Under the pieces are notes generated by a model that made no database searches, had not been told where the DNA came from, and saw only the letters and a program-made list of their open reading frames with translations. Below are positions 1 through 53,341 of a stretch of 53,341 bases of DNA, in pieces. A program made the position numbers and the translations under genes. Within the stretch, counting starts at the first letter, position 1, and the number at the start of each line of letters is the position of its first letter. The stretch is from a virus: IMG/VR virus record IMGVR_UViG_3300029922_000090, positions 1-53,341 of that record. One strand, written 5' to 3'.

Positions 1-127
1 CTTCAGAGGGAACACCACTAGATGAAGTCACAAGAACACCGCCATTGGCAACAGTTAAGGCGCTTATGACATTTGCCGATGAGGAATACATAAGTTGGCC
101 AAGCGTTGTGGAGGCCGGATAGGTAGC
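1..127. repeat. Terminal direct repeat, left copy (circular contig overlap)
   Basis: The first 127 bases are identical to the last 127 (53215-53341). A fibre gene reads through the join in frame, so this is assembly overlap of a circular or circularly permuted molecule, not a biological terminal repeat. 127 is also a common assembler k-mer size. Confidence 0.97.
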
Positions 128-325
128 AGTAGTCCATGCTGGAGTTGTCGATGATCCCGAAACCAAGGCTTGATTTGCAGTTGCTGTTCCTGCACTGACA
201 ACCGCATTGGATGCGTTAGAATAGAGAATACCGCCAATGGTGGCTGTTAAGCCAATATTGTTCGTCCCGCCATTCACCAAAGTGAGCGGGAGCAAATTTC
301 CAAGTTCGGTAATAATAGTTGCCAT
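1..325 (-). CDS. Tail-fibre paralogue, N-terminal part (continues at 52157-53214)
   Basis: This is the first part of a 460-aa protein whose remainder lies at the other end of the contig. The ATG is at 325 (protein begins MATIITELGN). Counting 325 bases here plus 53214 down to 52157 gives 1383 nt, exactly 461 codons. The N-terminal part carries the repeated motifs seen in the neighbouring fibres: NGGTN, GGILYS, ATANQ and a NGGVLVTSSSGVPS-type segment. It precedes a NGDFQ-type C-terminal module. It is predicted to be a virion fibre or appendage exposed at the cell surface. It lies between the 528-aa and 459-aa paralogues in one leftward operon. Receptor specificity cannot be inferred. Confidence 0.9.
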   Translation of the reverse strand, partial: MATIITELGNLLPLTLVNGGTNNIGLTATIGGILYSNASNAVVSAGTATANQALVSGSSTTPAWTTATYPASTTLGQLMYSSSANVISALTVANGGVLVTSSSGVPSE

Positions 326-333
326 TCTATTCC

Positions 334-1920
334 CTAGTTAACCGTTGGTCCACCAACAACACCATCCACAACAAAGATGTTTGAAGCGCAATAAGTGATC
401 GTTATGCAGTCATATTGCTGGTTAAACTGTACATATCCACCAACACCCGCTGTCGTTGCAGAGCCGTCACATATTATCTGCTGCGAGGCATTCTGAGCTA
501 TCTTCCAACCACCCGACGAGAATCCAACAATCTTGTAGGTATCCCCAAGTGTAGGTGCGCTGGCCACTGTCAACGTCACAAGAGACGCACCGTTGTTAAT
601 GATATAACCATTGCCAGCAGCCATTGTCACAGACGACGATGCTTGGTTGTTCCAGATAAATCCACCATTAGAGGATGCCGCAATCGTAATGGCGCCAGTC
701 GCGCTGGTAATTGTGATACCTGTACCTTGTGTAAGTGTGGCAGCTGCCGGAGCTGATGCCGTAGTTCCAATCAAAATCTGACCAGCTGTTAAGGCTTGGA
801 TAGACGGGACACCAGCGCCAGATGTCACTAAGGTTCCACTGTTCGCTGTCGCAAGCCCTGCAATGACGTTGTTGGCCGAGGAATAAAGAATCTGGTTGAT
901 AGTCGTCGTCGCTGGGTACGTAGCCGTTGACCAAGCAGGAGTCGTAGAAGCGCCTGATAAGAGCATTTGGTTCGCCGTCGCAGTACCCGCAAGGATAGCT
1001 CCGGCTGAAGCTGTAGAGTAAAAGATTCCGCCATTAGAGGCCACTAGGTTCGCATTCGTTCCACCGTTCGCTAATGAAACTGGTAATGCGGGAATTGAAG
1101 CCGTTGTCGCCAAAGTCCCTGATGTTGGGAAGGTGACACTTGTCGTTCCTGTTAATATCCCTGTGAAAGCAAAAGAACCCGACATCGCGAAATTACCACC
1201 GATGGTTATCGTCGATGCACCGTTGTTGACACCCGTGCCACCATAGGTGCCACCAATAACACCCGCGTTCCATGTGCCAGAAGTTACCGTTCCCAATTGG
1301 GTAATATTCAACTGAGTCGCCGATGGAATCGTTGAAGATATGGAAGGAACGCCACCAGCACTTGTAATAAGCACCCCGTTATTGGCTGTCGCTAAACCAG
1401 AAAGAACGTTGGCAGCAGATGAATACAATATTTGATTGATAGTAGTCGTCGCCGGATGAGTCACAGTTGACCAAGCAGGAGCCGTCGAGGAACCCGACAA
1501 GAGTATCTGGTTGGCTGTTGCGGTTCCAGATAAGATAGCGCCCGCAGAAGCCGTTGAGTAAAAGATACCGCCATTCGAGGCCACTAGGTTAGCGTTTGTG
1601 CCACCATAGGCAAGTCCAATGACTGAGCCATTCCATGTACCTGATGTTATAGTGCCTAATGTTGTTATATTTCCGGTTACAGCTGTTGGTAAAGTTGAGC
1701 TGATGCTAGGAACACCACCGGCAGATGTAATGAGGACTCCATTGTTTGCTGTCGCAAGACCTGTAATTGCATTGGATGCAGAACTATAAAGAAGTTGGTT
1801 AATAGTTGTCGTATTTGGATATGTACAACCAGAAAATATTAATGGAGATCCAATGCCATTTCCCATGACAACGGTATATTGTGTCCAAGTCGATAAACCT
1901 ATTTGATTTTGAGTTGCCAT
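334..1920 (-). CDS. Tail-fibre-like structural protein, 528 aa (type-B C-terminus)
   Basis: A low-complexity Thr/Ser/Ala/Gly-rich beta protein made of repeated segments: TTINQLLYSSASN, NNGVLITSAGGVPSISST, LGTITSGTWNG and YGGTNA recur two or three times. The last ~110 residues (NGYIINNGAS... GDTYKIV... TTAGVGGYVQF) match the C-terminal modules of the 534-aa and 737-aa neighbours, here called type B. No enzymatic motif is seen. It is inferred to be a trimeric fibre or appendage subunit. It starts at the ATG at 1920, 19 nt after the stop of the 534-aa gene, in one operon. A 57-bp stretch is identical to one in the next gene, suggesting recent duplication or recombination. Confidence 0.85.
   Translation of the reverse strand: MATQNQIGLSTWTQYTVVMGNGIGSPLIFSGCTYPNTTTINQLLYSSASNAITGLATANNGVLITSAGGVPSISSTLPTAVTGNITTLGTITSGTWNGSVIGLAYGGTNANLVASNGGIFYSTASAGAILSGTATANQILLSGSSTAPAWSTVTHPATTTINQILYSSAANVLSGLATANNGVLITSAGGVPSISSTIPSATQLNITQLGTVTSGTWNAGVIGGTYGGTGVNNGASTITIGGNFAMSGSFAFTGILTGTTSVTFPTSGTLATTASIPALPVSLANGGTNANLVASNGGIFYSTASAGAILAGTATANQMLLSGASTTPAWSTATYPATTTINQILYSSANNVIAGLATANSGTLVTSGAGVPSIQALTAGQILIGTTASAPAAATLTQGTGITITSATGAITIAASSNGGFIWNNQASSSVTMAAGNGYIINNGASLVTLTVASAPTLGDTYKIVGFSSGGWKIAQNASQQIICDGSATTAGVGGYVQFNQQYDCITITYCASNIFVVDGVVGGPTVN
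1580..1636. repeat. 57-bp perfect direct repeat, copy 1
   Basis: Bases 1580-1636 are identical to 2664-2720, 1,084 bp apart, in equivalent places of two paralogous fibre genes (coding for the LVASN/TNANL and YGG region). Perfect nucleotide identity within otherwise diverged genes points to recent gene conversion. Confidence 0.9.
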
Positions 1921-1939
1921 CTAGAGTATCCCGCTTCCT

Positions 1940-3544
1940 TTATACATATGTCCAGTCGCCAATTATGTTAGTTGCAAACCAAGTATTTCCGGAGCTTCCA
2001 GTTGTAGATGAAACAAGAGTAATGCCTGCTCCATTGAGAACGTTTACGAGCGAACCGCCGACTCCCGTTGTCGTTAAACCGCTAAAAATAAAAATTTCAT
2101 CCCCGGAATTCTGAGCTATTGTTGTCACCCCGATATTGGTTCTAGATGTTATGATCTGGATAGTGTCTCCAATGGTTGCCGTTGCGGGCAATGTCGCTGT
2201 GATTGCGGAGCCACGTTGCATGAAATAACCATGGGATGCGGCCATTGTTACGGTTGCAGCCGATTGGATAGTCCAAGTCGTACTAGAGCCACCACCCGTC
2301 GAGTTGATGGTGATGGAACCGGAAACGCTTGTAATGGTTATATTTGATCCAGCTGTGAGTGTTGTCGCCGTCGGAGCAGCACCCGTGGTTCCTATAAGAA
2401 TCTGACCAGCTGTCAATGTCTGTATTGAAGGAACATTTGAGTTGTTTGTAACAAGGACACCATTAGCAGCAGCTGCTATTTGCCCTATGACATTAGCAGA
2501 AGATGAATAAAGAATAGTATTAAGAGACGTAGTAGACGGATATGTAGCCGTTGACCAAGATGGGGCACTCGATAAACCCGACAATAAGACTTGGCTAGCC
2601 GTTGCCGTTCCTGAGAGGATAGCACCCGCTGAACCTGTCGAATAAAATATGCCACCATTCGATGCCACTAGGTTAGCGTTTGTGCCACCATAGGCAAGTC
2701 CAATGACTGAGCCATTCCATACGCCGGAAGTGATAGTTCCCAGTGTGGTTATGTTGCCTGTCACCGCAGATGGCAGAGTTGTGCTTAAAGAAGGAACACC
2801 ACCAGCGGATGTTATGAGAATTGAGTTATTGTTAGTGGCCAAACCAGTGATTGCGTTCGTTGCCGAGCTATAAAGAATCTGATTAATCGTAGTGGTAGCA
2901 GGATATGTGGCCGTTGACCAAATCGGAGCCGCTGATAGGCCACTCAAAAGGACTTGGTCAGCCGTTGCGGTTCCTGCCAAAATCGCACCTGTTGAAGCAT
3001 TCGAATAGAAAATACCACCATTGGAAGGCGTTAAGTTTGCGCCTGTGCCACCATTTGCCATTGTGAGAGGCAAAGTTGGAATCAAAGCCGTTGTCGCCAA
3101 AGTTCCTGACGTTGGGAAAGTCACCGATGTGGCTGCTGTTAATGTTCCTATGAAGCTGAAAGCCCCAGACATCGTGAAGTTTCCACCAATAGTGATGGTA
3201 GAGGCTCCGTTATTGATACCTGTGCCACCATAGGTTGGCCCTATGATTCCACCATTCCAGGTACCAACAGTCACCGTCCCAAGTTCGGTGATGTTGGTTT
3301 GTACCGCTGTGGGCAGCGTAGAGCTTACTGAAGGAACACCACCGGCTGAGGTGATGAGAACGCCATTGTTACCTGTGGCAAGTCCGCCGATGGTATTCGT
3401 TCCCGTTGAATAGAGAAGCTGGTTAGCAACTGTTGTTGAGGGATAGGTAGCTGTGGTAAAGCCCCATGGAGCGCTTGCACCGCCAGAAATAGGTATCGTA
3501 CCTGCTGGACCTGCTATTACACCAAGTTGGTTATAAGCTGTCAT
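1940..3544 (-). CDS. Tail-fibre-like structural protein, 534 aa (type-B C-terminus)
   Basis: A paralogue of the 528-aa protein, with the same repeated beta-rich segments (TTxINQILYSSA, NNGVLITSAGGVPS, YGGTGINNGASTITIGGNF). A type-B C-terminal module starts near residue 420 (GYFMQRGSAI, GDTIQII, TTTGVGGSLV). The ATG is at 3544. It is inferred to be a surface-exposed virion appendage. It sits third from the capsid side in a tandem array of related fibre genes. No catalytic, lyase or chaperone domain is recognisable, and its individual role among the six paralogues cannot be told from sequence. Confidence 0.85.
   Translation of the reverse strand: MTAYNQLGVIAGPAGTIPISGGASAPWGFTTATYPSTTVANQLLYSTGTNTIGGLATGNNGVLITSAGGVPSVSSTLPTAVQTNITELGTVTVGTWNGGIIGPTYGGTGINNGASTITIGGNFTMSGAFSFIGTLTAATSVTFPTSGTLATTALIPTLPLTMANGGTGANLTPSNGGIFYSNASTGAILAGTATADQVLLSGLSAAPIWSTATYPATTTINQILYSSATNAITGLATNNNSILITSAGGVPSLSTTLPSAVTGNITTLGTITSGVWNGSVIGLAYGGTNANLVASNGGIFYSTGSAGAILSGTATASQVLLSGLSSAPSWSTATYPSTTSLNTILYSSSANVIGQIAAAANGVLVTNNSNVPSIQTLTAGQILIGTTGAAPTATTLTAGSNITITSVSGSITINSTGGGSSTTWTIQSAATVTMAASHGYFMQRGSAITATLPATATIGDTIQIITSRTNIGVTTIAQNSGDEIFIFSGLTTTGVGGSLVNVLNGAGITLVSSTTGSSGNTWFATNIIGDWTYV
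2664..2720. repeat. 57-bp perfect direct repeat, copy 2
   Basis: Identical to 1580-1636 in the adjacent fibre gene (see copy 1). Confidence 0.9.
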
Positions 3545-3560
3545 CTATTAAATCCAATCA

Positions 3561-5774
3561 TCATGCCAATATCCAGAATCCCTCAATGTTCGTCGCTCGC
3601 CAAATCGTATTGGCACCTGGAAATATGCAAATCAATGTTAGGCCATCATTCTGGGTATTTGCCGTCAATGAACCCGCCACACCCGTAGTTGTTGCGCCTG
3701 CACCAATAAATATATTTTGGTTCGCATTCTGATCAATTGTTGCGATACCAGTGAAGGCGACAATCTGAATCTGGTCTCCAAGGTTTGCCGTAGCTGGTAA
3801 GGTATACGTAACGCCAGCGACGTGATTCGTTACATAGCCATTATTAGGGGATAGAGCTTGTGCGCCGACTGTTACAGATGTCCATGGAATCCCACCCGTA
3901 GTCGCCCAGGAAAGAACACCAGCACCGTTGGAAACGAGCGCTTGTGTGCCTACTGAATCTGCTATTGGGAGCGTCCAAGTCGTGCTCGCCGCCAAGGCAT
4001 TCGATGCCACAAAGGCTGAAAAGAACGAACCCGCAGCATTATACCATTGCATAGCAACAGGTTGAGTCCCTGTTCCATTAAGAATCTGAATGGGGCTTGT
4101 GCCTTGAGGTTGTAATATAATGGTTCCATTGACGTTGGTTGCCTCAAGGGTATTACCAATCATCTCAAGATTACCGGCCTTAACGGAGGTCGGGATAATG
4201 ACACTATTAGGTAAAGATACCGTGGCTACCGTTCCTATAGTATTAACCGTAATCTGATTTACTGTCCCAACAACTGATGTGATACCGCCGCCACCCGTGA
4301 CCCATGAAAGCTGTCCAGCACCGTTAGAGACAAGCGCCTGAGTCCCTACTGAATCAGCCGTTGGTAATGTCCAAGTCGTGCTCGCCGCCAAGGCATTCGA
4401 TGCCATAAAGGCTGAAAAGAAAGTTCCAGCCGCATTGTACCACTGAAGCGGAACCGGATTTGCAGATGTCCCATTGATGAGCTGAACTGATCCTGTTCCT
4501 TGAGGACTCAGAATTACATTCCCATTAGCATTCGTTGCCTCAAGCGTATTTCCAATAATCTCAAGATTACCGGCCCTAACGGATGTTGTGATAATCACAC
4601 TGTTCGGCAACGAGACTGTTGCGGTCGTTCCAACAGTGTTAACCGTAATTTGGTTTGCTGTTCCCAAAACTGAGGTAATAGTTCCATTGGTTGCCCAGGA
4701 AAGCTGACCAGCACCATTAGAGACGAGGACTTGCGTACCCACAGAATCACCAAGGGGAAGGGTCCACGTAGTATTACCTGCAAGCGCATTGGATGCCTGG
4801 AATGCCGAATAGAACGTGCCACCGGCGTTATACCAACGAAGTGGAACGGGCTGGAATAAAGTAGCATTCATAAGCTCGATAGCACCCGAGCCAGAAGGCT
4901 CTAGGATGATAGGGCCATTGGCATTCACCGAAGAAAGAGTATTTCCGACAAGCTCCATGTTGCCAGCGATTAAGGATGTGTTGACGATAACGCTATTAGG
5001 CAAACCAACAGTGACATTAAAGAAGGCATCGGTAACAGCAGTGACTTGGTTTGCGGTTCCTATAACAGTAGCTACTCCGCCTCCGCCACCACCACCAGCT
5101 GAGGTAATGATGATGTCTGCGCTGTTATTTCCGGGGTTATCGAAAATGGTAATGCCTGTTCCGAGATTTCCTGGGATGAAGTTGAGAATGGATCTTGTTG
5201 ATTGAAAGATTCCACTTCTTTGTACAGTGACCCTTTCAACGACAGAATCAGGTGTTACCTGGAAAAAAGGATCTCCAACAATTCCCGCAGGGTTTGTTAT
5301 CGTCAGAGTTCCATCAGTCGTGAGCAATCTTGGCGAATAAGTGCTTCCCGCTGTTCTAGATACAAATCCCGTATGATTTAAGGCTAGAAGAGCTTGTATC
5401 CCGGCAAGCTCTAAAGCTGGCGTTATGGTATTAGTCTGAACCCCAGGCACTAAAGTAATTCCCGGTGCGGCTAACAAGATGTTCGCGTTTGGCAATTGTG
5501 GATCTAAGTTTGTCAGCAAATAGCTCGAATTCGCAAATGTCGCGATATTATTAAGAGCTGCCGCATTGGCTGTTAAAGGCACGCCATCGAGTTGGAATTG
5601 AGCGCCCCCTGCGCGACTAAAGTTAACGCCTGTCGTCCAGAGAGACATGACGGTATTGTTTCCCAATCCGTCTTGTACATTCTGTGGAAATGTCTGCAAT
5701 CCCAACCCATTGGTATTCAATTGAAGAATATTAGGGTAGGTTGATGCGGGTGAATAGTTTGATAGACTCGCCAT
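3561..5774 (-). CDS. Large tail-fibre-like protein, 737 aa, with three ~130-aa internal repeats
   Basis: The N-terminal ~235 residues are unique and end in a run of glycines. Three tandem ~130-aa repeats follow (about residues 240-630). Each runs GTANQ(I/V)T, LPNSVI, (A/V)GN(L/M)E, WYNAxGxFxSAF, SNALAxxTTWTLP, DSVGTQ and LVSNGAG-LSW. A type-B C-terminal module (GYVTNHVAG, GDQIQIVAF, TTTGVAGSL) closes the protein. The upstream TTG at 5792 is possible, but the ATG at 5774 overlaps the previous stop as TAATG and has a GGAG upstream, so it is preferred. It is probably a virion appendage and the first member of the fibre array. Nucleotide identity between repeats is also high. Confidence 0.85.
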   Translation of the reverse strand: MASLSNYSPASTYPNILQLNTNGLGLQTFPQNVQDGLGNNTVMSLWTTGVNFSRAGGAQFQLDGVPLTANAAALNNIATFANSSYLLTNLDPQLPNANILLAAPGITLVPGVQTNTITPALELAGIQALLALNHTGFVSRTAGSTYSPRLLTTDGTLTITNPAGIVGDPFFQVTPDSVVERVTVQRSGIFQSTRSILNFIPGNLGTGITIFDNPGNNSADIIITSAGGGGGGGVATVIGTANQVTAVTDAFFNVTVGLPNSVIVNTSLIAGNMELVGNTLSSVNANGPIILEPSGSGAIELMNATLFQPVPLRWYNAGGTFYSAFQASNALAGNTTWTLPLGDSVGTQVLVSNGAGQLSWATNGTITSVLGTANQITVNTVGTTATVSLPNSVIITTSVRAGNLEIIGNTLEATNANGNVILSPQGTGSVQLINGTSANPVPLQWYNAAGTFFSAFMASNALAASTTWTLPTADSVGTQALVSNGAGQLSWVTGGGGITSVVGTVNQITVNTIGTVATVSLPNSVIIPTSVKAGNLEMIGNTLEATNVNGTIILQPQGTSPIQILNGTGTQPVAMQWYNAAGSFFSAFVASNALAASTTWTLPIADSVGTQALVSNGAGVLSWATTGGIPWTSVTVGAQALSPNNGYVTNHVAGVTYTLPATANLGDQIQIVAFTGIATIDQNANQNIFIGAGATTTGVAGSLTANTQNDGLTLICIFPGANTIWRATNIEGFWILA

Positions 5775-6115
5775 TAAATCACGTTTCTCCAATCACCCCA
5801 AGCAGCCCATATAGGCTGTGCCTGGACGTCCCAATTTCCGTATTGATTTGACCAATAATCCTGCGCTGTTTCCCAAGGACGTGGATGATCTACAGGAACG
5901 GGGTCGGGCTTTAAAACAGGGTTTAAGCTCTGAGGATTAGGAACATCCGCAAAACATTTGTTAACCCACAAGCCCGTCCACAATAATCCATTACCGCGAT
6001 AATCCATTTGCTTGACTAAATCAGCGTGATTACATAATTGACCGGAGCGGTCACATCGGGCGACTGCATCCGGGTTTTCAGGGTTTATTCGTACAAATTT
6101 ACCTTTTGGAAACAT
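5774..6115 (-). CDS. Small conserved phage virion protein, 113 aa (Cys-containing)
   Basis: It has the pattern of a small protein common in podovirus structural clusters: RCDRSGQLC followed by LVKQMDYRG, a WTGLWV segment, a further Cys, then a Pro-rich LKPDPVPVDHPRPW stretch. The three cysteines (in RCDRSGQLC and NKCF) could bind metal; this is inference. A good ribosome site (GGAGG) lies just before the ATG at 6115. It lies between the gp4-like adaptor and the first fibre, which suggests a head-tail or tail-hub role. Function is not established. Confidence 0.75.
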   Translation of the reverse strand: MFPKGKFVRINPENPDAVARCDRSGQLCNHADLVKQMDYRGNGLLWTGLWVNKCFADVPNPQSLNPVLKPDPVPVDHPRPWETAQDYWSNQYGNWDVQAQPIWAAWGDWRNVI

Positions 6116-6124
6116 TTTGCCTCC

Positions 6125-7174
6125 TTAAGTATAAAATATATTAGGTGTAATGCGCATCGGGACATTCTCAACATCTTCCCGTGCTGCCAAATCGAATGCT
6201 CTCTGGGAGAGAGAATCAAGCAATGGGAACTTGTCAGCCGCGAATATTAGCGCCATTCGTGCCGATAATCCTGCAATAGCTGCTTCCATGAAGCGCTGCG
6301 GGATGTTGGGATTCTGTGCCAACGCATTAACGTCCATAATCTGCTGAGAGGCGTTATAGACTATCGTCTGATACGTAGGGTCAGGTGTTGGCCATAAAAC
6401 CATAATGGGAGTTTCTTGCCTATCTAGATAGAAACTTGAGGGTACAGCCTGATTGGTCTTGTTGGGATACGATGTATATTCCGCGCGTGAGATAGGCGAT
6501 AGGATACGGCTATAGGTCGGCTGAGAGATGTTTATAATTGCGATATTAAGAGTCGCTCCCCCTGTTTCTCTGATTCTTATGCCTGAGACATTCAATTGAG
6601 CAGGGAGGACAAACCACAAAAGATTATTAGCAGGATAAAGCTGTTTCGGAATCTCAAGAGCCAAATTCCACAAAACGCCGTCTATAGTATATTCAATGAC
6701 GATAGAGTAAGTGGTGTTGGTGAAAGACTGTATGCCAACATAATAAACACAAGGAGTTGATCCAGGAGGATAGGTGTATGAAATATTTCCATTGGGTGCC
6801 ACCTGCGTACAAGGAGTTAAAGGATTGCCAGAAAAGGGACCAGCAGCGTTACCACCCGCTGAAGATGCAGCAACACCACCCAAAAGCTGTAGATTAAGCC
6901 CAGCGGTCACTTCTGTGGTTTCAACCGTGTATTGATCCAAAATGTAGGAGGATTGACCTTGGTTGAGGTTGAACATCTTCTTCTCAACCGTGAAGAGGTT
7001 CAAACCCTTGTTAGCCCATTCCGAAAACATCAAATTGAGATCAAATACGGCCGAATCAGCCATAAGACCAGTGATGTCAGGCCCCAAAATCCCACATCTC
7101 TGGAAAGCTTTTGTGATGTAGCTATCTATCAGGGTATTGTTATAAAAGTTATATGTATAACTTAATACGGCCAC
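6125..7174 (-). CDS. gp4-like head-tail adaptor / tail tubular protein, 349 aa
   Basis: The N-terminus (residues ~12-75) has the pattern of phage adaptor proteins: a helix with SYITKAFQRCGILG, then FDLNLMFSEWANKGLNLF and LNQGQSSYIL. The C-terminal part has SRAEYTSYPNK, FYLDRQ, LWPTPDP and a helical IPQRFMEAAIAGLSARMA. A roughly 150-residue beta-rich insertion lies between them. It would sit under the portal and form the top of the short tail. The start is a GTG at 7174 with AGGG upstream. A second adaptor-like gene lies at 49900-50547 on the far side of the fibre genes. Confidence 0.75.
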   Translation of the reverse strand: MAVLSYTYNFYNNTLIDSYITKAFQRCGILGPDITGLMADSAVFDLNLMFSEWANKGLNLFTVEKKMFNLNQGQSSYILDQYTVETTEVTAGLNLQLLGGVAASSAGGNAAGPFSGNPLTPCTQVAPNGNISYTYPPGSTPCVYYVGIQSFTNTTYSIVIEYTIDGVLWNLALEIPKQLYPANNLLWFVLPAQLNVSGIRIRETGGATLNIAIINISQPTYSRILSPISRAEYTSYPNKTNQAVPSSFYLDRQETPIMVLWPTPDPTYQTIVYNASQQIMDVNALAQNPNIPQRFMEAAIAGLSARMALIFAADKFPLLDSLSQRAFDLAAREDVENVPMRITPNIFYT

Positions 7175-7182
7175 GAATCACC

Positions 7183-7374
7183 CTATTTCTTGTGCATATG
7201 CTTCAATGTCTCAGCTAATTGCGCCCGCTTACGGGTTGTCGGATTTTTTGACTTTTCAGCCCTCTCAAGCTTTGCCTCAGAGATATTCTCACCCTTTTTT
7301 GTACCAAGGGTCTTTCTGAGTGCGCCTTTATGGCTTATTGCTTGCTTTATCCACTTCTCTGGTTCACGGGTCAT
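7183..7374 (-). CDS. Small basic phage protein, 63 aa
   Basis: A Lys/Arg-rich helical protein with the pattern KWIKQAI-GALRKTLG, then AQLAETLKHM near the C-terminus. This small family occurs widely in phage structural regions without a known function. The ATG is at 7374 and it sits tightly between two structural genes in the leftward operon. Nucleic-acid binding is plausible from its charge but is only a guess. Confidence 0.7.
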   Translation of the reverse strand: MTREPEKWIKQAISHKGALRKTLGTKKGENISEAKLERAEKSKNPTTRKRAQLAETLKHMHKK

Positions 7375-7375
7375 A

Positions 7376-8029
7376 TTATACTCCGGCTTGTAGAATGGTT
7401 AATGTAAGGGCTCCATTACCTGAAGAGCTATTGATGATGCCGCCAATGGCAACAACTGGGGTTGTGTAGTTATAGAACTGCGTGGTTGTGGCACCCGTCA
7501 GGGCTGCTACAATCGCGTTCTGTGTTGGATTGGTTAAAGGCACATAGTTGTCATTCAACGCCCGCGTCACGTAGTAACCCATGGAATCGAGAGTGTCATA
7601 GAGAGAGTAGTTGATGGTGTTGGTCACAACCGCCTGAATCGTAATCGATACAGTAGCGATTTGATAATTCATCGGTACCCATTGTATAAATCCAGTCGTA
7701 TAGGTGCCCGCGCTGAAGTTCGTATAAGCGCCATTCGCTGTAATGCTTATAATCGTATTGTAGGCATTAACACTGTGGACAGTCGCATTGTTAGGCCCCG
7801 CAAGGACTTCTGTCGTTGCTAGACCATTAAGGTCAGTGCCGACAATCGTGAAGTTCACGCCTGCCAGGTTATCGGTCGATGTTAATGTTATTGGTCGGGA
7901 TATATTAGGAAATACCACGGGGTAGGGAATGGCAAGAGGGATGAGTCCTGCTCCTCCGCCAGCGACACTTAAAGCATATAATGCTGTGGCACTTGCTTTT
8001 GGAAACGTTATAATCATCGATCTTGCCAT
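7376..8029 (-). CDS. Beta-rich putative structural protein, 217 aa
   Basis: A Thr/Ala/Ile-rich protein predicted to be almost all beta, with no recognisable motif. The ATG at 8029 is preceded by AGGAG. It is in the virion operon, downstream of the capsid genes and the 480-aa protein and upstream of the adaptor, so it is presumably a minor head or tail component. Function is unknown. Confidence 0.75.
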   Translation of the reverse strand: MARSMIITFPKASATALYALSVAGGGAGLIPLAIPYPVVFPNISRPITLTSTDNLAGVNFTIVGTDLNGLATTEVLAGPNNATVHSVNAYNTIISITANGAYTNFSAGTYTTGFIQWVPMNYQIATVSITIQAVVTNTINYSLYDTLDSMGYYVTRALNDNYVPLTNPTQNAIVAALTGATTTQFYNYTTPVVAIGGIINSSSGNGALTLTILQAGV

Positions 8030-8045
8030 TACGAACTCCTATTTA

Positions 8046-9488
8046 TTAGAACTGTTGAACGCCGAAACGTCCAACTGGTAGTTGATACAAATTGCCCTTA
8101 GAAGGCGAAAGAACAACCACCGCTCCACCAATACCCGCCGGGTAGGTTGCAGTAGTCGTTGCCGTTGCAGTCGCCGTAAAGGTGAAGTTGTTTTGATCAA
8201 CAATCGTTACAGGTACGTTACTCAGGTTCAAGTTTGCAGCCAGAAGAGTTGCGTCAGTAGATGTCGCTCCGCTGATTGTTACCAATTCACCGCCTGTAAG
8301 CTGGTGATTAGGCGCAAGAACATTAACAACAGCACTTGCTGCTGTCGATGAGAACGGACTGCTGTTCAGAATCACACCAGCCGAATTAGACGAATCATTG
8401 TACTTACGAGCATCCGCGCTTGGAGCATAGAAGTTGATTGTCAGCTTCTTGACTCCGTCTGCATTCGTAGAAGGTGTATAAGTACCCCTTACGTCCCCAG
8501 TCGTTGCCGTAGCCGTGTGTTGGTCTGCAACCGTAACAGTGCCAAGATAGTTAACAAGCTGATAGAATCCAGCTGCTCCACCTTGCCCAGCACCAGCCCC
8601 AACACCACCTACTCCATTAGATGTATAACTAAACGAAGTATTAGCTACTAAAGCTGTAATAGTTGCTGTGATGTTTAAATTCGCAGCTACGATTCCTCCT
8701 GAATCCGCTAGGCCAGAAAGTATAATTGTCTGACCTATTGACATTCCAGCTGTAGAAGCAACAGCCACAAGAACGGTCGCACTTCCGAGTGTCGTTGTTA
8801 GTGGACCAGCACCCAAAGCTACCGGCACAAAGAGCGGACCGGAATCAATGGCGTTATTGTACATAATCGCGCCAAAGTAGTTTGTTGATGGACAGAAGTA
8901 AGGCAAACCAAAGACATTACCAACACCTGCTGAAACGGTTCCTGCGGGTGCCGCACTGACAGTGACAGACTTAATGTAGTAAAAAGCTTTTTTACCAACA
9001 GCAACAGAAGTGTTTGTCAATGTCGTTTGCTCTGTCATTGGCTGGCCATATAGATCCCAACCAAGAGTTGTTACGTGCTTCAAGTGGTCATCCGCAGAAC
9101 TGGTATAAGTCAGGTTCCTCGGAACATCCAATTGAACAACAGTTGTCGTGGCACCCTTAAGATAAATGCTGGCACCACTAGGGAGTTTACTTAGTCCATT
9201 GACGAAAGGAAGCAATGTAATCCCTTGCCCATTCACAGTCACAAAAGGAAGTGCTGCCGTAGCAGCAGCCGGTGAAATTACCGCCGCTGATACAGGAGTG
9301 GGGATTATATCTAGTAACGCCAAGGGTGTGTTAAACACCCCAGGCGGCTGTGTGTCAACAGGGCTAGACAATTGCGTCGATGGAAAAATATTCGGATTCG
9401 CACTTACAGAATATTGAGTCTGTAATAGCGGTCCGCTTCTAAATCCATCAGACGCATGTGTGCCCCTGCTAGGTGTTGTAATAGACAT
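8046..9488 (-). CDS. Putative virion structural protein, 480 aa (Ig-like/beta repeats)
   Basis: A beta-rich protein with long stretches of Ala/Thr/Val/Gly. Two segments resemble each other and the repeats in the 794-aa closure protein: a short beta unit with GQTIILSGLADSGGI...LNI and GELVTISGATSTDATLL...LNL, each followed by FxY/FTxT. This is a bacterial-adhesin-like beta motif found in many phage surface proteins. A longer frame reaches 9533, but the ATG at 9488 has AAGGAG seven bases upstream and is preferred. It directly follows the major capsid gene and is probably a capsid- or tail-surface protein. Confidence 0.75.
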   Translation of the reverse strand: MSITTPSRGTHASDGFRSGPLLQTQYSVSANPNIFPSTQLSSPVDTQPPGVFNTPLALLDIIPTPVSAAVISPAAATAALPFVTVNGQGITLLPFVNGLSKLPSGASIYLKGATTTVVQLDVPRNLTYTSSADDHLKHVTTLGWDLYGQPMTEQTTLTNTSVAVGKKAFYYIKSVTVSAAPAGTVSAGVGNVFGLPYFCPSTNYFGAIMYNNAIDSGPLFVPVALGAGPLTTTLGSATVLVAVASTAGMSIGQTIILSGLADSGGIVAANLNITATITALVANTSFSYTSNGVGGVGAGAGQGGAAGFYQLVNYLGTVTVADQHTATATTGDVRGTYTPSTNADGVKKLTINFYAPSADARKYNDSSNSAGVILNSSPFSSTAASAVVNVLAPNHQLTGGELVTISGATSTDATLLAANLNLSNVPVTIVDQNNFTFTATATATTTATYPAGIGGAVVVLSPSKGNLYQLPVGRFGVQQF

Positions 9489-9490
9489 AG

Positions 9491-10396
9491 TTAAACTCCT
9501 TGTGAGCCGAACGTTGCGCGCCAGTTTGAACAACCAAAGGAATACCGTTCTACAAAAGTAACGTTCAAGTTACGAGTAGTAGTGTCGGTAAACATATCAA
9601 TAGACAATGGGTCACGCTCATAGTACTTGAAGCCGTTTGACTCATTTGTTATTAACTGCCACTGCGTTGGGTTGGTCAAGAATTGGTTGACCTTGTAGCC
9701 CATAGGGACAGAACTTAGGTTGTACATGGCATTGATGTCGTTGTTTGCAGTTCCAACGCGATACTTAGACCCCAAAAGAACATCGGCTGTGAACTGAAGT
9801 TCAGGCGGGACAATCAGCTTTTCAGCACCCAATGCAATCCTTAGACCAGAGGCGTTCAAGAACTTCTGGATGCCAATCAATGCATCCTGCAGGGAAGTCT
9901 CGTTCAACTGGGTAGGAATCGCAAAAGTGTTGGCAACGTTAGCTCCCAGAACTGGGTGAGCCAAAGAGAACAGTGCTTGACCGTCAGATACAGGGAAGTT
10001 CGCATTGTATCCGTTGTTCAAAACTGCGGCACCCTGTATGTTTTTTGCTTGACGCATGGAGTCCTTACCAGACTCAGTAGCGCGAGGCCAAGCATCCTTG
10101 TACAAGTTGTCTCTGATAGTATTCGCAGTGATTTGAAACCCGATTCCAAAGTTCTGGTGAAAGTAAGATGTAGTATACTGTTGCGCCATGTCTCCATAAG
10201 CAACCGCACCACCATCAGCTTTAAACAGCGCTACTGGCAAGAGTCTCATTTCTACTTCATATTCAACTGCCTTGTTCGAAACGTGGCTGGTGAATATTTC
10301 CTTCCACTGATCCGGGTAGGTCATATAGTCGCCAAAAACTGCGGCCAAGCCAGGACGCAATAATGACTGGATCGATTGTAAAGTGATGATAGCCAT
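9491..10396 (-). CDS. Major capsid protein, Mu gpT-like, 301 aa
   Basis: It shows the hallmarks of the Mu gpT/HK97-fold capsid family. These are an N-terminal helix followed by a MxLLPVALFKADGGAVAYGD segment, a middle AAVLNNGYNANF-SDGQALFSLAHP motif (typical of gpT proteins), then a LIVPPELQ...A loop, and a C-terminal RDPLSIDMFTDT...RYSFGC stretch. Its length of 301 aa fits the family. It would form the icosahedral shell. The ATG at 10396 has GGAG nine bases upstream. It is the last gene of the capsid operon, downstream of groES, scaffold and groEL, which suggests that its folding or assembly uses the phage chaperonin. Confidence 0.88.
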   Translation of the reverse strand: MAIITLQSIQSLLRPGLAAVFGDYMTYPDQWKEIFTSHVSNKAVEYEVEMRLLPVALFKADGGAVAYGDMAQQYTTSYFHQNFGIGFQITANTIRDNLYKDAWPRATESGKDSMRQAKNIQGAAVLNNGYNANFPVSDGQALFSLAHPVLGANVANTFAIPTQLNETSLQDALIGIQKFLNASGLRIALGAEKLIVPPELQFTADVLLGSKYRVGTANNDINAMYNLSSVPMGYKVNQFLTNPTQWQLITNESNGFKYYERDPLSIDMFTDTTTRNLNVTFVERYSFGCSNWRATFGSQGV

Positions 10397-10400
10397 TCTA

Positions 10401-10994
10401 TTAAACTCCTAATGTGCCGGCCTTGAAGGCAGATGTGTTGATGACTACAAGGGCATTATTGAACTGCACGCCAAAAGCATTACCCGGTGTTGGGTCGACG
10501 CCAATGATGCGAAGTGGCAATGTTGCGGTAGTTGCCGGAGTAACTGAAAGTGACATTACCGATAGACCAGTTGCCGTGTTACCCGCGTATGGGTTACCTG
10601 CTCCACTGATTTCACAGTTAAAGTCAACGTTCGTTACAATAAGTGTTCCAGCAGACTGAATCGTAAAGATTGTATTGGGATCTGTAATAACTTGAGCAAT
10701 TGGCTGAGTACCAGCTGCTACAGCTGTTCCTTGTGGCCAGTACTTAGAGAATTGCCAAATTCCGTTGGTGTCTTGATAGCGACAACCAATGAAAACACCT
10801 GCAGTACCTGTAGGGGTAGTACCCGCAATATATTGAACTAGAACGCCCGCAGCGTAAGTTACAAGGTCGCCCCTGTACATGCTGTTAGCTGTGGTTGCCA
10901 AGAAAGGCATTTCCTGGAAACCGCCATTCCATCCCGTTGACCCAAAATAGGAAAAAGGGACTAAACCGAATGGCGCATTAATACCGTATGCCAT
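10401..10994 (-). CDS. Putative capsid decoration/stabilisation protein, 197 aa
   Basis: A compact beta-rich protein (starts MAYGINAPFGLVP; motifs LVTYAAG, GVFIGCRYQD, ISGAGNPYAGN) immediately upstream of the major capsid gene. That is where small decoration or cement proteins usually lie. AGGAG precedes the ATG at 10994. No enzymatic motif is seen. The role is inferred from position and size. Confidence 0.65.
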   Translation of the reverse strand: MAYGINAPFGLVPFSYFGSTGWNGGFQEMPFLATTANSMYRGDLVTYAAGVLVQYIAGTTPTGTAGVFIGCRYQDTNGIWQFSKYWPQGTAVAAGTQPIAQVITDPNTIFTIQSAGTLIVTNVDFNCEISGAGNPYAGNTATGLSVMSLSVTPATTATLPLRIIGVDPTPGNAFGVQFNNALVVINTSAFKAGTLGV

Positions 10995-11098
10995 GTTTAA
11001 CTCCTATAAAATAAATATATAAATTCAAAAATTCTGAGGATTTATCGCTGTGAAGCGTAGAGGTAGACAGACTCCAAAACCTGTTACCTAGAAGGAAA

Positions 11099-11116
11099 CG
11101 ACCGCCCGAAGGGTCG
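11099..11116 (-). promoter_or_regulatory. Small hairpin (UUCG-type loop) between groEL and decoration gene
   Basis: CGACC (11099-11103) pairs with GGTCG (11112-11116). In the minus-strand RNA the inner part can form CC-UUCG-GG. A short run TTTCCTTCT follows on the minus strand, so it could be a weak attenuator or processing signal lowering read-through from groEL into the capsid genes. The 186-bp gap (10995-11180) has no credible ORF. Confidence 0.35.
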
Positions 11117-11180
11117 ACAGCATATAGCCGTATAGTAATATAATAACACTATTGGTAAAAATTGAAACTAATTTTATCTA

Positions 11181-12821
<1,641 letters not shown>

Positions 12822-13349
12822 CTAACCTCTTGATCTAACATGTATGGGTGAATAGCCTTGATCATTTTCAACCTTGAAGCGTCCAGGAGCTTCACCGAGG
12901 TAATCCGTCAAAGAGGAGGATTCCTTCATAATCTTAGCTGATTCGGCCTCTGCAGCTCTTTGGCGGGCTCCATAGACCTCTGTGGGTATCTTCATCAAGA
13001 CACAACCCTCAATGTGGATGTTTCCATCATTCTTTCCATCACTAAAGCGGTGATTCATCATAGGCACCACAAACTCTGGATGGTCACTCGCTGGCACAAA
13101 GTCATAACCCTTGCGATACAAAGCCTGTAGGTTCTGGGGTTGGTCCTCATTCATGAGCCTTTCATTAGCCCAGATGTACGTCCAACCGGCTGGGACGCTC
13201 TCTAGTGGGAAGTGTAACTTTCCTTTGTGAGAACTATCAGTATCAATGGCATACCGAGGGTCATCTAATAGCCCCGTCCGATGCGCCTCAATCTCTGTCT
13301 CTGGTGTTAAGTTCCAGTCGCCGGTTTCGCTTATCTTGTTACGAGCCAT
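12822..13349 (-). CDS. Head-associated conserved phage protein, 175 aa
   Basis: It resembles small head-region proteins of podovirus-like phages: FPLESVPAGWTYIWANERL, then a GYDFVPASDHPEF segment, GCVLMKIPTEV and a C-terminal Ala/Glu-rich helix. The ATG is at 13349 and it is packed between the scaffold and groEL. Its job is unknown; an assembly or capsid-maturation role is inferred from position. Confidence 0.7.
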   Translation of the reverse strand: MARNKISETGDWNLTPETEIEAHRTGLLDDPRYAIDTDSSHKGKLHFPLESVPAGWTYIWANERLMNEDQPQNLQALYRKGYDFVPASDHPEFVVPMMNHRFSDGKNDGNIHIEGCVLMKIPTEVYGARQRAAEAESAKIMKESSSLTDYLGEAPGRFKVENDQGYSPIHVRSRG

Positions 13350-13350
13350 G

Positions 13351-14463
13351 CTATTCCCCTCTCAGGTTGCGTTTATAAGCCTCTTCAAGCCCCTTGTTAT
13401 CCATAATCTTATTGCCCTTGGCATCCTTGACGAAGCCGCGCATAGAGCGTGCGAAGTCTATTTGCTCTCGTGATAGCTGCATGTCACGTGCTTGATTGCG
13501 GCTTGACCCATCAACTGACCTTCTACTGGGTGGTGCCACTGCGGACCCTCTTGGGCTTCTCATCGTCATTTGTCTCTTCCTTGGCTCTTCTTGCCTCTCA
13601 GTTTTCTGAACCGCGCCATAAGAATCCGCCATATAATCTGATATATCTTCCCAGAACTCAGGCGACCCAATTTCATCTTCTCTTCCCTCTAGAACGTATC
13701 TGTCTTCAAGAGCTAATGAAAATTGATCTGCCTGTTGAGCTAGGGCTGGTCTAAAGCTACTTGAGTTTTTATCTGCCCAAGGATTTCTCTTGATCCAAGA
13801 CATACCAATCTTATGCGCGTTATCATCCATTGGCTCAGGGTAGGGGTCACTTGTGTCAAACATATCGTCTGGCACATAGTTATTTGATCGGTAAGGCTCA
13901 TAGAGTCCGGCTTGCTTCTCGTTCTGGATTCTCATCATCTCAGTGTTGTATTGAGACATCAAGTCGTTGGCCTCAGCATAAGCTTGTGAATCACCCTCTT
14001 CATGGGCTCTTATCATTTCACGCTTAATCTGTTCTTTTCTGGTAGCCAACAGATTTTCATGGAAAGCAGTCTTTGCCTTAACTGTTGCCGCCAACTGACG
14101 CTCAACGTTTTCCTTTTGGTTCATAACGTCATGAGTAAAGTCGTGAGCAGCTTTCAACTTGCGGGTCAGGTCAGCAATGCGTCTTTGAGCTGTTACCTTG
14201 TTCTTGCGCTTCTTGGGCGCCTCTTCGTCTTCTTCATCGCCCTCTTCTTCATGGGCATCTTCACTATCTTCTTCCCTAACCGTTTCTTTGTCAGGTTCAG
14301 GTTTAGTCTCTTTTGGTGGAACTATGACGTCACCGTCATCGTTTCCAACAACCCAAGAGATTTCTTTTGCTGATTCATTGTCGTGGACGTTAATAAAGAC
14401 TGGCTCTGATGTGCCTTCAGCGATAACGCCCGTATCTAGTGACTCAATAGGAACTTTCGCCAT
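13351..14463 (-). CDS. Putative capsid scaffolding protein, 370 aa
   Basis: The N-terminal half is very acidic (a Glu/Asp-rich stretch around residues 55-83), followed by KKRKNK and a long predicted coiled coil (about 88-190). The C-terminus is basic and Arg-rich. This charge layout, the helical content and the position between portal and major capsid gene are typical of scaffolding proteins, which template procapsid assembly and then leave. No protease domain is visible. The ATG at 14463 has AAGGAG upstream. Confidence 0.75.
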   Translation of the reverse strand: MAKVPIESLDTGVIAEGTSEPVFINVHDNESAKEISWVVGNDDGDVIVPPKETKPEPDKETVREEDSEDAHEEEGDEEDEEAPKKRKNKVTAQRRIADLTRKLKAAHDFTHDVMNQKENVERQLAATVKAKTAFHENLLATRKEQIKREMIRAHEEGDSQAYAEANDLMSQYNTEMMRIQNEKQAGLYEPYRSNNYVPDDMFDTSDPYPEPMDDNAHKIGMSWIKRNPWADKNSSSFRPALAQQADQFSLALEDRYVLEGREDEIGSPEFWEDISDYMADSYGAVQKTERQEEPRKRQMTMRSPRGSAVAPPSRRSVDGSSRNQARDMQLSREQIDFARSMRGFVKDAKGNKIMDNKGLEEAYKRNLRGE

Positions 14464-14472
14464 GCAAACTCC

Positions 14473-14889
14473 TTATGCCCCAATGTAGTGATGACCACTG
14501 CATTTGTTGGGATTTTGTATGATTCTTAAGACTTCATAGTCTTTAAGGTCGATGTTGTTAACTGGCTTTCCGTCTGGACCATTGTTGGCATTAAAGACGC
14601 CAGCGTATTTCTTATAGGATACATAGTCGCCAACCTTGGGAATCAAGGTCCAATGCTTGAAGGAATCAGCCTTGAATGCTGCGTCGCCAATCATAAGAAC
14701 ACGACCGTAGCCTATCTGGTATCGGTCACGGTCTTTTGCCGCATCAGGACGCTCAAAGATGGATTCTTCACCGCCGTTGAGGAAATTGTCGCCAGGGCTA
14801 AACGTTTCTACGATTAACCCCCAACCCAGAGGCACCGGGTGATCAATACCCAGAACCTCTGTGATCAAGTCATTTGTTGGAAGATTCAT
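14473..14889 (-). CDS. groES: GroES-like co-chaperonin, 138 aa
   Basis: It has the GroES order of features: an N-terminal strand GWGLIVETF (residues ~22-30), a long mobile-loop region containing NGGEESIF (about 31-58), GYGRVLMIGDA (60-70), PKVGDYVSYKKYAG (84-97) and a closing LKDYEVLRII strand (115-124). At 138 aa it is longer than host GroES (~97) and T4 gp31 (111). The extra length lies at the N-terminus, in the loops and in a Cys/His-containing tail. It would cap the GroEL ring. It lies immediately upstream of the scaffold gene, three genes from groEL, in one operon. Confidence 0.85.
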   Translation of the reverse strand: MNLPTNDLITEVLGIDHPVPLGWGLIVETFSPGDNFLNGGEESIFERPDAAKDRDRYQIGYGRVLMIGDAAFKADSFKHWTLIPKVGDYVSYKKYAGVFNANNGPDGKPVNNIDLKDYEVLRIIQNPNKCSGHHYIGA

Positions 14890-14891
14890 TC

Positions 14892-15221
14892 TTAGCCTTG
14901 CACAATTTCTTGTACGTCATGGACGACTTCAGCCGCACCGCCAAGAACATTTTCCACTTGTGCCACTGCGTCCGCTGCCACGTCAGGCGCCGGTGCAAGA
15001 ATCTCGCCATCAACTGCGGGTGCTACTACAGGCGCATTGACGGGATCATGCTTGGAGATCAAATCCTCAAGATGCTTAAGACAAGCAACGAGCGCTTCAC
15101 GGAAACCAAATAGCTTGGCAACTTCTGGTAATGAATTCAGATTGCCCATAGCCTGTGAATGCTGTTGGACTGAGGTCTCGATTGAGTTTTTGAAGTCTTG
15201 GTAAATTGCGGAAACGGACAT
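14892..15221 (-). CDS. Hypothetical protein, first gene of capsid operon, 109 aa
   Basis: The N-terminal 60 residues look helical (SIYQDFKNSIETSV..., FREALVACLKHLEDLI). The C-terminal part is an Ala/Val/Pro-rich acidic linker (VAPAVDGEILAPAPDVA). The ATG at 15221 has GGAG upstream. It is the first gene after the 15.3 kb terminator/promoter and directly precedes groES. It is not recognised; a scaffold accessory or chaperonin substrate adaptor are guesses only. Confidence 0.65.
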   Translation of the reverse strand: MSVSAIYQDFKNSIETSVQQHSQAMGNLNSLPEVAKLFGFREALVACLKHLEDLISKHDPVNAPVVAPAVDGEILAPAPDVAADAVAQVENVLGGAAEVVHDVQEIVQG

Positions 15222-15259
15222 GAGAAGCTCCTTTGTGTTTGATGTACCTTTGAATGTAT

Positions 15260-15287
15260 TTTATATACTTTTATGTAAAATTGTAAA
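15260..15287 (-). promoter_or_regulatory. Sigma70-like promoter of the capsid/chaperonin operon
   Basis: On the minus strand, TTTACA (15287-15282) and TATAAA (15265-15260) are separated by 16 nt, right after a strong terminator and about 40 nt before the start of the 109-aa gene. Confidence 0.6.
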
Positions 15288-15330
15288 TAAAAAAAATGAG
15301 TCCTCGTTTAGAACAGCGGGGACTCATTTT
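15286..15330 (-). terminator. Rho-independent terminator after the 120-aa gene
   Basis: An 11-bp perfect stem: GGACTCATTTT at 15320-15330 pairs with AAAATGAGTCC at 15293-15303. On the minus strand it is followed by a long T run (plus-strand A run 15286-15296). It separates the portal transcript from the capsid operon. Confidence 0.85.
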
Positions 15331-15337
15331 GTGTCAG

Positions 15338-15700
15338 CTAATATTGACCCTTTTTGGCCTTACCAGGACGACGGCCGGAGGAATCCATACCATGGCGATC
15401 ACCGAACATTGGGCCTGATTGCATTGGCTCAACACCGCGTGGACGGTCGCCCTTGGGCTCACCCATGCCACCACCGTGACTACCGGTTGCGTACTTTACG
15501 CATTCTGTGAACGATGCGAGTGCATCGGACGTTAGGTATGCGTCAACGCATCCACCAACCGCATTATGTCCATAGGACTCTACAGCGCGTTCACGTTCGC
15601 CATTGAACCCGACATCACCGTGATCGCGGGAATTGCTGGTACGGTGTCCGTCCGAATGACGGGCAGTCCTCTTGTGCTTCTCTTCTCTCTTGTGTGCCAT
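15338..15700 (-). CDS. Hypothetical basic protein, 120 aa
   Basis: It is rich in Arg, Lys, His and Gly at both ends (starts MAHKREEKHKRTARH; ends RRPGKAKKGQY). A central segment has two cysteines and the pattern CVDAYLTSDALASFTEC. The ATG is at 15700. It lies between portal and the 15.3 kb terminator. It is not recognised. Charge suggests nucleic-acid or capsid binding, with no specific evidence. Confidence 0.6.
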   Translation of the reverse strand: MAHKREEKHKRTARHSDGHRTSNSRDHGDVGFNGERERAVESYGHNAVGGCVDAYLTSDALASFTECVKYATGSHGGGMGEPKGDRPRGVEPMQSGPMFGDRHGMDSSGRRPGKAKKGQY

Positions 15701-15840
15701 GATATTTAACCTCTATTTAAATTGTTCGACCCAAGGAATTTGGGCCGTTACATATAAAGTTTATCATAAATTTTATCTATTATCCTAGTTGAATCATAAT
15801 GATAGTTGCCATATATATTAATAGTTGGGATACCTATTTT

Positions 15841-18243
15841 CTATTCGGAGTCTTTTGGGGTAATTCCTGATCGGGTGGGTTCGATTCCCTCAATAGGCAT
15901 TCCGCTATTACTCTTCAGGGCAACCTCAAACGCCTTAGCCTGTATAACCATTTCAGCATCTTTAGCTTTTTGCTCAATTTCCATAACGCGAACCTCAAGG
16001 GCCTTCATCTTGGCCTCATATTCCATTTGGACTTTGAAGGCGTCAGACTGTGCCTTTTGCTCATCAGACTTGGCTTTCTGCTCAACAGCCATTTGCTTGA
16101 CCTTCACATCTTCCATCATGACTAAGCCTGGATCAATTGGAGGCGGTGGCTGGTTAGCCTGATTCTCTTGACCCTGTTGGGCAATGACTTGAGCTGCCAT
16201 CATAGCAATTTGATTCTGCATCTCTGGCGGGGTCTGTTCTGCATTCTGCGGAACTTCCATACCCATTTGCTGTTGTATCTGTATCAGGAATTCAAAAGCT
16301 TGATGTTCCATATCGTGAGCTGCCGCAGCCGCTATGACGTGAGGGGGAATATCAGGTTTTGCCATAAGCGATTGAACTATAGTCCTATGAGCCATGTGGT
16401 CTTGGTCAATGTGAGCCTTTACGGGCTTACCATTCATGATATACATATTCTCAGTCACGGGGTCGATTGGCGGCAATTCCTCACGGTTAGGCACAAGCTT
16501 TTTCATCAATGACTCAGGGATTTTGATTTCCTTGATGTAGTTCTCTATTGCCTGGCGTTGATCCATAAGTTGTGGGAACTGTGCCGACAAATCAACGATG
16601 GTCTGGGCCCTCATAAGCCGTTGCATCTTGGTTGTCACATGCGGGTCAGCCACAGGGACTATCTTAATGTTCTCTGAGAAGTCAGCCGCCGAAATGGAAA
16701 TAGACTGGCCAATCGCGTCAATCTGTGCCGGTTCCTCCGGCATGGTCTCCGAAAACAACTTGTAGAATAATTTAAACTCAGTCGCCATGGAGTCACGCAA
16801 TGACCGAATGACTGTCGACTGTACGAGGTTAATTCTATCAAGCAACGCGTATGTAGTCCCTACGGGTGCTGTTGCGTTGAATTCCTGTAGTTGTTGGTTA
16901 GCTGAACCCATGATGCGGCCAGCAGCCATCTCTAGCTCTTTACGCATCTCATTAATGCCAGGGGAAGGTTCCTTGTAAGGCATTAACATAATCGATTGCT
17001 GGATAGGGAGGCCGCCCGTATCGACTGGGATAAATTCGGTTGGGCCTATGCGAATGTTGTTATCTTCAAGCCTCATTCCTTTGACATGCATACCGCCAGG
17101 GAAGTTAGATAAGGTCATACCATCGATATATTGACGTAATAGAGTTGTACAAGCTGCCGCTAGTCCACCGACCATCTGAGCAGCGCCAAGCTTATAGAAC
17201 CCATAACCATCCATATAGCCGTAATCAACATAATAGTCATTACGCTTGTAATCAGGATCCCTTTCAGACCAATTTCGGTATAATGATAATACTTTACGAG
17301 TTTCTTTATGAAGGGTGACTCTATATGGTCTGTAGGTTGATTCTGCGTCAACTTCTTCATCCATAGCCTCCGAAGTCTCGATTTCTTTCATGTCTAAGTA
17401 GGTATGGCATTCGTATAGCTCATAATCGATCTTCTCGTCATAGGCAGGCATTGTCATGCCTTCTATGCGGTCTATGGCATGTTCAAACTCTGTATGATCG
17501 TCTGACTCATCTATGGGCGATATTTCTATATCCCGATAAATGCCCATTTGCATATAGCGTTGAAGCTCAACGGCATTCATCTTCACAACTTCAGTCATCC
17601 GCCAACAGTTCGCGAGTGAGGTAGTTGCATAGTTCACCACGAAATCCTGGGCCTTGAAGAATTTAGACGTTGGCCGTCGAAGGATAGGATCAAAATAGAC
17701 TTTCCTAAAAGACGAACCCGTGAGGCCAACCCATGGAAGCATCTTCTTGAAGTCGGGATAAAATTCTGTGGCTATCTGGGTAAAGTAGTAGTTCGCAAAG
17801 GTCTCAATGAGTTTCGCCTTTTGCTCTAACTCCTCTGTGACATCCCCTATGACCATTTCCTTGACAGGCCCCTCAATCGGCAATAACTCCGCTACGGCTT
17901 GTGCATAGAATTCCGTAATGGATTGAAGCATGACTTGAGAGTAAACGCCGCAAGCATTAACAAATGGAAACTCTTTCTGAGCATCCCACTTGAGACCGAG
18001 CTGTTCCATGGCGGATTTCAGACCCATTTCCCAATCTTTGCGGGATAAATAGTCATCCTCAATGTCATCGAGCAGACGCCCTGCTATCTTGTTGAGAGTC
18101 GTTTCATCAAGGATTTCGGCTAGGTTTTCCTCAAAACTGCCTTCTTCCATTGCCATGGGTTCTTCTTCTATGAATTCTTCTTCATCGAGGATTGAGGGAA
18201 GCTGATAGCCTAGAAGCTCTTGATCATCTTGCATGTTATTCAA
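15841..18243 (-). CDS. Portal protein, P22-like, 800 aa
   Basis: A large podovirus-type portal (P22 gp1 is 725 aa). The acidic N-terminus is followed by a core with WVGLTGSSFRKVYFDP, VDYGYMDGYGFYKLG and a YALLDRINLVQSTVIRSL helix; the core pattern resembles portal proteins that form the dodecameric DNA channel. Residues ~690-780 are a long Gln/Lys/Glu-rich helix (EQKAKSDEQKAQSDAFK and onward), comparable to the P22 barrel that projects into the head. It starts at the ATG at 18243. It is separated from terL by the rightward 18.3-20.4 kb island, which is unusual because terL and portal are normally adjacent. Confidence 0.85.
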   Translation of the reverse strand: MNNMQDDQELLGYQLPSILDEEEFIEEEPMAMEEGSFEENLAEILDETTLNKIAGRLLDDIEDDYLSRKDWEMGLKSAMEQLGLKWDAQKEFPFVNACGVYSQVMLQSITEFYAQAVAELLPIEGPVKEMVIGDVTEELEQKAKLIETFANYYFTQIATEFYPDFKKMLPWVGLTGSSFRKVYFDPILRRPTSKFFKAQDFVVNYATTSLANCWRMTEVVKMNAVELQRYMQMGIYRDIEISPIDESDDHTEFEHAIDRIEGMTMPAYDEKIDYELYECHTYLDMKEIETSEAMDEEVDAESTYRPYRVTLHKETRKVLSLYRNWSERDPDYKRNDYYVDYGYMDGYGFYKLGAAQMVGGLAAACTTLLRQYIDGMTLSNFPGGMHVKGMRLEDNNIRIGPTEFIPVDTGGLPIQQSIMLMPYKEPSPGINEMRKELEMAAGRIMGSANQQLQEFNATAPVGTTYALLDRINLVQSTVIRSLRDSMATEFKLFYKLFSETMPEEPAQIDAIGQSISISAADFSENIKIVPVADPHVTTKMQRLMRAQTIVDLSAQFPQLMDQRQAIENYIKEIKIPESLMKKLVPNREELPPIDPVTENMYIMNGKPVKAHIDQDHMAHRTIVQSLMAKPDIPPHVIAAAAAHDMEHQAFEFLIQIQQQMGMEVPQNAEQTPPEMQNQIAMMAAQVIAQQGQENQANQPPPPIDPGLVMMEDVKVKQMAVEQKAKSDEQKAQSDAFKVQMEYEAKMKALEVRVMEIEQKAKDAEMVIQAKAFEVALKSNSGMPIEGIEPTRSGITPKDSE

Positions 18244-18257
18244 TCAGTTAGAGACAG

Positions 18258-18293
18258 TTGTCTTATTGTAGACAATTTATCAATAAATTTAAA
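18258..18293 (-). promoter_or_regulatory. Putative portal promoter overlapped by a palindromic operator
   Basis: On the minus strand, TTTAAA (18293-18288), a 17-nt spacer and TACAAT (18270-18265) form a candidate promoter for portal. TTGTCT (18258-18263) and AGACAA (18270-18275) form an inverted repeat around the -10. It could be the operator of the RelB-like repressor encoded just to the right. Confidence 0.45.
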
Positions 18294-18342
18294 TAAAAGA
18301 TTTCCCTTGCATTGTCTCTCATTATGTGGTCACAATGGGCCT

Positions 18343-18522
18343 ATGGCTATTAAACATACAATACATGCGCGCATTGATCCTGAGCTTGTCAACGAGGCTA
18401 GAGCAATCTATGACCAGTTGGGAATGACAATTACCCAGGCCATCAAGGTATTTCTGATCAAATCCGTGATGGAAGGTGGCATACCATTTGATATGACGAT
18501 TACGGAGGAAAAGAACGAATGA
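18343..18522 (+). CDS. RelB/DinJ-family antitoxin-like protein, 59 aa
   Basis: It matches the DinJ/RelB ribbon-helix-helix pattern: a short beta strand HTIHARIDPEL, helix VNEARAIYDQLGMTITQAIKVFL, then a tail with GGIPFDMTI (DinJ has a comparable LPFDLR). Such proteins bind a cognate RelE/YafQ toxin and autorepress as DNA-binding dimers. The next gene overlaps it by four bases (ATGA) but does not look like RelE, YafQ or HigB. It may be an orphan antitoxin that neutralises a host toxin, or half of a different pair. The ATG at 18343 is the last one before the conserved region. Confidence 0.8.
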   Translation: MAIKHTIHARIDPELVNEARAIYDQLGMTITQAIKVFLIKSVMEGGIPFDMTITEEKNE

Positions 18523-19061
18523 CAGACAAGGCTATAACATTACCAGACATAACGATTTCTATTGAGAGGCTAGAGCAATTCAAGTCTGACCTTGAGATGC
18601 TTGATAAGATTGCCAATCAGTTCGGCGGTGATGTGTCCCACCTATTTGCGGAGATTTGCTTGATATACGACATAATGTCCCCTGAAGCATTAGAGAATGA
18701 GGCCAAAAGGTTAATTCGTGGGTATTGCCTCTCTATTATGGGCAACCTCAATCATGCCATGGAGGAGGTCAAGCACTTGAGATCCAATGTGACCTATGAA
18801 GAAATGATTATGCAGGGTCACGAGTATTTTCAGATTTATAGCATGTTGAGGAATTTAAGGAGTGAGTACGTAAGCATTCTGGGCCTTATCAACGAGAAGA
18901 AGTATTTCACCAAAGAGATGCTTGATAGCGTCATGGAGCGGCTAAGGTTCTTATATGATATCGAGTTTGAGGAGCTTAAGGGCCGATTCAAGGTTGTTGA
19001 GGCGTTACGAGCAGCCAGCGAGGCATTTGGGACAATAGAGAGTCCATCCATTATCCATTAG
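18519..19061 (+). CDS. Unknown helical protein coupled to the antitoxin gene, 180 aa
   Basis: It is predicted to be nearly all helical and acidic, with no transmembrane segment and no recognised motif. Its start overlaps the antitoxin stop by ATGA, so the two are translationally coupled and probably act together. It may be a new type of toxin, a partner that modulates the antitoxin, or an unrelated accessory gene. Its length is about twice that of RelE-fold toxins. Confidence 0.75.
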   Translation: MTDKAITLPDITISIERLEQFKSDLEMLDKIANQFGGDVSHLFAEICLIYDIMSPEALENEAKRLIRGYCLSIMGNLNHAMEEVKHLRSNVTYEEMIMQGHEYFQIYSMLRNLRSEYVSILGLINEKKYFTKEMLDSVMERLRFLYDIEFEELKGRFKVVEALRAASEAFGTIESPSIIH

Positions 19062-19070
19062 GGAGACAGC

Positions 19071-19316
19071 ATGAAAGAACCGTTCAGTGAAGAAAAGTTA
19101 CAGAATTATATATCCCAAATCGAACAACTCGAGGACGAAAAGCACGACACAGCAGGTAAGATTACTCTCCTATACGCCGATGCAAAGAGTGAAGGTTATG
19201 ACCCCAAGGCAATGCGTCAGGTCGTTAGAGAACGTCGGACGACACCAGAGGAACTCGAACGTCATGAAGAAATCGTTGAGTTATATAAAGCAGCATTGGC
19301 AAGAGTCTCGTCTTGA
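19071..19316 (+). CDS. gapR: GapR/DUF2312-family nucleoid-associated protein, 81 aa
   Basis: It matches the family throughout: (Q)LQNYISQIEQLEDEK, LLYADAKSEGYD, KAMRQVVRERR and a final helix with EEIVELYKAAL. Caulobacter GapR binds overtwisted AT-rich DNA ahead of replication and transcription and stimulates topoisomerases. The phage protein keeps the basic RQVVRERR helix region. GGGAG precedes the ATG at 19071. The family is largely alphaproteobacterial, which is the best host clue in this genome. It may organise phage DNA or interfere with host GapR. Confidence 0.85.
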   Translation: MKEPFSEEKLQNYISQIEQLEDEKHDTAGKITLLYADAKSEGYDPKAMRQVVRERRTTPEELERHEEIVELYKAALARVSS

Positions 19317-19389
19317 ACGCTGGCTAATGGGCGTACTTCTAGTAGAAATGGGAATGCTACTAGCGGTGCTTGCAATCGTTTATCTGTAG
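19264..19389 (+). CDS. Single-membrane-span peptide overlapping gapR, 41 aa
   Basis: It opens inside the end of gapR in another frame. Its sequence is a basic N-terminus (MKKSLSYIKQHWQESRLERW) followed by a hydrophobic helix (LMGVLLVEMGMLLAVLAIVYL). AGAGGAA lies about 10 bases before its ATG. It ends 12 bases before the next gene. The positive-inside layout supports a real inner-membrane microprotein; the function is unknown. Overlap with gapR keeps confidence moderate. Confidence 0.5.
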   Translation: MKKSLSYIKQHWQESRLERWLMGVLLVEMGMLLAVLAIVYL

Positions 19390-19400
19390 GGAGATAGAAA

Positions 19401-19787
19401 ATGATAGTACAAGAATTAATTGATTTATTAAAAGAATACCCACCGCATCTTAATATTAAAATTGCGAATCATCGCGTCATTAATGAAGGCTGTCCATCAT
19501 GTCCAGATGACTTGTATCTGGCATACTCACACCAGAACTTAACCAGTAAGTTGAAGTATCTAACAGGCATTGCGCGTCATATGGATGAAAATAAGGGAAC
19601 TGTGCAACTCGATCCACAAGAACCGAGTAAATCTATGAAGGTTCAGTCTGTAAAAGATTATCTCAAGGGGGTTATCTCTCCGACGACGGTCATCAGGGCT
19701 AATGATGGTGATCATTTCTACAATATCGATACAATGCGCTACATAATTCCCCATGATGTCATAATCCTAGATTTGAAGAAAATATAG
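19401..19787 (+). CDS. Hypothetical protein of a local small-protein family, 128 aa
   Basis: It starts MIVQELIDLLKEYPPHLNIK, a pattern repeated in the two shorter genes at 20033 and 20208 (ELIDEL / ELLELM followed by an acidic or Pro-rich turn and a strand). It contains CPSC and ends in an IIPHDVIILDLKK strand. GGGAG precedes the ATG. Similar N-termini occur in many small phage proteins of unknown function. Confidence 0.7.
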   Translation: MIVQELIDLLKEYPPHLNIKIANHRVINEGCPSCPDDLYLAYSHQNLTSKLKYLTGIARHMDENKGTVQLDPQEPSKSMKVQSVKDYLKGVISPTTVIRANDGDHFYNIDTMRYIIPHDVIILDLKKI

Positions 19788-19792
19788 GACTC

Positions 19793-19891
19793 ATGACATT
19801 AACAACCATTCACTCTAAGATACAGCCAAAGCTCAAGGATGATTTTTCGGAGATTAGCAATGCTAGACCTAAACCGCGAGTTCATAGATAA
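19793..19891 (+). CDS. Possible 32-aa peptide
   Basis: A short frame starts at the ATG at 19793 with AGGA five bases upstream, and overlaps the next gene out of frame. The peptide is basic at the C-terminus (RPKPRVHR). There is no motif and the evidence is weak. Confidence 0.25.
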   Translation: MTLTTIHSKIQPKLKDDFSEISNARPKPRVHR

Positions 19892-20033
19892 GTATAAGCT
19901 CCTCATGACCAAGCCGAAGATACAATGGACGGATGAGGACTCAGCGTTTCATGACTACATAAGGACACATGCGGACTTAGGACAGCTTGCGTTGTTGCGG
20001 GCTTTAGGGGAACGCTTCCAAAAGGGGGGCTAA
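19860..20033 (+). CDS. Hypothetical protein, 57 aa
   Basis: A small helical protein (MLDLNREFIDKYKLLM...). A longer frame begins at 19839, but the ATG at 19860 has GGAG eight bases upstream and is preferred. Its TAA stop overlaps the next gene's ATG. No family is recognised. Confidence 0.6.
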   Translation: MLDLNREFIDKYKLLMTKPKIQWTDEDSAFHDYIRTHADLGQLALLRALGERFQKGG

Positions 20034-20215
20034 TGACTGTACAGGAACTAATTGACGAGTTAATGAAGATTGAGGACAAGACGCTCTTTGTCTGTTTTCA
20101 GGATAGACCAAATACCATAAAGACAGGCGTCGTTAGCCTTCTTGATATCTGTGGTGATCCCACAGTATGTGGATTTGGGACTGAACATCTTGAGGGTACG
20201 GCTATCCATGACTAA
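20033..20215 (+). CDS. Hypothetical protein, 60 aa (MTVQELIDEL family)
   Basis: The N-terminus MTVQELIDELMKIEDKTL matches its neighbours at 19401 and 20208. A strong AAGGGGGG ribosome site precedes it. The remainder is beta-like (LFVCFQDRP, GVVSLLDICG). It is part of a tandem family of small cytosolic proteins of unknown role. Confidence 0.65.
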   Translation: MTVQELIDELMKIEDKTLFVCFQDRPNTIKTGVVSLLDICGDPTVCGFGTEHLEGTAIHD

Positions 20216-20384
20216 AGGTGAACTACTCGAACTCATGAAGGACTTGCCGGATGATGCGGAGGTTAAGGCTAACTGTTGGTTTAACAGGCGTGACCCAGCG
20301 GGATTCTATAAAATTAATGCAGGTGATGTTTATGAAGATTTCGTAGGTCGCAAGGCTATAGTTCTAGATGTTGATGACGATTAG
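20208..20384 (+). CDS. Hypothetical protein, 58 aa (MTKGELLELM family)
   Basis: It starts at the ATG at 20208, overlapping the previous gene by 8 bases; a longer upstream frame has no support. The pattern TKGELLELMKDLPDDAEVK and a final KAIVLDVDDD strand resemble the two related genes just upstream. It is the last gene of the rightward island. Confidence 0.65.
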   Translation: MTKGELLELMKDLPDDAEVKANCWFNRRDPAGFYKINAGDVYEDFVGRKAIVLDVDDD

Positions 20385-20385
20385 T

Positions 20386-20455
20386 CATGTACATAAAACC
20401 CGCATTTCGTGTACATGACAAAAAGACGCGTACATAAAAGACGATTTTGTGTACG
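20386..20455. promoter_or_regulatory. Two tandem related inverted repeats (GTACA...TGTAC)
   Basis: The first is CATGTACA (20386-20393) with TGTACATG (20410-20417), a perfect 8-bp pair. The second is CGTACA (20429-20434) with TGTACG (20450-20455), extended by AAAA/TTTT inside. The two share the internal ACATAAAA stretch. They lie between convergent gene ends. They may be a protein-binding site pair or RNA stem-loops; neither has a T run. Confidence 0.55.
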
Positions 20456-20499
20456 TTTGAATCACTAAAGCCTTTCCTTTTATATCATCTGGTGAGGTT

Positions 20500-20532
20500 A
20501 GCTTCTGGGAGTTACCCCTCCCAGAGGCTTCT
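20500..20532 (+). terminator. Rho-independent terminator of the rightward island
   Basis: A 12-bp stem (AGCTTCTGGGAG at 20500-20511 with CTCCCAGAGGCT at 20518-20529, one G-U pair), a six-base loop, then TCTATTT. It ends the 18.3-20.4 kb operon. Confidence 0.8.
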
Positions 20533-21004
20533 ATTTCTCATGGTCACTTATCCGCTGCTCTAGAACACCGATTCTGTCGCCCTTATCGCGTATCATCTTA
20601 TCAATGGCGGGCTGTAATGCGCTCACTAACCCACTAGCTGCCGCCATCACACAAGCTGCTATAGATAAATTAACCCGTATGTAGGGCTCGATAGACTGAT
20701 CTATCGTGATACCCGCAAGAACAGCACTCGCAAAGCCCGTGACAACACCAAGGATGGTAAAGGCACCTGACGCCACACGACAGCAACAACTTGTACACAC
20801 ATCATAGTCTAGCTCTGCGTGGTCTATACGGTCTGAAAAGGACTCATGCCTACTAGGTTGCATAACTGCGGGTGATGATTGTGTATGAGGAACCGTTAGT
20901 GTAGGCGGCACAATTGCGACCATGTCGCTTTGTGTACGCGGTAACTCTTGTGCTGATTCCATACATGAAGTGGACATGATCAGTAATATAGTTAATGTTT
21001 TCAT
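20531..21004 (-). CDS. Membrane protein with signal-like N-terminus, 157 aa
   Basis: The hydrophobic N-terminus MKTLTILLIMSTSCME could be a signal peptide (a Cys at 14, but not a canonical lipobox). A Pro/Thr-rich linker follows, then a Cys cluster (CTSCCC), two likely membrane helices (about residues 82-103 and 110-130) and a charged C-terminal helix. GGAG precedes the ATG at 21004. It is the last gene of the terL-side leftward transcript. A lysis role (holin or spanin partner) or host-envelope modification is possible but unproven. Confidence 0.65.
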   Translation of the reverse strand: MKTLTILLIMSTSCMESAQELPRTQSDMVAIVPPTLTVPHTQSSPAVMQPSRHESFSDRIDHAELDYDVCTSCCCRVASGAFTILGVVTGFASAVLAGITIDQSIEPYIRVNLSIAACVMAAASGLVSALQPAIDKMIRDKGDRIGVLEQRISDHEK

Positions 21005-21019
21005 TGGTAACTCCGTAGA

Positions 21020-21490
21020 TTACCTAACTATAACACTAATTCCTATGAATAGCCCAATAATACCACCAAAGATAAGCTCTGCAACGGCTGTCTGTTGGTC
21101 TGATGTATTGGTGACTAGTTTGGCTATGTAGTACACAAGCCCCATGAGAGCCCCGCAGATACCGTAAGGGATAGAACCTATGCATAATGCGGCTGGGACT
21201 GTTAACACTAACCCACGGGCCGTCATCCACGGTATATCATTCTTTGGATTGAACATGAATTGCTCAGGTGCCCAATGAAAGATAAACCCGACGTACTGGA
21301 ACAGAAAGAACAAGACGGAATGTTGCCACGGCCAATAGATAAAGATGGGAATGGCGATGATGAATGAGACGAACAACCTGGCGACTGTTGTTGACCAAAA
21401 GGGAAAGATTGCACGGATTTGATCTTGAAGCCAACCACCACGAATGCGGTTAGCTATTGCGCAGGGGATTGACCATAAGAGCCAAAGCAT
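21020..21490 (-). CDS. Multi-pass membrane protein, 156 aa
   Basis: It has four or five predicted membrane helices (VARLFVSFIIAIPIFIYW, a Phe-rich FFLFQYVGFIF, LVLTVPAALCIGSIPYGI, FGGIIGLFIGISVIV), with conserved-looking NRIRGGWLQDQIRAIFPFW near the start. It shows no transporter motif I recognise. It lies between two other membrane or secreted proteins downstream of terL, so holin-like or superinfection-exclusion roles are the main candidates. Confidence 0.65.
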   Translation of the reverse strand: MLWLLWSIPCAIANRIRGGWLQDQIRAIFPFWSTTVARLFVSFIIAIPIFIYWPWQHSVLFFLFQYVGFIFHWAPEQFMFNPKNDIPWMTARGLVLTVPAALCIGSIPYGICGALMGLVYYIAKLVTNTSDQQTAVAELIFGGIIGLFIGISVIVR

Positions 21491-21502
21491 AAGACCTCAC
21501 AA

Positions 21503-21570
21503 TTAGACCGAGTGTCCCTACCAATGGTGAGTCGATAAGAGAGCTGCTACTTATGGTTCACTCGGTCTAA
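21503..21570. repeat. 12-bp perfect inverted repeat enclosing a 44-nt structured spacer
   Basis: TTAGACCGAGTG (21503-21514) and CACTCGGTCTAA (21559-21570). The spacer can form a smaller hairpin, ATAAG/CTTAT, and an ACC/GGT pair. No T run follows on either strand, so it is not an ordinary terminator. It lies in a 217-bp non-coding gap that also holds a second hairpin. Confidence 0.7.
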
Positions 21571-21612
21571 AAAGATGTTAGTTTACTTTTGATGGATGTT
21601 CAAGGGAATCTT

Positions 21613-21653
21613 CCCCTGATTTATTGAAACTTGTGAAAACATAAAATCAGGGG
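21613..21653. repeat. 10-bp inverted repeat in the same gap
   Basis: CCCCTGATTT (21613-21622) pairs with AAATCAGGGG (21644-21653), loop 21 nt. With the preceding element it makes the gap 21491-21707 rich in secondary structure. No ORF is seen there. Confidence 0.6.
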
Positions 21654-21707
21654 AGATTAGACAACAAACCGGTATATTAATCAGGGTTGTTGATATTTTA
21701 TAGCCTA

Positions 21708-22022
21708 TTATTTAACTCTTTGCCATAGGGTTTGACCAACAATCTTAAAATCGGGGTGTGGTTCTGTCAGTAAGCGTTGTTTCCACTTAATGAGCATCTC
21801 CCCTTTCATTGGGGCTTGTGGCTCCCATATTTCCTCACCGACGCAATAACGCTTGTTATCTAGCTCAAAGGATTTCTGGTCCGGTGTCGGGATATTTGAT
21901 GCTTGGTCATATCTTTGGAGGGCCTCAAGGTTTTGTTCCCGTTGGGGTGTCTCCATAGCGACAGTCTTTATGGTCAATGTTGTAATGCTTACAAAAAGCA
22001 TCGAAAGTGTGGTCTTTTTCAT
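21708..22022 (-). CDS. Secreted/periplasmic small protein, 104 aa
   Basis: A clear signal peptide: KK then a hydrophobic stretch ending TIKTVAME, with a possible cleavage site at AMA/E-like VAM-E. The mature part is charged and has one Cys (KRYCVGEEIW). The ATG at 22022 lies inside the preceding gene in another frame (98-nt overlap), with AAAGGA upstream. The nesting recalls Rz/Rz1 spanin pairs, but no lipoprotein Cys follows the signal, so the o-spanin assignment is doubtful. Confidence 0.7.
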   Translation of the reverse strand: MKKTTLSMLFVSITTLTIKTVAMETPQREQNLEALQRYDQASNIPTPDQKSFELDNKRYCVGEEIWEPQAPMKGEMLIKWKQRLLTEPHPDFKIVGQTLWQRVK

Positions 22023-22233
22023 TTTGTTTCCTTTCTAGTTCGTCAATTCTCATTTTTAATTGTCTTGTTGTTAAATCAGCACTCTTAAGCCTATCAAGTG
22101 TTTCAGCTCTTATCTTAAGGAGTGGAGACCATTCCCTTTCGAATGAATCCATTCTATCGTTTATTAATCTGAATCTCCCGTACACGGTTAATGCAAAGAT
22201 ACCCATTAACCCCCATATGATAACCTCAAACAT
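21925..22233 (-). CDS. Membrane-anchored coiled-coil protein (i-spanin-like), 102 aa
   Basis: One N-terminal membrane helix (VIIWGLMGIFALTVYG) followed by a charged coiled coil (RLINDRMDSFEREW... to ...MRIDELERKQNEKD) and a Cys/His-containing tail. This is the architecture of phage Rz-type inner-membrane spanins. Its ATG at 22233 overlaps the terL stop (TGATG). The partner gene is nested in its 3' end. Spanin function is inferred from architecture only. Confidence 0.6.
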   Translation of the reverse strand: MFEVIIWGLMGIFALTVYGRFRLINDRMDSFEREWSPLLKIRAETLDRLKSADLTTRQLKMRIDELERKQNEKDHTFDAFCKHYNIDHKDCRYGDTPTGTKP

Positions 22234-24926
22234 CAATAAAGTGCTCTCTTTTCTTTATAGGGTGATCTTATGACTTCATCGTCAGGATTACCGATAGCAC
22301 CATTGCTCATTAGTTTTATCAAGGCTTGACTCATGCTGTCAACATCGTCGTTGCTTTCATCATTGGGGAAAAGCAAGCAACTTTGAAGAAATTCTGCCGC
22401 GTAAGGGACAAGAGAGGTAAAGTTTGGCCCTCTTGCTGGCAACCAGACCCTACCGGCCTCCAGAATACTCGTACACAATCTCAGCCGCGCTACTTTGTCG
22501 CCCATGTTCTTATTGGGGTCGAACCGATTAACAATCAATCCCGCGCGGTTCAAGTCTTGTATGAGCGATAGACCATTAGCCTTTGCCTCAACAAGTATCA
22601 TGTGAGGTCTTAAGATGTAATCCTCCGGTGCGGGAACATCGTAGCGTGTGTCATAGATAAACCTGGCAAGCCTAATAGCCATACGCCGTAGGTCTGGATA
22701 TTCTACACGACCACGCCACCGTGAGGCCAAGATAACATGTGAGACGCCATGCTGGTCTTTAAAGACTCCCCATGTCGTACAGGTACTATAACAAGCCGTG
22801 GGTTTCGTACTTAAGGCTGTATCCCAACTCTGTAATAAAAATTCAAAGCGTGGCTTTTCGGGTTCCTTCCACCACTGGAACCATTCTTTCTTGATGATGC
22901 CGCCTTCTTGCGGTGATGGGCTTTGCTGCAATTGACCCGACACAACGTAAGGGTCGTTCATTTCAGCCTTGAGAGATTCTAACTCCTTTTCACCGATACG
23001 AGCTGGCCATAAGAGTTCGCCTTCATCTTTCCGTGGGTCACACCAAGGTTTACCATCGGTACCAGGCAAAGGTACCGTGAAACATTTTCGGCTAACATCA
23101 AATTCCATAGGTAACATCAAATGTACAAGGTCAGGCAAATCCTTATCTAGCACATGGCCCGTGTAGTCTTGAGCATGTAGCCTTTGTTGTACGATTATTA
23201 CGCGACCCGTTTTTTGATCATTAAGACGCGTACTTAGTGTGAAATCTGCCCACTCATTTGTTCCCTCGCGCTTAACATCGCTCATCACATCGTGGGCATT
23301 GTTCGGGTCGTCAAGTACGATAATGTCTGCACCATCACCAGTTACGCCACCACTCCCCACAGATGTTGCGATCCTATGTCCACTCTTGTTGTTGTCAAAC
23401 CTGGTCTTGGAGTTCACATCACCGGCAAGTTTGAACTTATGGCCAAAGTGTTGTTGAAACCAATAAGAGTCAATGACACGTCGACACTTGACGCTATCCT
23501 TTATGGCAAGCTTGGCAATGTATGAGATGTAAAGAAACTGTAGCTCTGGGTTTTTGATCCAGCACCAAATAGGGAAGGCAACAGATACCAATGAGCTGTT
23601 ATGAACTATCAAATCATTTGCTGTGAATGTGCCATCCTCTTCAATTTCGACGCAATAACAATGCACTAATCCATTTTCTTCAATAGAAACGATTTCGTCT
23701 GGCAATATAGCATTATCAAAATTGTGTCGGATAGATGATTTATCTCTAATCTTTTGGCCCTTTGCATGATGAACAGGGATTAGCCTATTAAAATGATACA
23801 TGTCATCTTGATCACGCAAATCTAGAACGTAGCTGATGTACTTATCGCCTTGTTTTTTCGTTTTGATGTTGGAAACTTTTGTTCTTATCTTTGATCGAAT
23901 GCCTAGACGCTGAAAAAGATGTTGGCATTGTTCAAGTATTTGTTTACTGACACTTGAAATGCTTATAAGAGCGTCCCCCCTTCCAGGCCCTTTATTTTCC
24001 ATGCACCCATCACACGCAAAATAGGCCCCAAGAAAATTTTGTATAGTCTTAAAGTCACCCTTCATTACCTTCTCAGGTACCAATTTTGTATAAGAGTTTT
24101 TATCAGATATACCGTGATTCCTCATCCAATCCCGAACACTTCTAGTTCCTGCTGATAAACACGCCCTTGTTAGGGTTTGGCAATGGTGAGATGGTTTGTT
24201 CTTCATGTCATAAGATTGAAACTTTATTACAAAGCCTAATTTCTTACAGCAAATCTCCAAATCTTCCTTTTCTATTTCATCAGATACCGTTATGACTGCG
24301 GAGTTTCCAACCAAACAACCATCACCAATAAGATAACCCATCAATCTAGCTTCTTCAGGAAGTAAACATTCCCCAAAGTCATGAGAAGGAACTGAAAGAC
24401 CCAACACATCCCGAACTCTCAAATCTTTTGCCTCAACCCATCCACAAGGGGTCAGAAATGGATGATCAAGAGCAGCGACAACCTCGCGACCTCCAAACGT
24501 CTTAATCTTAATAGTTGGCAATATACCTTGATCAAATTTTTGAAGGACGCTTTTGAATCTACCTTTGCCTGTAAGAACCCTATCTCCAACGCAGATATCT
24601 TTAATTTTAACGCGAGTGGCTTTATCTGTTAGTAATAAGGTGTCCTCACCTACAGGCTTACCACAACGCGGAGGGATGTTGATTATGAGCTTTCGTATCT
24701 CTCCACGATAGACGGCCTCTAGGTGGTCGCAAATAGCGTCTATGTGCCAATTAGGGCTAAAGTCCCTAGTTCCCTCAAGGATAGGCCATATACGCTCTAG
24801 GAACGTCTTTAATGATGCCTCACAGGCTCTAGCCTCATCAAGGACGCTTTGATCAACGGAGGGCTGATACGCACTCAGTCGCTCTGTCATATCGCATAAG
24901 TTCTTAAGGGCTAGGTTATGTCTCAT
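22233..24926 (-). CDS. terL: Terminase large subunit interrupted by an intein, 897-aa precursor
   Basis: The packaging motor ATPase/nuclease. The N-extein ends IINIPPRCGK (81-90). The C-extein resumes at S444 with SSLVSVAFP, so splicing restores the Walker A motif PPRCGK-SS. Walker B is DIIVLDDP (D539, D540). The C-terminal nuclease has QSWDTAL, ILVEAKANG and a terminal acidic cluster (DVDSMSQAL). The spliced protein would be 544 aa, normal for the family. The ATG is at 24926; the TGA overlaps the spanin-like gene. The unspliced protein cannot bind ATP, so packaging depends on splicing. Confidence 0.93.
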   Translation of the reverse strand: MRHNLALKNLCDMTERLSAYQPSVDQSVLDEARACEASLKTFLERIWPILEGTRDFSPNWHIDAICDHLEAVYRGEIRKLIINIPPRCGKPVGEDTLLLTDKATRVKIKDICVGDRVLTGKGRFKSVLQKFDQGILPTIKIKTFGGREVVAALDHPFLTPCGWVEAKDLRVRDVLGLSVPSHDFGECLLPEEARLMGYLIGDGCLVGNSAVITVSDEIEKEDLEICCKKLGFVIKFQSYDMKNKPSHHCQTLTRACLSAGTRSVRDWMRNHGISDKNSYTKLVPEKVMKGDFKTIQNFLGAYFACDGCMENKGPGRGDALISISSVSKQILEQCQHLFQRLGIRSKIRTKVSNIKTKKQGDKYISYVLDLRDQDDMYHFNRLIPVHHAKGQKIRDKSSIRHNFDNAILPDEIVSIEENGLVHCYCVEIEEDGTFTANDLIVHNSSLVSVAFPIWCWIKNPELQFLYISYIAKLAIKDSVKCRRVIDSYWFQQHFGHKFKLAGDVNSKTRFDNNKSGHRIATSVGSGGVTGDGADIIVLDDPNNAHDVMSDVKREGTNEWADFTLSTRLNDQKTGRVIIVQQRLHAQDYTGHVLDKDLPDLVHLMLPMEFDVSRKCFTVPLPGTDGKPWCDPRKDEGELLWPARIGEKELESLKAEMNDPYVVSGQLQQSPSPQEGGIIKKEWFQWWKEPEKPRFEFLLQSWDTALSTKPTACYSTCTTWGVFKDQHGVSHVILASRWRGRVEYPDLRRMAIRLARFIYDTRYDVPAPEDYILRPHMILVEAKANGLSLIQDLNRAGLIVNRFDPNKNMGDKVARLRLCTSILEAGRVWLPARGPNFTSLVPYAAEFLQSCLLFPNDESNDDVDSMSQALIKLMSNGAIGNPDDEVIRSPYKEKRALY
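23598..24656 (-). mobile_element. Intein with LAGLIDADG homing endonuclease inside terL, 353 aa
   Basis: It spans residues 91-443 of the precursor. Splicing blocks: N-terminal PVGEDTLLLTD... with VGDRVLTG, a B block with ALDHPFLTPCGW, an F block VHCYCVEIEEDGTFTAN and C-terminal DLIVHN followed by Ser. Two LAGLIDADG-like motifs (LMGYLIGDG at intein residues 105-113; FLGAYFACDG at 208-217) mark a homing endonuclease. The first residue is Pro instead of Cys/Ser, and the B-block Thr is Ala. Insertion is exactly between Lys and Ser of Walker A. Confidence 0.9.
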
Positions 24927-24960
24927 GCCTCATGTTAGATTATTGACTGACTGATTACAA

Positions 24961-25044
24961 TCAACGTCTCGCCACTGCCAATGATATTAACGTCACTATG
25001 AGCCCTACTAGGACGAATGCTATAGCCCCTTGCGTTGCTGTCAT
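24961..25044 (-). CDS. Membrane microprotein upstream of terL, 27 aa
   Basis: A peptide with one membrane helix and a basic end (MTATQGAIAFVLVGLIVTLI, then SLAVARR). AGGG lies about nine bases before its ATG at 25044, and it is about 40 bases downstream of a good promoter. Too short for routine gene calling. The hydrophobic/positive layout argues it is real. Confidence 0.5.
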   Translation of the reverse strand: MTATQGAIAFVLVGLIVTLISLAVARR

Positions 25045-25092
25045 TTAGTCATCCCTAGGTAATGAGTTATTCCTGTGAAAGTCTGTTCCCTA

Positions 25093-25121
25093 TTAATACC
25101 AACATGTGATCCCATTGTCAA
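25093..25121 (-). promoter_or_regulatory. Sigma70-like promoter P1 for terL transcript
   Basis: On the minus strand, TTGACA (25121-25116), a 17-nt spacer and TATTAA (25098-25093). Confidence 0.65.
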
Positions 25122-25126
25122 CCCAA

Positions 25127-25155
25127 ATGTTATGGTTCATAAGGGGTATAGTCAA
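25127..25155 (-). promoter_or_regulatory. Sigma70-like promoter P2 for terL transcript
   Basis: On the minus strand, TTGACT (25155-25150), a 17-nt spacer and TAACAT (25132-25127), in tandem with P1. Confidence 0.5.
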
Positions 25156-25191
25156 AAGTGATTTGGCTCTGTTGAGCCATTATCACTTGAC
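25151..25191. repeat. Imperfect hairpin upstream of the terL promoters
   Basis: AGTGAT and ATCACT plus GGCTC and GAGCC pair around a TGTT loop. It overlaps the -35 of P2, so it could be an operator or the end of the upstream transcript. The rest of the 25045-25328 gap shows no gene. Confidence 0.5.
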
Positions 25192-25328
25192 TACTTACTC
25201 AGTTTTCACCGGGAAAACACTTCACTTAGTCGTTTTAGAGGTCTTTTTGAGGGGTATTTTAGAAGAAACTGAGGTTTAGAGCCATTTAGTGTCAAAAAAC
25301 ACGGGGTTTATAGATTTTGAGGTAACTT

Positions 25329-25436
25329 CTAACCTTCGATCATCATTATTGCAGCTTTTAAATGGAAATTGATCTGTTGAAGGCATAATTCGATATCCTC
25401 ATTATATGGCGATGCTAATTGCGGAATTGTTCTCAT
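25329..25436 (-). CDS. Possible small protein, 35 aa
   Basis: It reads MRTIPQLASPYNEDIELCLQ then QINFHLKAAIMMIEG, an amphipathic helix after a short polar start. It overlaps the 33-aa frame. There is no ribosome site of note; kept as a candidate because the composition is protein-like. Confidence 0.3.
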   Translation of the reverse strand: MRTIPQLASPYNEDIELCLQQINFHLKAAIMMIEG

Positions 25437-25503
25437 GTGAACGAATGTAATAGGAGGCTATGTATTGCTCTATAACCTGCTTGTAGGTCTCTTTAGCATT
25501 CAT
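25402..25503 (-). CDS. Possible 33-aa peptide coupled to terS
   Basis: Its ATG overlaps the stop of the TerS-like gene as ATGA, the same coupling used by the neighbouring genes. The sequence (MNAKETYKQVIEQYIASYYI...) is helical. No family is recognised. Confidence 0.35.
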   Translation of the reverse strand: MNAKETYKQVIEQYIASYYIRSHENNSAISIAI

Positions 25504-25967
25504 ATACCAGCCTTAGTTAACTTAGCCTCTAGGTCATTCATCCTTTGGTCTATAACGTTAGTCTCAAAGGTTTTTCTATAGACTTCAACAATAGCAGCTA
25601 CACTCATTCCCTCATCAGGAGTTAGATTACCCGCTGCTACTTCATTAGCGATATTAGCCATAACATCACAAGCAGTGGTCATATCTTCTATAGGTGGGAT
25701 ATCTAATGTAATAGGTCTTGTCTTAGGATTAGGGTATAGCTTATCCATAATGATTCTTATAGCTTCTATCTTACCTGCAAGAGCTTGCTTGAGTAATACA
25801 TCTACAACGCCCTTAGATGCATCTTCCATAATCTGAGCCATAAGTATTGTTGCTTTTGATCTAGACCCCGGAGAACGGCCCTTACCAAAGCTGTGACCAG
25901 GTAAAAACCTACCTTTTTCATCCTTGCCATTTTTTGGGGGATTCGTGATGGCCTCATCTACACTCAT
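25500..25967 (-). CDS. Terminase small subunit-like (DUF5681-type) protein, 155 aa
   Basis: The N-terminal segment KDEKGRFLPGHSFGKGRSPGSRSK, then a helical region with IMDKLYPNPKTRPI, is the DUF5681 pattern found upstream of many phage terL genes. The C-terminus has a helical AAIVEVYRKTFE region like small-terminase oligomerisation domains. It would bind pac DNA and deliver it to TerL. It overlaps the upstream gene by ATGA. It is separated from terL by a 570-bp promoter-containing gap. Confidence 0.7.
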   Translation of the reverse strand: MSVDEAITNPPKNGKDEKGRFLPGHSFGKGRSPGSRSKATILMAQIMEDASKGVVDVLLKQALAGKIEAIRIIMDKLYPNPKTRPITLDIPPIEDMTTACDVMANIANEVAAGNLTPDEGMSVAAIVEVYRKTFETNVIDQRMNDLEAKLTKAGI

Positions 25968-26455
25968 GATAACCCTTCTATATTTCTGATAATTTGGTTT
26001 ATATCTGTACTCTTTATATAAATAATACCCTGTTCTTTAAATTGTTGTTGCTGGGCTGATAGCTTGTGGATTTCAGCAACCGAAAGTTGCTTCTCGATAA
26101 CGTCAGCATATATGATCAAATGGACCTTATCTTCTGTTACCTTAGAAAAGGGATTGAAGCCATTCTGATTGAGAACCTGGGTAATCTGTCTATTAACCAT
26201 CTTGGTTAGGATTACATCATGTTGCTTGCCTAATGAATCCCTACTCTCAAAGGCTAATAACCTAATCCCTGGGATCTCTTGTAGCCTCTTGATCAAGCAA
26301 GTGAGCTGATCCGCTTTCAACGCTTTAGCGTTTGCAGCGTCACGCTCTCTTTTTGTGATAACCTTTGGCCTCTTTGCCTTTAATGCCGGTATGTGAATAG
26401 GATTACTAGCATCTTTCACTCTCAGCTCTAAAGTTTTTGTGGCTACTTCAATCAT
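25964..26455 (-). CDS. Hypothetical protein, 163 aa
   Basis: A mixed alpha/beta protein. The N-terminal part is basic (KAKRPKVITKRERD). The middle has IPGIRLLAFESRDSLGKQHD then HLIIYADVIE, and an Ala/Gln-rich helix follows. It is not recognised. It ends in ATGA overlap with the TerS-like gene and so belongs to the same transcript; a packaging accessory role is possible. Confidence 0.65.
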   Translation of the reverse strand: MIEVATKTLELRVKDASNPIHIPALKAKRPKVITKRERDAANAKALKADQLTCLIKRLQEIPGIRLLAFESRDSLGKQHDVILTKMVNRQITQVLNQNGFNPFSKVTEDKVHLIIYADVIEKQLSVAEIHKLSAQQQQFKEQGIIYIKSTDINQIIRNIEGLS

Positions 26456-26532
26456 ACCCTTATAATATCACCTGTTCGCTGTACTCTCAATAGTAAACCT
26501 TTGCTCTAAAAGGAAAAGTTGTAAAGCAGCAA

Positions 26533-26667
26533 TTAGACTGCCTCCCCTCTCGGATTCTTTAAAGACTGTAACCCATTAACGTTAATCAATCGCATCTCGT
26601 CTATCTGTGCCCATAGCCTTTCACTCAATGCCGTGTTACCCCTAACTTTGGGATTCGCTTTTGACAT
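26533..26667 (-). CDS. Small protein, 44 aa
   Basis: It starts at the ATG at 26667 with AGGA upstream, overlapping the previous stop as TAATG. A longer frame to 26742 is inside the previous gene. Sequence MSKANPKVRGNTALSERLWA... is basic, then helical. Function unknown. Confidence 0.5.
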   Translation of the reverse strand: MSKANPKVRGNTALSERLWAQIDEMRLINVNGLQSLKNPRGEAV

Positions 26668-26918
26668 TATGTCCTTTTTTCTATCTGAACAACACCAACC
26701 ATAGCATTTCCAAAAGCTTGCTGTTCTGCTGGGTTCTGCCATTCTTGAGGTTTCACCCCCGATAACACCGCAATGTTTTTAAGAGATGTTGCCAAATCCG
26801 CAAGACGAAACTTCATTGCCGGATTATGCTTGCCTCCTGTAGCCTCACTCATAAGAAGGTCGTAATCAGCAATCATCCTCTTTAGGATCACCTGAAAGGA
26901 ATTCAGATTTTCACTCAT
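26667..26918 (-). CDS. Hypothetical helical protein, 83 aa
   Basis: Two predicted helices (FQVILKRMIADYDLLMSEAT; FRLADLATSLKNIAVLSG). No motif. It overlaps its upstream neighbour by ATGA, in the leftward transcript that starts near 28.2 kb. Confidence 0.6.
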   Translation of the reverse strand: MSENLNSFQVILKRMIADYDLLMSEATGGKHNPAMKFRLADLATSLKNIAVLSGVKPQEWQNPAEQQAFGNAMVGVVQIEKRT

Positions 26919-27496
26919 TCCTTAATCCCCAACTCTTTCAGACACTCCTCACGAGATCGGCCCAACAAAATTCTTTCGCAATGTATGATGTTGTAAGCTA
27001 ACCAGAAACTCTGAGGGTTGTTAGCGTAGTCAATGCCCTCGTTTGTCTCAGCCCAGTTCTTGAAAGATGTTTCTTTACCCGCCTTAAAAAGCTTTTCTGA
27101 ACCGAAACCCTGGTCTTCATACCAAAACAAAAGACCAGCTTTGCCGCCCTGCAATAATATACTTGTGCGCGTAGCCTGGTCTGATGACCAGTTACGCTTC
27201 GTGAGCGAATGGTTATATATAAACCTTTGACAGGGTGGAGTTTCTTGTCTGTCTATGTATTCCTTATCAATGAAACATAAAAGAGGATCATGATATTTTG
27301 TAATCCTATCACCAACCTGCTCATTCGATGGAGAAGGTTTAATTTCCCACTTCCCGGTCATGTAGGGCAAATCCGTCATGTGAACCTTCTCTTGATTCAT
27401 ATACATCAAAAACTTTAACTCATCTGCCGTGTAGTTTTCATGCTTACCCTGCATAATCTTCAATGCCTCATCAAAGCAATACATCTCTATTTTCAT
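26915..27496 (-). CDS. Hypothetical protein, 193 aa
   Basis: A mixed alpha/beta, aromatic-rich protein with no recognised motif (segments YMTGKWEIKPSPSNEQVG, SILLQGGKAGLLFWYEDQGF, SFWLAYNIIHCERILLGR). It overlaps both neighbours by ATGA, so it is tightly coupled to the alphaCTD-like gene upstream. Function unknown. Confidence 0.65.
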   Translation of the reverse strand: MKIEMYCFDEALKIMQGKHENYTADELKFLMYMNQEKVHMTDLPYMTGKWEIKPSPSNEQVGDRITKYHDPLLCFIDKEYIDRQETPPCQRFIYNHSLTKRNWSSDQATRTSILLQGGKAGLLFWYEDQGFGSEKLFKAGKETSFKNWAETNEGIDYANNPQSFWLAYNIIHCERILLGRSREECLKELGIKE

Positions 27497-28194
27497 TTGC
27501 GGAACTCCAAGCCAACCTTATCTAAATGCTGCTTAATCGCCTTCAAACTTAGCGGCCCAAAGTTCCATAAATCTAACATCTGTTTTTCTGTCCTTTTCAC
27601 CAAATCACCATAAGTCAAAATATGAGCATGCTTTAAACTATTAGTAACTCGCGTCGCTATCTTCATATCTTTCATACGACCTTGAACCTGCTTGCGAAAC
27701 GTCTTGGTCTCATAAGGAATCTTTTTAGGGAGTAACTTTTGCCTTTCCTCATCCTGAATAACGTTCGAAATCGGTTCTATGAAATCCCATGTAAGATTAT
27801 CTTGTGGTGTCTCAGCGTTAATGTGCTGTTCCATCGCAACCTCTAATGGCAACTCCTGCTCTACCATGTTCTCAGTCTTTAAACCCATCCTCTTTAAAGC
27901 CTCTGCTACGGTTAATGTCGCAAAAGCAGGAACCTCGTGGCCAATGCCTGTCGTTGACTCAACTTTCAGCTCATCAACATATTTGGTGCCGTAAAACTCA
28001 CCCTCAGCACATTCAATCTCATGCTCTCTCATCAATTGCTCACTCGCAGCAACTAAAGGGTGATATTTCTTTTTACGCGCCTCTTGCTCATCTCTCATTG
28101 TACAAAATATCGGAAACAATTTCCAGTCATCCTGTTCAAATTTAAGGATATTTTTCAATCTTTGATACGCGCTCTCGTAAAATTTTAACTTCAT
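27493..28194 (-). CDS. Protein with RNA polymerase alphaCTD-like C-terminal domain, 233 aa
   Basis: The last 55 residues follow the RpoA C-terminal domain: ATRVTNSLKHAHILTYGDLV, KRTEKQMLDLWNFGPLSLKA, IKQHLDKVGLEF. Against E. coli the DNA-contact residues R265, N268, G296 and S299 correspond to R182, N185, G213 and S216; K298 is replaced by Leu. The N-terminal ~175 residues are unknown. The alphaCTD binds UP elements and activators. This protein may therefore redirect or mimic host RNA polymerase recruitment. It is the first gene of the leftward transcript, next to a divergent promoter. GGTGAG precedes the ATG. Confidence 0.75.
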   Translation of the reverse strand: MKLKFYESAYQRLKNILKFEQDDWKLFPIFCTMRDEQEARKKKYHPLVAASEQLMREHEIECAEGEFYGTKYVDELKVESTTGIGHEVPAFATLTVAEALKRMGLKTENMVEQELPLEVAMEQHINAETPQDNLTWDFIEPISNVIQDEERQKLLPKKIPYETKTFRKQVQGRMKDMKIATRVTNSLKHAHILTYGDLVKRTEKQMLDLWNFGPLSLKAIKQHLDKVGLEFRK

Positions 28195-28251
28195 TTTATC
28201 TCACCATACTAATTAAACTATCTTAATCAACTTATAAATAATCGGCCATTA

Positions 28252-28295
28252 TGTCAACATTTATCTTGACACTATGACCTAGTTTGTGTCATTAT
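28252..28295. promoter_or_regulatory. Divergent early promoters with a shared palindrome
   Basis: TGTCAA (28252-28257) and TTGACA (28266-28271) form a palindrome whose two arms are outward-facing -35 boxes. Rightward: TTGACA, 18 nt, CATTAT (28290-28295). Leftward: TTGACA with a TATAAG at a short 15-nt spacing. A second inverted repeat, TGACAC (28267-28272) with GTGTCA (28286-28291), lies between the rightward -35 and -10. Confidence 0.65.
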
Positions 28296-28317
28296 GTCCT
28301 TAGAAAGAGAGGATGCG

Positions 28318-28548
28318 ATGAAAACACTAAAGCACTATCTAGACGAACTTGGTATCTCAGCCACCGTGGCTGCTAAATACCTAGACGTATCACCCCGAAC
28401 CTTCCGTCGCTGGCTCAGTGGCGAATCACTCATCAAGAGGTCTGTATTCCATACCCTTGACTCATGGTGCCGCTTCAAAGAAGCTGGCCTAAAATGGGAA
28501 CCCGAATGGAAAAACATGGCAGGAGTAAAATTAGATGAAGATGTCTGA
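28318..28548 (+). CDS. HTH regulator (Cro-like candidate), 76 aa
   Basis: A helix-turn-helix is visible in LDELGISATVAAKYLDVSPR followed by TFRRWLSGES, the usual pattern of small phage XRE-like repressors. A frame from 28294 exists, but that ATG lies in the predicted -10. The ATG at 28318 has GAGAGG five bases upstream. As the first gene after the divergent promoter it probably regulates that promoter. The C-terminal part is Trp-rich (DSWCRFKEAGLKWEPEWKN). Confidence 0.7.
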   Translation: MKTLKHYLDELGISATVAAKYLDVSPRTFRRWLSGESLIKRSVFHTLDSWCRFKEAGLKWEPEWKNMAGVKLDEDV

Positions 28549-29131
28549 AAATATCAACGAACTCGCAGAAGCCCTATCAGCCCTGCAAGGTCAAATTACT
28601 GACGTACACAAGGATCAGCAAGCCTATGGCTACAAGTACGCGAACCTAACCCAAGTCCTAGAGCTAGTAAGACCAGTTCTCGCAGCTCACAGCCTATCGC
28701 TTATCCAGATACCCGGAAATGCTGATGATAAAGTCTCAATCGAGACTGTCCTAATGCACAAGTCCGGTCAGTGGATCAGCGGCACACTTGAGATGCCCGT
28801 AGTAGTGGGTAAAAGTATGACACCCGCACAAGCCGTTGGCAGCGTGATTTCGTACGCTAGACGCTACTCTATCACTTCTTGGCTAGGCATATCTCAAAGT
28901 GACAATGATGCCCAAGCTGAAGTTGTTGAGGCCAAGAAAGACCCAAAGATTACGGATACTCAGTCCGAGGAAATCATCATGTTACTCGACCATGATCAAG
29001 ACCGTATCAATAAGCTCATGGAACGTGTTGAAATCAAGTCCTTTGATGACCTAACATATGACCAAGCCGAAACCCTGATTGAAAAGATTCGAGCCAGCAA
29101 CCGTAAAAAAGAGGGCGTATCACATGAGTAG
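28535..29131 (+). CDS. erf: ERF-family single-strand annealing protein, 198 aa
   Basis: The ERF pattern is clear: KDQQAYGYKYANLTQVLELV near residues 24-43, a beta core (LSLIQIPG... VLMHKSGQWISGTLEMP) and PAQAVGSVISYARRYSITSW followed by LGISQ. ERF proteins anneal complementary single strands in phage recombination and in circularisation of ends. It overlaps the HTH gene and is followed by SSB, then RusA: a recombination set. Confidence 0.9.
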   Translation: MKMSENINELAEALSALQGQITDVHKDQQAYGYKYANLTQVLELVRPVLAAHSLSLIQIPGNADDKVSIETVLMHKSGQWISGTLEMPVVVGKSMTPAQAVGSVISYARRYSITSWLGISQSDNDAQAEVVEAKKDPKITDTQSEEIIMLLDHDQDRINKLMERVEIKSFDDLTYDQAETLIEKIRASNRKKEGVSHE

Positions 29132-29576
29132 TCTAAATCTTGTCTGCCTTATCGGAAACTTGGGCAAAGACCCTGAAAGACGCGACGGCCCTTCGGGGCC
29201 TATCGTGTCTTTCTCTCTGGCAACGTCTGACTATTGGAAAGACAAAGCCACCGGTGAACTCAAGGAAAAGACCGAATGGCACAAAATCGTTATCTTTAAC
29301 GAAAGATTCTGTGGAACATCTGAACGTTTCTTGCGAAAGGGATCAAAAGTTTATATTCAAGGTCAACTTCAGACCCGAAAATATACTAACAAGGAAAATA
29401 TCGAGGTCACAGTTGTTGAGGTTATATTGAGTAAATTCCGAGGCGAGTTAATTCCATTAGATTCGAAGGGTGAAGCCCATACCCTTGATTCTATCAGTGA
29501 GTTCGTCGCAAAACCTCCGATGCCGGATACAAAGTTGCTCAAATTTGAGGACATAAATGACGACATCCCTTTTTGA
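29124..29576 (+). CDS. ssb: Single-stranded DNA-binding protein, 150 aa
   Basis: A bacterial-type SSB: OB fold from MSSLNLVCLIGNLGKDPERR through VSFSLATSDYW, TEWHKIVIF, FLRKGSKVYIQGQL and a linker. The acidic tip DINDDIPF docks partner proteins. The ATG at 29124 is chosen over an upstream frame at 29079 because homology starts there. It overlaps the ERF stop by 8 bases. Confidence 0.93.
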   Translation: MSSLNLVCLIGNLGKDPERRDGPSGPIVSFSLATSDYWKDKATGELKEKTEWHKIVIFNERFCGTSERFLRKGSKVYIQGQLQTRKYTNKENIEVTVVEVILSKFRGELIPLDSKGEAHTLDSISEFVAKPPMPDTKLLKFEDINDDIPF

Positions 29577-29739
29577 TGACAAAGAACAAAAGTTCTTGGC
29601 CTCAATACCCTCCTATCGTGGGAGGCGAAAGCTTATGACCTTTCGTCTCTCACACATAGATCCAGACGAGTTCAACGAAATCGGAACGTTCGATAAGGAA
29701 TATGAACTTGAACGACTAGCGAGGCTTAAAGATGATTGA
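29557..29739 (+). CDS. Hypothetical small protein, 60 aa
   Basis: The ATG at 29557 lies inside the end of ssb with GAGGA upstream. The protein is charged (FDDKEQKFLASIPSYRGRRK...). No family is recognised. It is in the recombination operon and overlaps the next gene. Confidence 0.55.
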   Translation: MTTSLFDDKEQKFLASIPSYRGRRKLMTFRLSHIDPDEFNEIGTFDKEYELERLARLKDD

Positions 29740-30037
29740 CGCAAACATATGCCCAGGGTGCAAGAAAGTCTTTCGTAACGAATTCGGTCTTGCCTGTCAC
29801 CTTAGACAAGGTTCAGCCTGTAGCAATGAGGATTTTATTCACATCCTGTCAGTCACTCAGCGTCTCAAAAAAATCGAATCCCTAGCCAAAGAAATCACCA
29901 AAAAAATAGCCTTCATGAAAAACCACAAGGTCTGTAACTACCAGCTCTCCAAATCATACCCCGATGAAGATATACAAACTCTTTACCTGGAACTCTCCAA
30001 AGACATCAAGAGTATCGCCAATTACGCAAAAGAATAA
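29732..30037 (+). CDS. C2HC zinc-finger-like protein, 101 aa
   Basis: The N-terminal finger is C7-x2-C10-x12-H23-x6-C30, with hydrophobics F14 and L20 placed as in classical fingers. The remainder is a charged helical region (QRLKKIESLAKEITKKIAFM). It probably binds DNA or RNA. GAGG lies seven bases before the ATG. Target unknown. Confidence 0.6.
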   Translation: MIDANICPGCKKVFRNEFGLACHLRQGSACSNEDFIHILSVTQRLKKIESLAKEITKKIAFMKNHKVCNYQLSKSYPDEDIQTLYLELSKDIKSIANYAKE

Positions 30038-30071
30038 TTTAATTACCTAAAATTTGTGTATAATTTTATGT

Positions 30072-30440
30072 ATGATAACTATCAAGCTTCCCTATCCCCC
30101 CTCAGCAAACAAAGTCTGGCGCACCGGCCGTGGTGTGACTTTCCTTTCTAAAGAGGCTACAGCGTTCCGTAAGGAGGTTGCGCTAGTCATGCTAGGGTTA
30201 TCTCTCCAAGAGCGCTCAGAGATGCCTTTCTGTGATGCCTTGACGGTCTCTATAAGGGTATATCCCCCGGACAAACGACGACGTGACATTGATAATCTCT
30301 TGAAACCGACCCTCGACGCCTTAGAACATGCTGGGGTTTATGTGAATGACAACCTGATTGAATGTCTGACGATCAAGCGCCTTGATGTCGCTAAACCTGG
30401 GTTTATTGAGGTCGATATCTTTCCTACTCAAGACCTCTGA
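30072..30440 (+). CDS. rusA: RusA-type Holliday junction resolvase, 122 aa
   Basis: The RusA pattern: a start with LPYPPSANKVWR, then RRRDIDNLLKPTLDALEHAG and VYVND. Acidic residues D72, D74 and D93 and K78 match RusA D70, D72, D91 and K76. It resolves recombination junctions and debranches DNA before packaging. The ATG at 30072 fits the family length; an upstream frame at 30054 is unlikely. Confidence 0.92.
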   Translation: MITIKLPYPPSANKVWRTGRGVTFLSKEATAFRKEVALVMLGLSLQERSEMPFCDALTVSIRVYPPDKRRRDIDNLLKPTLDALEHAGVYVNDNLIECLTIKRLDVAKPGFIEVDIFPTQDL

Positions 30441-30618
30441 TCCAAAAATTGCTGTTGGCATGGGGAAAGGGCAACTCGCCCCTGTGGTGGAGTTCCATAA
30501 GCGTGTCAAAATGCTCAATGAGAAAATCTTGATTTTTGATATTGAAAATGTCGAGTACATGAATTTCTCTGACGTCGGGGTCTGGAACAATCTCAGGAAA
30601 ATCGATAATTGTTGCCAT
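30424..30618 (-). CDS. Hypothetical small protein, 64 aa
   Basis: It starts at the ATG at 30618 with GGAGG six bases upstream (MATIIDFPEIVPDPDVREIH...). It converges with rusA and overlaps its end by 17 bases. No family is recognised. It is the last gene of a three-gene leftward island inside the rightward early region. Confidence 0.6.
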   Translation of the reverse strand: MATIIDFPEIVPDPDVREIHVLDIFNIKNQDFLIEHFDTLMELHHRGELPFPHANSNFWIRGLE

Positions 30619-30631
30619 GCTGCCTCCGTTG

Positions 30632-30838
30632 TTATGCGGCGTCGTCATCATCCTGTGTTTCGTGCGCTTCCTGAACATCAATAATTTCAGGTTCGCTGTC
30701 GTCGTCAATGGGAAGGAGAGATGCCGCTTGCGCAAGCCCCGTCTCCACATTTTTAGCGATACCCACAATCTCTTGACCAGCCTCCGCCACTTGTTCAGCC
30801 GTTGTGAAGATATTTTTGATAGCTCCGAAAATGCTCAT
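30632..30838 (-). CDS. Hypothetical acidic small protein, 68 aa
   Basis: It starts at the ATG at 30838, overlapping the upstream stop as ATGA; a longer frame is not supported. The amphipathic N-terminal helix ([20 protein letters not shown]) could touch membrane, and the C-terminus is very acidic (ending DDDDAA). Function unknown. Confidence 0.55.
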
Positions 30839-31023
30839 TTCTTTTTTGCCCTCATCTTGCCACCGCAAGCCTTTTCTACTGGGCCACCACACTTTTTGCT
30901 CTTGCGTGCTTCCGATAGGGCTATAGCTACAGCCTGTTTTTGGGGGCGCTTCTTATCAGCGTGCATGAGTTCGCTTATGTTTTCTGAAATTACCTTTTTC
31001 GACGAGCCTTTTTTTAATGGCAT
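30835..31023 (-). CDS. DUF6496-type small basic phage protein, 62 aa
   Basis: The pattern [19 protein letters not shown], then [19 protein letters not shown] is a very common small phage protein family (DUF6496) of unknown role. The C-terminus is Cys/Gly/Lys-rich (KKCGG, ACGGK). AGGGAG precedes the ATG at 31023. Confidence 0.8.
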
Positions 31024-31139
31024 GATTGATCTCCCTTTGTCTTATTTTACTGCCTAGAACTGCATGATACAAGTGCTTTCAAGTAGCTAAAATTCTTTAT
31101 AATTCTGTTGCAAAACAAGGGGGGTCTCGGTAGGATGTG

Positions 31140-31181
31140 AAAAAGGCGGCTACGAGCCTCGAAAACTATGCCGCCTTTTTT
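31140..31181. terminator. Bidirectional rho-independent terminator
   Basis: AAAAAGGCGGC (31140-31150) pairs with GCCGCCTTTTTT (31170-31181). T-rich on both strands. It insulates the rightward recombination operon from the initiator region. Confidence 0.85.
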
Positions 31182-31209
31182 GTTTAGACAATGCCCCATA
31201 TCGCAAAAC

Positions 31210-31288
31210 ATGAAAGGCTTATATGAAAGAACTTCCAAAACATGAAAGAACTTCTATGAAAGAACTTCCAAAACATGAAAGGACTTCT
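31210..31288. repeat. Iteron-like array upstream of the replication initiator
   Basis: Five copies of ATGAAAG(G/A)ACTT-like units start at 31210, 31223, 31242, 31256 and 31275. The last four form two tandem 33-bp units (31223-31255 and 31256-31288) differing at one base. Position just before an HTH initiator gene suggests an initiator-binding origin or operator. Confidence 0.7.
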
Positions 31289-31361
31289 TCTTGAAAATTA
31301 CAACATCCCCCCTTTTATTGCAACAAAAAAATCCTCAACCCATGCTCTATGGAGCTTTCCG

Positions 31362-32261
31362 ATGATTCATTTTCAACACCACAACAAAATCGCTGTCGCA
31401 ATTCTCTTGCTGAGAGGAATAACACCAACTCAGAAATTAGTTCTCGCAGTTCTGGCAAGCTTTGCCGACAAGGATGGAAAATCTATATTTCCAAGTTATC
31501 AAACCATCGCCGACATAACAGGTTATTCAAGAATTACCATCATAAGAACAATTAAACAACTTTGCGCGCTTCACTTAATTACGAAACGTCAAGAAAGGCT
31601 TTCAACTTCTAATAATTATGAAATCAATCTCGAACTTGTAGCTTCGGGTGGTATCATAGAGATACCAGAGGTGTTGACTGTGAGTCACCAGGCTAGTGAT
31701 CCTATGACACTAGAGGTGCTCAATTTAGAGAGCAATGAAGATGTGCACAAACCTGTGGATAACTGTTCAATTCCATCTGTGCCTAGTATCACTGTGATAC
31801 CAGAGCTAGTATCACAGTGTCACCAGACTGGTATCACTGTGATACCCAACCAAGACCAATTAACAAAACCACTTAGTAACAATAGCGAAGTGGAGACGAA
31901 GCGGAAGCCTCAGCGTACGCTTTCGGCTCCCACTTCGGGAGAACAAGAAAGAAAGGGAGAACAAGAAAGAAAGATTGAAGAGATATCGGATTCGAACGGC
32001 CTTGAGGCCTCTCTCCCGATCTCTCAAATTATTGCGGATCAGAATCGAGCCGCCCTCGAAACTTTTGGTGAGGTGGTAGACGAAATTTGGCCTAACAGGT
32101 CTTGGGCTGAGTCTAAACAAACTGGGTCGGGTAATTTGCATCTTGGGTCGTCCGGCCTAGCGGCCTCCCTCCGGGACGAAGACCTTGAGAGAATCCGAGA
32201 ACACTATGGCATCAACGCGGAAGAATTTTTAGAGAGCTTGGAGGCAACCACATGGAACTGA
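31362..32261 (+). CDS. Replication initiator with HTH_36-type winged helix, 299 aa
   Basis: A winged HTH at the start: RGITPTQKLVLAVLASFADK, SIFPSYQTIADITGYSRITI and IRTIKQLCALHLI, as in phage replication initiator/primosome proteins. A long Ser/Thr/Gln-rich linker (~residues 100-215) and a C-terminal helical region follow, probably the helicase contact. The ATG at 31362 has GGAG upstream. The frame also opens at 31275, but that ATG is one of the iterons. It overlaps the DnaB gene by 10 bases. Confidence 0.75.
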   Translation: MIHFQHHNKIAVAILLLRGITPTQKLVLAVLASFADKDGKSIFPSYQTIADITGYSRITIIRTIKQLCALHLITKRQERLSTSNNYEINLELVASGGIIEIPEVLTVSHQASDPMTLEVLNLESNEDVHKPVDNCSIPSVPSITVIPELVSQCHQTGITVIPNQDQLTKPLSNNSEVETKRKPQRTLSAPTSGEQERKGEQERKIEEISDSNGLEASLPISQIIADQNRAALETFGEVVDEIWPNRSWAESKQTGSGNLHLGSSGLAASLRDEDLERIREHYGINAEEFLESLEATTWN

Positions 32262-33634
32262 TGACGACACCGACCGATCCTACAAAATTTCTTCACTCGA
32301 TGGAACAGGTCTTGCTTGGAAGACTCCTGTTGCAAAACGAGGAGTTCTTCAAGCTAGACGTCCTCGAGCCCGAATTCTTTTGCTCTGAGGCCCACGGTAA
32401 TATCTTTCGGGAGATGAGCCGGGCCATAGGCGCCGGTGAATCGTTCACCCCGGTAACTGTCAGCAATGCCTTAAGAACCGATATCGAGTTCAACAAGATT
32501 GGGGGTTACAAATACCTCATCGACATTTCTGGCAACGCTGTGGTGCTTCATGAACCAACAAGCCATTACGGGGAAACTATCGTTGCGCACTACAAGGACC
32601 GCTTGCTTCTCAAGTACGCTGACGAGCTTCGCTACGTCGCTGAACTTGAGCAAGGCAAGTTAACCGTCGAAGAAATCCGAATGAAGGTTGACGCTGAGTT
32701 CCCAGAGTTCCAAAAGCTGGACAGCAAGAAGCGAAAGGTTCTTGCGCCAAAGGATAGCTTTGACAAAATCCTTGCAGAGATGGAAGAAGTCCACAAAAAC
32801 CCAGACGTCAACAAAACCATCCGAACGGGTATCAGGTCATTCGATGCCTTGTCGGGTGGCTTCCAACCAGCCACGTTGAACGTGCTGGGTGGCAGACCCT
32901 CCATGGGCAAGACCGCTCTTGCGCTCACCATGGCGAACAATTGCTCAAAGGCTGATATCCCCGTGGAATATTATTCCCTTGAGATGACAGCCGACCAGTT
33001 GCGCAAGCGTCTGTTGGCCATGGCCACAAAGACGCCTTTGCATTGCATCACGGAAAATAAATTCACGACCCAGCAGATTGTCAACTTTGCGGAAGCCTCA
33101 CGAATCTTGCAGAGGAGGCCGTTCTTCATCGATGACAGCCCAGGGCTAACCCTTGAAAACATCGTCCTCAAAATCCGCAAGTCAGCACAAGCCGGAGGAA
33201 AGAGGCTCATCATCATCGACCACCTCCACAAGATTAAAACCAGCATTCAGAACGCCGTCAGGATGAACGAGCTTGAACACATCACAAACGTCCTAGTTGA
33301 ACTGGGCAACGAACTCGAATTGCCAATTCTCGTTCTAGCCCAGCTTAGTCGAGCCTCAGAAACCCGAGATGAAAAAAGACCCATGCTATCCGACCTTCGG
33401 CAATCCGGCTCTATCGAGCAAGATGCCGATACGGTCTTCATGGTCTATCGGGAGGAATATTACCTTGAGCGAAGTATGCCGGACTTAGCCGATGCAAAAT
33501 ACAAGGAATGGGAAATCAAAATGAAGCTGGCAGCGAACCGCTTGGATATCGATTTGCTGAAGAATCGACAGGGCCCGATAGGAAGAGCCTCTGTCAAATT
33601 CGACAAATCAACGACGCATATCACGGAGTGGTAA
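32252..33634 (+). CDS. dnaB: DnaB-type replicative helicase, 460 aa
   Basis: The N-terminal DnaB domain (MEQVLLGRLLLQNEEFF, VTVSNALRTD...GGYKYLIDI), a RecA core with Walker A GGRPSMGKTA (residues 213-222), KRLIIIDHLHKI as Walker B, then LSRASETRDEKRPMLSDLRQ with SGSIEQDADTV, and a C-terminal NRQGPIG motif. It unwinds the phage fork as a hexamer, loaded by the preceding initiator. GGAGG lies eight bases before the ATG at 32252. Confidence 0.94.
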   Translation: MELMTTPTDPTKFLHSMEQVLLGRLLLQNEEFFKLDVLEPEFFCSEAHGNIFREMSRAIGAGESFTPVTVSNALRTDIEFNKIGGYKYLIDISGNAVVLHEPTSHYGETIVAHYKDRLLLKYADELRYVAELEQGKLTVEEIRMKVDAEFPEFQKLDSKKRKVLAPKDSFDKILAEMEEVHKNPDVNKTIRTGIRSFDALSGGFQPATLNVLGGRPSMGKTALALTMANNCSKADIPVEYYSLEMTADQLRKRLLAMATKTPLHCITENKFTTQQIVNFAEASRILQRRPFFIDDSPGLTLENIVLKIRKSAQAGGKRLIIIDHLHKIKTSIQNAVRMNELEHITNVLVELGNELELPILVLAQLSRASETRDEKRPMLSDLRQSGSIEQDADTVFMVYREEYYLERSMPDLADAKYKEWEIKMKLAANRLDIDLLKNRQGPIGRASVKFDKSTTHITEW

Positions 33635-33754
33635 TATCCGACCAAAGGGAAAACTACGATCTGTTTGAAGGAGAACGGGTTTATTGGCCGGATAATGAAA
33701 GGTAACATGGGATTAACCCTCATGCAATGCTTATTTTCTGAGCATTTCGACTAA

Positions 33755-33835
33755 CCTATTGATGGTTAATAGGTATATCTCAGGGAAAGGGGTTATCCCC
33801 AGGGTTAACCACAGAAATTGTGGATAAATTTAAAT
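33755..33835. other. Candidate replication origin with DnaA boxes
   Basis: A perfect DnaA box TTATCCACA on the minus strand (33827-33819), a one-mismatch box TTATCCCCA (33793-33801) and an inverted repeat CCTATT/AATAGG (33755-33760, 33768-33773) sit next to an AT-rich stretch. They fall in the 284-bp gap between helicase and next gene. No ORF is credible there. Confidence 0.5.
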
Positions 33836-33857
33836 TACCCTTGATGTACTTTTTGTG

Positions 33858-33886
33858 TTGACATACTGTCCCAAGTATCGTATAAA
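33858..33886 (+). promoter_or_regulatory. Strong sigma70-like promoter
   Basis: TTGACA (33858-33863), a 17-nt spacer and TATAAA (33881-33886), about 33 nt before the ATG at 33919. Confidence 0.8.
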
Positions 33887-33918
33887 TTGATAGTAAACAA
33901 CAGGTAGGAGACCAAACA

Positions 33919-34572
33919 ATGTTACGAATTATCGAAAAGAGTACGCAGCGGCATAAGGCCCTTGCACATTCTAACACCGCAGAGTGCGGCTTAATCTGGA
34001 CAGCCAAGGACGAAGATGACTTCTTCCTCAAGATAGACACCATCATCAGCGCGATTCCATCCCACGAGATCTGGGACTCGCACACCCCAGAGGAGATCAT
34101 CCAGAAGGAACTTGACATGAGCCTTCAAGACTTCCAACTTGAGCGTCAGCATCAAGGGGGAAGCTATCTCAACCTCGATGAGGTCGACGTGAAGAACGCC
34201 ATAGCCTACGGGGATGCTATCGGTTGGTTTGTGCCGCTATACCGGGCTGACTTCGATGAGAATCGGGATGAGGGGATGTATGATCCCACACCCATCACGA
34301 AGTTTCAGGCTTACAAGCTTTTCCTGGAATACGTTTCCCCGGGAGCTATCATCGTTAATTGCCAAGAGCCGGTGATAAACGATCATGAAAGCGAGTTCAT
34401 GGATGCATTGAAGGAATCCATTTCTCGTGGTAAGAAGGGATTAGCCAACATCGACGAAGGGTATCTTCACCGCTGGATGCTTGAGGAAAAGGTAAAAATG
34501 CTAGAGAAAATATTGTTCGAAGTCGATAACGAAGATCACTTTGGAAATTATGGGGAGAGCCGACATGACTGA
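33919..34572 (+). CDS. Hypothetical acidic protein, 217 aa
   Basis: An acidic, mostly helical protein with no recognised motif (segments SNTAECGLIWTAKDEDDFFL, LDEVDVKNAIAYGDAIGWFV, DEGYLHRWMLEEKVKMLEKI). It is driven by the best-looking promoter in the genome, with TAGGAG before the ATG, so it is likely an abundant early protein, perhaps for host takeover. It overlaps the next gene. Confidence 0.75.
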   Translation: MLRIIEKSTQRHKALAHSNTAECGLIWTAKDEDDFFLKIDTIISAIPSHEIWDSHTPEEIIQKELDMSLQDFQLERQHQGGSYLNLDEVDVKNAIAYGDAIGWFVPLYRADFDENRDEGMYDPTPITKFQAYKLFLEYVSPGAIIVNCQEPVINDHESEFMDALKESISRGKKGLANIDEGYLHRWMLEEKVKMLEKILFEVDNEDHFGNYGESRHD

Positions 34573-34795
34573 CCTGGTCGAACAAGAACGCGTCGTTATC
34601 GTCGCACAGAAGATGCTGGAGGGCATCCAAGGCGATGAGATAGGGGTTTGCCTACAAGGAGCCGTCATGGCCCTCCTGAAGGTCTCTAAGACGTTCCTGA
34701 ACGCTATTCCCGAAAGGAATGTACGTCAGTCGGTAGCCGACAGCCTCATGAATGACATAAAGGACAACCTTGACCGCATCATTTTCGATGGATGA
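34565..34795 (+). CDS. Hypothetical helical protein, 76 aa
   Basis: It starts at the ATG at 34565, overlapping the previous stop; the frame from 34541 is less likely. Two helices (VIVAQKMLEGIQGDEIG..., VRQSVADSLMNDIKDNLDRI). No family is recognised. It is coupled to the next membrane peptide. Confidence 0.6.
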   Translation: MTDLVEQERVVIVAQKMLEGIQGDEIGVCLQGAVMALLKVSKTFLNAIPERNVRQSVADSLMNDIKDNLDRIIFDG

Positions 34796-34889
34796 TGAGA
34801 GGCAACTTTACCTCTTCTACTTCATGATGACCATTGGCGCTATCATCATGCTCTATAGCCTTTCCATCGATTTATTATTCAGGTGGTGA
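34788..34889 (+). CDS. Membrane microprotein, 33 aa
   Basis: MDDERQLYLFYF, then a hydrophobic helix (MMTIGAIIMLYSLSIDLLF) and RW. The ATG at 34788 overlaps the previous gene by 8 bases. It is the last gene before a terminator. The acidic start and basic end suggest a single span. Function unknown; too short for ordinary gene calls. Confidence 0.55.
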   Translation: MDDERQLYLFYFMMTIGAIIMLYSLSIDLLFRW

Positions 34890-34937
34890 AGATTTCTCTT
34901 TACCTTTGATGGAACCCGTGTTACTAATAATTCATGC

Positions 34938-34990
34938 ACAACTTATCCAACTGGCCTCTTTACGGAGGCCAATTTTTCTTGTAAGTTGTG
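34938..34990 (+). terminator. Rho-independent terminator inside a larger inverted repeat
   Basis: TGGCCTC (34952-34958) pairs with GAGGCCA (34965-34971), followed by ATTTTTC. It is enclosed by CACAACTT (34938-34945) and AAGTTGTG (34983-34990). It ends the 33.9-34.9 kb transcript. Confidence 0.75.
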
Positions 34991-34995
34991 ACATG

Positions 34996-35144
34996 CGCGC
35001 ACCATGGCGTAACCGTGTTGAAAAGCGGCGTGCCGGCATTGCTTCCTACCTGTCGTGAGTCGGCTGAGAGCTTGGGCTGTCAACATCCCTGAACAGCGTG
35101 GTCTCTATAGGACTAGATGTGGGTTCGAATCCCACTGGTGCGCG
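34996..35144 (+). ncRNA. Structured RNA with tRNA-like acceptor and T arm (~149 nt)
   Basis: CGCGCACCA (34996-35004) pairs perfectly with TGGTGCGCG (35136-35144). Directly inside the 3' strand lies a perfect T arm, GTGGGTTCGAATCCCAC (35119-35135), with the conserved TTCGAAT loop. The 114 nt between do not fit D and anticodon arms. They contain a hairpin GCTGT/ACAGC (35076-35080, 35093-35097) flanked by AGAG/CTCT. It is too long for a plain tRNA and not a usual tmRNA. It sits between two terminators. Confidence 0.5.
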
Positions 35145-35214
35145 TGCCAATTTCGTTGTAATGTAACTCCATAACCCTTGAACAAGGTTATACGATACTC
35201 CAAATGTAACTCTC

Positions 35215-35250
35215 GAAAACCCCCGTTTACCGATATCTACGGGGGTTTTC
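35215..35250 (+). terminator. Strong hairpin terminator
   Basis: GAAAACCCCCGT (35215-35226) and ACGGGGGTTTTC (35239-35250) form a 12-bp perfect stem followed by a T-rich stretch. It ends the structured-RNA locus and precedes the lysis promoter. Confidence 0.85.
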
Positions 35251-35259
35251 TTGTTGTAT

Positions 35260-35287
35260 TTGACCTATTCCTCAATTGTGCTAATCT
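35260..35287 (+). promoter_or_regulatory. Sigma70-like promoter for the lysozyme gene
   Basis: TTGACC (35260-35265), a 16-nt spacer and TAATCT (35282-35287), 32 bases before the ATG, directly after a terminator. Confidence 0.5.
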
Positions 35288-35319
35288 TAAAATGGACTTG
35301 TGCGTTATAGGAGACATCC

Positions 35320-35763
35320 ATGGATATTGATAAGTTATTAGCGACCCTCCAACAAGCTGAAGGTGAAGTCCTTCACGTCTACAAAGACTCATTGGGCTAC
35401 GACACAATCGGTATCGGTCATCTCATTAAGGTCTCAGAGCGTGGGATGTATGATGGCGGCATTACCCATGAGCAAGCCCTAGAAATCCTCCAAGCCGACC
35501 TACAACCTCTTTTGACTCAACTTTCTGTAACTTTCTCGTGGTTCAATGATCTCGATGATGTGCGTCAACGCGTCATCACTGAGATGGCATTCAACATGGG
35601 GCTTCATGGTCTCTGTCAGTTCCACAATACCCTTAAGGCTGTCGAAGATGGTCGCTATGATGATGCAGCCAATGGCATGTTGGCAAGTCTGTGGGCAAGT
35701 CAAGTCAAAGGCAGAGCCTCGCGAATGGCTCAAATGATGTCATCGGGTGAAGATCCCTCATAG
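35320..35763 (+). CDS. Endolysin, T4-lysozyme type (GH24), 147 aa
   Basis: The catalytic triad of T4 lysozyme E11-D20-T26 is present as E14-D23-T29 in QQAEGEVLHVYKDSLGYDTI followed by GIGH. The C-terminal part has the usual VITEMAFNMGLHGLCQFHNT segment. It cleaves the peptidoglycan glycan strand. There is no signal peptide or SAR helix, so it needs a holin to reach the wall. GGAG precedes the ATG. The next gene is a membrane protein. Confidence 0.92.
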   Translation: MDIDKLLATLQQAEGEVLHVYKDSLGYDTIGIGHLIKVSERGMYDGGITHEQALEILQADLQPLLTQLSVTFSWFNDLDDVRQRVITEMAFNMGLHGLCQFHNTLKAVEDGRYDDAANGMLASLWASQVKGRASRMAQMMSSGEDPS

Positions 35764-35768
35764 GAGGC

Positions 35769-36062
35769 ATGATGAAAACATTTTGGAAAATCGTTAACTG
35801 GAAACTTCTACTCGCTCTTGTTCTTGCCGTCGCGATGCTGTTCGGCCCCAAATGGCTTGGGCGCGATATTATGACCTTTGAGCGCGTGATGCAGCTGCCC
35901 GTGATTGACCTCAATGGTGAAGCCGAGGAAGAAGAAAAGCCAGCGGTTAATAATTCTCATACGCTTGTGTTGCCACTGCCGCCTAAGTGTGAATGCGCAC
36001 CAAAATGTCCGTGTGATTTGAATGATGTGATGAAGGCAGCTAGTCAGCTTCGATCAACGTAG
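35769..36062 (+). CDS. Membrane protein beside endolysin (holin candidate), 97 aa
   Basis: One N-terminal membrane helix (LLLALVLAVAMLF) after a basic/aromatic start, an acidic linker (EAEEEEK) and a Pro/Cys-rich tail (LPPKCECAPKCPCDL). ATGs at 35769 and 35772 both exist; AGGAGG spacing favours the second. Position suggests holin or another lysis factor, but the single span and Cys-rich tail are not typical of one class. Confidence 0.6.
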   Translation: MMKTFWKIVNWKLLLALVLAVAMLFGPKWLGRDIMTFERVMQLPVIDLNGEAEEEEKPAVNNSHTLVLPLPPKCECAPKCPCDLNDVMKAASQLRST

Positions 36063-36520
36063 CGCAACTGATAGCCCTGAGATGTCGTACACTCAATCAA
36101 CAAGTTGGTCTTTTCTAGCTCATCCCTGAGCAAGCTTATCTGAACACGCAAAGCATTGAGGTTCGTTTTTTTAGGAAATGAAAGGTTGTCGATGTGGTTA
36201 AGCAATTTAGCATGACTCACGATTTTATCAAAATTCATGGCTAGTCTGTAGAACACCATGGTTTGTGTCTTGCCGAGGCGAACTTTCCAGCCGTTGCCTC
36301 GGATGTATCTATCAGCCGGATCAAAGGTGAAACTCTCCTCGACTATAGGCAAGAACTCCTTGGTCTCCAGGATTGCCGCAAACAGGTCGCTGTTGGCTTT
36401 TATATCGCCAGGACTACATAAGTAGTAGATCTCCTTCAGACGTGTCTCTAGAGCCTTTATTTCGCGTTTAAAGCTAGGCTGCTTTTCGCTAGAGACGTTC
36501 GACGAGATATTGTCCGGCAT
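36044..36520 (-). CDS. Winged-helix (OmpR/PhoB C-terminal type) regulator, 158 aa
   Basis: The C-terminal half follows the OmpR effector domain: a GWKVRLGKTQTMVFYRLAM strand/helix, KIVSHAKLLNHID, NALRVQISLLRDELEKTN as recognition helix, and a wing TTSQGYQLRY. The N-terminal half is helical and is not a receiver domain (no phospho-Asp pattern). It is a free-standing DNA-binding protein, probably a phage transcription regulator. It converges with the lysis genes by a 19-nt overlap and diverges from the next HTH gene. Confidence 0.7.
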   Translation of the reverse strand: MPDNISSNVSSEKQPSFKREIKALETRLKEIYYLCSPGDIKANSDLFAAILETKEFLPIVEESFTFDPADRYIRGNGWKVRLGKTQTMVFYRLAMNFDKIVSHAKLLNHIDNLSFPKKTNLNALRVQISLLRDELEKTNLLIECTTSQGYQLRYVDRS

Positions 36521-36688
36521 ACCTATAGTTCCTAATGACCATCAAATGACGTTGACGCTTGTGCTTGAAAAGCCTTCTCAAGAATTTAAACATCTATCCC
36601 TCCTTGTCTCTACAGTTTATCACATCTTGTAGCCTTTCACACTTTTATTTTGATGTCCTTTATGTTACCGTCCTTGAAAGGATAGGTC

Positions 36689-36949
36689 ATGACAAAGCGT
36701 AAAGTTAAGTATACCGACGACGATATTTTGACCACAAAAGAGGTGACGACTTACCTCAATGTGAGTCCTGTAGCTATCAGTAAGTGGCGCCAGAAGGGAT
36801 TTGACATGAAGTGTGCGAGAGTGGGGAACAAGTGCTTCTATTACTTCAGAGACGTCAAGGAATTCATCGAGATGATGACAAGGCTGAGGGAGGATAAGAA
36901 ATCCTACCGGCGAAAGAAAGGCGTAGACGGCCTACAGGCTGAATGCTAG
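36689..36949 (+). CDS. HTH (MerR/excisionase-like) DNA-binding protein, 86 aa
   Basis: DDILTTKEVTTYLNVSPVAI, SKWRQKGFDM then a wing-like VGNKCFYYFRDVKEFIEMM segment: the pattern of HTH_17 excisionase/MerR-type small proteins. The C-terminus is very basic (KKSYRRKKG). AGGA precedes the ATG. No integrase was found, so excisionase function is unlikely; a regulator of the divergent pair is more probable. Confidence 0.7.
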   Translation: MTKRKVKYTDDDILTTKEVTTYLNVSPVAISKWRQKGFDMKCARVGNKCFYYFRDVKEFIEMMTRLREDKKSYRRKKGVDGLQAEC

Positions 36950-36993
36950 GCTTAGACAAAGTCAGAGACGAATCCCCCTGGCTCTAGCCCCGG

Positions 36994-37023
36994 AAGCCCC
37001 AGATTCATCCCTGGGGCTTTTCG
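36994..37023 (+). terminator. Rho-independent terminator
   Basis: AAGCCCCAG (36994-37002) pairs with CTGGGGCTT (37011-37019), then TTTTCG. It ends the rightward HTH transcript. Confidence 0.8.
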
Positions 37024-37095
37024 TTAGGAGTCACACATTCTCCACCCAAGAAAACAAACCATTGAAATCAATATATACATCATAGTTTCCTTCAT
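37024..37095 (-). CDS. Possible membrane micropeptide, 23 aa
   Basis: MKETMMYILISMVCFLGWRM plus CDS, a single hydrophobic helix. AGGGG lies about ten bases before the ATG at 37095. It lies beyond the 37.2 kb terminator on the minus strand. Candidate only. Confidence 0.35.
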   Translation of the reverse strand: MKETMMYILISMVCFLGWRMCDS

Positions 37096-37185
37096 GATTT
37101 TCTTCCCCTTATCATCTATCAGGCCAGATCCATTCAAGCGTCGTTACAAACCACATAAGACATAATAATGCAACTTTCTCTTGAA

Positions 37186-37215
37186 AACCCCGCATCTCAC
37201 CCTGCTGGGTTTTTC
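37186..37215 (-). terminator. Terminator ending the leftward late operon (bidirectional)
   Basis: AACCCCGCA (37186-37194) with TGCTGGGTT (37203-37211), one mismatch. T-rich tails on both strands. It lies immediately after the stop of the 24-aa gene. Confidence 0.65.
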
Positions 37216-37290
37216 TTAAGAATCACCAAAAATACTATAAAATACAAACCAAACCCAAAATATTAATATTACTACTTCTAATAATTCCAT
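37216..37290 (-). CDS. Hydrophobic microprotein, 24 aa
   Basis: MELLEVVILIFWVWFVFYSI plus FGDS, one membrane helix rich in aromatics. The ribosome site AAGGAG is perfect and seven bases from the ATG at 37290. Its own promoter-like repeat lies upstream (37313-37341). The strong signals support a real gene despite the size. It may be a lysis or membrane-perturbing peptide. Confidence 0.6.
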   Translation of the reverse strand: MELLEVVILIFWVWFVFYSIFGDS

Positions 37291-37312
37291 GACTTGTCTC
37301 CTTCATGCGGTA

Positions 37313-37344
37313 TTAATGACATGAAGGGTAATGAAAGTCAATAT
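37313..37344 (-). promoter_or_regulatory. Promoter-like repeat, copy A
   Basis: On the minus strand, TTGACT (37341-37336), a 17-nt spacer and CATTAA (37318-37313). 27 of 32 bases match copy B at 37663-37694, and it contains the same TGAC...GTCA inverted repeat. Confidence 0.65.
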
Positions 37345-37460
37345 ATCATTTTGAAGCCCATGGAACATCCATCTCAATAGTAGAGATTTTCGTTTAATCG
37401 TCTAAGGCACAAACAAAACACCAAAAACATACCATGATGATCAAAGTATACATATAAGCC

Positions 37461-37640
37461 CTAACCTAATTCCGGTGAGGAATCATCAGAATATTCAACC
37501 ATCAATTCTATAAAACGAATTAATAAGTGAAACAATAAAGAAATTGTAAAAAGGAAAATCGCGAAATATGAGAAATTGCACATAAATAAAGATATTACAT
37601 GTAGAACTATTGTTATTACGATTTTTCCTATTATTTTCAT
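37461..37640 (-). CDS. Small two-helix membrane protein, 59 aa (holin-like)
   Basis: The ATG at 37640 has a consensus AGGAGG seven bases upstream. Two adjacent hydrophobic segments (IIGKIVITIVLHVISLFMC and YFAIFLFTISLLFHLLI) are followed by an acidic C-terminus (VEYSDDSSPELG). Size and topology resemble class II holins, but it is not adjacent to the endolysin. Its own promoter repeat (copy B) lies just upstream. The base composition is AT-rich. Confidence 0.65.
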   Translation of the reverse strand: MKIIGKIVITIVLHVISLFMCNFSYFAIFLFTISLLFHLLIRFIELMVEYSDDSSPELG

Positions 37641-37662
37641 TTCCTACCTCCTGCGTCAACAC

Positions 37663-37694
37663 TTAATGACATAAAAGGTAAAGTATGTCAATAT
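37663..37694 (-). promoter_or_regulatory. Promoter-like repeat, copy B
   Basis: On the minus strand, TTGACA (37691-37686), a 17-nt spacer and CATTAA (37668-37663), with a TGACAT...ATGTCA inverted repeat. It overlaps nothing coding and sits just after the 749-aa gene. Confidence 0.7.
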
Positions 37695-39944
37695 CTATTT
37701 TTTTTCATTTTCTTTCTTTGCAAGCTCTAGATCATGCTGGAATGTCTTAACTTCCGTTGCTAACGTTTTGGACAGTTCACCGACATTCTTTGGGTAATTC
37801 CTGATTATCTTCTCAATCTGGCTAAGGCTCTTAGCTTTCATCCCTCGGTCTATCCATGTGATGAATTTAGGATTTGCCAACAATTTGCTTGTGACAGCTC
37901 TTCCACCTAATAGGCCCGATGCCATGATCATTAATTCCGTTGGATTGCCTGCCAAAGCACTCCATGTTGCATGTGTGCCTTCAAGGACCAATGCGCCCAA
38001 TCTATTGTGATATGCTGTATTTGAGGTATTTGCCTCGGCTAGAGTCTCTTTTATATTTCCTATAGCCTTAGCAATATAATCAACCCTCTTTCTATTTTCT
38101 GCAGTCATTCCAGAGAGAAGAATTTCCTTCGCATCTTTTCCGAGAGAACTATATTCCTTTGCCCACTTGTTCGGGTTGAATTTCCCATCAACGCCTCGAC
38201 CAAGTTCACCAATTATGGCCTTTGACATGTTTTCGCGCTCTTTAGGATTGAGACCTTCCATGACGATTCTTGGTTTGACGCCAGAATTCTTCAGGTTTCC
38301 AACCAAGTCCTTAAAGGCCCCTACATCACCCTTCATAACTTTTTTATAAATCTCATTGATCGCTGGAACTTCACCTTTGGCATATTGAGCATAGAGGGGG
38401 CTGACTTCTTTCCAGTTCTTATATGCTTTCTCACCTAATTCAGCAAATTTAGGGCCCATGCCTTCTTGTATAGCCTTAGCTATGCTGCCAGCATATGTTT
38501 TGAGTTTTCCTTGAGACTTTTTACCTATTAGGCCGTGAGTCGATATCATATCCTCAATGGCATCAATGGCATCCTTAGCCTGTGAATAAGGAACATTCCC
38601 ACCATATTTTTTATATAAAGAATTGCTAGGACCTCCATTTATGAAATCCGAAGGATAAATTAGCTTTAGGGTTTCAAGATCCATTCTTGCCCCATGCTCA
38701 ATAGATGTATTTCTTAATTTGATGTACTCTTTGCCAACTGGCGAATTAAGGAAATCTTTAGACTGTGTGCTTGTCTTTATGTTTCTAGTGAGATTATCAA
38801 CGATGTCATCTACAGGCTTAATACTTACATCTTGATTCTTCATTTTATTGATATCGGCCTCGACTTCATCAAACTTAGGGCCAAATTCAGATTGTTTCTT
38901 TTGCTGATAAGACTTAGCGCCTTTGCTGACAAGTGAAGCGGCTTCGGTTCTCTCCATGGGAAGACCATTGGCTTCTTGGCCTAATCCTTGAAGGATTTTT
39001 TCATGTCGCGATTTCGTCAAGGTAGTGATTGGCTTCCCGACGTAAGGAATCTTCTCGGCACCCGTTGTAAGGGTTTTCAGATAAGGAGATGAGCTAACGT
39101 CAGATAGAAGCGGGTGGAGGCCGGCTTCCTTAAAGTGCTTAACCTTTTCAGGAACAACATTGAGAGCCTTTCCAGCCATAGCGCCTATGTTTTCTTTAAT
39201 CCCCTGCTTATAGGTTTGCGGTCCATTCTTCAAGAAAGCATGTGTGTTCTTTGCCAGAGCAGGTATTAAAAGTCCAGGAATGGATCCGTATGCCATAGCG
39301 CCGAAAGTATCCCCCGGATTCTCGTTGATATAGTGCTGCATGGCGGCTGATGTAGCACCTTGAGCTGCTATATTGACTGGCTTTAAGGCATTCGATTGAG
39401 TAAGGAAATTACCTGCTCCTTTGACCAAGGAAGGCACGATTCCTTTCCCCTTCATAGTTGCTCCGGCAACTTGAGCAACTTTACCCATAGCTCCTCCCAG
39501 AGGCATTCCAGAGATAGTCCTAACTCCGGACTCCATAACCTTGTCTTCCGGCGTCTGGGGTTTAGTATAGTCTCCTGTTGCCGTATCAATAGCGGGGATA
39601 ATATCCTCAGCCATTGGCTTTAATCGCCAATTAGAACCCGCAGCCTCTGGGGCAAGATTTATAGCTTCACGAACGGGTGTCAAAACAAAATCTGCTGCAT
39701 CAAGTAGGCCACCTAATGTATTGCGAGCGCCCATTGCCATACCACGCATTCGATCCTTTTTATTGTCATATTTCGCTATTTGAGCCGTTGGTGAAGCTTT
39801 CCTTCTTTCAAGCTCTGCTCTTGCCATTTCTGGTGTAATCATTGATGCATCAAATGGAGAAGGATTAACAGGGCCACCAGGAGGATTCCCACCAGCCATT
39901 CTTCTGCGTTCTAGCTCTGCGCGTGCTTCATCAGGTGTAACCAT
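37695..39944 (-). CDS. Putative internal virion/ejection protein, 749 aa
   Basis: The N-terminus has two copies of a short motif (MVTPDEARAELERRR and MITPEMARAELERRK). Gly/Ala-rich amphipathic regions (about 60-250) and a long helical, Lys-rich remainder follow. Large helical proteins at this position are DNA-ejection proteins in podoviruses, which leave the capsid with the DNA and cross the envelope. No lytic transglycosylase motif is recognised. The ATG at 39944 has AGGA upstream. Confidence 0.7.
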   Translation of the reverse strand: MVTPDEARAELERRRMAGGNPPGGPVNPSPFDASMITPEMARAELERRKASPTAQIAKYDNKKDRMRGMAMGARNTLGGLLDAADFVLTPVREAINLAPEAAGSNWRLKPMAEDIIPAIDTATGDYTKPQTPEDKVMESGVRTISGMPLGGAMGKVAQVAGATMKGKGIVPSLVKGAGNFLTQSNALKPVNIAAQGATSAAMQHYINENPGDTFGAMAYGSIPGLLIPALAKNTHAFLKNGPQTYKQGIKENIGAMAGKALNVVPEKVKHFKEAGLHPLLSDVSSSPYLKTLTTGAEKIPYVGKPITTLTKSRHEKILQGLGQEANGLPMERTEAASLVSKGAKSYQQKKQSEFGPKFDEVEADINKMKNQDVSIKPVDDIVDNLTRNIKTSTQSKDFLNSPVGKEYIKLRNTSIEHGARMDLETLKLIYPSDFINGGPSNSLYKKYGGNVPYSQAKDAIDAIEDMISTHGLIGKKSQGKLKTYAGSIAKAIQEGMGPKFAELGEKAYKNWKEVSPLYAQYAKGEVPAINEIYKKVMKGDVGAFKDLVGNLKNSGVKPRIVMEGLNPKERENMSKAIIGELGRGVDGKFNPNKWAKEYSSLGKDAKEILLSGMTAENRKRVDYIAKAIGNIKETLAEANTSNTAYHNRLGALVLEGTHATWSALAGNPTELMIMASGLLGGRAVTSKLLANPKFITWIDRGMKAKSLSQIEKIIRNYPKNVGELSKTLATEVKTFQHDLELAKKENEKK

Positions 39945-39946
39945 AA

Positions 39947-42592
39947 TTATTGTCCTGCTATCTTAGCTAATTCTTCATCACTCATAGATTCAACGCGTTT
40001 ATTTCCCTTAGCCATCCCCGGTTTAATATCCGTAGATGGGGCGCCTTCAGCGAATTTTTCAGGCTTATCAGGAAAGGGATCATTTTTGGCGTGGGTATCT
40101 TCCCATTTAAGTTTGGCATCAGCATAGTTTCCAAAGTCAATCTCTGCGTCAGCCGCCGATTTACCAGATTTGACAGAACTAATCACAAATTTTGCCTTCT
40201 CTGTTGCAAGCTGCGAAAGATTATCCAAAAGCTCCATGACGTTCAGGTTTCCTTCAGGCGTTCCTGTAAGACCCATTTTGGATTTGTCGAGCATCTTAAT
40301 CTTAGCTTGAGCTATCTGTGAACCCTTAAGTGCATCTCCGAGCTTTAGAACAAGGCCTTGTGATACTTTTTGATAGGTATCAATGTCACCTGGCTTTCCA
40401 GCTCGTAAAACAGATCCTAGGTATGGGCTTACTTCTGAGGCTAGACCTCTCAAACCTCCGGTCGTTATCTTCTTTTGAAGATCCTTCAATGTATGGATTT
40501 CATGATGAACTTCTCTCTGTTTAGCAATTGAATCTCTCGCTTCATCTACAGCCCTTACATTCATCTTTGCCATTTCGGAAGCATGTTTTTTATTATATTC
40601 AGCCTTTGCTTCGTTTTCTTCTACAGGCATCCCCGAAATAGGAACAATCTCTAGCTCGCCCTTCTCATTCTTGCGGACCAAAGGTTGCTTAGGATTCATT
40701 GGGAACATGCCCTTGGTTAAAGCTGCCTCTTCCATCTCCTGCTTGAACTTCTGCCCCTTCCAACCATGCTCTTCTTGCTGCATACCGAGTTGAGCCTGAT
40801 GAATGCCCATTGTGTCTTGATGCTTTTGTTTTGCAAACTCATGCTTCAAATGATTCTCAGCCATCGTGCGCTGTGTGTTGCCAATGAGGTGTTCCATTTG
40901 GGCGCCACGCTCTTTTCGAAGCTGGATATCTTCACTAGCCTTTGCGAAAGCATCGCCACCCTCCTTAACAGCTTGTCCCCAAGAGGCGACGCCTGCTTCT
41001 TTACGACCTGCATAAGCGCCATGATAAGCTGCTTGCCCCATATGATAAGCTTTGTCAGGGTTGGGATTTTGCATCTTATAAGCTGTTTGAGCCATGTTCT
41101 GTAAGTCCTGCGTCTGCTGACCCTTCATATAAGGCTGGTTGAAGTCCCAATTTGATTGCTGAGGCTGCTGCTGACCTTGTTGGGGTGCCATTCTCTGCTG
41201 TTGTGCCATTTTAGTTTGAGCATTTTGCTTTTGGTAAGCCCTCTGACGCGCCGCGTTTAGATGGGTTGTATCCAAGGCATCATTAACGCCCTTATGGATA
41301 GGATTCGTCGGAGCATCACCACCGGCAGCGTAATGTCTGATGTGATGAACATATCCACCGTGAGCATATGTTGGTTCCCTCTGATAAATCTGTGAGAGCA
41401 TTCCACCCTGACCTCTATTGGGATCAATCTGGCCTAAAGGCATCCTATTGGCATTCTGAGTGCTTTGATCCAACATCTGGTCGTATTGTAGCTCAGGATA
41501 GCCTGAATTCATCTGCTGAGGTCTCATAGATCCCATCTCAGCATCCGGCATCCCTTGAGGCATTTCCTGCTCTTGATAGTCTGCGGGATCGGCTAAACCG
41601 CCTTGAGCAAACTTGATATAACCGCCTCGCTTTTGCCCAGCTTGACGTTGGTGGAATTGTTGGCCCATTTGGGCGCCAGCGACACCCCAGGGATTAGGAC
41701 CTGGAGCTTGTGGCTGATAAGGATTATAAGCTTGCTGGCCATTGAATCCATGAGCTAACCCTGCAACTCTCTCTACCTGAGCATAAGGATAGTTCATACG
41801 CTCTTGCCATGCATGATGAGCCGCATTCAATTGAGCCTGTTGATGCTGTTGACCCATAGCGCCTACGTTCTGTAAGTTCTGGATATTCCGAATGTCAGCT
41901 TCAGCTCTGGCACCTCCAACGAGTGGGAATAACCGCCCAGCTTCCATCTTACGACCAACGTCAGCCTCATGAGCAGCCCCTAAAGCACGACCAGCCTCTA
42001 GATTGCGTCCCTGCTGACCCTGCGCGATGCCGACAGCTTGACCATAGCCCTGATGCATTAACTCACCCTGCTTGTGAAGAATCGCTTCCTGGGAGTCTCT
42101 CATCGCTTTGTTCGTCAAGTTCTGATGACCCGTAGAGCCATATTGACCACTCCGGATGAACTGATCATTAACCCCTGGAAGAATGTTTTCCATCAAGTTA
42201 CGACCACCCTGACGCGCAATGTTTTCAACTACATTTTGCTGATAGGGGTTCATATACTGCGCGATGTTCTCAACAGGGTTCGCAACACCTCTCTGCATAT
42301 AAGGCTCAATCTTAGCCGCTATATTGTTCTGATTGTTAACAGCCTCACGGATGTTTCCAGCGCCTTCTTCAGCAAGGCGATGCTGGAACTCAAGGCCACC
42401 GCGCTCTTGGTTCTCCTCAACCGCTCTTTGCTGTGCCATCTCTTGCAACGGGTGAAGGTCTGCTATGACCTTGCCCGGATATTGCTGATACTGCGGTTGA
42501 GCAACCCGAAATTGGTTCATCTGTTCCATTAATCGATTTATCCAACCGCCGGGACCGGCATACCAGTCGGGGGCTCCACCGTAATTTGGCAT
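39947..42592 (-). CDS. Putative internal virion/ejection protein, 881 aa
   Basis: A Gln/Ala/Gly-rich helical protein. The N-terminal third has the pattern common in phage ejection-type proteins: WINRLMEQMNQFR, IAQYMNPYQQNVVENIARQG and FIRSGQYGSTGHQN. The middle is Gln-rich and low complexity with FAQGG- and YAHGGYV-type motifs; the C-terminal third is charged helix. GGGAG precedes the ATG at 42592. It is between two similar large proteins and probably co-packaged. Confidence 0.7.
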   Translation of the reverse strand: MPNYGGAPDWYAGPGGWINRLMEQMNQFRVAQPQYQQYPGKVIADLHPLQEMAQQRAVEENQERGGLEFQHRLAEEGAGNIREAVNNQNNIAAKIEPYMQRGVANPVENIAQYMNPYQQNVVENIARQGGRNLMENILPGVNDQFIRSGQYGSTGHQNLTNKAMRDSQEAILHKQGELMHQGYGQAVGIAQGQQGRNLEAGRALGAAHEADVGRKMEAGRLFPLVGGARAEADIRNIQNLQNVGAMGQQHQQAQLNAAHHAWQERMNYPYAQVERVAGLAHGFNGQQAYNPYQPQAPGPNPWGVAGAQMGQQFHQRQAGQKRGGYIKFAQGGLADPADYQEQEMPQGMPDAEMGSMRPQQMNSGYPELQYDQMLDQSTQNANRMPLGQIDPNRGQGGMLSQIYQREPTYAHGGYVHHIRHYAAGGDAPTNPIHKGVNDALDTTHLNAARQRAYQKQNAQTKMAQQQRMAPQQGQQQPQQSNWDFNQPYMKGQQTQDLQNMAQTAYKMQNPNPDKAYHMGQAAYHGAYAGRKEAGVASWGQAVKEGGDAFAKASEDIQLRKERGAQMEHLIGNTQRTMAENHLKHEFAKQKHQDTMGIHQAQLGMQQEEHGWKGQKFKQEMEEAALTKGMFPMNPKQPLVRKNEKGELEIVPISGMPVEENEAKAEYNKKHASEMAKMNVRAVDEARDSIAKQREVHHEIHTLKDLQKKITTGGLRGLASEVSPYLGSVLRAGKPGDIDTYQKVSQGLVLKLGDALKGSQIAQAKIKMLDKSKMGLTGTPEGNLNVMELLDNLSQLATEKAKFVISSVKSGKSAADAEIDFGNYADAKLKWEDTHAKNDPFPDKPEKFAEGAPSTDIKPGMAKGNKRVESMSDEELAKIAGQ

Positions 42593-42606
42593 TTATTCTC
42601 TCCCTA

Positions 42607-44880
42607 TCAATTCTTCAACTTAGCGATGTAACCGCCAACAGACTTAGCCTTTGGAGGGAGCTTTTTGCCCTTACCACGCTTTTGAGTCCTTATCCGCATG
42701 ACCATCTCTTCGAGAATCTTAGCACCCTTATTATGATTGCCGCCGCCAAGAGCCGCTACTTGCTCAGGTGAAATCTCGTATTCTCCATCGGAAACAAGAG
42801 CCTTGATCGATCCTCCGCCGCTCCTCTGTTGAGGTGCATACCGAGGGTTAAGCTGTTGGAAGTAACGATTCAGCTCATTAATGCCCGCTCTTGAGCTTCC
42901 ATCGCCGATATCAGACACCGTAGACGCATCTAATATGTAGCTATTGTTAGGCAGGTTCCTTGGAATGCGGTCATCTTGACCTTTTCCTGGACCCTGGATA
43001 GCACCGCCACGAGGCTGGACTTGACGTCCTAAAGCACTCTGGAAAGGATTCTCCTTTGCGCCAGGCATTCCCGGAAATCGCATTGTTCCGCCACCAGCCA
43101 TGTGTCTTTGACGTGGCCCACCAGCGTTTCTTAATCCTTCCGCCGCAGCATTCGGACGGTAGGCTCTTTGATTGTTCTGTGCGAATTCATTAAAGCGACG
43201 ATAACGTTCATCAGCGCCATTCCTAAAATCACCCATGTTAGGGCCGGCTTGAGGACCGGCTTGAGCAGCAGGGCCATTAGCGTTTGGTATAAAGTTGGCC
43301 CACTGACCCATGTTCACGTTGCCCATGCCGCCATTGGCTTCTACAAATCGTCTTCTAAAACCTGGAATTTTCACTCCCATATATTCTGGCTCATCGCCTT
43401 CTTCCCATCTTCCGTTTACAAATCCACCTCGTGCTCTGCGAGCGCGACGTGGATCTCCGGGATGATACATTCCCTCATCTTCATTAGGCCGATAAGCTCT
43501 TTCGTTCCCAGCAAATTCAGCAAATCTTCTGTATCTCTCATTCCTGCCATTAAGAGGATTAGGCCCTTCACGACCAAGACCTTCTTGGAATGGATCTCCG
43601 CCGCCGCCTCCGCCGCCGCCTCCGGCTCCGCCGCCATGTTGTTGCTGTAAAGCAGGGCCTACGTTAACATTTCCTTGCCCTCTTTTGGCAAATTCGGCTG
43701 CCACTGCTTCCGCAATAGAACCTTTTCCCTTTTTCTTTTCGCCCTTATCTCCCCCGAACATTCCCCCAAGAGCATTACCGATAGGGTCAATCTTTGCGCC
43801 CATCTCTTTGCCAAATATCGCATTGATTGGATTAAAGAGCTTGCCCAAGAAACCACCGAGGAACATATGTCTTGGCTCATGCATATAGCCACCATGGGCA
43901 GCACGACGTCCAAAATTAGGAAGATACCCTCTGCGGATTCTTTCCGCATTATTAGGGTCTTCCTGCATATTGGGAATGAATTGAGCTGCGTCCCCAACAT
44001 TTGCTTGGTAGCCCGCACCTTGTCTTTTCAATTCATCCTCATGAGCTTGACGATGTTCAGCATTATGCTTCTTCATAGCTCTTTGTTCACGATGCTGACC
44101 ATAGGCTTCCATTCCCTGAGCAACAAGGGGAGTTAAGGCATTGACCCAACCCATAGCGCCACCGGCTCCTGGTTGCATTTGCAACATGGGTGCATTATTA
44201 GGAGCGCCAGAAGTGGTTCCACCCCAACCATGGCGTGGTTTATCAGCTTCAATTTCAGCTTGTTGTGCCTTTTTCGCTGCATTGGCTTGCTGTCTAGCTT
44301 GATACATCGAGGCAGCAGTTGAGGCCGCTGTCATCAGAAGAGGAATCATTGCTGCAAATGCGAAGAATTGTGGCAAACCCGTCTGCTCGTTCACGGGGAC
44401 ACGTTCACCGCTCATTTCCTCAAACATGTTGAAGAGGTTCGTTGTGATGATAGCAAGCTCTGAGTCGTCGCCTTTGCCCATCTCGCGCATTTGCTCAAGC
44501 TCAGGGTCTAAGGGTCGTCCAGGCTCATTTACAGGGCCACCTTGAGCGAATCCTTGCTCTTGACCACCCATGCCGCCCATCATGCCTTGCATTTGTTCAG
44601 CGATCATATCTTGCATCTCAGGGTCTTGAAGCATTTCATCAAGCTGAGTGTATTCACGAAGATTCGTCACCGGATCAATGGAAATACCACCCTGAGCCTC
44701 ATCGAGCATTGCCAATTCTTCAGGATTGAAATGAGCTAATATCCGGTCATCACCGGACTGTTCATCTGCCATTTCCTGACCAATAACTTCTTGTTGAGCC
44801 TGACCGGCTAGACCTTGGCCACCCATCATTGGGTTTTGACCTTGACCTTGAGCGCCTAAGAGTGCGGGGGGTAGTGCCAT
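42607..44880 (-). CDS. Putative internal virion protein, 757 aa
   Basis: A Gly/Met/Gln-rich N-terminus with FAQGGPVN, one hydrophobic segment (FAFAAMIPLLMTAASTAASM) and a low-complexity middle with a polyglycine run. A C-terminal domain has NSYILDASTVSDIGDG, then SIKALVSDGEYEISPEQVAAL, a motif pattern seen in many phage virion proteins. The ATG at 44880 has AAGGAG seven bases upstream and is preferred over 44901. It may anchor in the host membrane during ejection. Confidence 0.7.
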   Translation of the reverse strand: MALPPALLGAQGQGQNPMMGGQGLAGQAQQEVIGQEMADEQSGDDRILAHFNPEELAMLDEAQGGISIDPVTNLREYTQLDEMLQDPEMQDMIAEQMQGMMGGMGGQEQGFAQGGPVNEPGRPLDPELEQMREMGKGDDSELAIITTNLFNMFEEMSGERVPVNEQTGLPQFFAFAAMIPLLMTAASTAASMYQARQQANAAKKAQQAEIEADKPRHGWGGTTSGAPNNAPMLQMQPGAGGAMGWVNALTPLVAQGMEAYGQHREQRAMKKHNAEHRQAHEDELKRQGAGYQANVGDAAQFIPNMQEDPNNAERIRRGYLPNFGRRAAHGGYMHEPRHMFLGGFLGKLFNPINAIFGKEMGAKIDPIGNALGGMFGGDKGEKKKGKGSIAEAVAAEFAKRGQGNVNVGPALQQQHGGGAGGGGGGGGGDPFQEGLGREGPNPLNGRNERYRRFAEFAGNERAYRPNEDEGMYHPGDPRRARRARGGFVNGRWEEGDEPEYMGVKIPGFRRRFVEANGGMGNVNMGQWANFIPNANGPAAQAGPQAGPNMGDFRNGADERYRRFNEFAQNNQRAYRPNAAAEGLRNAGGPRQRHMAGGGTMRFPGMPGAKENPFQSALGRQVQPRGGAIQGPGKGQDDRIPRNLPNNSYILDASTVSDIGDGSSRAGINELNRYFQQLNPRYAPQQRSGGGSIKALVSDGEYEISPEQVAALGGGNHNKGAKILEEMVMRIRTQKRGKGKKLPPKAKSVGGYIAKLKN

Positions 44881-44907
44881 TTTAATCTCCTTTATATACA
44901 TAAAATT

Positions 44908-45123
44908 CTACACGGTTTGTATGAAATATTCTGCCCAAATTCGCCAATCATCGAAATTATTCGGAAGTGGAACTGAGACTAATTGATTTTCTTCTATCAA
45001 TCGTCTGCCCCAATCCTTCCAGTCAACAAATTGATTGGCTATGGGTATATTCAGAGCTGGCAGATCAATGAATAACTGGTTTGCCCATAAGTCAAAGCTA
45101 ATGTTGTGAGGGATAATTATCAT
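44908..45123 (-). CDS. Small virion-operon protein, 71 aa
   Basis: Two imperfect copies of one motif: IPIANQFVDWKDWGRRLIEE and VPLPNNFDDWRIWAEYFIQ, each a Pro/Asn turn, then Trp-rich helix. It overlaps the upstream closure gene by ATGA. Role unknown; position suggests a tail component. Confidence 0.65.
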   Translation of the reverse strand: MIIIPHNISFDLWANQLFIDLPALNIPIANQFVDWKDWGRRLIEENQLVSVPLPNNFDDWRIWAEYFIQTV

Positions 45124-47504
45124 GGGTACACATCCCCCGGTGCGTAACTCAAGAGAACTTTACCCATTTGGTAGTTGCCCCCTAAAGTATTACTCTCGAA
45201 TCTATAGCTAATCAAACGGCCCATGTTAATCATATCTATTTTTGATAATAAGACTGTCGTTTGACCCGGTATAAATGTATAAGGTGTAGATGCCTGTACT
45301 GTTGTCTGTGCAAAATGCCGGGAATTAACCGTCACAGTCATGTTTCCGGTCATGACAAAGTCAGGCTCTAAACGCCTTATTCTCATCTGCCTATCGTTCT
45401 TTACATCGCTGTCGAAGAAGGCTGTCAGATTCGTTTCAAAATACGAGTCGATCGCTTGGTTTTGACCATAGGCAACTTGGTCTGTCCCGACTTCGTGGGT
45501 CCATATCGCATAGGTTAGATTCGATGTAAACGTCATCGTCGCTGGCGTGTTGCCACCCCCATTAGCTGTCGATATAGCTAAAGCAGTCGCATTGTAGGTC
45601 AAAGTCGTTGGGTCAACGATAGTGACGGGAGCCAATATATTCAAATCTGCGGCTGGAATGCCTCCTACAGTCAGGATATTGGCAAATATGACCAAGTCTC
45701 CGGTATTGATGCCGACAGTTGAGGGAACCGTCACCGTTACCATGAAAGAGTTAATGTTAGTCTGAATAGGGTTATTAGCCAAATTCACCGTTGTCGTGGG
45801 GTGCGGCGCAAATTGATTTAGAGTCCTATTGGAATCAGCCATGATGGGGTATTGATAGAACCCAGGCGGAACACCTGCGCTACGGCCAATGACAGAATCA
45901 AACCAGAAGCCACCCTTCTTGTTATACATAATGGCGGCATTGCATTCTAGGCTTCCCAATGTCGGGTAGAACCACCAGATTTCATCATCCAGAGGTAGGT
46001 ACATGCCCCACACTTTGGAGCGAACATCCCAGTTGAGGTTATCGAAGAAATAGTCACGGCTCATGACGTTATCGAGCTTCTGGACAACACCGTTATAGAC
46101 ATAGAACCGATCAAGACCAATCCAGTAGAATTCGTTATCGACTGTCACAACACAATTAGCTGACATGATGGTTGTATTGGCTTGGATGGTATCGAAGTTG
46201 AATGTCGACGGCTGGCCAACGAAGGTACATCTTATGACGGAATTGAGAGACCAAAAGAGAGCCGCAGGGGCATTAGAGCCGCCACGAGTTACTAAACCCT
46301 TAACAATCTTGGTACCAGCTACAGGGAATGCAATAGCATCCGACCAATCTCCGCCCGGACGGAGTGTCGCCACAACGACGCCATCATTTCCATATTTCAT
46401 TAGGTAGGGACCGACCGTGACAATACCGCCCGAAGTTTTCTGGAAAGTCGTCGAAATCTGTGCAAGAGGAGTCGTTGCTCTCACGTCTCCCCAATAGATA
46501 AGGGATTCAATGTTGTTATTGATATCAGTTGCATTCGGAGGAGCTACAGCGACGATATAAGTTGCGGAACCGGCAACAACATATATGACAGCCGCTCCGC
46601 CGCCAGCGAATGGACCACCGCCAGCATTCACGGGGATGATATACGAGAATGTCGTTGGGCCAAGAATCGTAATGGGGGCGGTAATATTGAATTGGTCGGC
46701 TGTCACACCGTTAAAACCAACGGCTCCATAGATTGTTATACTCTGGCCATTAATCAGACCAGAAGTTGTGGGAACTGTCACAATAACGACATTAGATGCA
46801 TTGGCCGTTAATAAAGGATCAACTCCTAATGCAACAGGTGAGAAGGAAGGCGTAAAGGTACCATTGGCGCCTCCGCCAGCTCCTACTCCCACAGCAGCCG
46901 CACCAGTCGTGACATAAGTGAATTGAAAAGGGTTCCCAGGGACCAAAGTTATGGGTGCAGTGATATTCAATTGATCAGTTGTGAGAGTGTCCACAGGGCC
47001 AACGATTCCCTGAATCGTTACATAGTCATTGTTTTGTAACTGACCATTTAAAGGATTCAATGTCGTGACTGTCACGACATGGCTTCCTGCCGATGTCGTT
47101 ATAGCAGTGGCCGCATTCAAAGGTAGGGGGATAGCACCAGAGAGAACCGTGAAGAGATCAAATGTCCATTGGTTATTAATATTTGGGACAAATCCAACGG
47201 GTGTTCTCGTAAACTCAGGTCCAGCAAGTCCCGGGGCATTGTTGAGCTGTATGTTAACAACCTCAAGGGAAAAGGGTCGTCCCAAATATACATCAATCGT
47301 ATTTTGTTTTGAGACCACATACATGTTGCGCACAAGCTCAGTAGATCCCGGACTCGAAAGCGTATATCCCCCAATCTTACGAGGCTTATTGAGATAGAAA
47401 CGGCACCATTGACCATCAATATAGTTATCGCGGTCATATACGGTTCCATCCCTGGCAATGCCAGGTTTGGAGCCGATAACGCCTATGATGTGGTCAATTG
47501 CCAT
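45120..47504 (-). CDS. P22 gp10-like tail closure/packaged-DNA stabilisation protein, 794 aa
   Basis: The N-terminal pattern GSKPGIARDGTVYDRDNYID, GQWCRFYLNKPRKIGGY is that of the podovirus head-closure proteins. The middle has beta-sandwich repeats (LNITAPITLVPGNPFQFTY, FNITAPITILGPTTFSY, LNILAPVTIVDPTTLTY) that look like inserted decoration domains. A propeller-like region with WSERD/IMYNKKGGFW-type strands follows. It would plug the channel after packaging. It is 794 aa against ~470 in P22, the excess being the beta repeats. Confidence 0.75.
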   Translation of the reverse strand: MAIDHIIGVIGSKPGIARDGTVYDRDNYIDGQWCRFYLNKPRKIGGYTLSSPGSTELVRNMYVVSKQNTIDVYLGRPFSLEVVNIQLNNAPGLAGPEFTRTPVGFVPNINNQWTFDLFTVLSGAIPLPLNAATAITTSAGSHVVTVTTLNPLNGQLQNNDYVTIQGIVGPVDTLTTDQLNITAPITLVPGNPFQFTYVTTGAAAVGVGAGGGANGTFTPSFSPVALGVDPLLTANASNVVIVTVPTTSGLINGQSITIYGAVGFNGVTADQFNITAPITILGPTTFSYIIPVNAGGGPFAGGGAAVIYVVAGSATYIVAVAPPNATDINNNIESLIYWGDVRATTPLAQISTTFQKTSGGIVTVGPYLMKYGNDGVVVATLRPGGDWSDAIAFPVAGTKIVKGLVTRGGSNAPAALFWSLNSVIRCTFVGQPSTFNFDTIQANTTIMSANCVVTVDNEFYWIGLDRFYVYNGVVQKLDNVMSRDYFFDNLNWDVRSKVWGMYLPLDDEIWWFYPTLGSLECNAAIMYNKKGGFWFDSVIGRSAGVPPGFYQYPIMADSNRTLNQFAPHPTTTVNLANNPIQTNINSFMVTVTVPSTVGINTGDLVIFANILTVGGIPAADLNILAPVTIVDPTTLTYNATALAISTANGGGNTPATMTFTSNLTYAIWTHEVGTDQVAYGQNQAIDSYFETNLTAFFDSDVKNDRQMRIRRLEPDFVMTGNMTVTVNSRHFAQTTVQASTPYTFIPGQTTVLLSKIDMINMGRLISYRFESNTLGGNYQMGKVLLSYAPGDVYP

Positions 47505-49897
47505 TATGTTACATCCGCATCAGCTGTATAGTGAATACACATAAGGTCCCCAATCGCGCTGGCAGCATTTCCAACGGAATCAAAAGTAAATCTCTTAGTT
47601 GTTGACATCTGAATAGCGGTTGCTCCCATAGCTACGTTCGCTGTCTTATCCCAAGCAAGGGCGTTAGCCGCAGCTGGGTTAAATAATGTAATATTAGGAA
47701 CAACCCTCATGTCATAAGGATAATCAAAGGTTGTCGAATGGTTATTTAGGGCGCCCGCATGACCTATTAAACAACATATTTCACCGGTATTAAGGCCAGC
47801 GTTCTGTACGGGTAAAACCCCATATTCGAACGACTTGTTGTAGAAATATTTACAGCTGACCAGCTCATCCTGATAAGACCGTCTATCAAATGGTGTCTGA
47901 ACAGGACTTACCTCAAGCTGAACATCCGTGATAGCGAAATAGTCGTTGATCCCCGCAACACCCGTAGGAGTGTATGAGAACACAACGCCCAACATGGTTG
48001 TGAACCCTGATATAGCCGCACTACTGAAAGTGAAGTTAGTTAAGGAGTTTGGATTGAGAGGGTTCAAGACAACGTTTTGATTGATGACCGTTGCTTGGCC
48101 TACGAATCCTGTGGAGAGGAACGAAACGTCAACAAGACCGGTACCTGTAACAACTTGCACGTTCAAGACGTCTCCAGCTGATGAATAAGTCGCTCCACAT
48201 GTCGCCAGAAAGCTTATGGTAATAATGTTTCCAGCAGACGCATTTGACATGGATTGGGTCAATGATGTCCCAACTTGAACTGGTGTCACGTCAGCTGAAA
48301 GAGCAATTCTTTGTGCCTTAAGAACCCAGTTATGGCCAATAGCTCCAGCAGTCTCAAGAATCGCTATTTGGTTAAGTCCACCTGAACATTGCCACCTGTC
48401 TGCCGCATAGATCCAGACACCAGCACCTTGTGTTAAAATGTTGATGTTTGCAGGGCCTGATCGTTGCCAGATCTGGAAGTCACCATTGAGAATTCGGTTG
48501 CGACCTGGCCTGGTTCCATAGGTAATCCAGGAAGGATAAGCAGCGGCACCGCCAGAGATTAATATCTCACCAACGTTACCAGAGTTACCAATGGGTGTAA
48601 TAGGGCCATTCAATACAGGGGGGCCAGCAAGCAATTGAAAAGGTGTCAAGGCTGGGTCGTTAGCGCCAACGTTTCCCCAGTTGGGCAGAGCACCTGCACC
48701 AGCAGAGATGAGAACTTGACCAACGGTTCCGACACCGGCTACGTTCTGTAATGGGCCTGCTGCCACCGTTCCACCTGTAATGACCGCGTATGGTGTGAAG
48801 GCTGCAACGCCTGTTCCACCACCAGCAACCGGTATAGGCAATCCATTGTTGGCACCAACGATGTACATTTGTACGCCATCAGAGTAAATGATATAACTTC
48901 CACCGATTGGGACAACAACACCTATTCCCCCTAGAGGTTGAGCTGTAACCGTAAATCCTCCTGGGGATATCATGTTGTTGAAAACTTCCCAGATTCCTGG
49001 TTGTGCCGGGAAAACGATGGTCGTGTTCTGATTCAATCCACCAGCCGCTATGAATTGAAGAATATTAAAGGATGCTTGAGCTGCGGTTAAGGTAACAATA
49101 CCCGCAACTTGGGCTATCTGAATATCGAAAGGAGGAAGCAACGCCGTTACTGCTGATAAGCTCCTTTGACCAAATCCAAGAGTGTTCCAGCCATTTTGGT
49201 CCGCAATGAAGTATGATGAGGTTCCTCGAATCATTGGCCAAGTGGCTACGCCATCGATAGTTGACCCATCCGGTGTGGCAACTGTGACGATTCCACCACC
49301 TTCGTTATTAACAGCCAAATAGAAGCCTACACCAACACCAGCCGCAGCTATAGGTGGGAGCGTAATAGTGCCTACGCCGCCAGTCCAGACAAGAAGGAAA
49401 GCCCTATCGTTCGCAGTAGCGGCTGACGTTGCTGGTACATTTCGGCTTGGGAAGTTAGAGACCAACAAGTTGTTAACGATATTGAGGCCGTTTCCAACTA
49501 AACCAATGAGGTTAACGATGTTGTTACCGGCGCCAAAGGTGATGACGTTCCATGTGCCCCCAATCGTTGCCGTTGTATTCAACCAGAAATAATAGGCAAT
49601 TCCTGGTGTGCAGACTTGTAAAACCAACCCAGTATTATCAGTCACGCTAAAGTTGTTAACACCTGTGTTGAGGACAAGAAAGTCTTCACCAGGTGAAACT
49701 GTATTAGAGGCCGCTGGCATGATCAAATTGAGGTTGATGTTGGTTGCGTTCACATTCATGATACGGGCCACAACGTTGGTTGTATCAATAAATGATGTTG
49801 GCCATTCCAGAGAAACGTTTGCGGCCATCGTAATCGTTCTGAAGGCCACATTAGAGGGTTGGACGGGCGAGCCACCAAATATATTTGTATATGCCAT
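47504..49897 (-). CDS. Large tail-fibre protein, 797 aa (type-A C-terminus)
   Basis: The N-terminal ~470 residues are beta-rich with no motif except short Gly/Asn repeats. The C-terminal ~310 residues form the type-A module RNRILNGDFQIWQRSG, YAADRWQ, FDRRSYQDELVSCKYFYNKS and terminal HYTADADVT, shared with the 459- and 460-aa paralogues. NGDFQ-WQR modules of this kind are common at fibre ends in phages and are probably receptor- or glycan-binding. The ATG at 49897 follows the adaptor gene by 2 bases. Confidence 0.8.
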   Translation of the reverse strand: MAYTNIFGGSPVQPSNVAFRTITMAANVSLEWPTSFIDTTNVVARIMNVNATNINLNLIMPAASNTVSPGEDFLVLNTGVNNFSVTDNTGLVLQVCTPGIAYYFWLNTTATIGGTWNVITFGAGNNIVNLIGLVGNGLNIVNNLLVSNFPSRNVPATSAATANDRAFLLVWTGGVGTITLPPIAAAGVGVGFYLAVNNEGGGIVTVATPDGSTIDGVATWPMIRGTSSYFIADQNGWNTLGFGQRSLSAVTALLPPFDIQIAQVAGIVTLTAAQASFNILQFIAAGGLNQNTTIVFPAQPGIWEVFNNMISPGGFTVTAQPLGGIGVVVPIGGSYIIYSDGVQMYIVGANNGLPIPVAGGGTGVAAFTPYAVITGGTVAAGPLQNVAGVGTVGQVLISAGAGALPNWGNVGANDPALTPFQLLAGPPVLNGPITPIGNSGNVGEILISGGAAAYPSWITYGTRPGRNRILNGDFQIWQRSGPANINILTQGAGVWIYAADRWQCSGGLNQIAILETAGAIGHNWVLKAQRIALSADVTPVQVGTSLTQSMSNASAGNIITISFLATCGATYSSAGDVLNVQVVTGTGLVDVSFLSTGFVGQATVINQNVVLNPLNPNSLTNFTFSSAAISGFTTMLGVVFSYTPTGVAGINDYFAITDVQLEVSPVQTPFDRRSYQDELVSCKYFYNKSFEYGVLPVQNAGLNTGEICCLIGHAGALNNHSTTFDYPYDMRVVPNITLFNPAAANALAWDKTANVAMGATAIQMSTTKRFTFDSVGNAASAIGDLMCIHYTADADVT

Positions 49898-49899
49898 AG

Positions 49900-50547
49900 T
49901 TAATCAGCCTTTCTAGTGGTGTAACGGTCGGTTTTAGCTCTGTCATCCTTGCTGTTCCAGGAAGAAATCATAGCCACATAATCTTGTTGGATAACCGGTA
50001 ATCTCTCATCGTTCTTCAAGGTCAACATGGCCTCTAAAAGAACCGCCTTGAGAAGAATTTCCGGCATGAATTCCGTCAAATAGTTGTTCTGGAAGGCCAC
50101 ATCAATGACCTGTGGAGTCTCTAAATAAGCTACCTCAAAGGGATAAGCCGCATCAGGTGTAGGTGCCACCAACCAGTTGTTGTAGCCATAATCACAATAG
50201 AACTTTGGGGTCGCTACCTGTGAATCATCTGGCCAGTATTGACGGCAGAACTCATACGACCTCAACAGGATAGGTGTCACCACATTGTTTGTCGGCCCTA
50301 AGCCGATGTTGAATGTGATGGTATTCTGCCAACGAGCGGGTTTCTGATAGACAGATTGGCCGATGACAAAATTATTTGGAGCGCCACTTATGTACTGTTC
50401 AAAAAGAAGGGTATTCGCATCACGGGCAATACGCTCATGGGCAAACTTGATCCAAGCATCCATGGACTGCACAACAATCTCATCTTCACGCTCAAGATAA
50501 TTCATGACCGTTGTGACCAGATTGTTGTATGTCATCGTAAAAGACAT
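49900..50547 (-). CDS. SU10/gp4-type adaptor protein, 215 aa
   Basis: It matches the phage adaptor pattern: NLVTTVMNYLEREDEIVVQS, MDAWIKFAHERIARD, LLRSYEFCRQYW and a C-terminal helical FMPEILLKAVLLEAMLTLKN region. It would connect the portal to the tail hub. A second, larger adaptor-like protein is at 6125-7174; the two may form successive rings. Confidence 0.75.
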   Translation of the reverse strand: MSFTMTYNNLVTTVMNYLEREDEIVVQSMDAWIKFAHERIARDANTLLFEQYISGAPNNFVIGQSVYQKPARWQNTITFNIGLGPTNNVVTPILLRSYEFCRQYWPDDSQVATPKFYCDYGYNNWLVAPTPDAAYPFEVAYLETPQVIDVAFQNNYLTEFMPEILLKAVLLEAMLTLKNDERLPVIQQDYVAMISSWNSKDDRAKTDRYTTRKAD

Positions 50548-50550
50548 ATT

Positions 50551-50757
50551 TTATGCTCCAGCGCTATGATGAGCCCGCGCATCATCTGGTGAAGAGAACT
50601 CATGAGCCACATTTCCAGCCTTAATCCACTCTAGATGTTCTCTATAATGACCATTGGCAGGATCTAGAGGAATGAATGCGCCATCTGGCAAACGATAAAT
50701 CATGGTGCTTGTAGCAGCCCCATTCGCCATCTTTAATGTGTAATAAACATAATCCAT
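50551..50757 (-). CDS. Small conserved phage protein, 68 aa
   Basis: It has the pattern FIPLDPANGHYREHLEWIKA followed by GN, which recurs in small proteins near tail or fibre genes of many phages, with no firm function. The ATG is at 50757. It lies between a fibre gene and the adaptor. Confidence 0.7.
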   Translation of the reverse strand: MDYVYYTLKMANGAATSTMIYRLPDGAFIPLDPANGHYREHLEWIKAGNVAHEFSSPDDARAHHSAGA

Positions 50758-50767
50758 TTTTACCTCC

Positions 50768-52147
50768 TTAAGTTACGTCGACGTCTGCTGTAATATGTAA
50801 TCCAATAGCTTGACCAACCGTTCCACCTGCTGAACCCGTTCCATAAACAACCTGGTCAGTTGCAGTTGAGTGAAACACTGTTGTGGCCGTAAACGCAGCC
50901 GAAGCCGATTCGTTGTATATCTGTGCAGTTGCCGCCGCCGGTGAATAGGTTGTAATAGTCGGTGCCGCTAACATCTGAATAGGGAATCGAATGTTTGGCA
51001 TGAAGTTTGTTGTGGCAGCCGCAATCGATACATAACCCGCAATTTCACCTGTTCCAACGCCCGCATTCTGTACAGGAGCCGTTCCATAGAGGAATGTTTT
51101 ATAATAAAACCGCTGGCACTCTAGCAGCTCATTGACAAATGTTCTTTGCTGGAAAGGTGTCTGGTTAGCGCTTACCTCTAACTGAACGTTCGTGAATTCA
51201 ACCCAATCCGAAGTTCCTGCGGTGCCAACAGGCGTCCAGGAGAACTGAACAGCTAACTGTGTTACTGTTGATCCTAAAGTTGATGACGTAAAGGAATATG
51301 AAGTTAAAGTTGTTGTTATAGCCTGTGTAGAGGATATAGGAGATGCTGTTCCTGTGAAGGCGCCATTCCTGCCTGATATATCCGTTGAGCCCGTACCTGA
51401 ATAAACAGTGACAGTAATATTTCCGCTTGTTGGTGAAAAATTTATACCCGCAGCTGCCTGAAAGCTCAAAGTGACCACGTTTCCAGCGGCACCAACACAC
51501 ATATCACGTGTCAAAGAAGTACACAAATACATGACAGCCGTACCCGTTTGGCCTGAGTTCCTTTGGACCTTACAGAGATAGGAGCCTGATGTAGCTCCCG
51601 CTGTTTGAGCAACAGTCGTTGCTGTCGAAGCCCCCACAGAAACCTGCCACCGGTCAGCTGTATAAACCGTTGTTGAGGCCGATACCGCAAAGGAGGCAGA
51701 GCCACCTGCACCGCGTTGCCACACTTGAAAGTCACCATTCAGAACGCGATTAAGTCCAGGAATATAGGCTACTGCCGGAGTTCCGCTTGCGATACCTACA
51801 AGACTCTGTTGAGCGCCTAAAGCTAATATTGAGGGGACGCCCGTTGATGATGTAACAAGCGTTCCGCTGTTCGCTGTCGCAAGGCCACCAATGACGTTGG
51901 CCGCAGAGCTATAAAGTAACTGATTTATTGTAGTTGTCGCGGGATAGGTAGCTGTAGACCATGTAGGAGCCGCAGAGGCACCTGATTGTAATATTTGGTT
52001 TGCTGTTGCTGTTCCTGCCAAGAGTGCCCCAACAGACGCAGTAGAGTAAAAGATTCCGCCATTAGAGGCCGTAATAGCTGCCCCCAAGCCACCCAAAGTA
52101 AGGGCCAATGGCATTTTGTTTCCAAGAGATGTAATTGTTGTTGCCAT
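50768..52147 (-). CDS. Tail-fibre protein, 459 aa (type-A C-terminus)
   Basis: The N-terminal ~135 residues carry the shared repeat motifs (NGGIFYSTAS, ATANQILQSG, TTINQLLYSSAANVIGGL). The remainder is the type-A module RVLNGDFQVWQRGAGG, YTADRWQVSV, FQQRTFVNELLECQRFYYKT and terminal HITADVDVT. It is the close paralogue of the 460-aa protein that spans the contig ends. Predicted distal fibre with binding function. Confidence 0.85.
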   Translation of the reverse strand: MATTITSLGNKMPLALTLGGLGAAITASNGGIFYSTASVGALLAGTATANQILQSGASAAPTWSTATYPATTTINQLLYSSAANVIGGLATANSGTLVTSSTGVPSILALGAQQSLVGIASGTPAVAYIPGLNRVLNGDFQVWQRGAGGSASFAVSASTTVYTADRWQVSVGASTATTVAQTAGATSGSYLCKVQRNSGQTGTAVMYLCTSLTRDMCVGAAGNVVTLSFQAAAGINFSPTSGNITVTVYSGTGSTDISGRNGAFTGTASPISSTQAITTTLTSYSFTSSTLGSTVTQLAVQFSWTPVGTAGTSDWVEFTNVQLEVSANQTPFQQRTFVNELLECQRFYYKTFLYGTAPVQNAGVGTGEIAGYVSIAAATTNFMPNIRFPIQMLAAPTITTYSPAAATAQIYNESASAAFTATTVFHSTATDQVVYGTGSAGGTVGQAIGLHITADVDVT

Positions 52148-52156
52148 ATCTTCCCT

Positions 52157-53341
52157 CTATACTAGTTCTGCATCAGCAGTCATGTGAACGCCCCAGAGCT
52201 GACCAAAGTTCGTTAATGCCGCTTGCGTTGCTTGTATCACTGTATTGTTGGCTGTTAATCTATAAGCTGTCGTCGATGTACAGGCCGTGCCCTGAGTTTC
52301 ATTGTAAGCCTGAGCTGTGGCTGCTGCTGGGCTATACAATGTCACTGTGGGCGCTGCTATCATCGGAACTGGCCAAATGAGAGATTGCGAAAAGTTGCTC
52401 AATGAGGCTCCCGTTGATTGGAGCCATGTAGCCTCCGATGTTCCGACACCCAAGTTCTGAGCAGGTGCCGTTCCATAGGCAAAAGTCTTATAATAGAAAC
52501 GCTGGCATTCCTTCAATTCAGACTCAAAGCTCCGCCGTTGGTATGATGTTTGATTTGGACTGACCTCTAACTGAATATCTGTGATTTGGAAATAATCCGC
52601 CGCACCCGCTGTCCCAGTGGGTGTATATTGGAATAATATAGCAATCTGAGAGACGTTTGATGCCAATGTGGTTGATTGGAGAGCATAGTTAGTCAGAGTT
52701 GAGTTCAAAACGGTATATACGTTGTTAACAACGTTCACGGGAGCCGTGAATCCAGTCGTGAGATAAGAGACATCTGTGTTGCCTGTTCCTGTCACGACAT
52801 AACAGGATAAAGCATTGCTGACACCTGAAAAGTTAGCCCCAATAAGAGCTTTAAAACTTATAGTAAGAACTTTTCCTGCGGCGCCAATTGCCATATCTCT
52901 CGTCAGAGTTTGACCAATGAGGATGGTTTGCGTTGAGGCATTTCCGTTCGCTCTTTGACATTGCAAAAGATAGGAACCGCTGGTTGCACCCGCAGTCTGC
53001 GTCATCGTACAGGCACCGGAACCTCCTCCGATGACTTGCCACCTATCGGGGCCTTGCATGTATATGCCTGACATGGCAAAGGAGGCAGAGCCACCAGCGC
53101 CGCGTTGACAGATTTGGAAGTCACCATTCAGGAGACGATTGATGCCGGGAGTCGTTGCAATCCCCGGAGTAGCGCTTGCCCTACCAATGATATTTTGACT
53201 GAGTCCCAGAGCAACTTCAGAGGGAACACCACTAGATGAAGTCACAAGAACACCGCCATTGGCAACAGTTAAGGCGCTTATGACATTTGCCGATGAGGAA
53301 TACATAAGTTGGCCAAGCGTTGTGGAGGCCGGATAGGTAGC
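52157..53341 (-). CDS. Tail-fibre paralogue, main part (N-terminus at 1-325)
   Basis: It encodes the rest of the 460-aa protein that starts at 325. It has the type-A module RLLNGDFQICQRGAGG, QGPDRWQVIG, YQRRSFESELKECQRFYYKT and a terminal HMTADAELV. One conserved Trp of the module (NGDFQ-WQR) is a Cys here. Bases 53215-53341 repeat 1-127 and should be counted once. Surface-exposed fibre; specificity unknown. Confidence 0.9.
   Translation of the reverse strand, partial: ATYPASTTLGQLMYSSSANVISALTVANGGVLVTSSSGVPSEVALGLSQNIIGRASATPGIATTPGINRLLNGDFQICQRGAGGSASFAMSGIYMQGPDRWQVIGGGSGACTMTQTAGATSGSYLLQCQRANGNASTQTILIGQTLTRDMAIGAAGKVLTISFKALIGANFSGVSNALSCYVVTGTGNTDVSYLTTGFTAPVNVVNNVYTVLNSTLTNYALQSTTLASNVSQIAILFQYTPTGTAGAADYFQITDIQLEVSPNQTSYQRRSFESELKECQRFYYKTFAYGTAPAQNLGVGTSEATWLQSTGASLSNFSQSLIWPVPMIAAPTVTLYSPAAATAQAYNETQGTACTSTTAYRLTANNTVIQATQAALTNFGQLWGVHMTADAELV
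53215..53341. repeat. Terminal direct repeat, right copy
   Basis: Identical to 1-127; see the left copy. Confidence 0.97.

Follow-up and report, generated by a model that had tools for sequence, protein, structure and literature searches.

Phages are known to act on the C-terminal domain of the RNA polymerase alpha subunit (alphaCTD) either by modifying the host domain or by binding it through activators, and DNA binding by the alphaCTD is part of promoter recognition by RNA polymerase. Arg265 of this domain is crucial for the contact with the UP element, and it is this residue of the host alpha that is ADP-ribosylated by Alt and ModA of phage T4 (PMC2988021).

An alphaCTD may also be encoded by the phage. 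Such proteins are already named in databases, and the combination as such is not new. In Bacillus phage Goe8, a gene among the first ones along the genome encodes a protein (QDP42789.1) named RNA polymerase subunit alpha, with a second copy in the record, in which an N-terminal part of about 145 aa is followed by the alphaCTD. This N-terminal part is related to a protein of phage SBSphiC, which was matched without an alphaCTD, and the pair would fit the capture of an alphaCTD by a pre-existing gene. In Ruegeria phage V16, the domain is joined to a protein for which one record gives the annotation pyrophosphatase; Microbacterium phage Mazun carries an alphaCTD by sequence match; and in BFVD, proteins of uncultured Caudovirales phages, Rhodococcus phage Finch and Mycobacterium phage Mithril are named for it.

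Two profile scans added 20 other IMG/VR contigs with PF03118/alphaCTD matches, several of them near-identical. The viral proteins that were read are non-RpoA proteins of varied layout: the alphaCTD stands almost alone in 86 aa (L048), is combined with an RNA_pol_L remnant (L050), precedes DUF3310 (L062) or is placed between DUF6891 and Sigma70_r4 in one chain (L053:1586-2497, with the same protein in L056 and L059), and in the remaining ones it is joined to partners without an assigned family. The L053-type fusion unites the polymerase parts recognizing the UP element and the -35, and a DNA polymerase-like ORF was seen by eye near its gene. Judging from the neighboring ORFs, several phage alphaCTD genes lie near early or replication-type genes. 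Some apparent cases were discarded: MT839982 is a bacterial rpoA contig with a rplQ-like ORF following, and the MD-2021a matches are rpoA genes on large contigs. Overall, alphaCTD-bearing phage proteins are numerous, widespread and varied, as opposed to the rarity implied when the locus described here was first read, and a search of the open-access literature turned up no experimental work on an alphaCTD encoded by a phage.

The alphaCTD gene of the window and its product

The window, i.e., the whole stretch of DNA analyzed here, comprises the 53,341 bases of a single virus record from IMG/VR, in which no tRNA genes were found. Its CDS at 27493..28194 (minus strand) encodes a protein of 233 aa and has an ATG start with a Shine-Dalgarno-like GGTGAG 5 nt upstream. 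The sequence-only reading had this ORF ending in an alphaCTD, which was borne out by Pfam, by PDB matches and by superposition of the predicted model (see below). PF03118 (RNA_pol_A_CTD) matched residues 169-225 (27520..27690, minus strand) with 44.5 bits against a cut-off of 23.8 (E = 1.3e-11), and the single other Pfam match of the protein was noise (E = 0.13). Among PDB sequences, RNA polymerase alpha chains exclusively were matched at E <= 0.14, the highest scores being 30.6 bits for 9zum and 29.5 bits for the alpha of a mycobacterium.

The alphaCTD sits within the helix-hairpin-helix class, if the latter is broadly taken, which would leave room for a chance resemblance or a generic helix-hairpin-helix likeness. 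However, PF03118 was the sole Pfam family to pass its cut-off, and no helix-hairpin-helix family was matched. With a profile of 14 other alphaCTDs, from which the 233-aa protein was left out, the real sequence scored 63.3 bits; when its C-terminus was shuffled 10,000 times, the highest score was 10.5 bits. Moreover, the top fold matches in the PDB were all RNA polymerase alpha chains. Chance or generic resemblance is effectively refuted, and the C-terminal domain, judged by its sequence, is a true alphaCTD. A short alphaCTD-like family of NCBIfam (NF005841/PRK07758, a 95-aa 'hypothetical protein') matched residues 180-232 (E = 2.1e-5), albeit with 24.8 bits against a curated cut-off of 115, which places the 233-aa protein outside it.

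AlphaFold gave no fold with the single sequence (mean pLDDT 34). In a second model, for which the alignment rows were 13 alphaCTD fragments from viral contigs, residues 170-233 reached a pLDDT of about 95, and the ten-residue means of the N-terminus stayed below 70 up to residue 160. The modeled C-terminus superimposed on most isolated alphaCTDs with an rmsd of 0.7-1.0 Å over about 64 residues, and the TM by target was 0.79-0.93 against isolated alphaCTD chains, e.g., 9zum, 1z3e and 1lb2_E. The 50 best Foldseek matches listed from the PDB were RNA polymerase alpha chains exclusively, and the Caulobacter alphaCTD bound to AT-rich DNA was among the matches. The predicted fold is thus that of an alphaCTD and not of a different kind; since the alignment was itself made of alphaCTDs, the model confirms the assignment but does not independently prove it.

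The N-terminal part (residues 1-165; 27700..28194, minus strand) has no detectable relative. It found no match in Pfam, PHROGs, NCBIfam, PADLOC, 50,697 phage records or IMG/VR except for one contig, which has 7,205 bases in common with the window at full identity, and none among the ORFs of the window's relatives; the early description of the N-terminus as unknown was well founded. For the whole 233-aa protein, the genome contigs held no relatives and the defense-system models gave no match. Homology between its N-terminus and that of the next gene's product was rejected (hhalign probability 0.15%).

The protein is not RpoA. Neither RNA_pol_L nor any other N-terminal Pfam domain was matched, the full-length rpoA models, whose cut-offs are 228-523 bits, gave no score above 50.4, and with the alpha N-terminal domain missing, it cannot serve as a polymerase subunit. 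A captured and decaying rpoA fragment, devoid of function, would account for the confinement of the gene to a single phage lineage and for the NCBIfam rpoA alignments, which reach back to residue 112 and weakly suggest an RpoA-like linker. We consider such decay very improbable, as the 233-aa frame is intact, with a Shine-Dalgarno sequence and a 4-nt overlap with the next gene, and the key residues are retained while the RpoA N-terminal domain is absent. A linker remnant from residue 112 on was also rejected by itself, since the extended pairwise alignment to Francisella alpha2 gave no convincing residue matches.

In layout, the window protein resembles the Goe8 protein and the phage proteins of IMG/VR (L045-L062, L090 and L091) in which the alphaCTD sits on a short non-RpoA protein. 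Its N-terminal domain is common to no other phage alphaCTD protein except that of the identical contig, and it did not match the N-terminus of Goe8. The window protein adds to an annotated, uncharacterized group of phage alphaCTD proteins, with an orphan N-terminus.

The alphaCTD of the window shares 34-39% identity with the sampled cellular RpoA, including the Caulobacter domain on AT-rich DNA (PDB 9zum) and that of E. coli (3n4m, 3n97, 1lb2), in comparison to 28-35% with most phage copies. With the solved domains it has in common the predicted fold and, in E. coli alpha numbering, the equivalents of R265, N268, G296 and S299, which are R182, N185, G213 and S216 of the phage protein; the alignment confirmed that these four DNA-contact residues, named in the sequence-only reading, are retained. 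The equivalents of K271 and D259 are kept likewise. As opposed to the cellular domain, the phage one has K298L, E302A and E261K, and the alpha N-terminal domain is replaced by the orphan phage N-terminus. C269 is conservatively changed to serine. Of the activator-facing positions, TE (285-286) is kept, and 287-288, V and E in E. coli, are K and Q. The UP-element contact set of E. coli alpha comprises R265, N268, C269, G296, K298, S299 and E302; that K298 and E302 are not kept speaks for a weakened or altered DNA binding. The contact set for sigma region 4 comprises D259 and the acidic E261, and E261K argues against an ordinary contact of this kind. Binding to sigma region 4, proposed in the sequence-only reading next to that of UP-element DNA, is therefore doubtful, albeit D259 is kept.

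The divergent junction and the phage genome

The alphaCTD gene is, as originally placed, the first of the leftward set and stands opposite a rightward gene for a small HTH regulator-like protein (28318..28548, plus strand). For the latter, the ATG at 28318 is a likelier start than the listed one at 28294, since 28294 falls within the promoter -10 and GAGAGG precedes 28318. With this start, the divergent intergenic region spans 28195..28317 (123 bases). An imperfect inverted repeat (28244..28279), with 17-nt arms that are 76% complementary and 2 nt apart, spans both divergent -35-like TTGACA boxes, which face outwards, and CATTATGTC is present at 28247 and again at 28290-28298. The rightward promoter-like site, TTGACA-18-CATTAT (28266..28295, plus strand), has its CATTAT at 28290-28295 with TG before it. 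The leftward one, TTGACA-15-TATAAG (28231..28257, minus strand), precedes the alphaCTD gene and has 11/12 matches with a short spacer. Both are consensus matches alone, and a scan of 8 kb found 17 such sites in comparison to 15.1 (sd 3.6) in shuffles. Of the claim that the gene lies beside the main divergent promoter, the divergent position holds, whereas the promoter sites are no commoner than in shuffles. The operator half-site CATWRTGTCAA occurs 6 times across the window, where 4.8 occurrences would be expected, and is not enriched. As a layout, the junction would suit a repressor closing both directions.

From the alphaCTD gene on, the leftward genes overlap tightly. The next one (26915..27496) shares 27493-27496 with it and is followed by 26667-26918, 25964-26455 and 25500-25967 (all on the minus strand). 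The last of them encodes a DUF5681/terminase small-subunit-like protein, whereby the DUF5681 match is weak and the likeness to a terminase small subunit is one of position, before the terminase gene at 22233-24926. This terminase gene (minus strand) encodes a large terminase split by an intein, which contains an endonuclease domain of the LAGLIDADG type; judged by length, related phages have terminases without the intein insert (e.g., 3915-5558 of G016). Between the terminase gene and the small-subunit-like one, there are about 570 bases (24927-25499) with no listed ORF of at least 60 aa and with one terminator-like hairpin (25164-25179). On the other side of the junction, the HTH gene is followed by genes for an Erf recombinase, SSB, RusA, a replication initiator-like protein and the DnaB helicase.

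Several further genes of the phage were recognized. A GroEL of 545 aa (11181-12818, minus strand) has 51-58% identity to the copies in related phages, and a conserved protein of 138 aa (14473-14889, minus strand) is GroES-like by eye, with no Pfam match. A RelB-type antitoxin-like protein (18220-18522, plus strand; PF04221, E = 1.2e-9) is followed by a protein of 180 aa that is conserved in related phages and gave no Pfam match and no recognized toxin. Several repeat-rich tail-fibre-like genes lie at 334-5792 and 47504-53305 (minus strand). Blocks of one recur, in several phages, in the relatives of another, which suggests module shuffling.

No phage sigma factor was matched in the genome by a search that detected its controls, and no phage RNA polymerase by a search run without a positive control. 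Because neither was recognized, the host polymerase is a plausible partner. Its involvement, as first proposed, gains from this result. The transcription switch factor of the sequence-only reading is weakened by the leftward set, in which the genes run towards one for a terminase small-subunit-like protein and not towards regulators.

The phage gene at 36044-36520 (minus strand) encodes a protein in which a winged-helix DNA-binding domain of the OmpR/PhoB type was matched (Trans_reg_C, E = 4e-8), with the receiver domain absent. In bacteria, domains of this type frequently contact the alphaCTD or sigma 4. The presence of this gene, together with the TE stretch and the core fold kept in the phage alphaCTD, would agree with a decoy that titrates activators of the host (or the phage) and closes activator-dependent host promoters. 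Activators of the DriD type bind the alphaCTD weakly, at about 30 uM (PMC12340889), so that a further copy of the domain could compete. We regard a decoy as improbable, since it would have to be highly abundant, 287-288 are K and Q instead of the V and E of E. coli, and retention of the DNA-contact residues would be unnecessary.

Related phages and the probable gain of the gene

Related viral records were gathered by portal and capsid searches. In G002-G005 and G016, the portal is about 50% identical to that of the window phage, and the capsid is 80-88% identical. No alphaCTD match was found in them or in the more distant relatives examined, several of which are fragments, and since it is absent from all relatives examined, the gene is not needed by the phage group. 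In three of the relatives (G002, G004 and G005), which have homologues of 26915-27496, a RusA-like gene precedes that homologue. The window has its RusA homologue at 30054-30440, and the alphaCTD gene fills the RusA slot of these relatives. The simplest reading would be that the gene was gained in the window's lineage along with the divergent junction.

The occupation of this slot in three phages by RusA, a Holliday-junction resolvase, bears on what the protein may do. The alphaCTD could be a compact minor-groove DNA-binding module in an accessory protein of replication, recombination or packaging, with no role in transcription. The translational coupling to genes leading to the terminase small-subunit-like protein and the Erf and SSB genes across the junction point in the same direction, as do the fusions of the domain to an annotated pyrophosphatase in V16 and to DUF3310 in L062. 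However, the gene is located at a divergent regulatory junction and not within the replication set, and in RNA polymerase, DNA binding by the alphaCTD serves promoter recognition. An accessory function of this type is possible, albeit on balance unlikely.

Among cultured phages, those with the most similar portals (24-34% identity) have Pelagibacter, Roseobacter, Caulobacter, cyanobacteria and others as their hosts. An alphaproteobacterial host, which the sequence-only reading had assumed, seems plausible from these matches, but the claim is weakened by cultured phages with related portals having cyanobacterial and gammaproteobacterial hosts besides alphaproteobacterial ones. The capsid-like protein had no relative among the genome contigs. 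Fragments with 99.8-100% identity to the window (L002, L004, L005, L006, L065 and L066) came from several IMG metagenomes, one of them being 12.3 kb at 100% identity; the phage recurs across samples nearly unchanged.

A putative phage transcription factor and its known counterparts

The most likely function, at a confidence slightly below even, is a role in transcription via minor-groove/UP-element binding. The 233-aa protein would be a phage transcription factor with the alphaCTD fused to a phage-specific N-terminal part and would be expressed early from the divergent region. Its alphaCTD would grip the AT-rich minor groove upstream of promoters, and the N-terminal part may provide contacts to a partner or for oligomerization. 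It might then be a surrogate alphaCTD with which the host polymerase is helped to bind phage promoters, or it might compete with the polymerase's own alphaCTDs and deprive them of UP elements; the effect may be activation or repression.

The transcription role is supported by the alphaCTD sequence and predicted fold, with R265, N268, G296, S299 and K271 kept, by the divergent junction with its inverted repeat over both -35-like boxes and the adjoining HTH gene, and by the lack of a match to a phage RNA polymerase or sigma factor. Several other phage alphaCTD proteins that adjoin early or replication-type genes or bear transcription domains (DUF6891-alphaCTD-Sigma70_r4) support it as well, as does the place of the Goe8 gene near the start of its genome, with a second copy. 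On the other side, both classical interactions of the domain, with DNA and with sigma, could be weakened by K298L, E302A and E261K, and no relative of the N-terminus gives an independent clue. The role is weakened further by a gene set that ends at a terminase small-subunit-like protein and forms no clear regulatory cassette, by the absence of the gene from relatives and by the leaning of the fold model on an alphaCTD alignment. It is in this tentative sense that we infer the 'transcription switch' of the sequence-only reading.

On a broader scale, phages may repeatedly have acquired the alphaCTD of their hosts as a mobile module, variously fused, thereby re-aiming the host RNA polymerase via takeover of UP elements by a surrogate or competing domain. 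This generalization is speculative, and we hold it to be rather doubtful. If true, the window protein would represent one independent capture at the main divergent promoter of its phage, and its most extreme form would be seen in the DUF6891-alphaCTD-Sigma70_r4 fusions of other viral contigs. The 233-aa protein would also offer a simple system for asking whether a factor outside the polymerase can capture UP-element recognition. The target step, alphaCTD-dependent promoter use, is presumably common to the phage alphaCTD protein, to Alt/ModA of T4 (PMC2988021) and to Rac of phiKMV (PMC7552054). As opposed to these enzymes, through which the alpha subunit of the host is modified or comes to be cleaved, the window protein is a copy of the domain, and a phage supplying its own alphaCTD would take a different route to the same control point.
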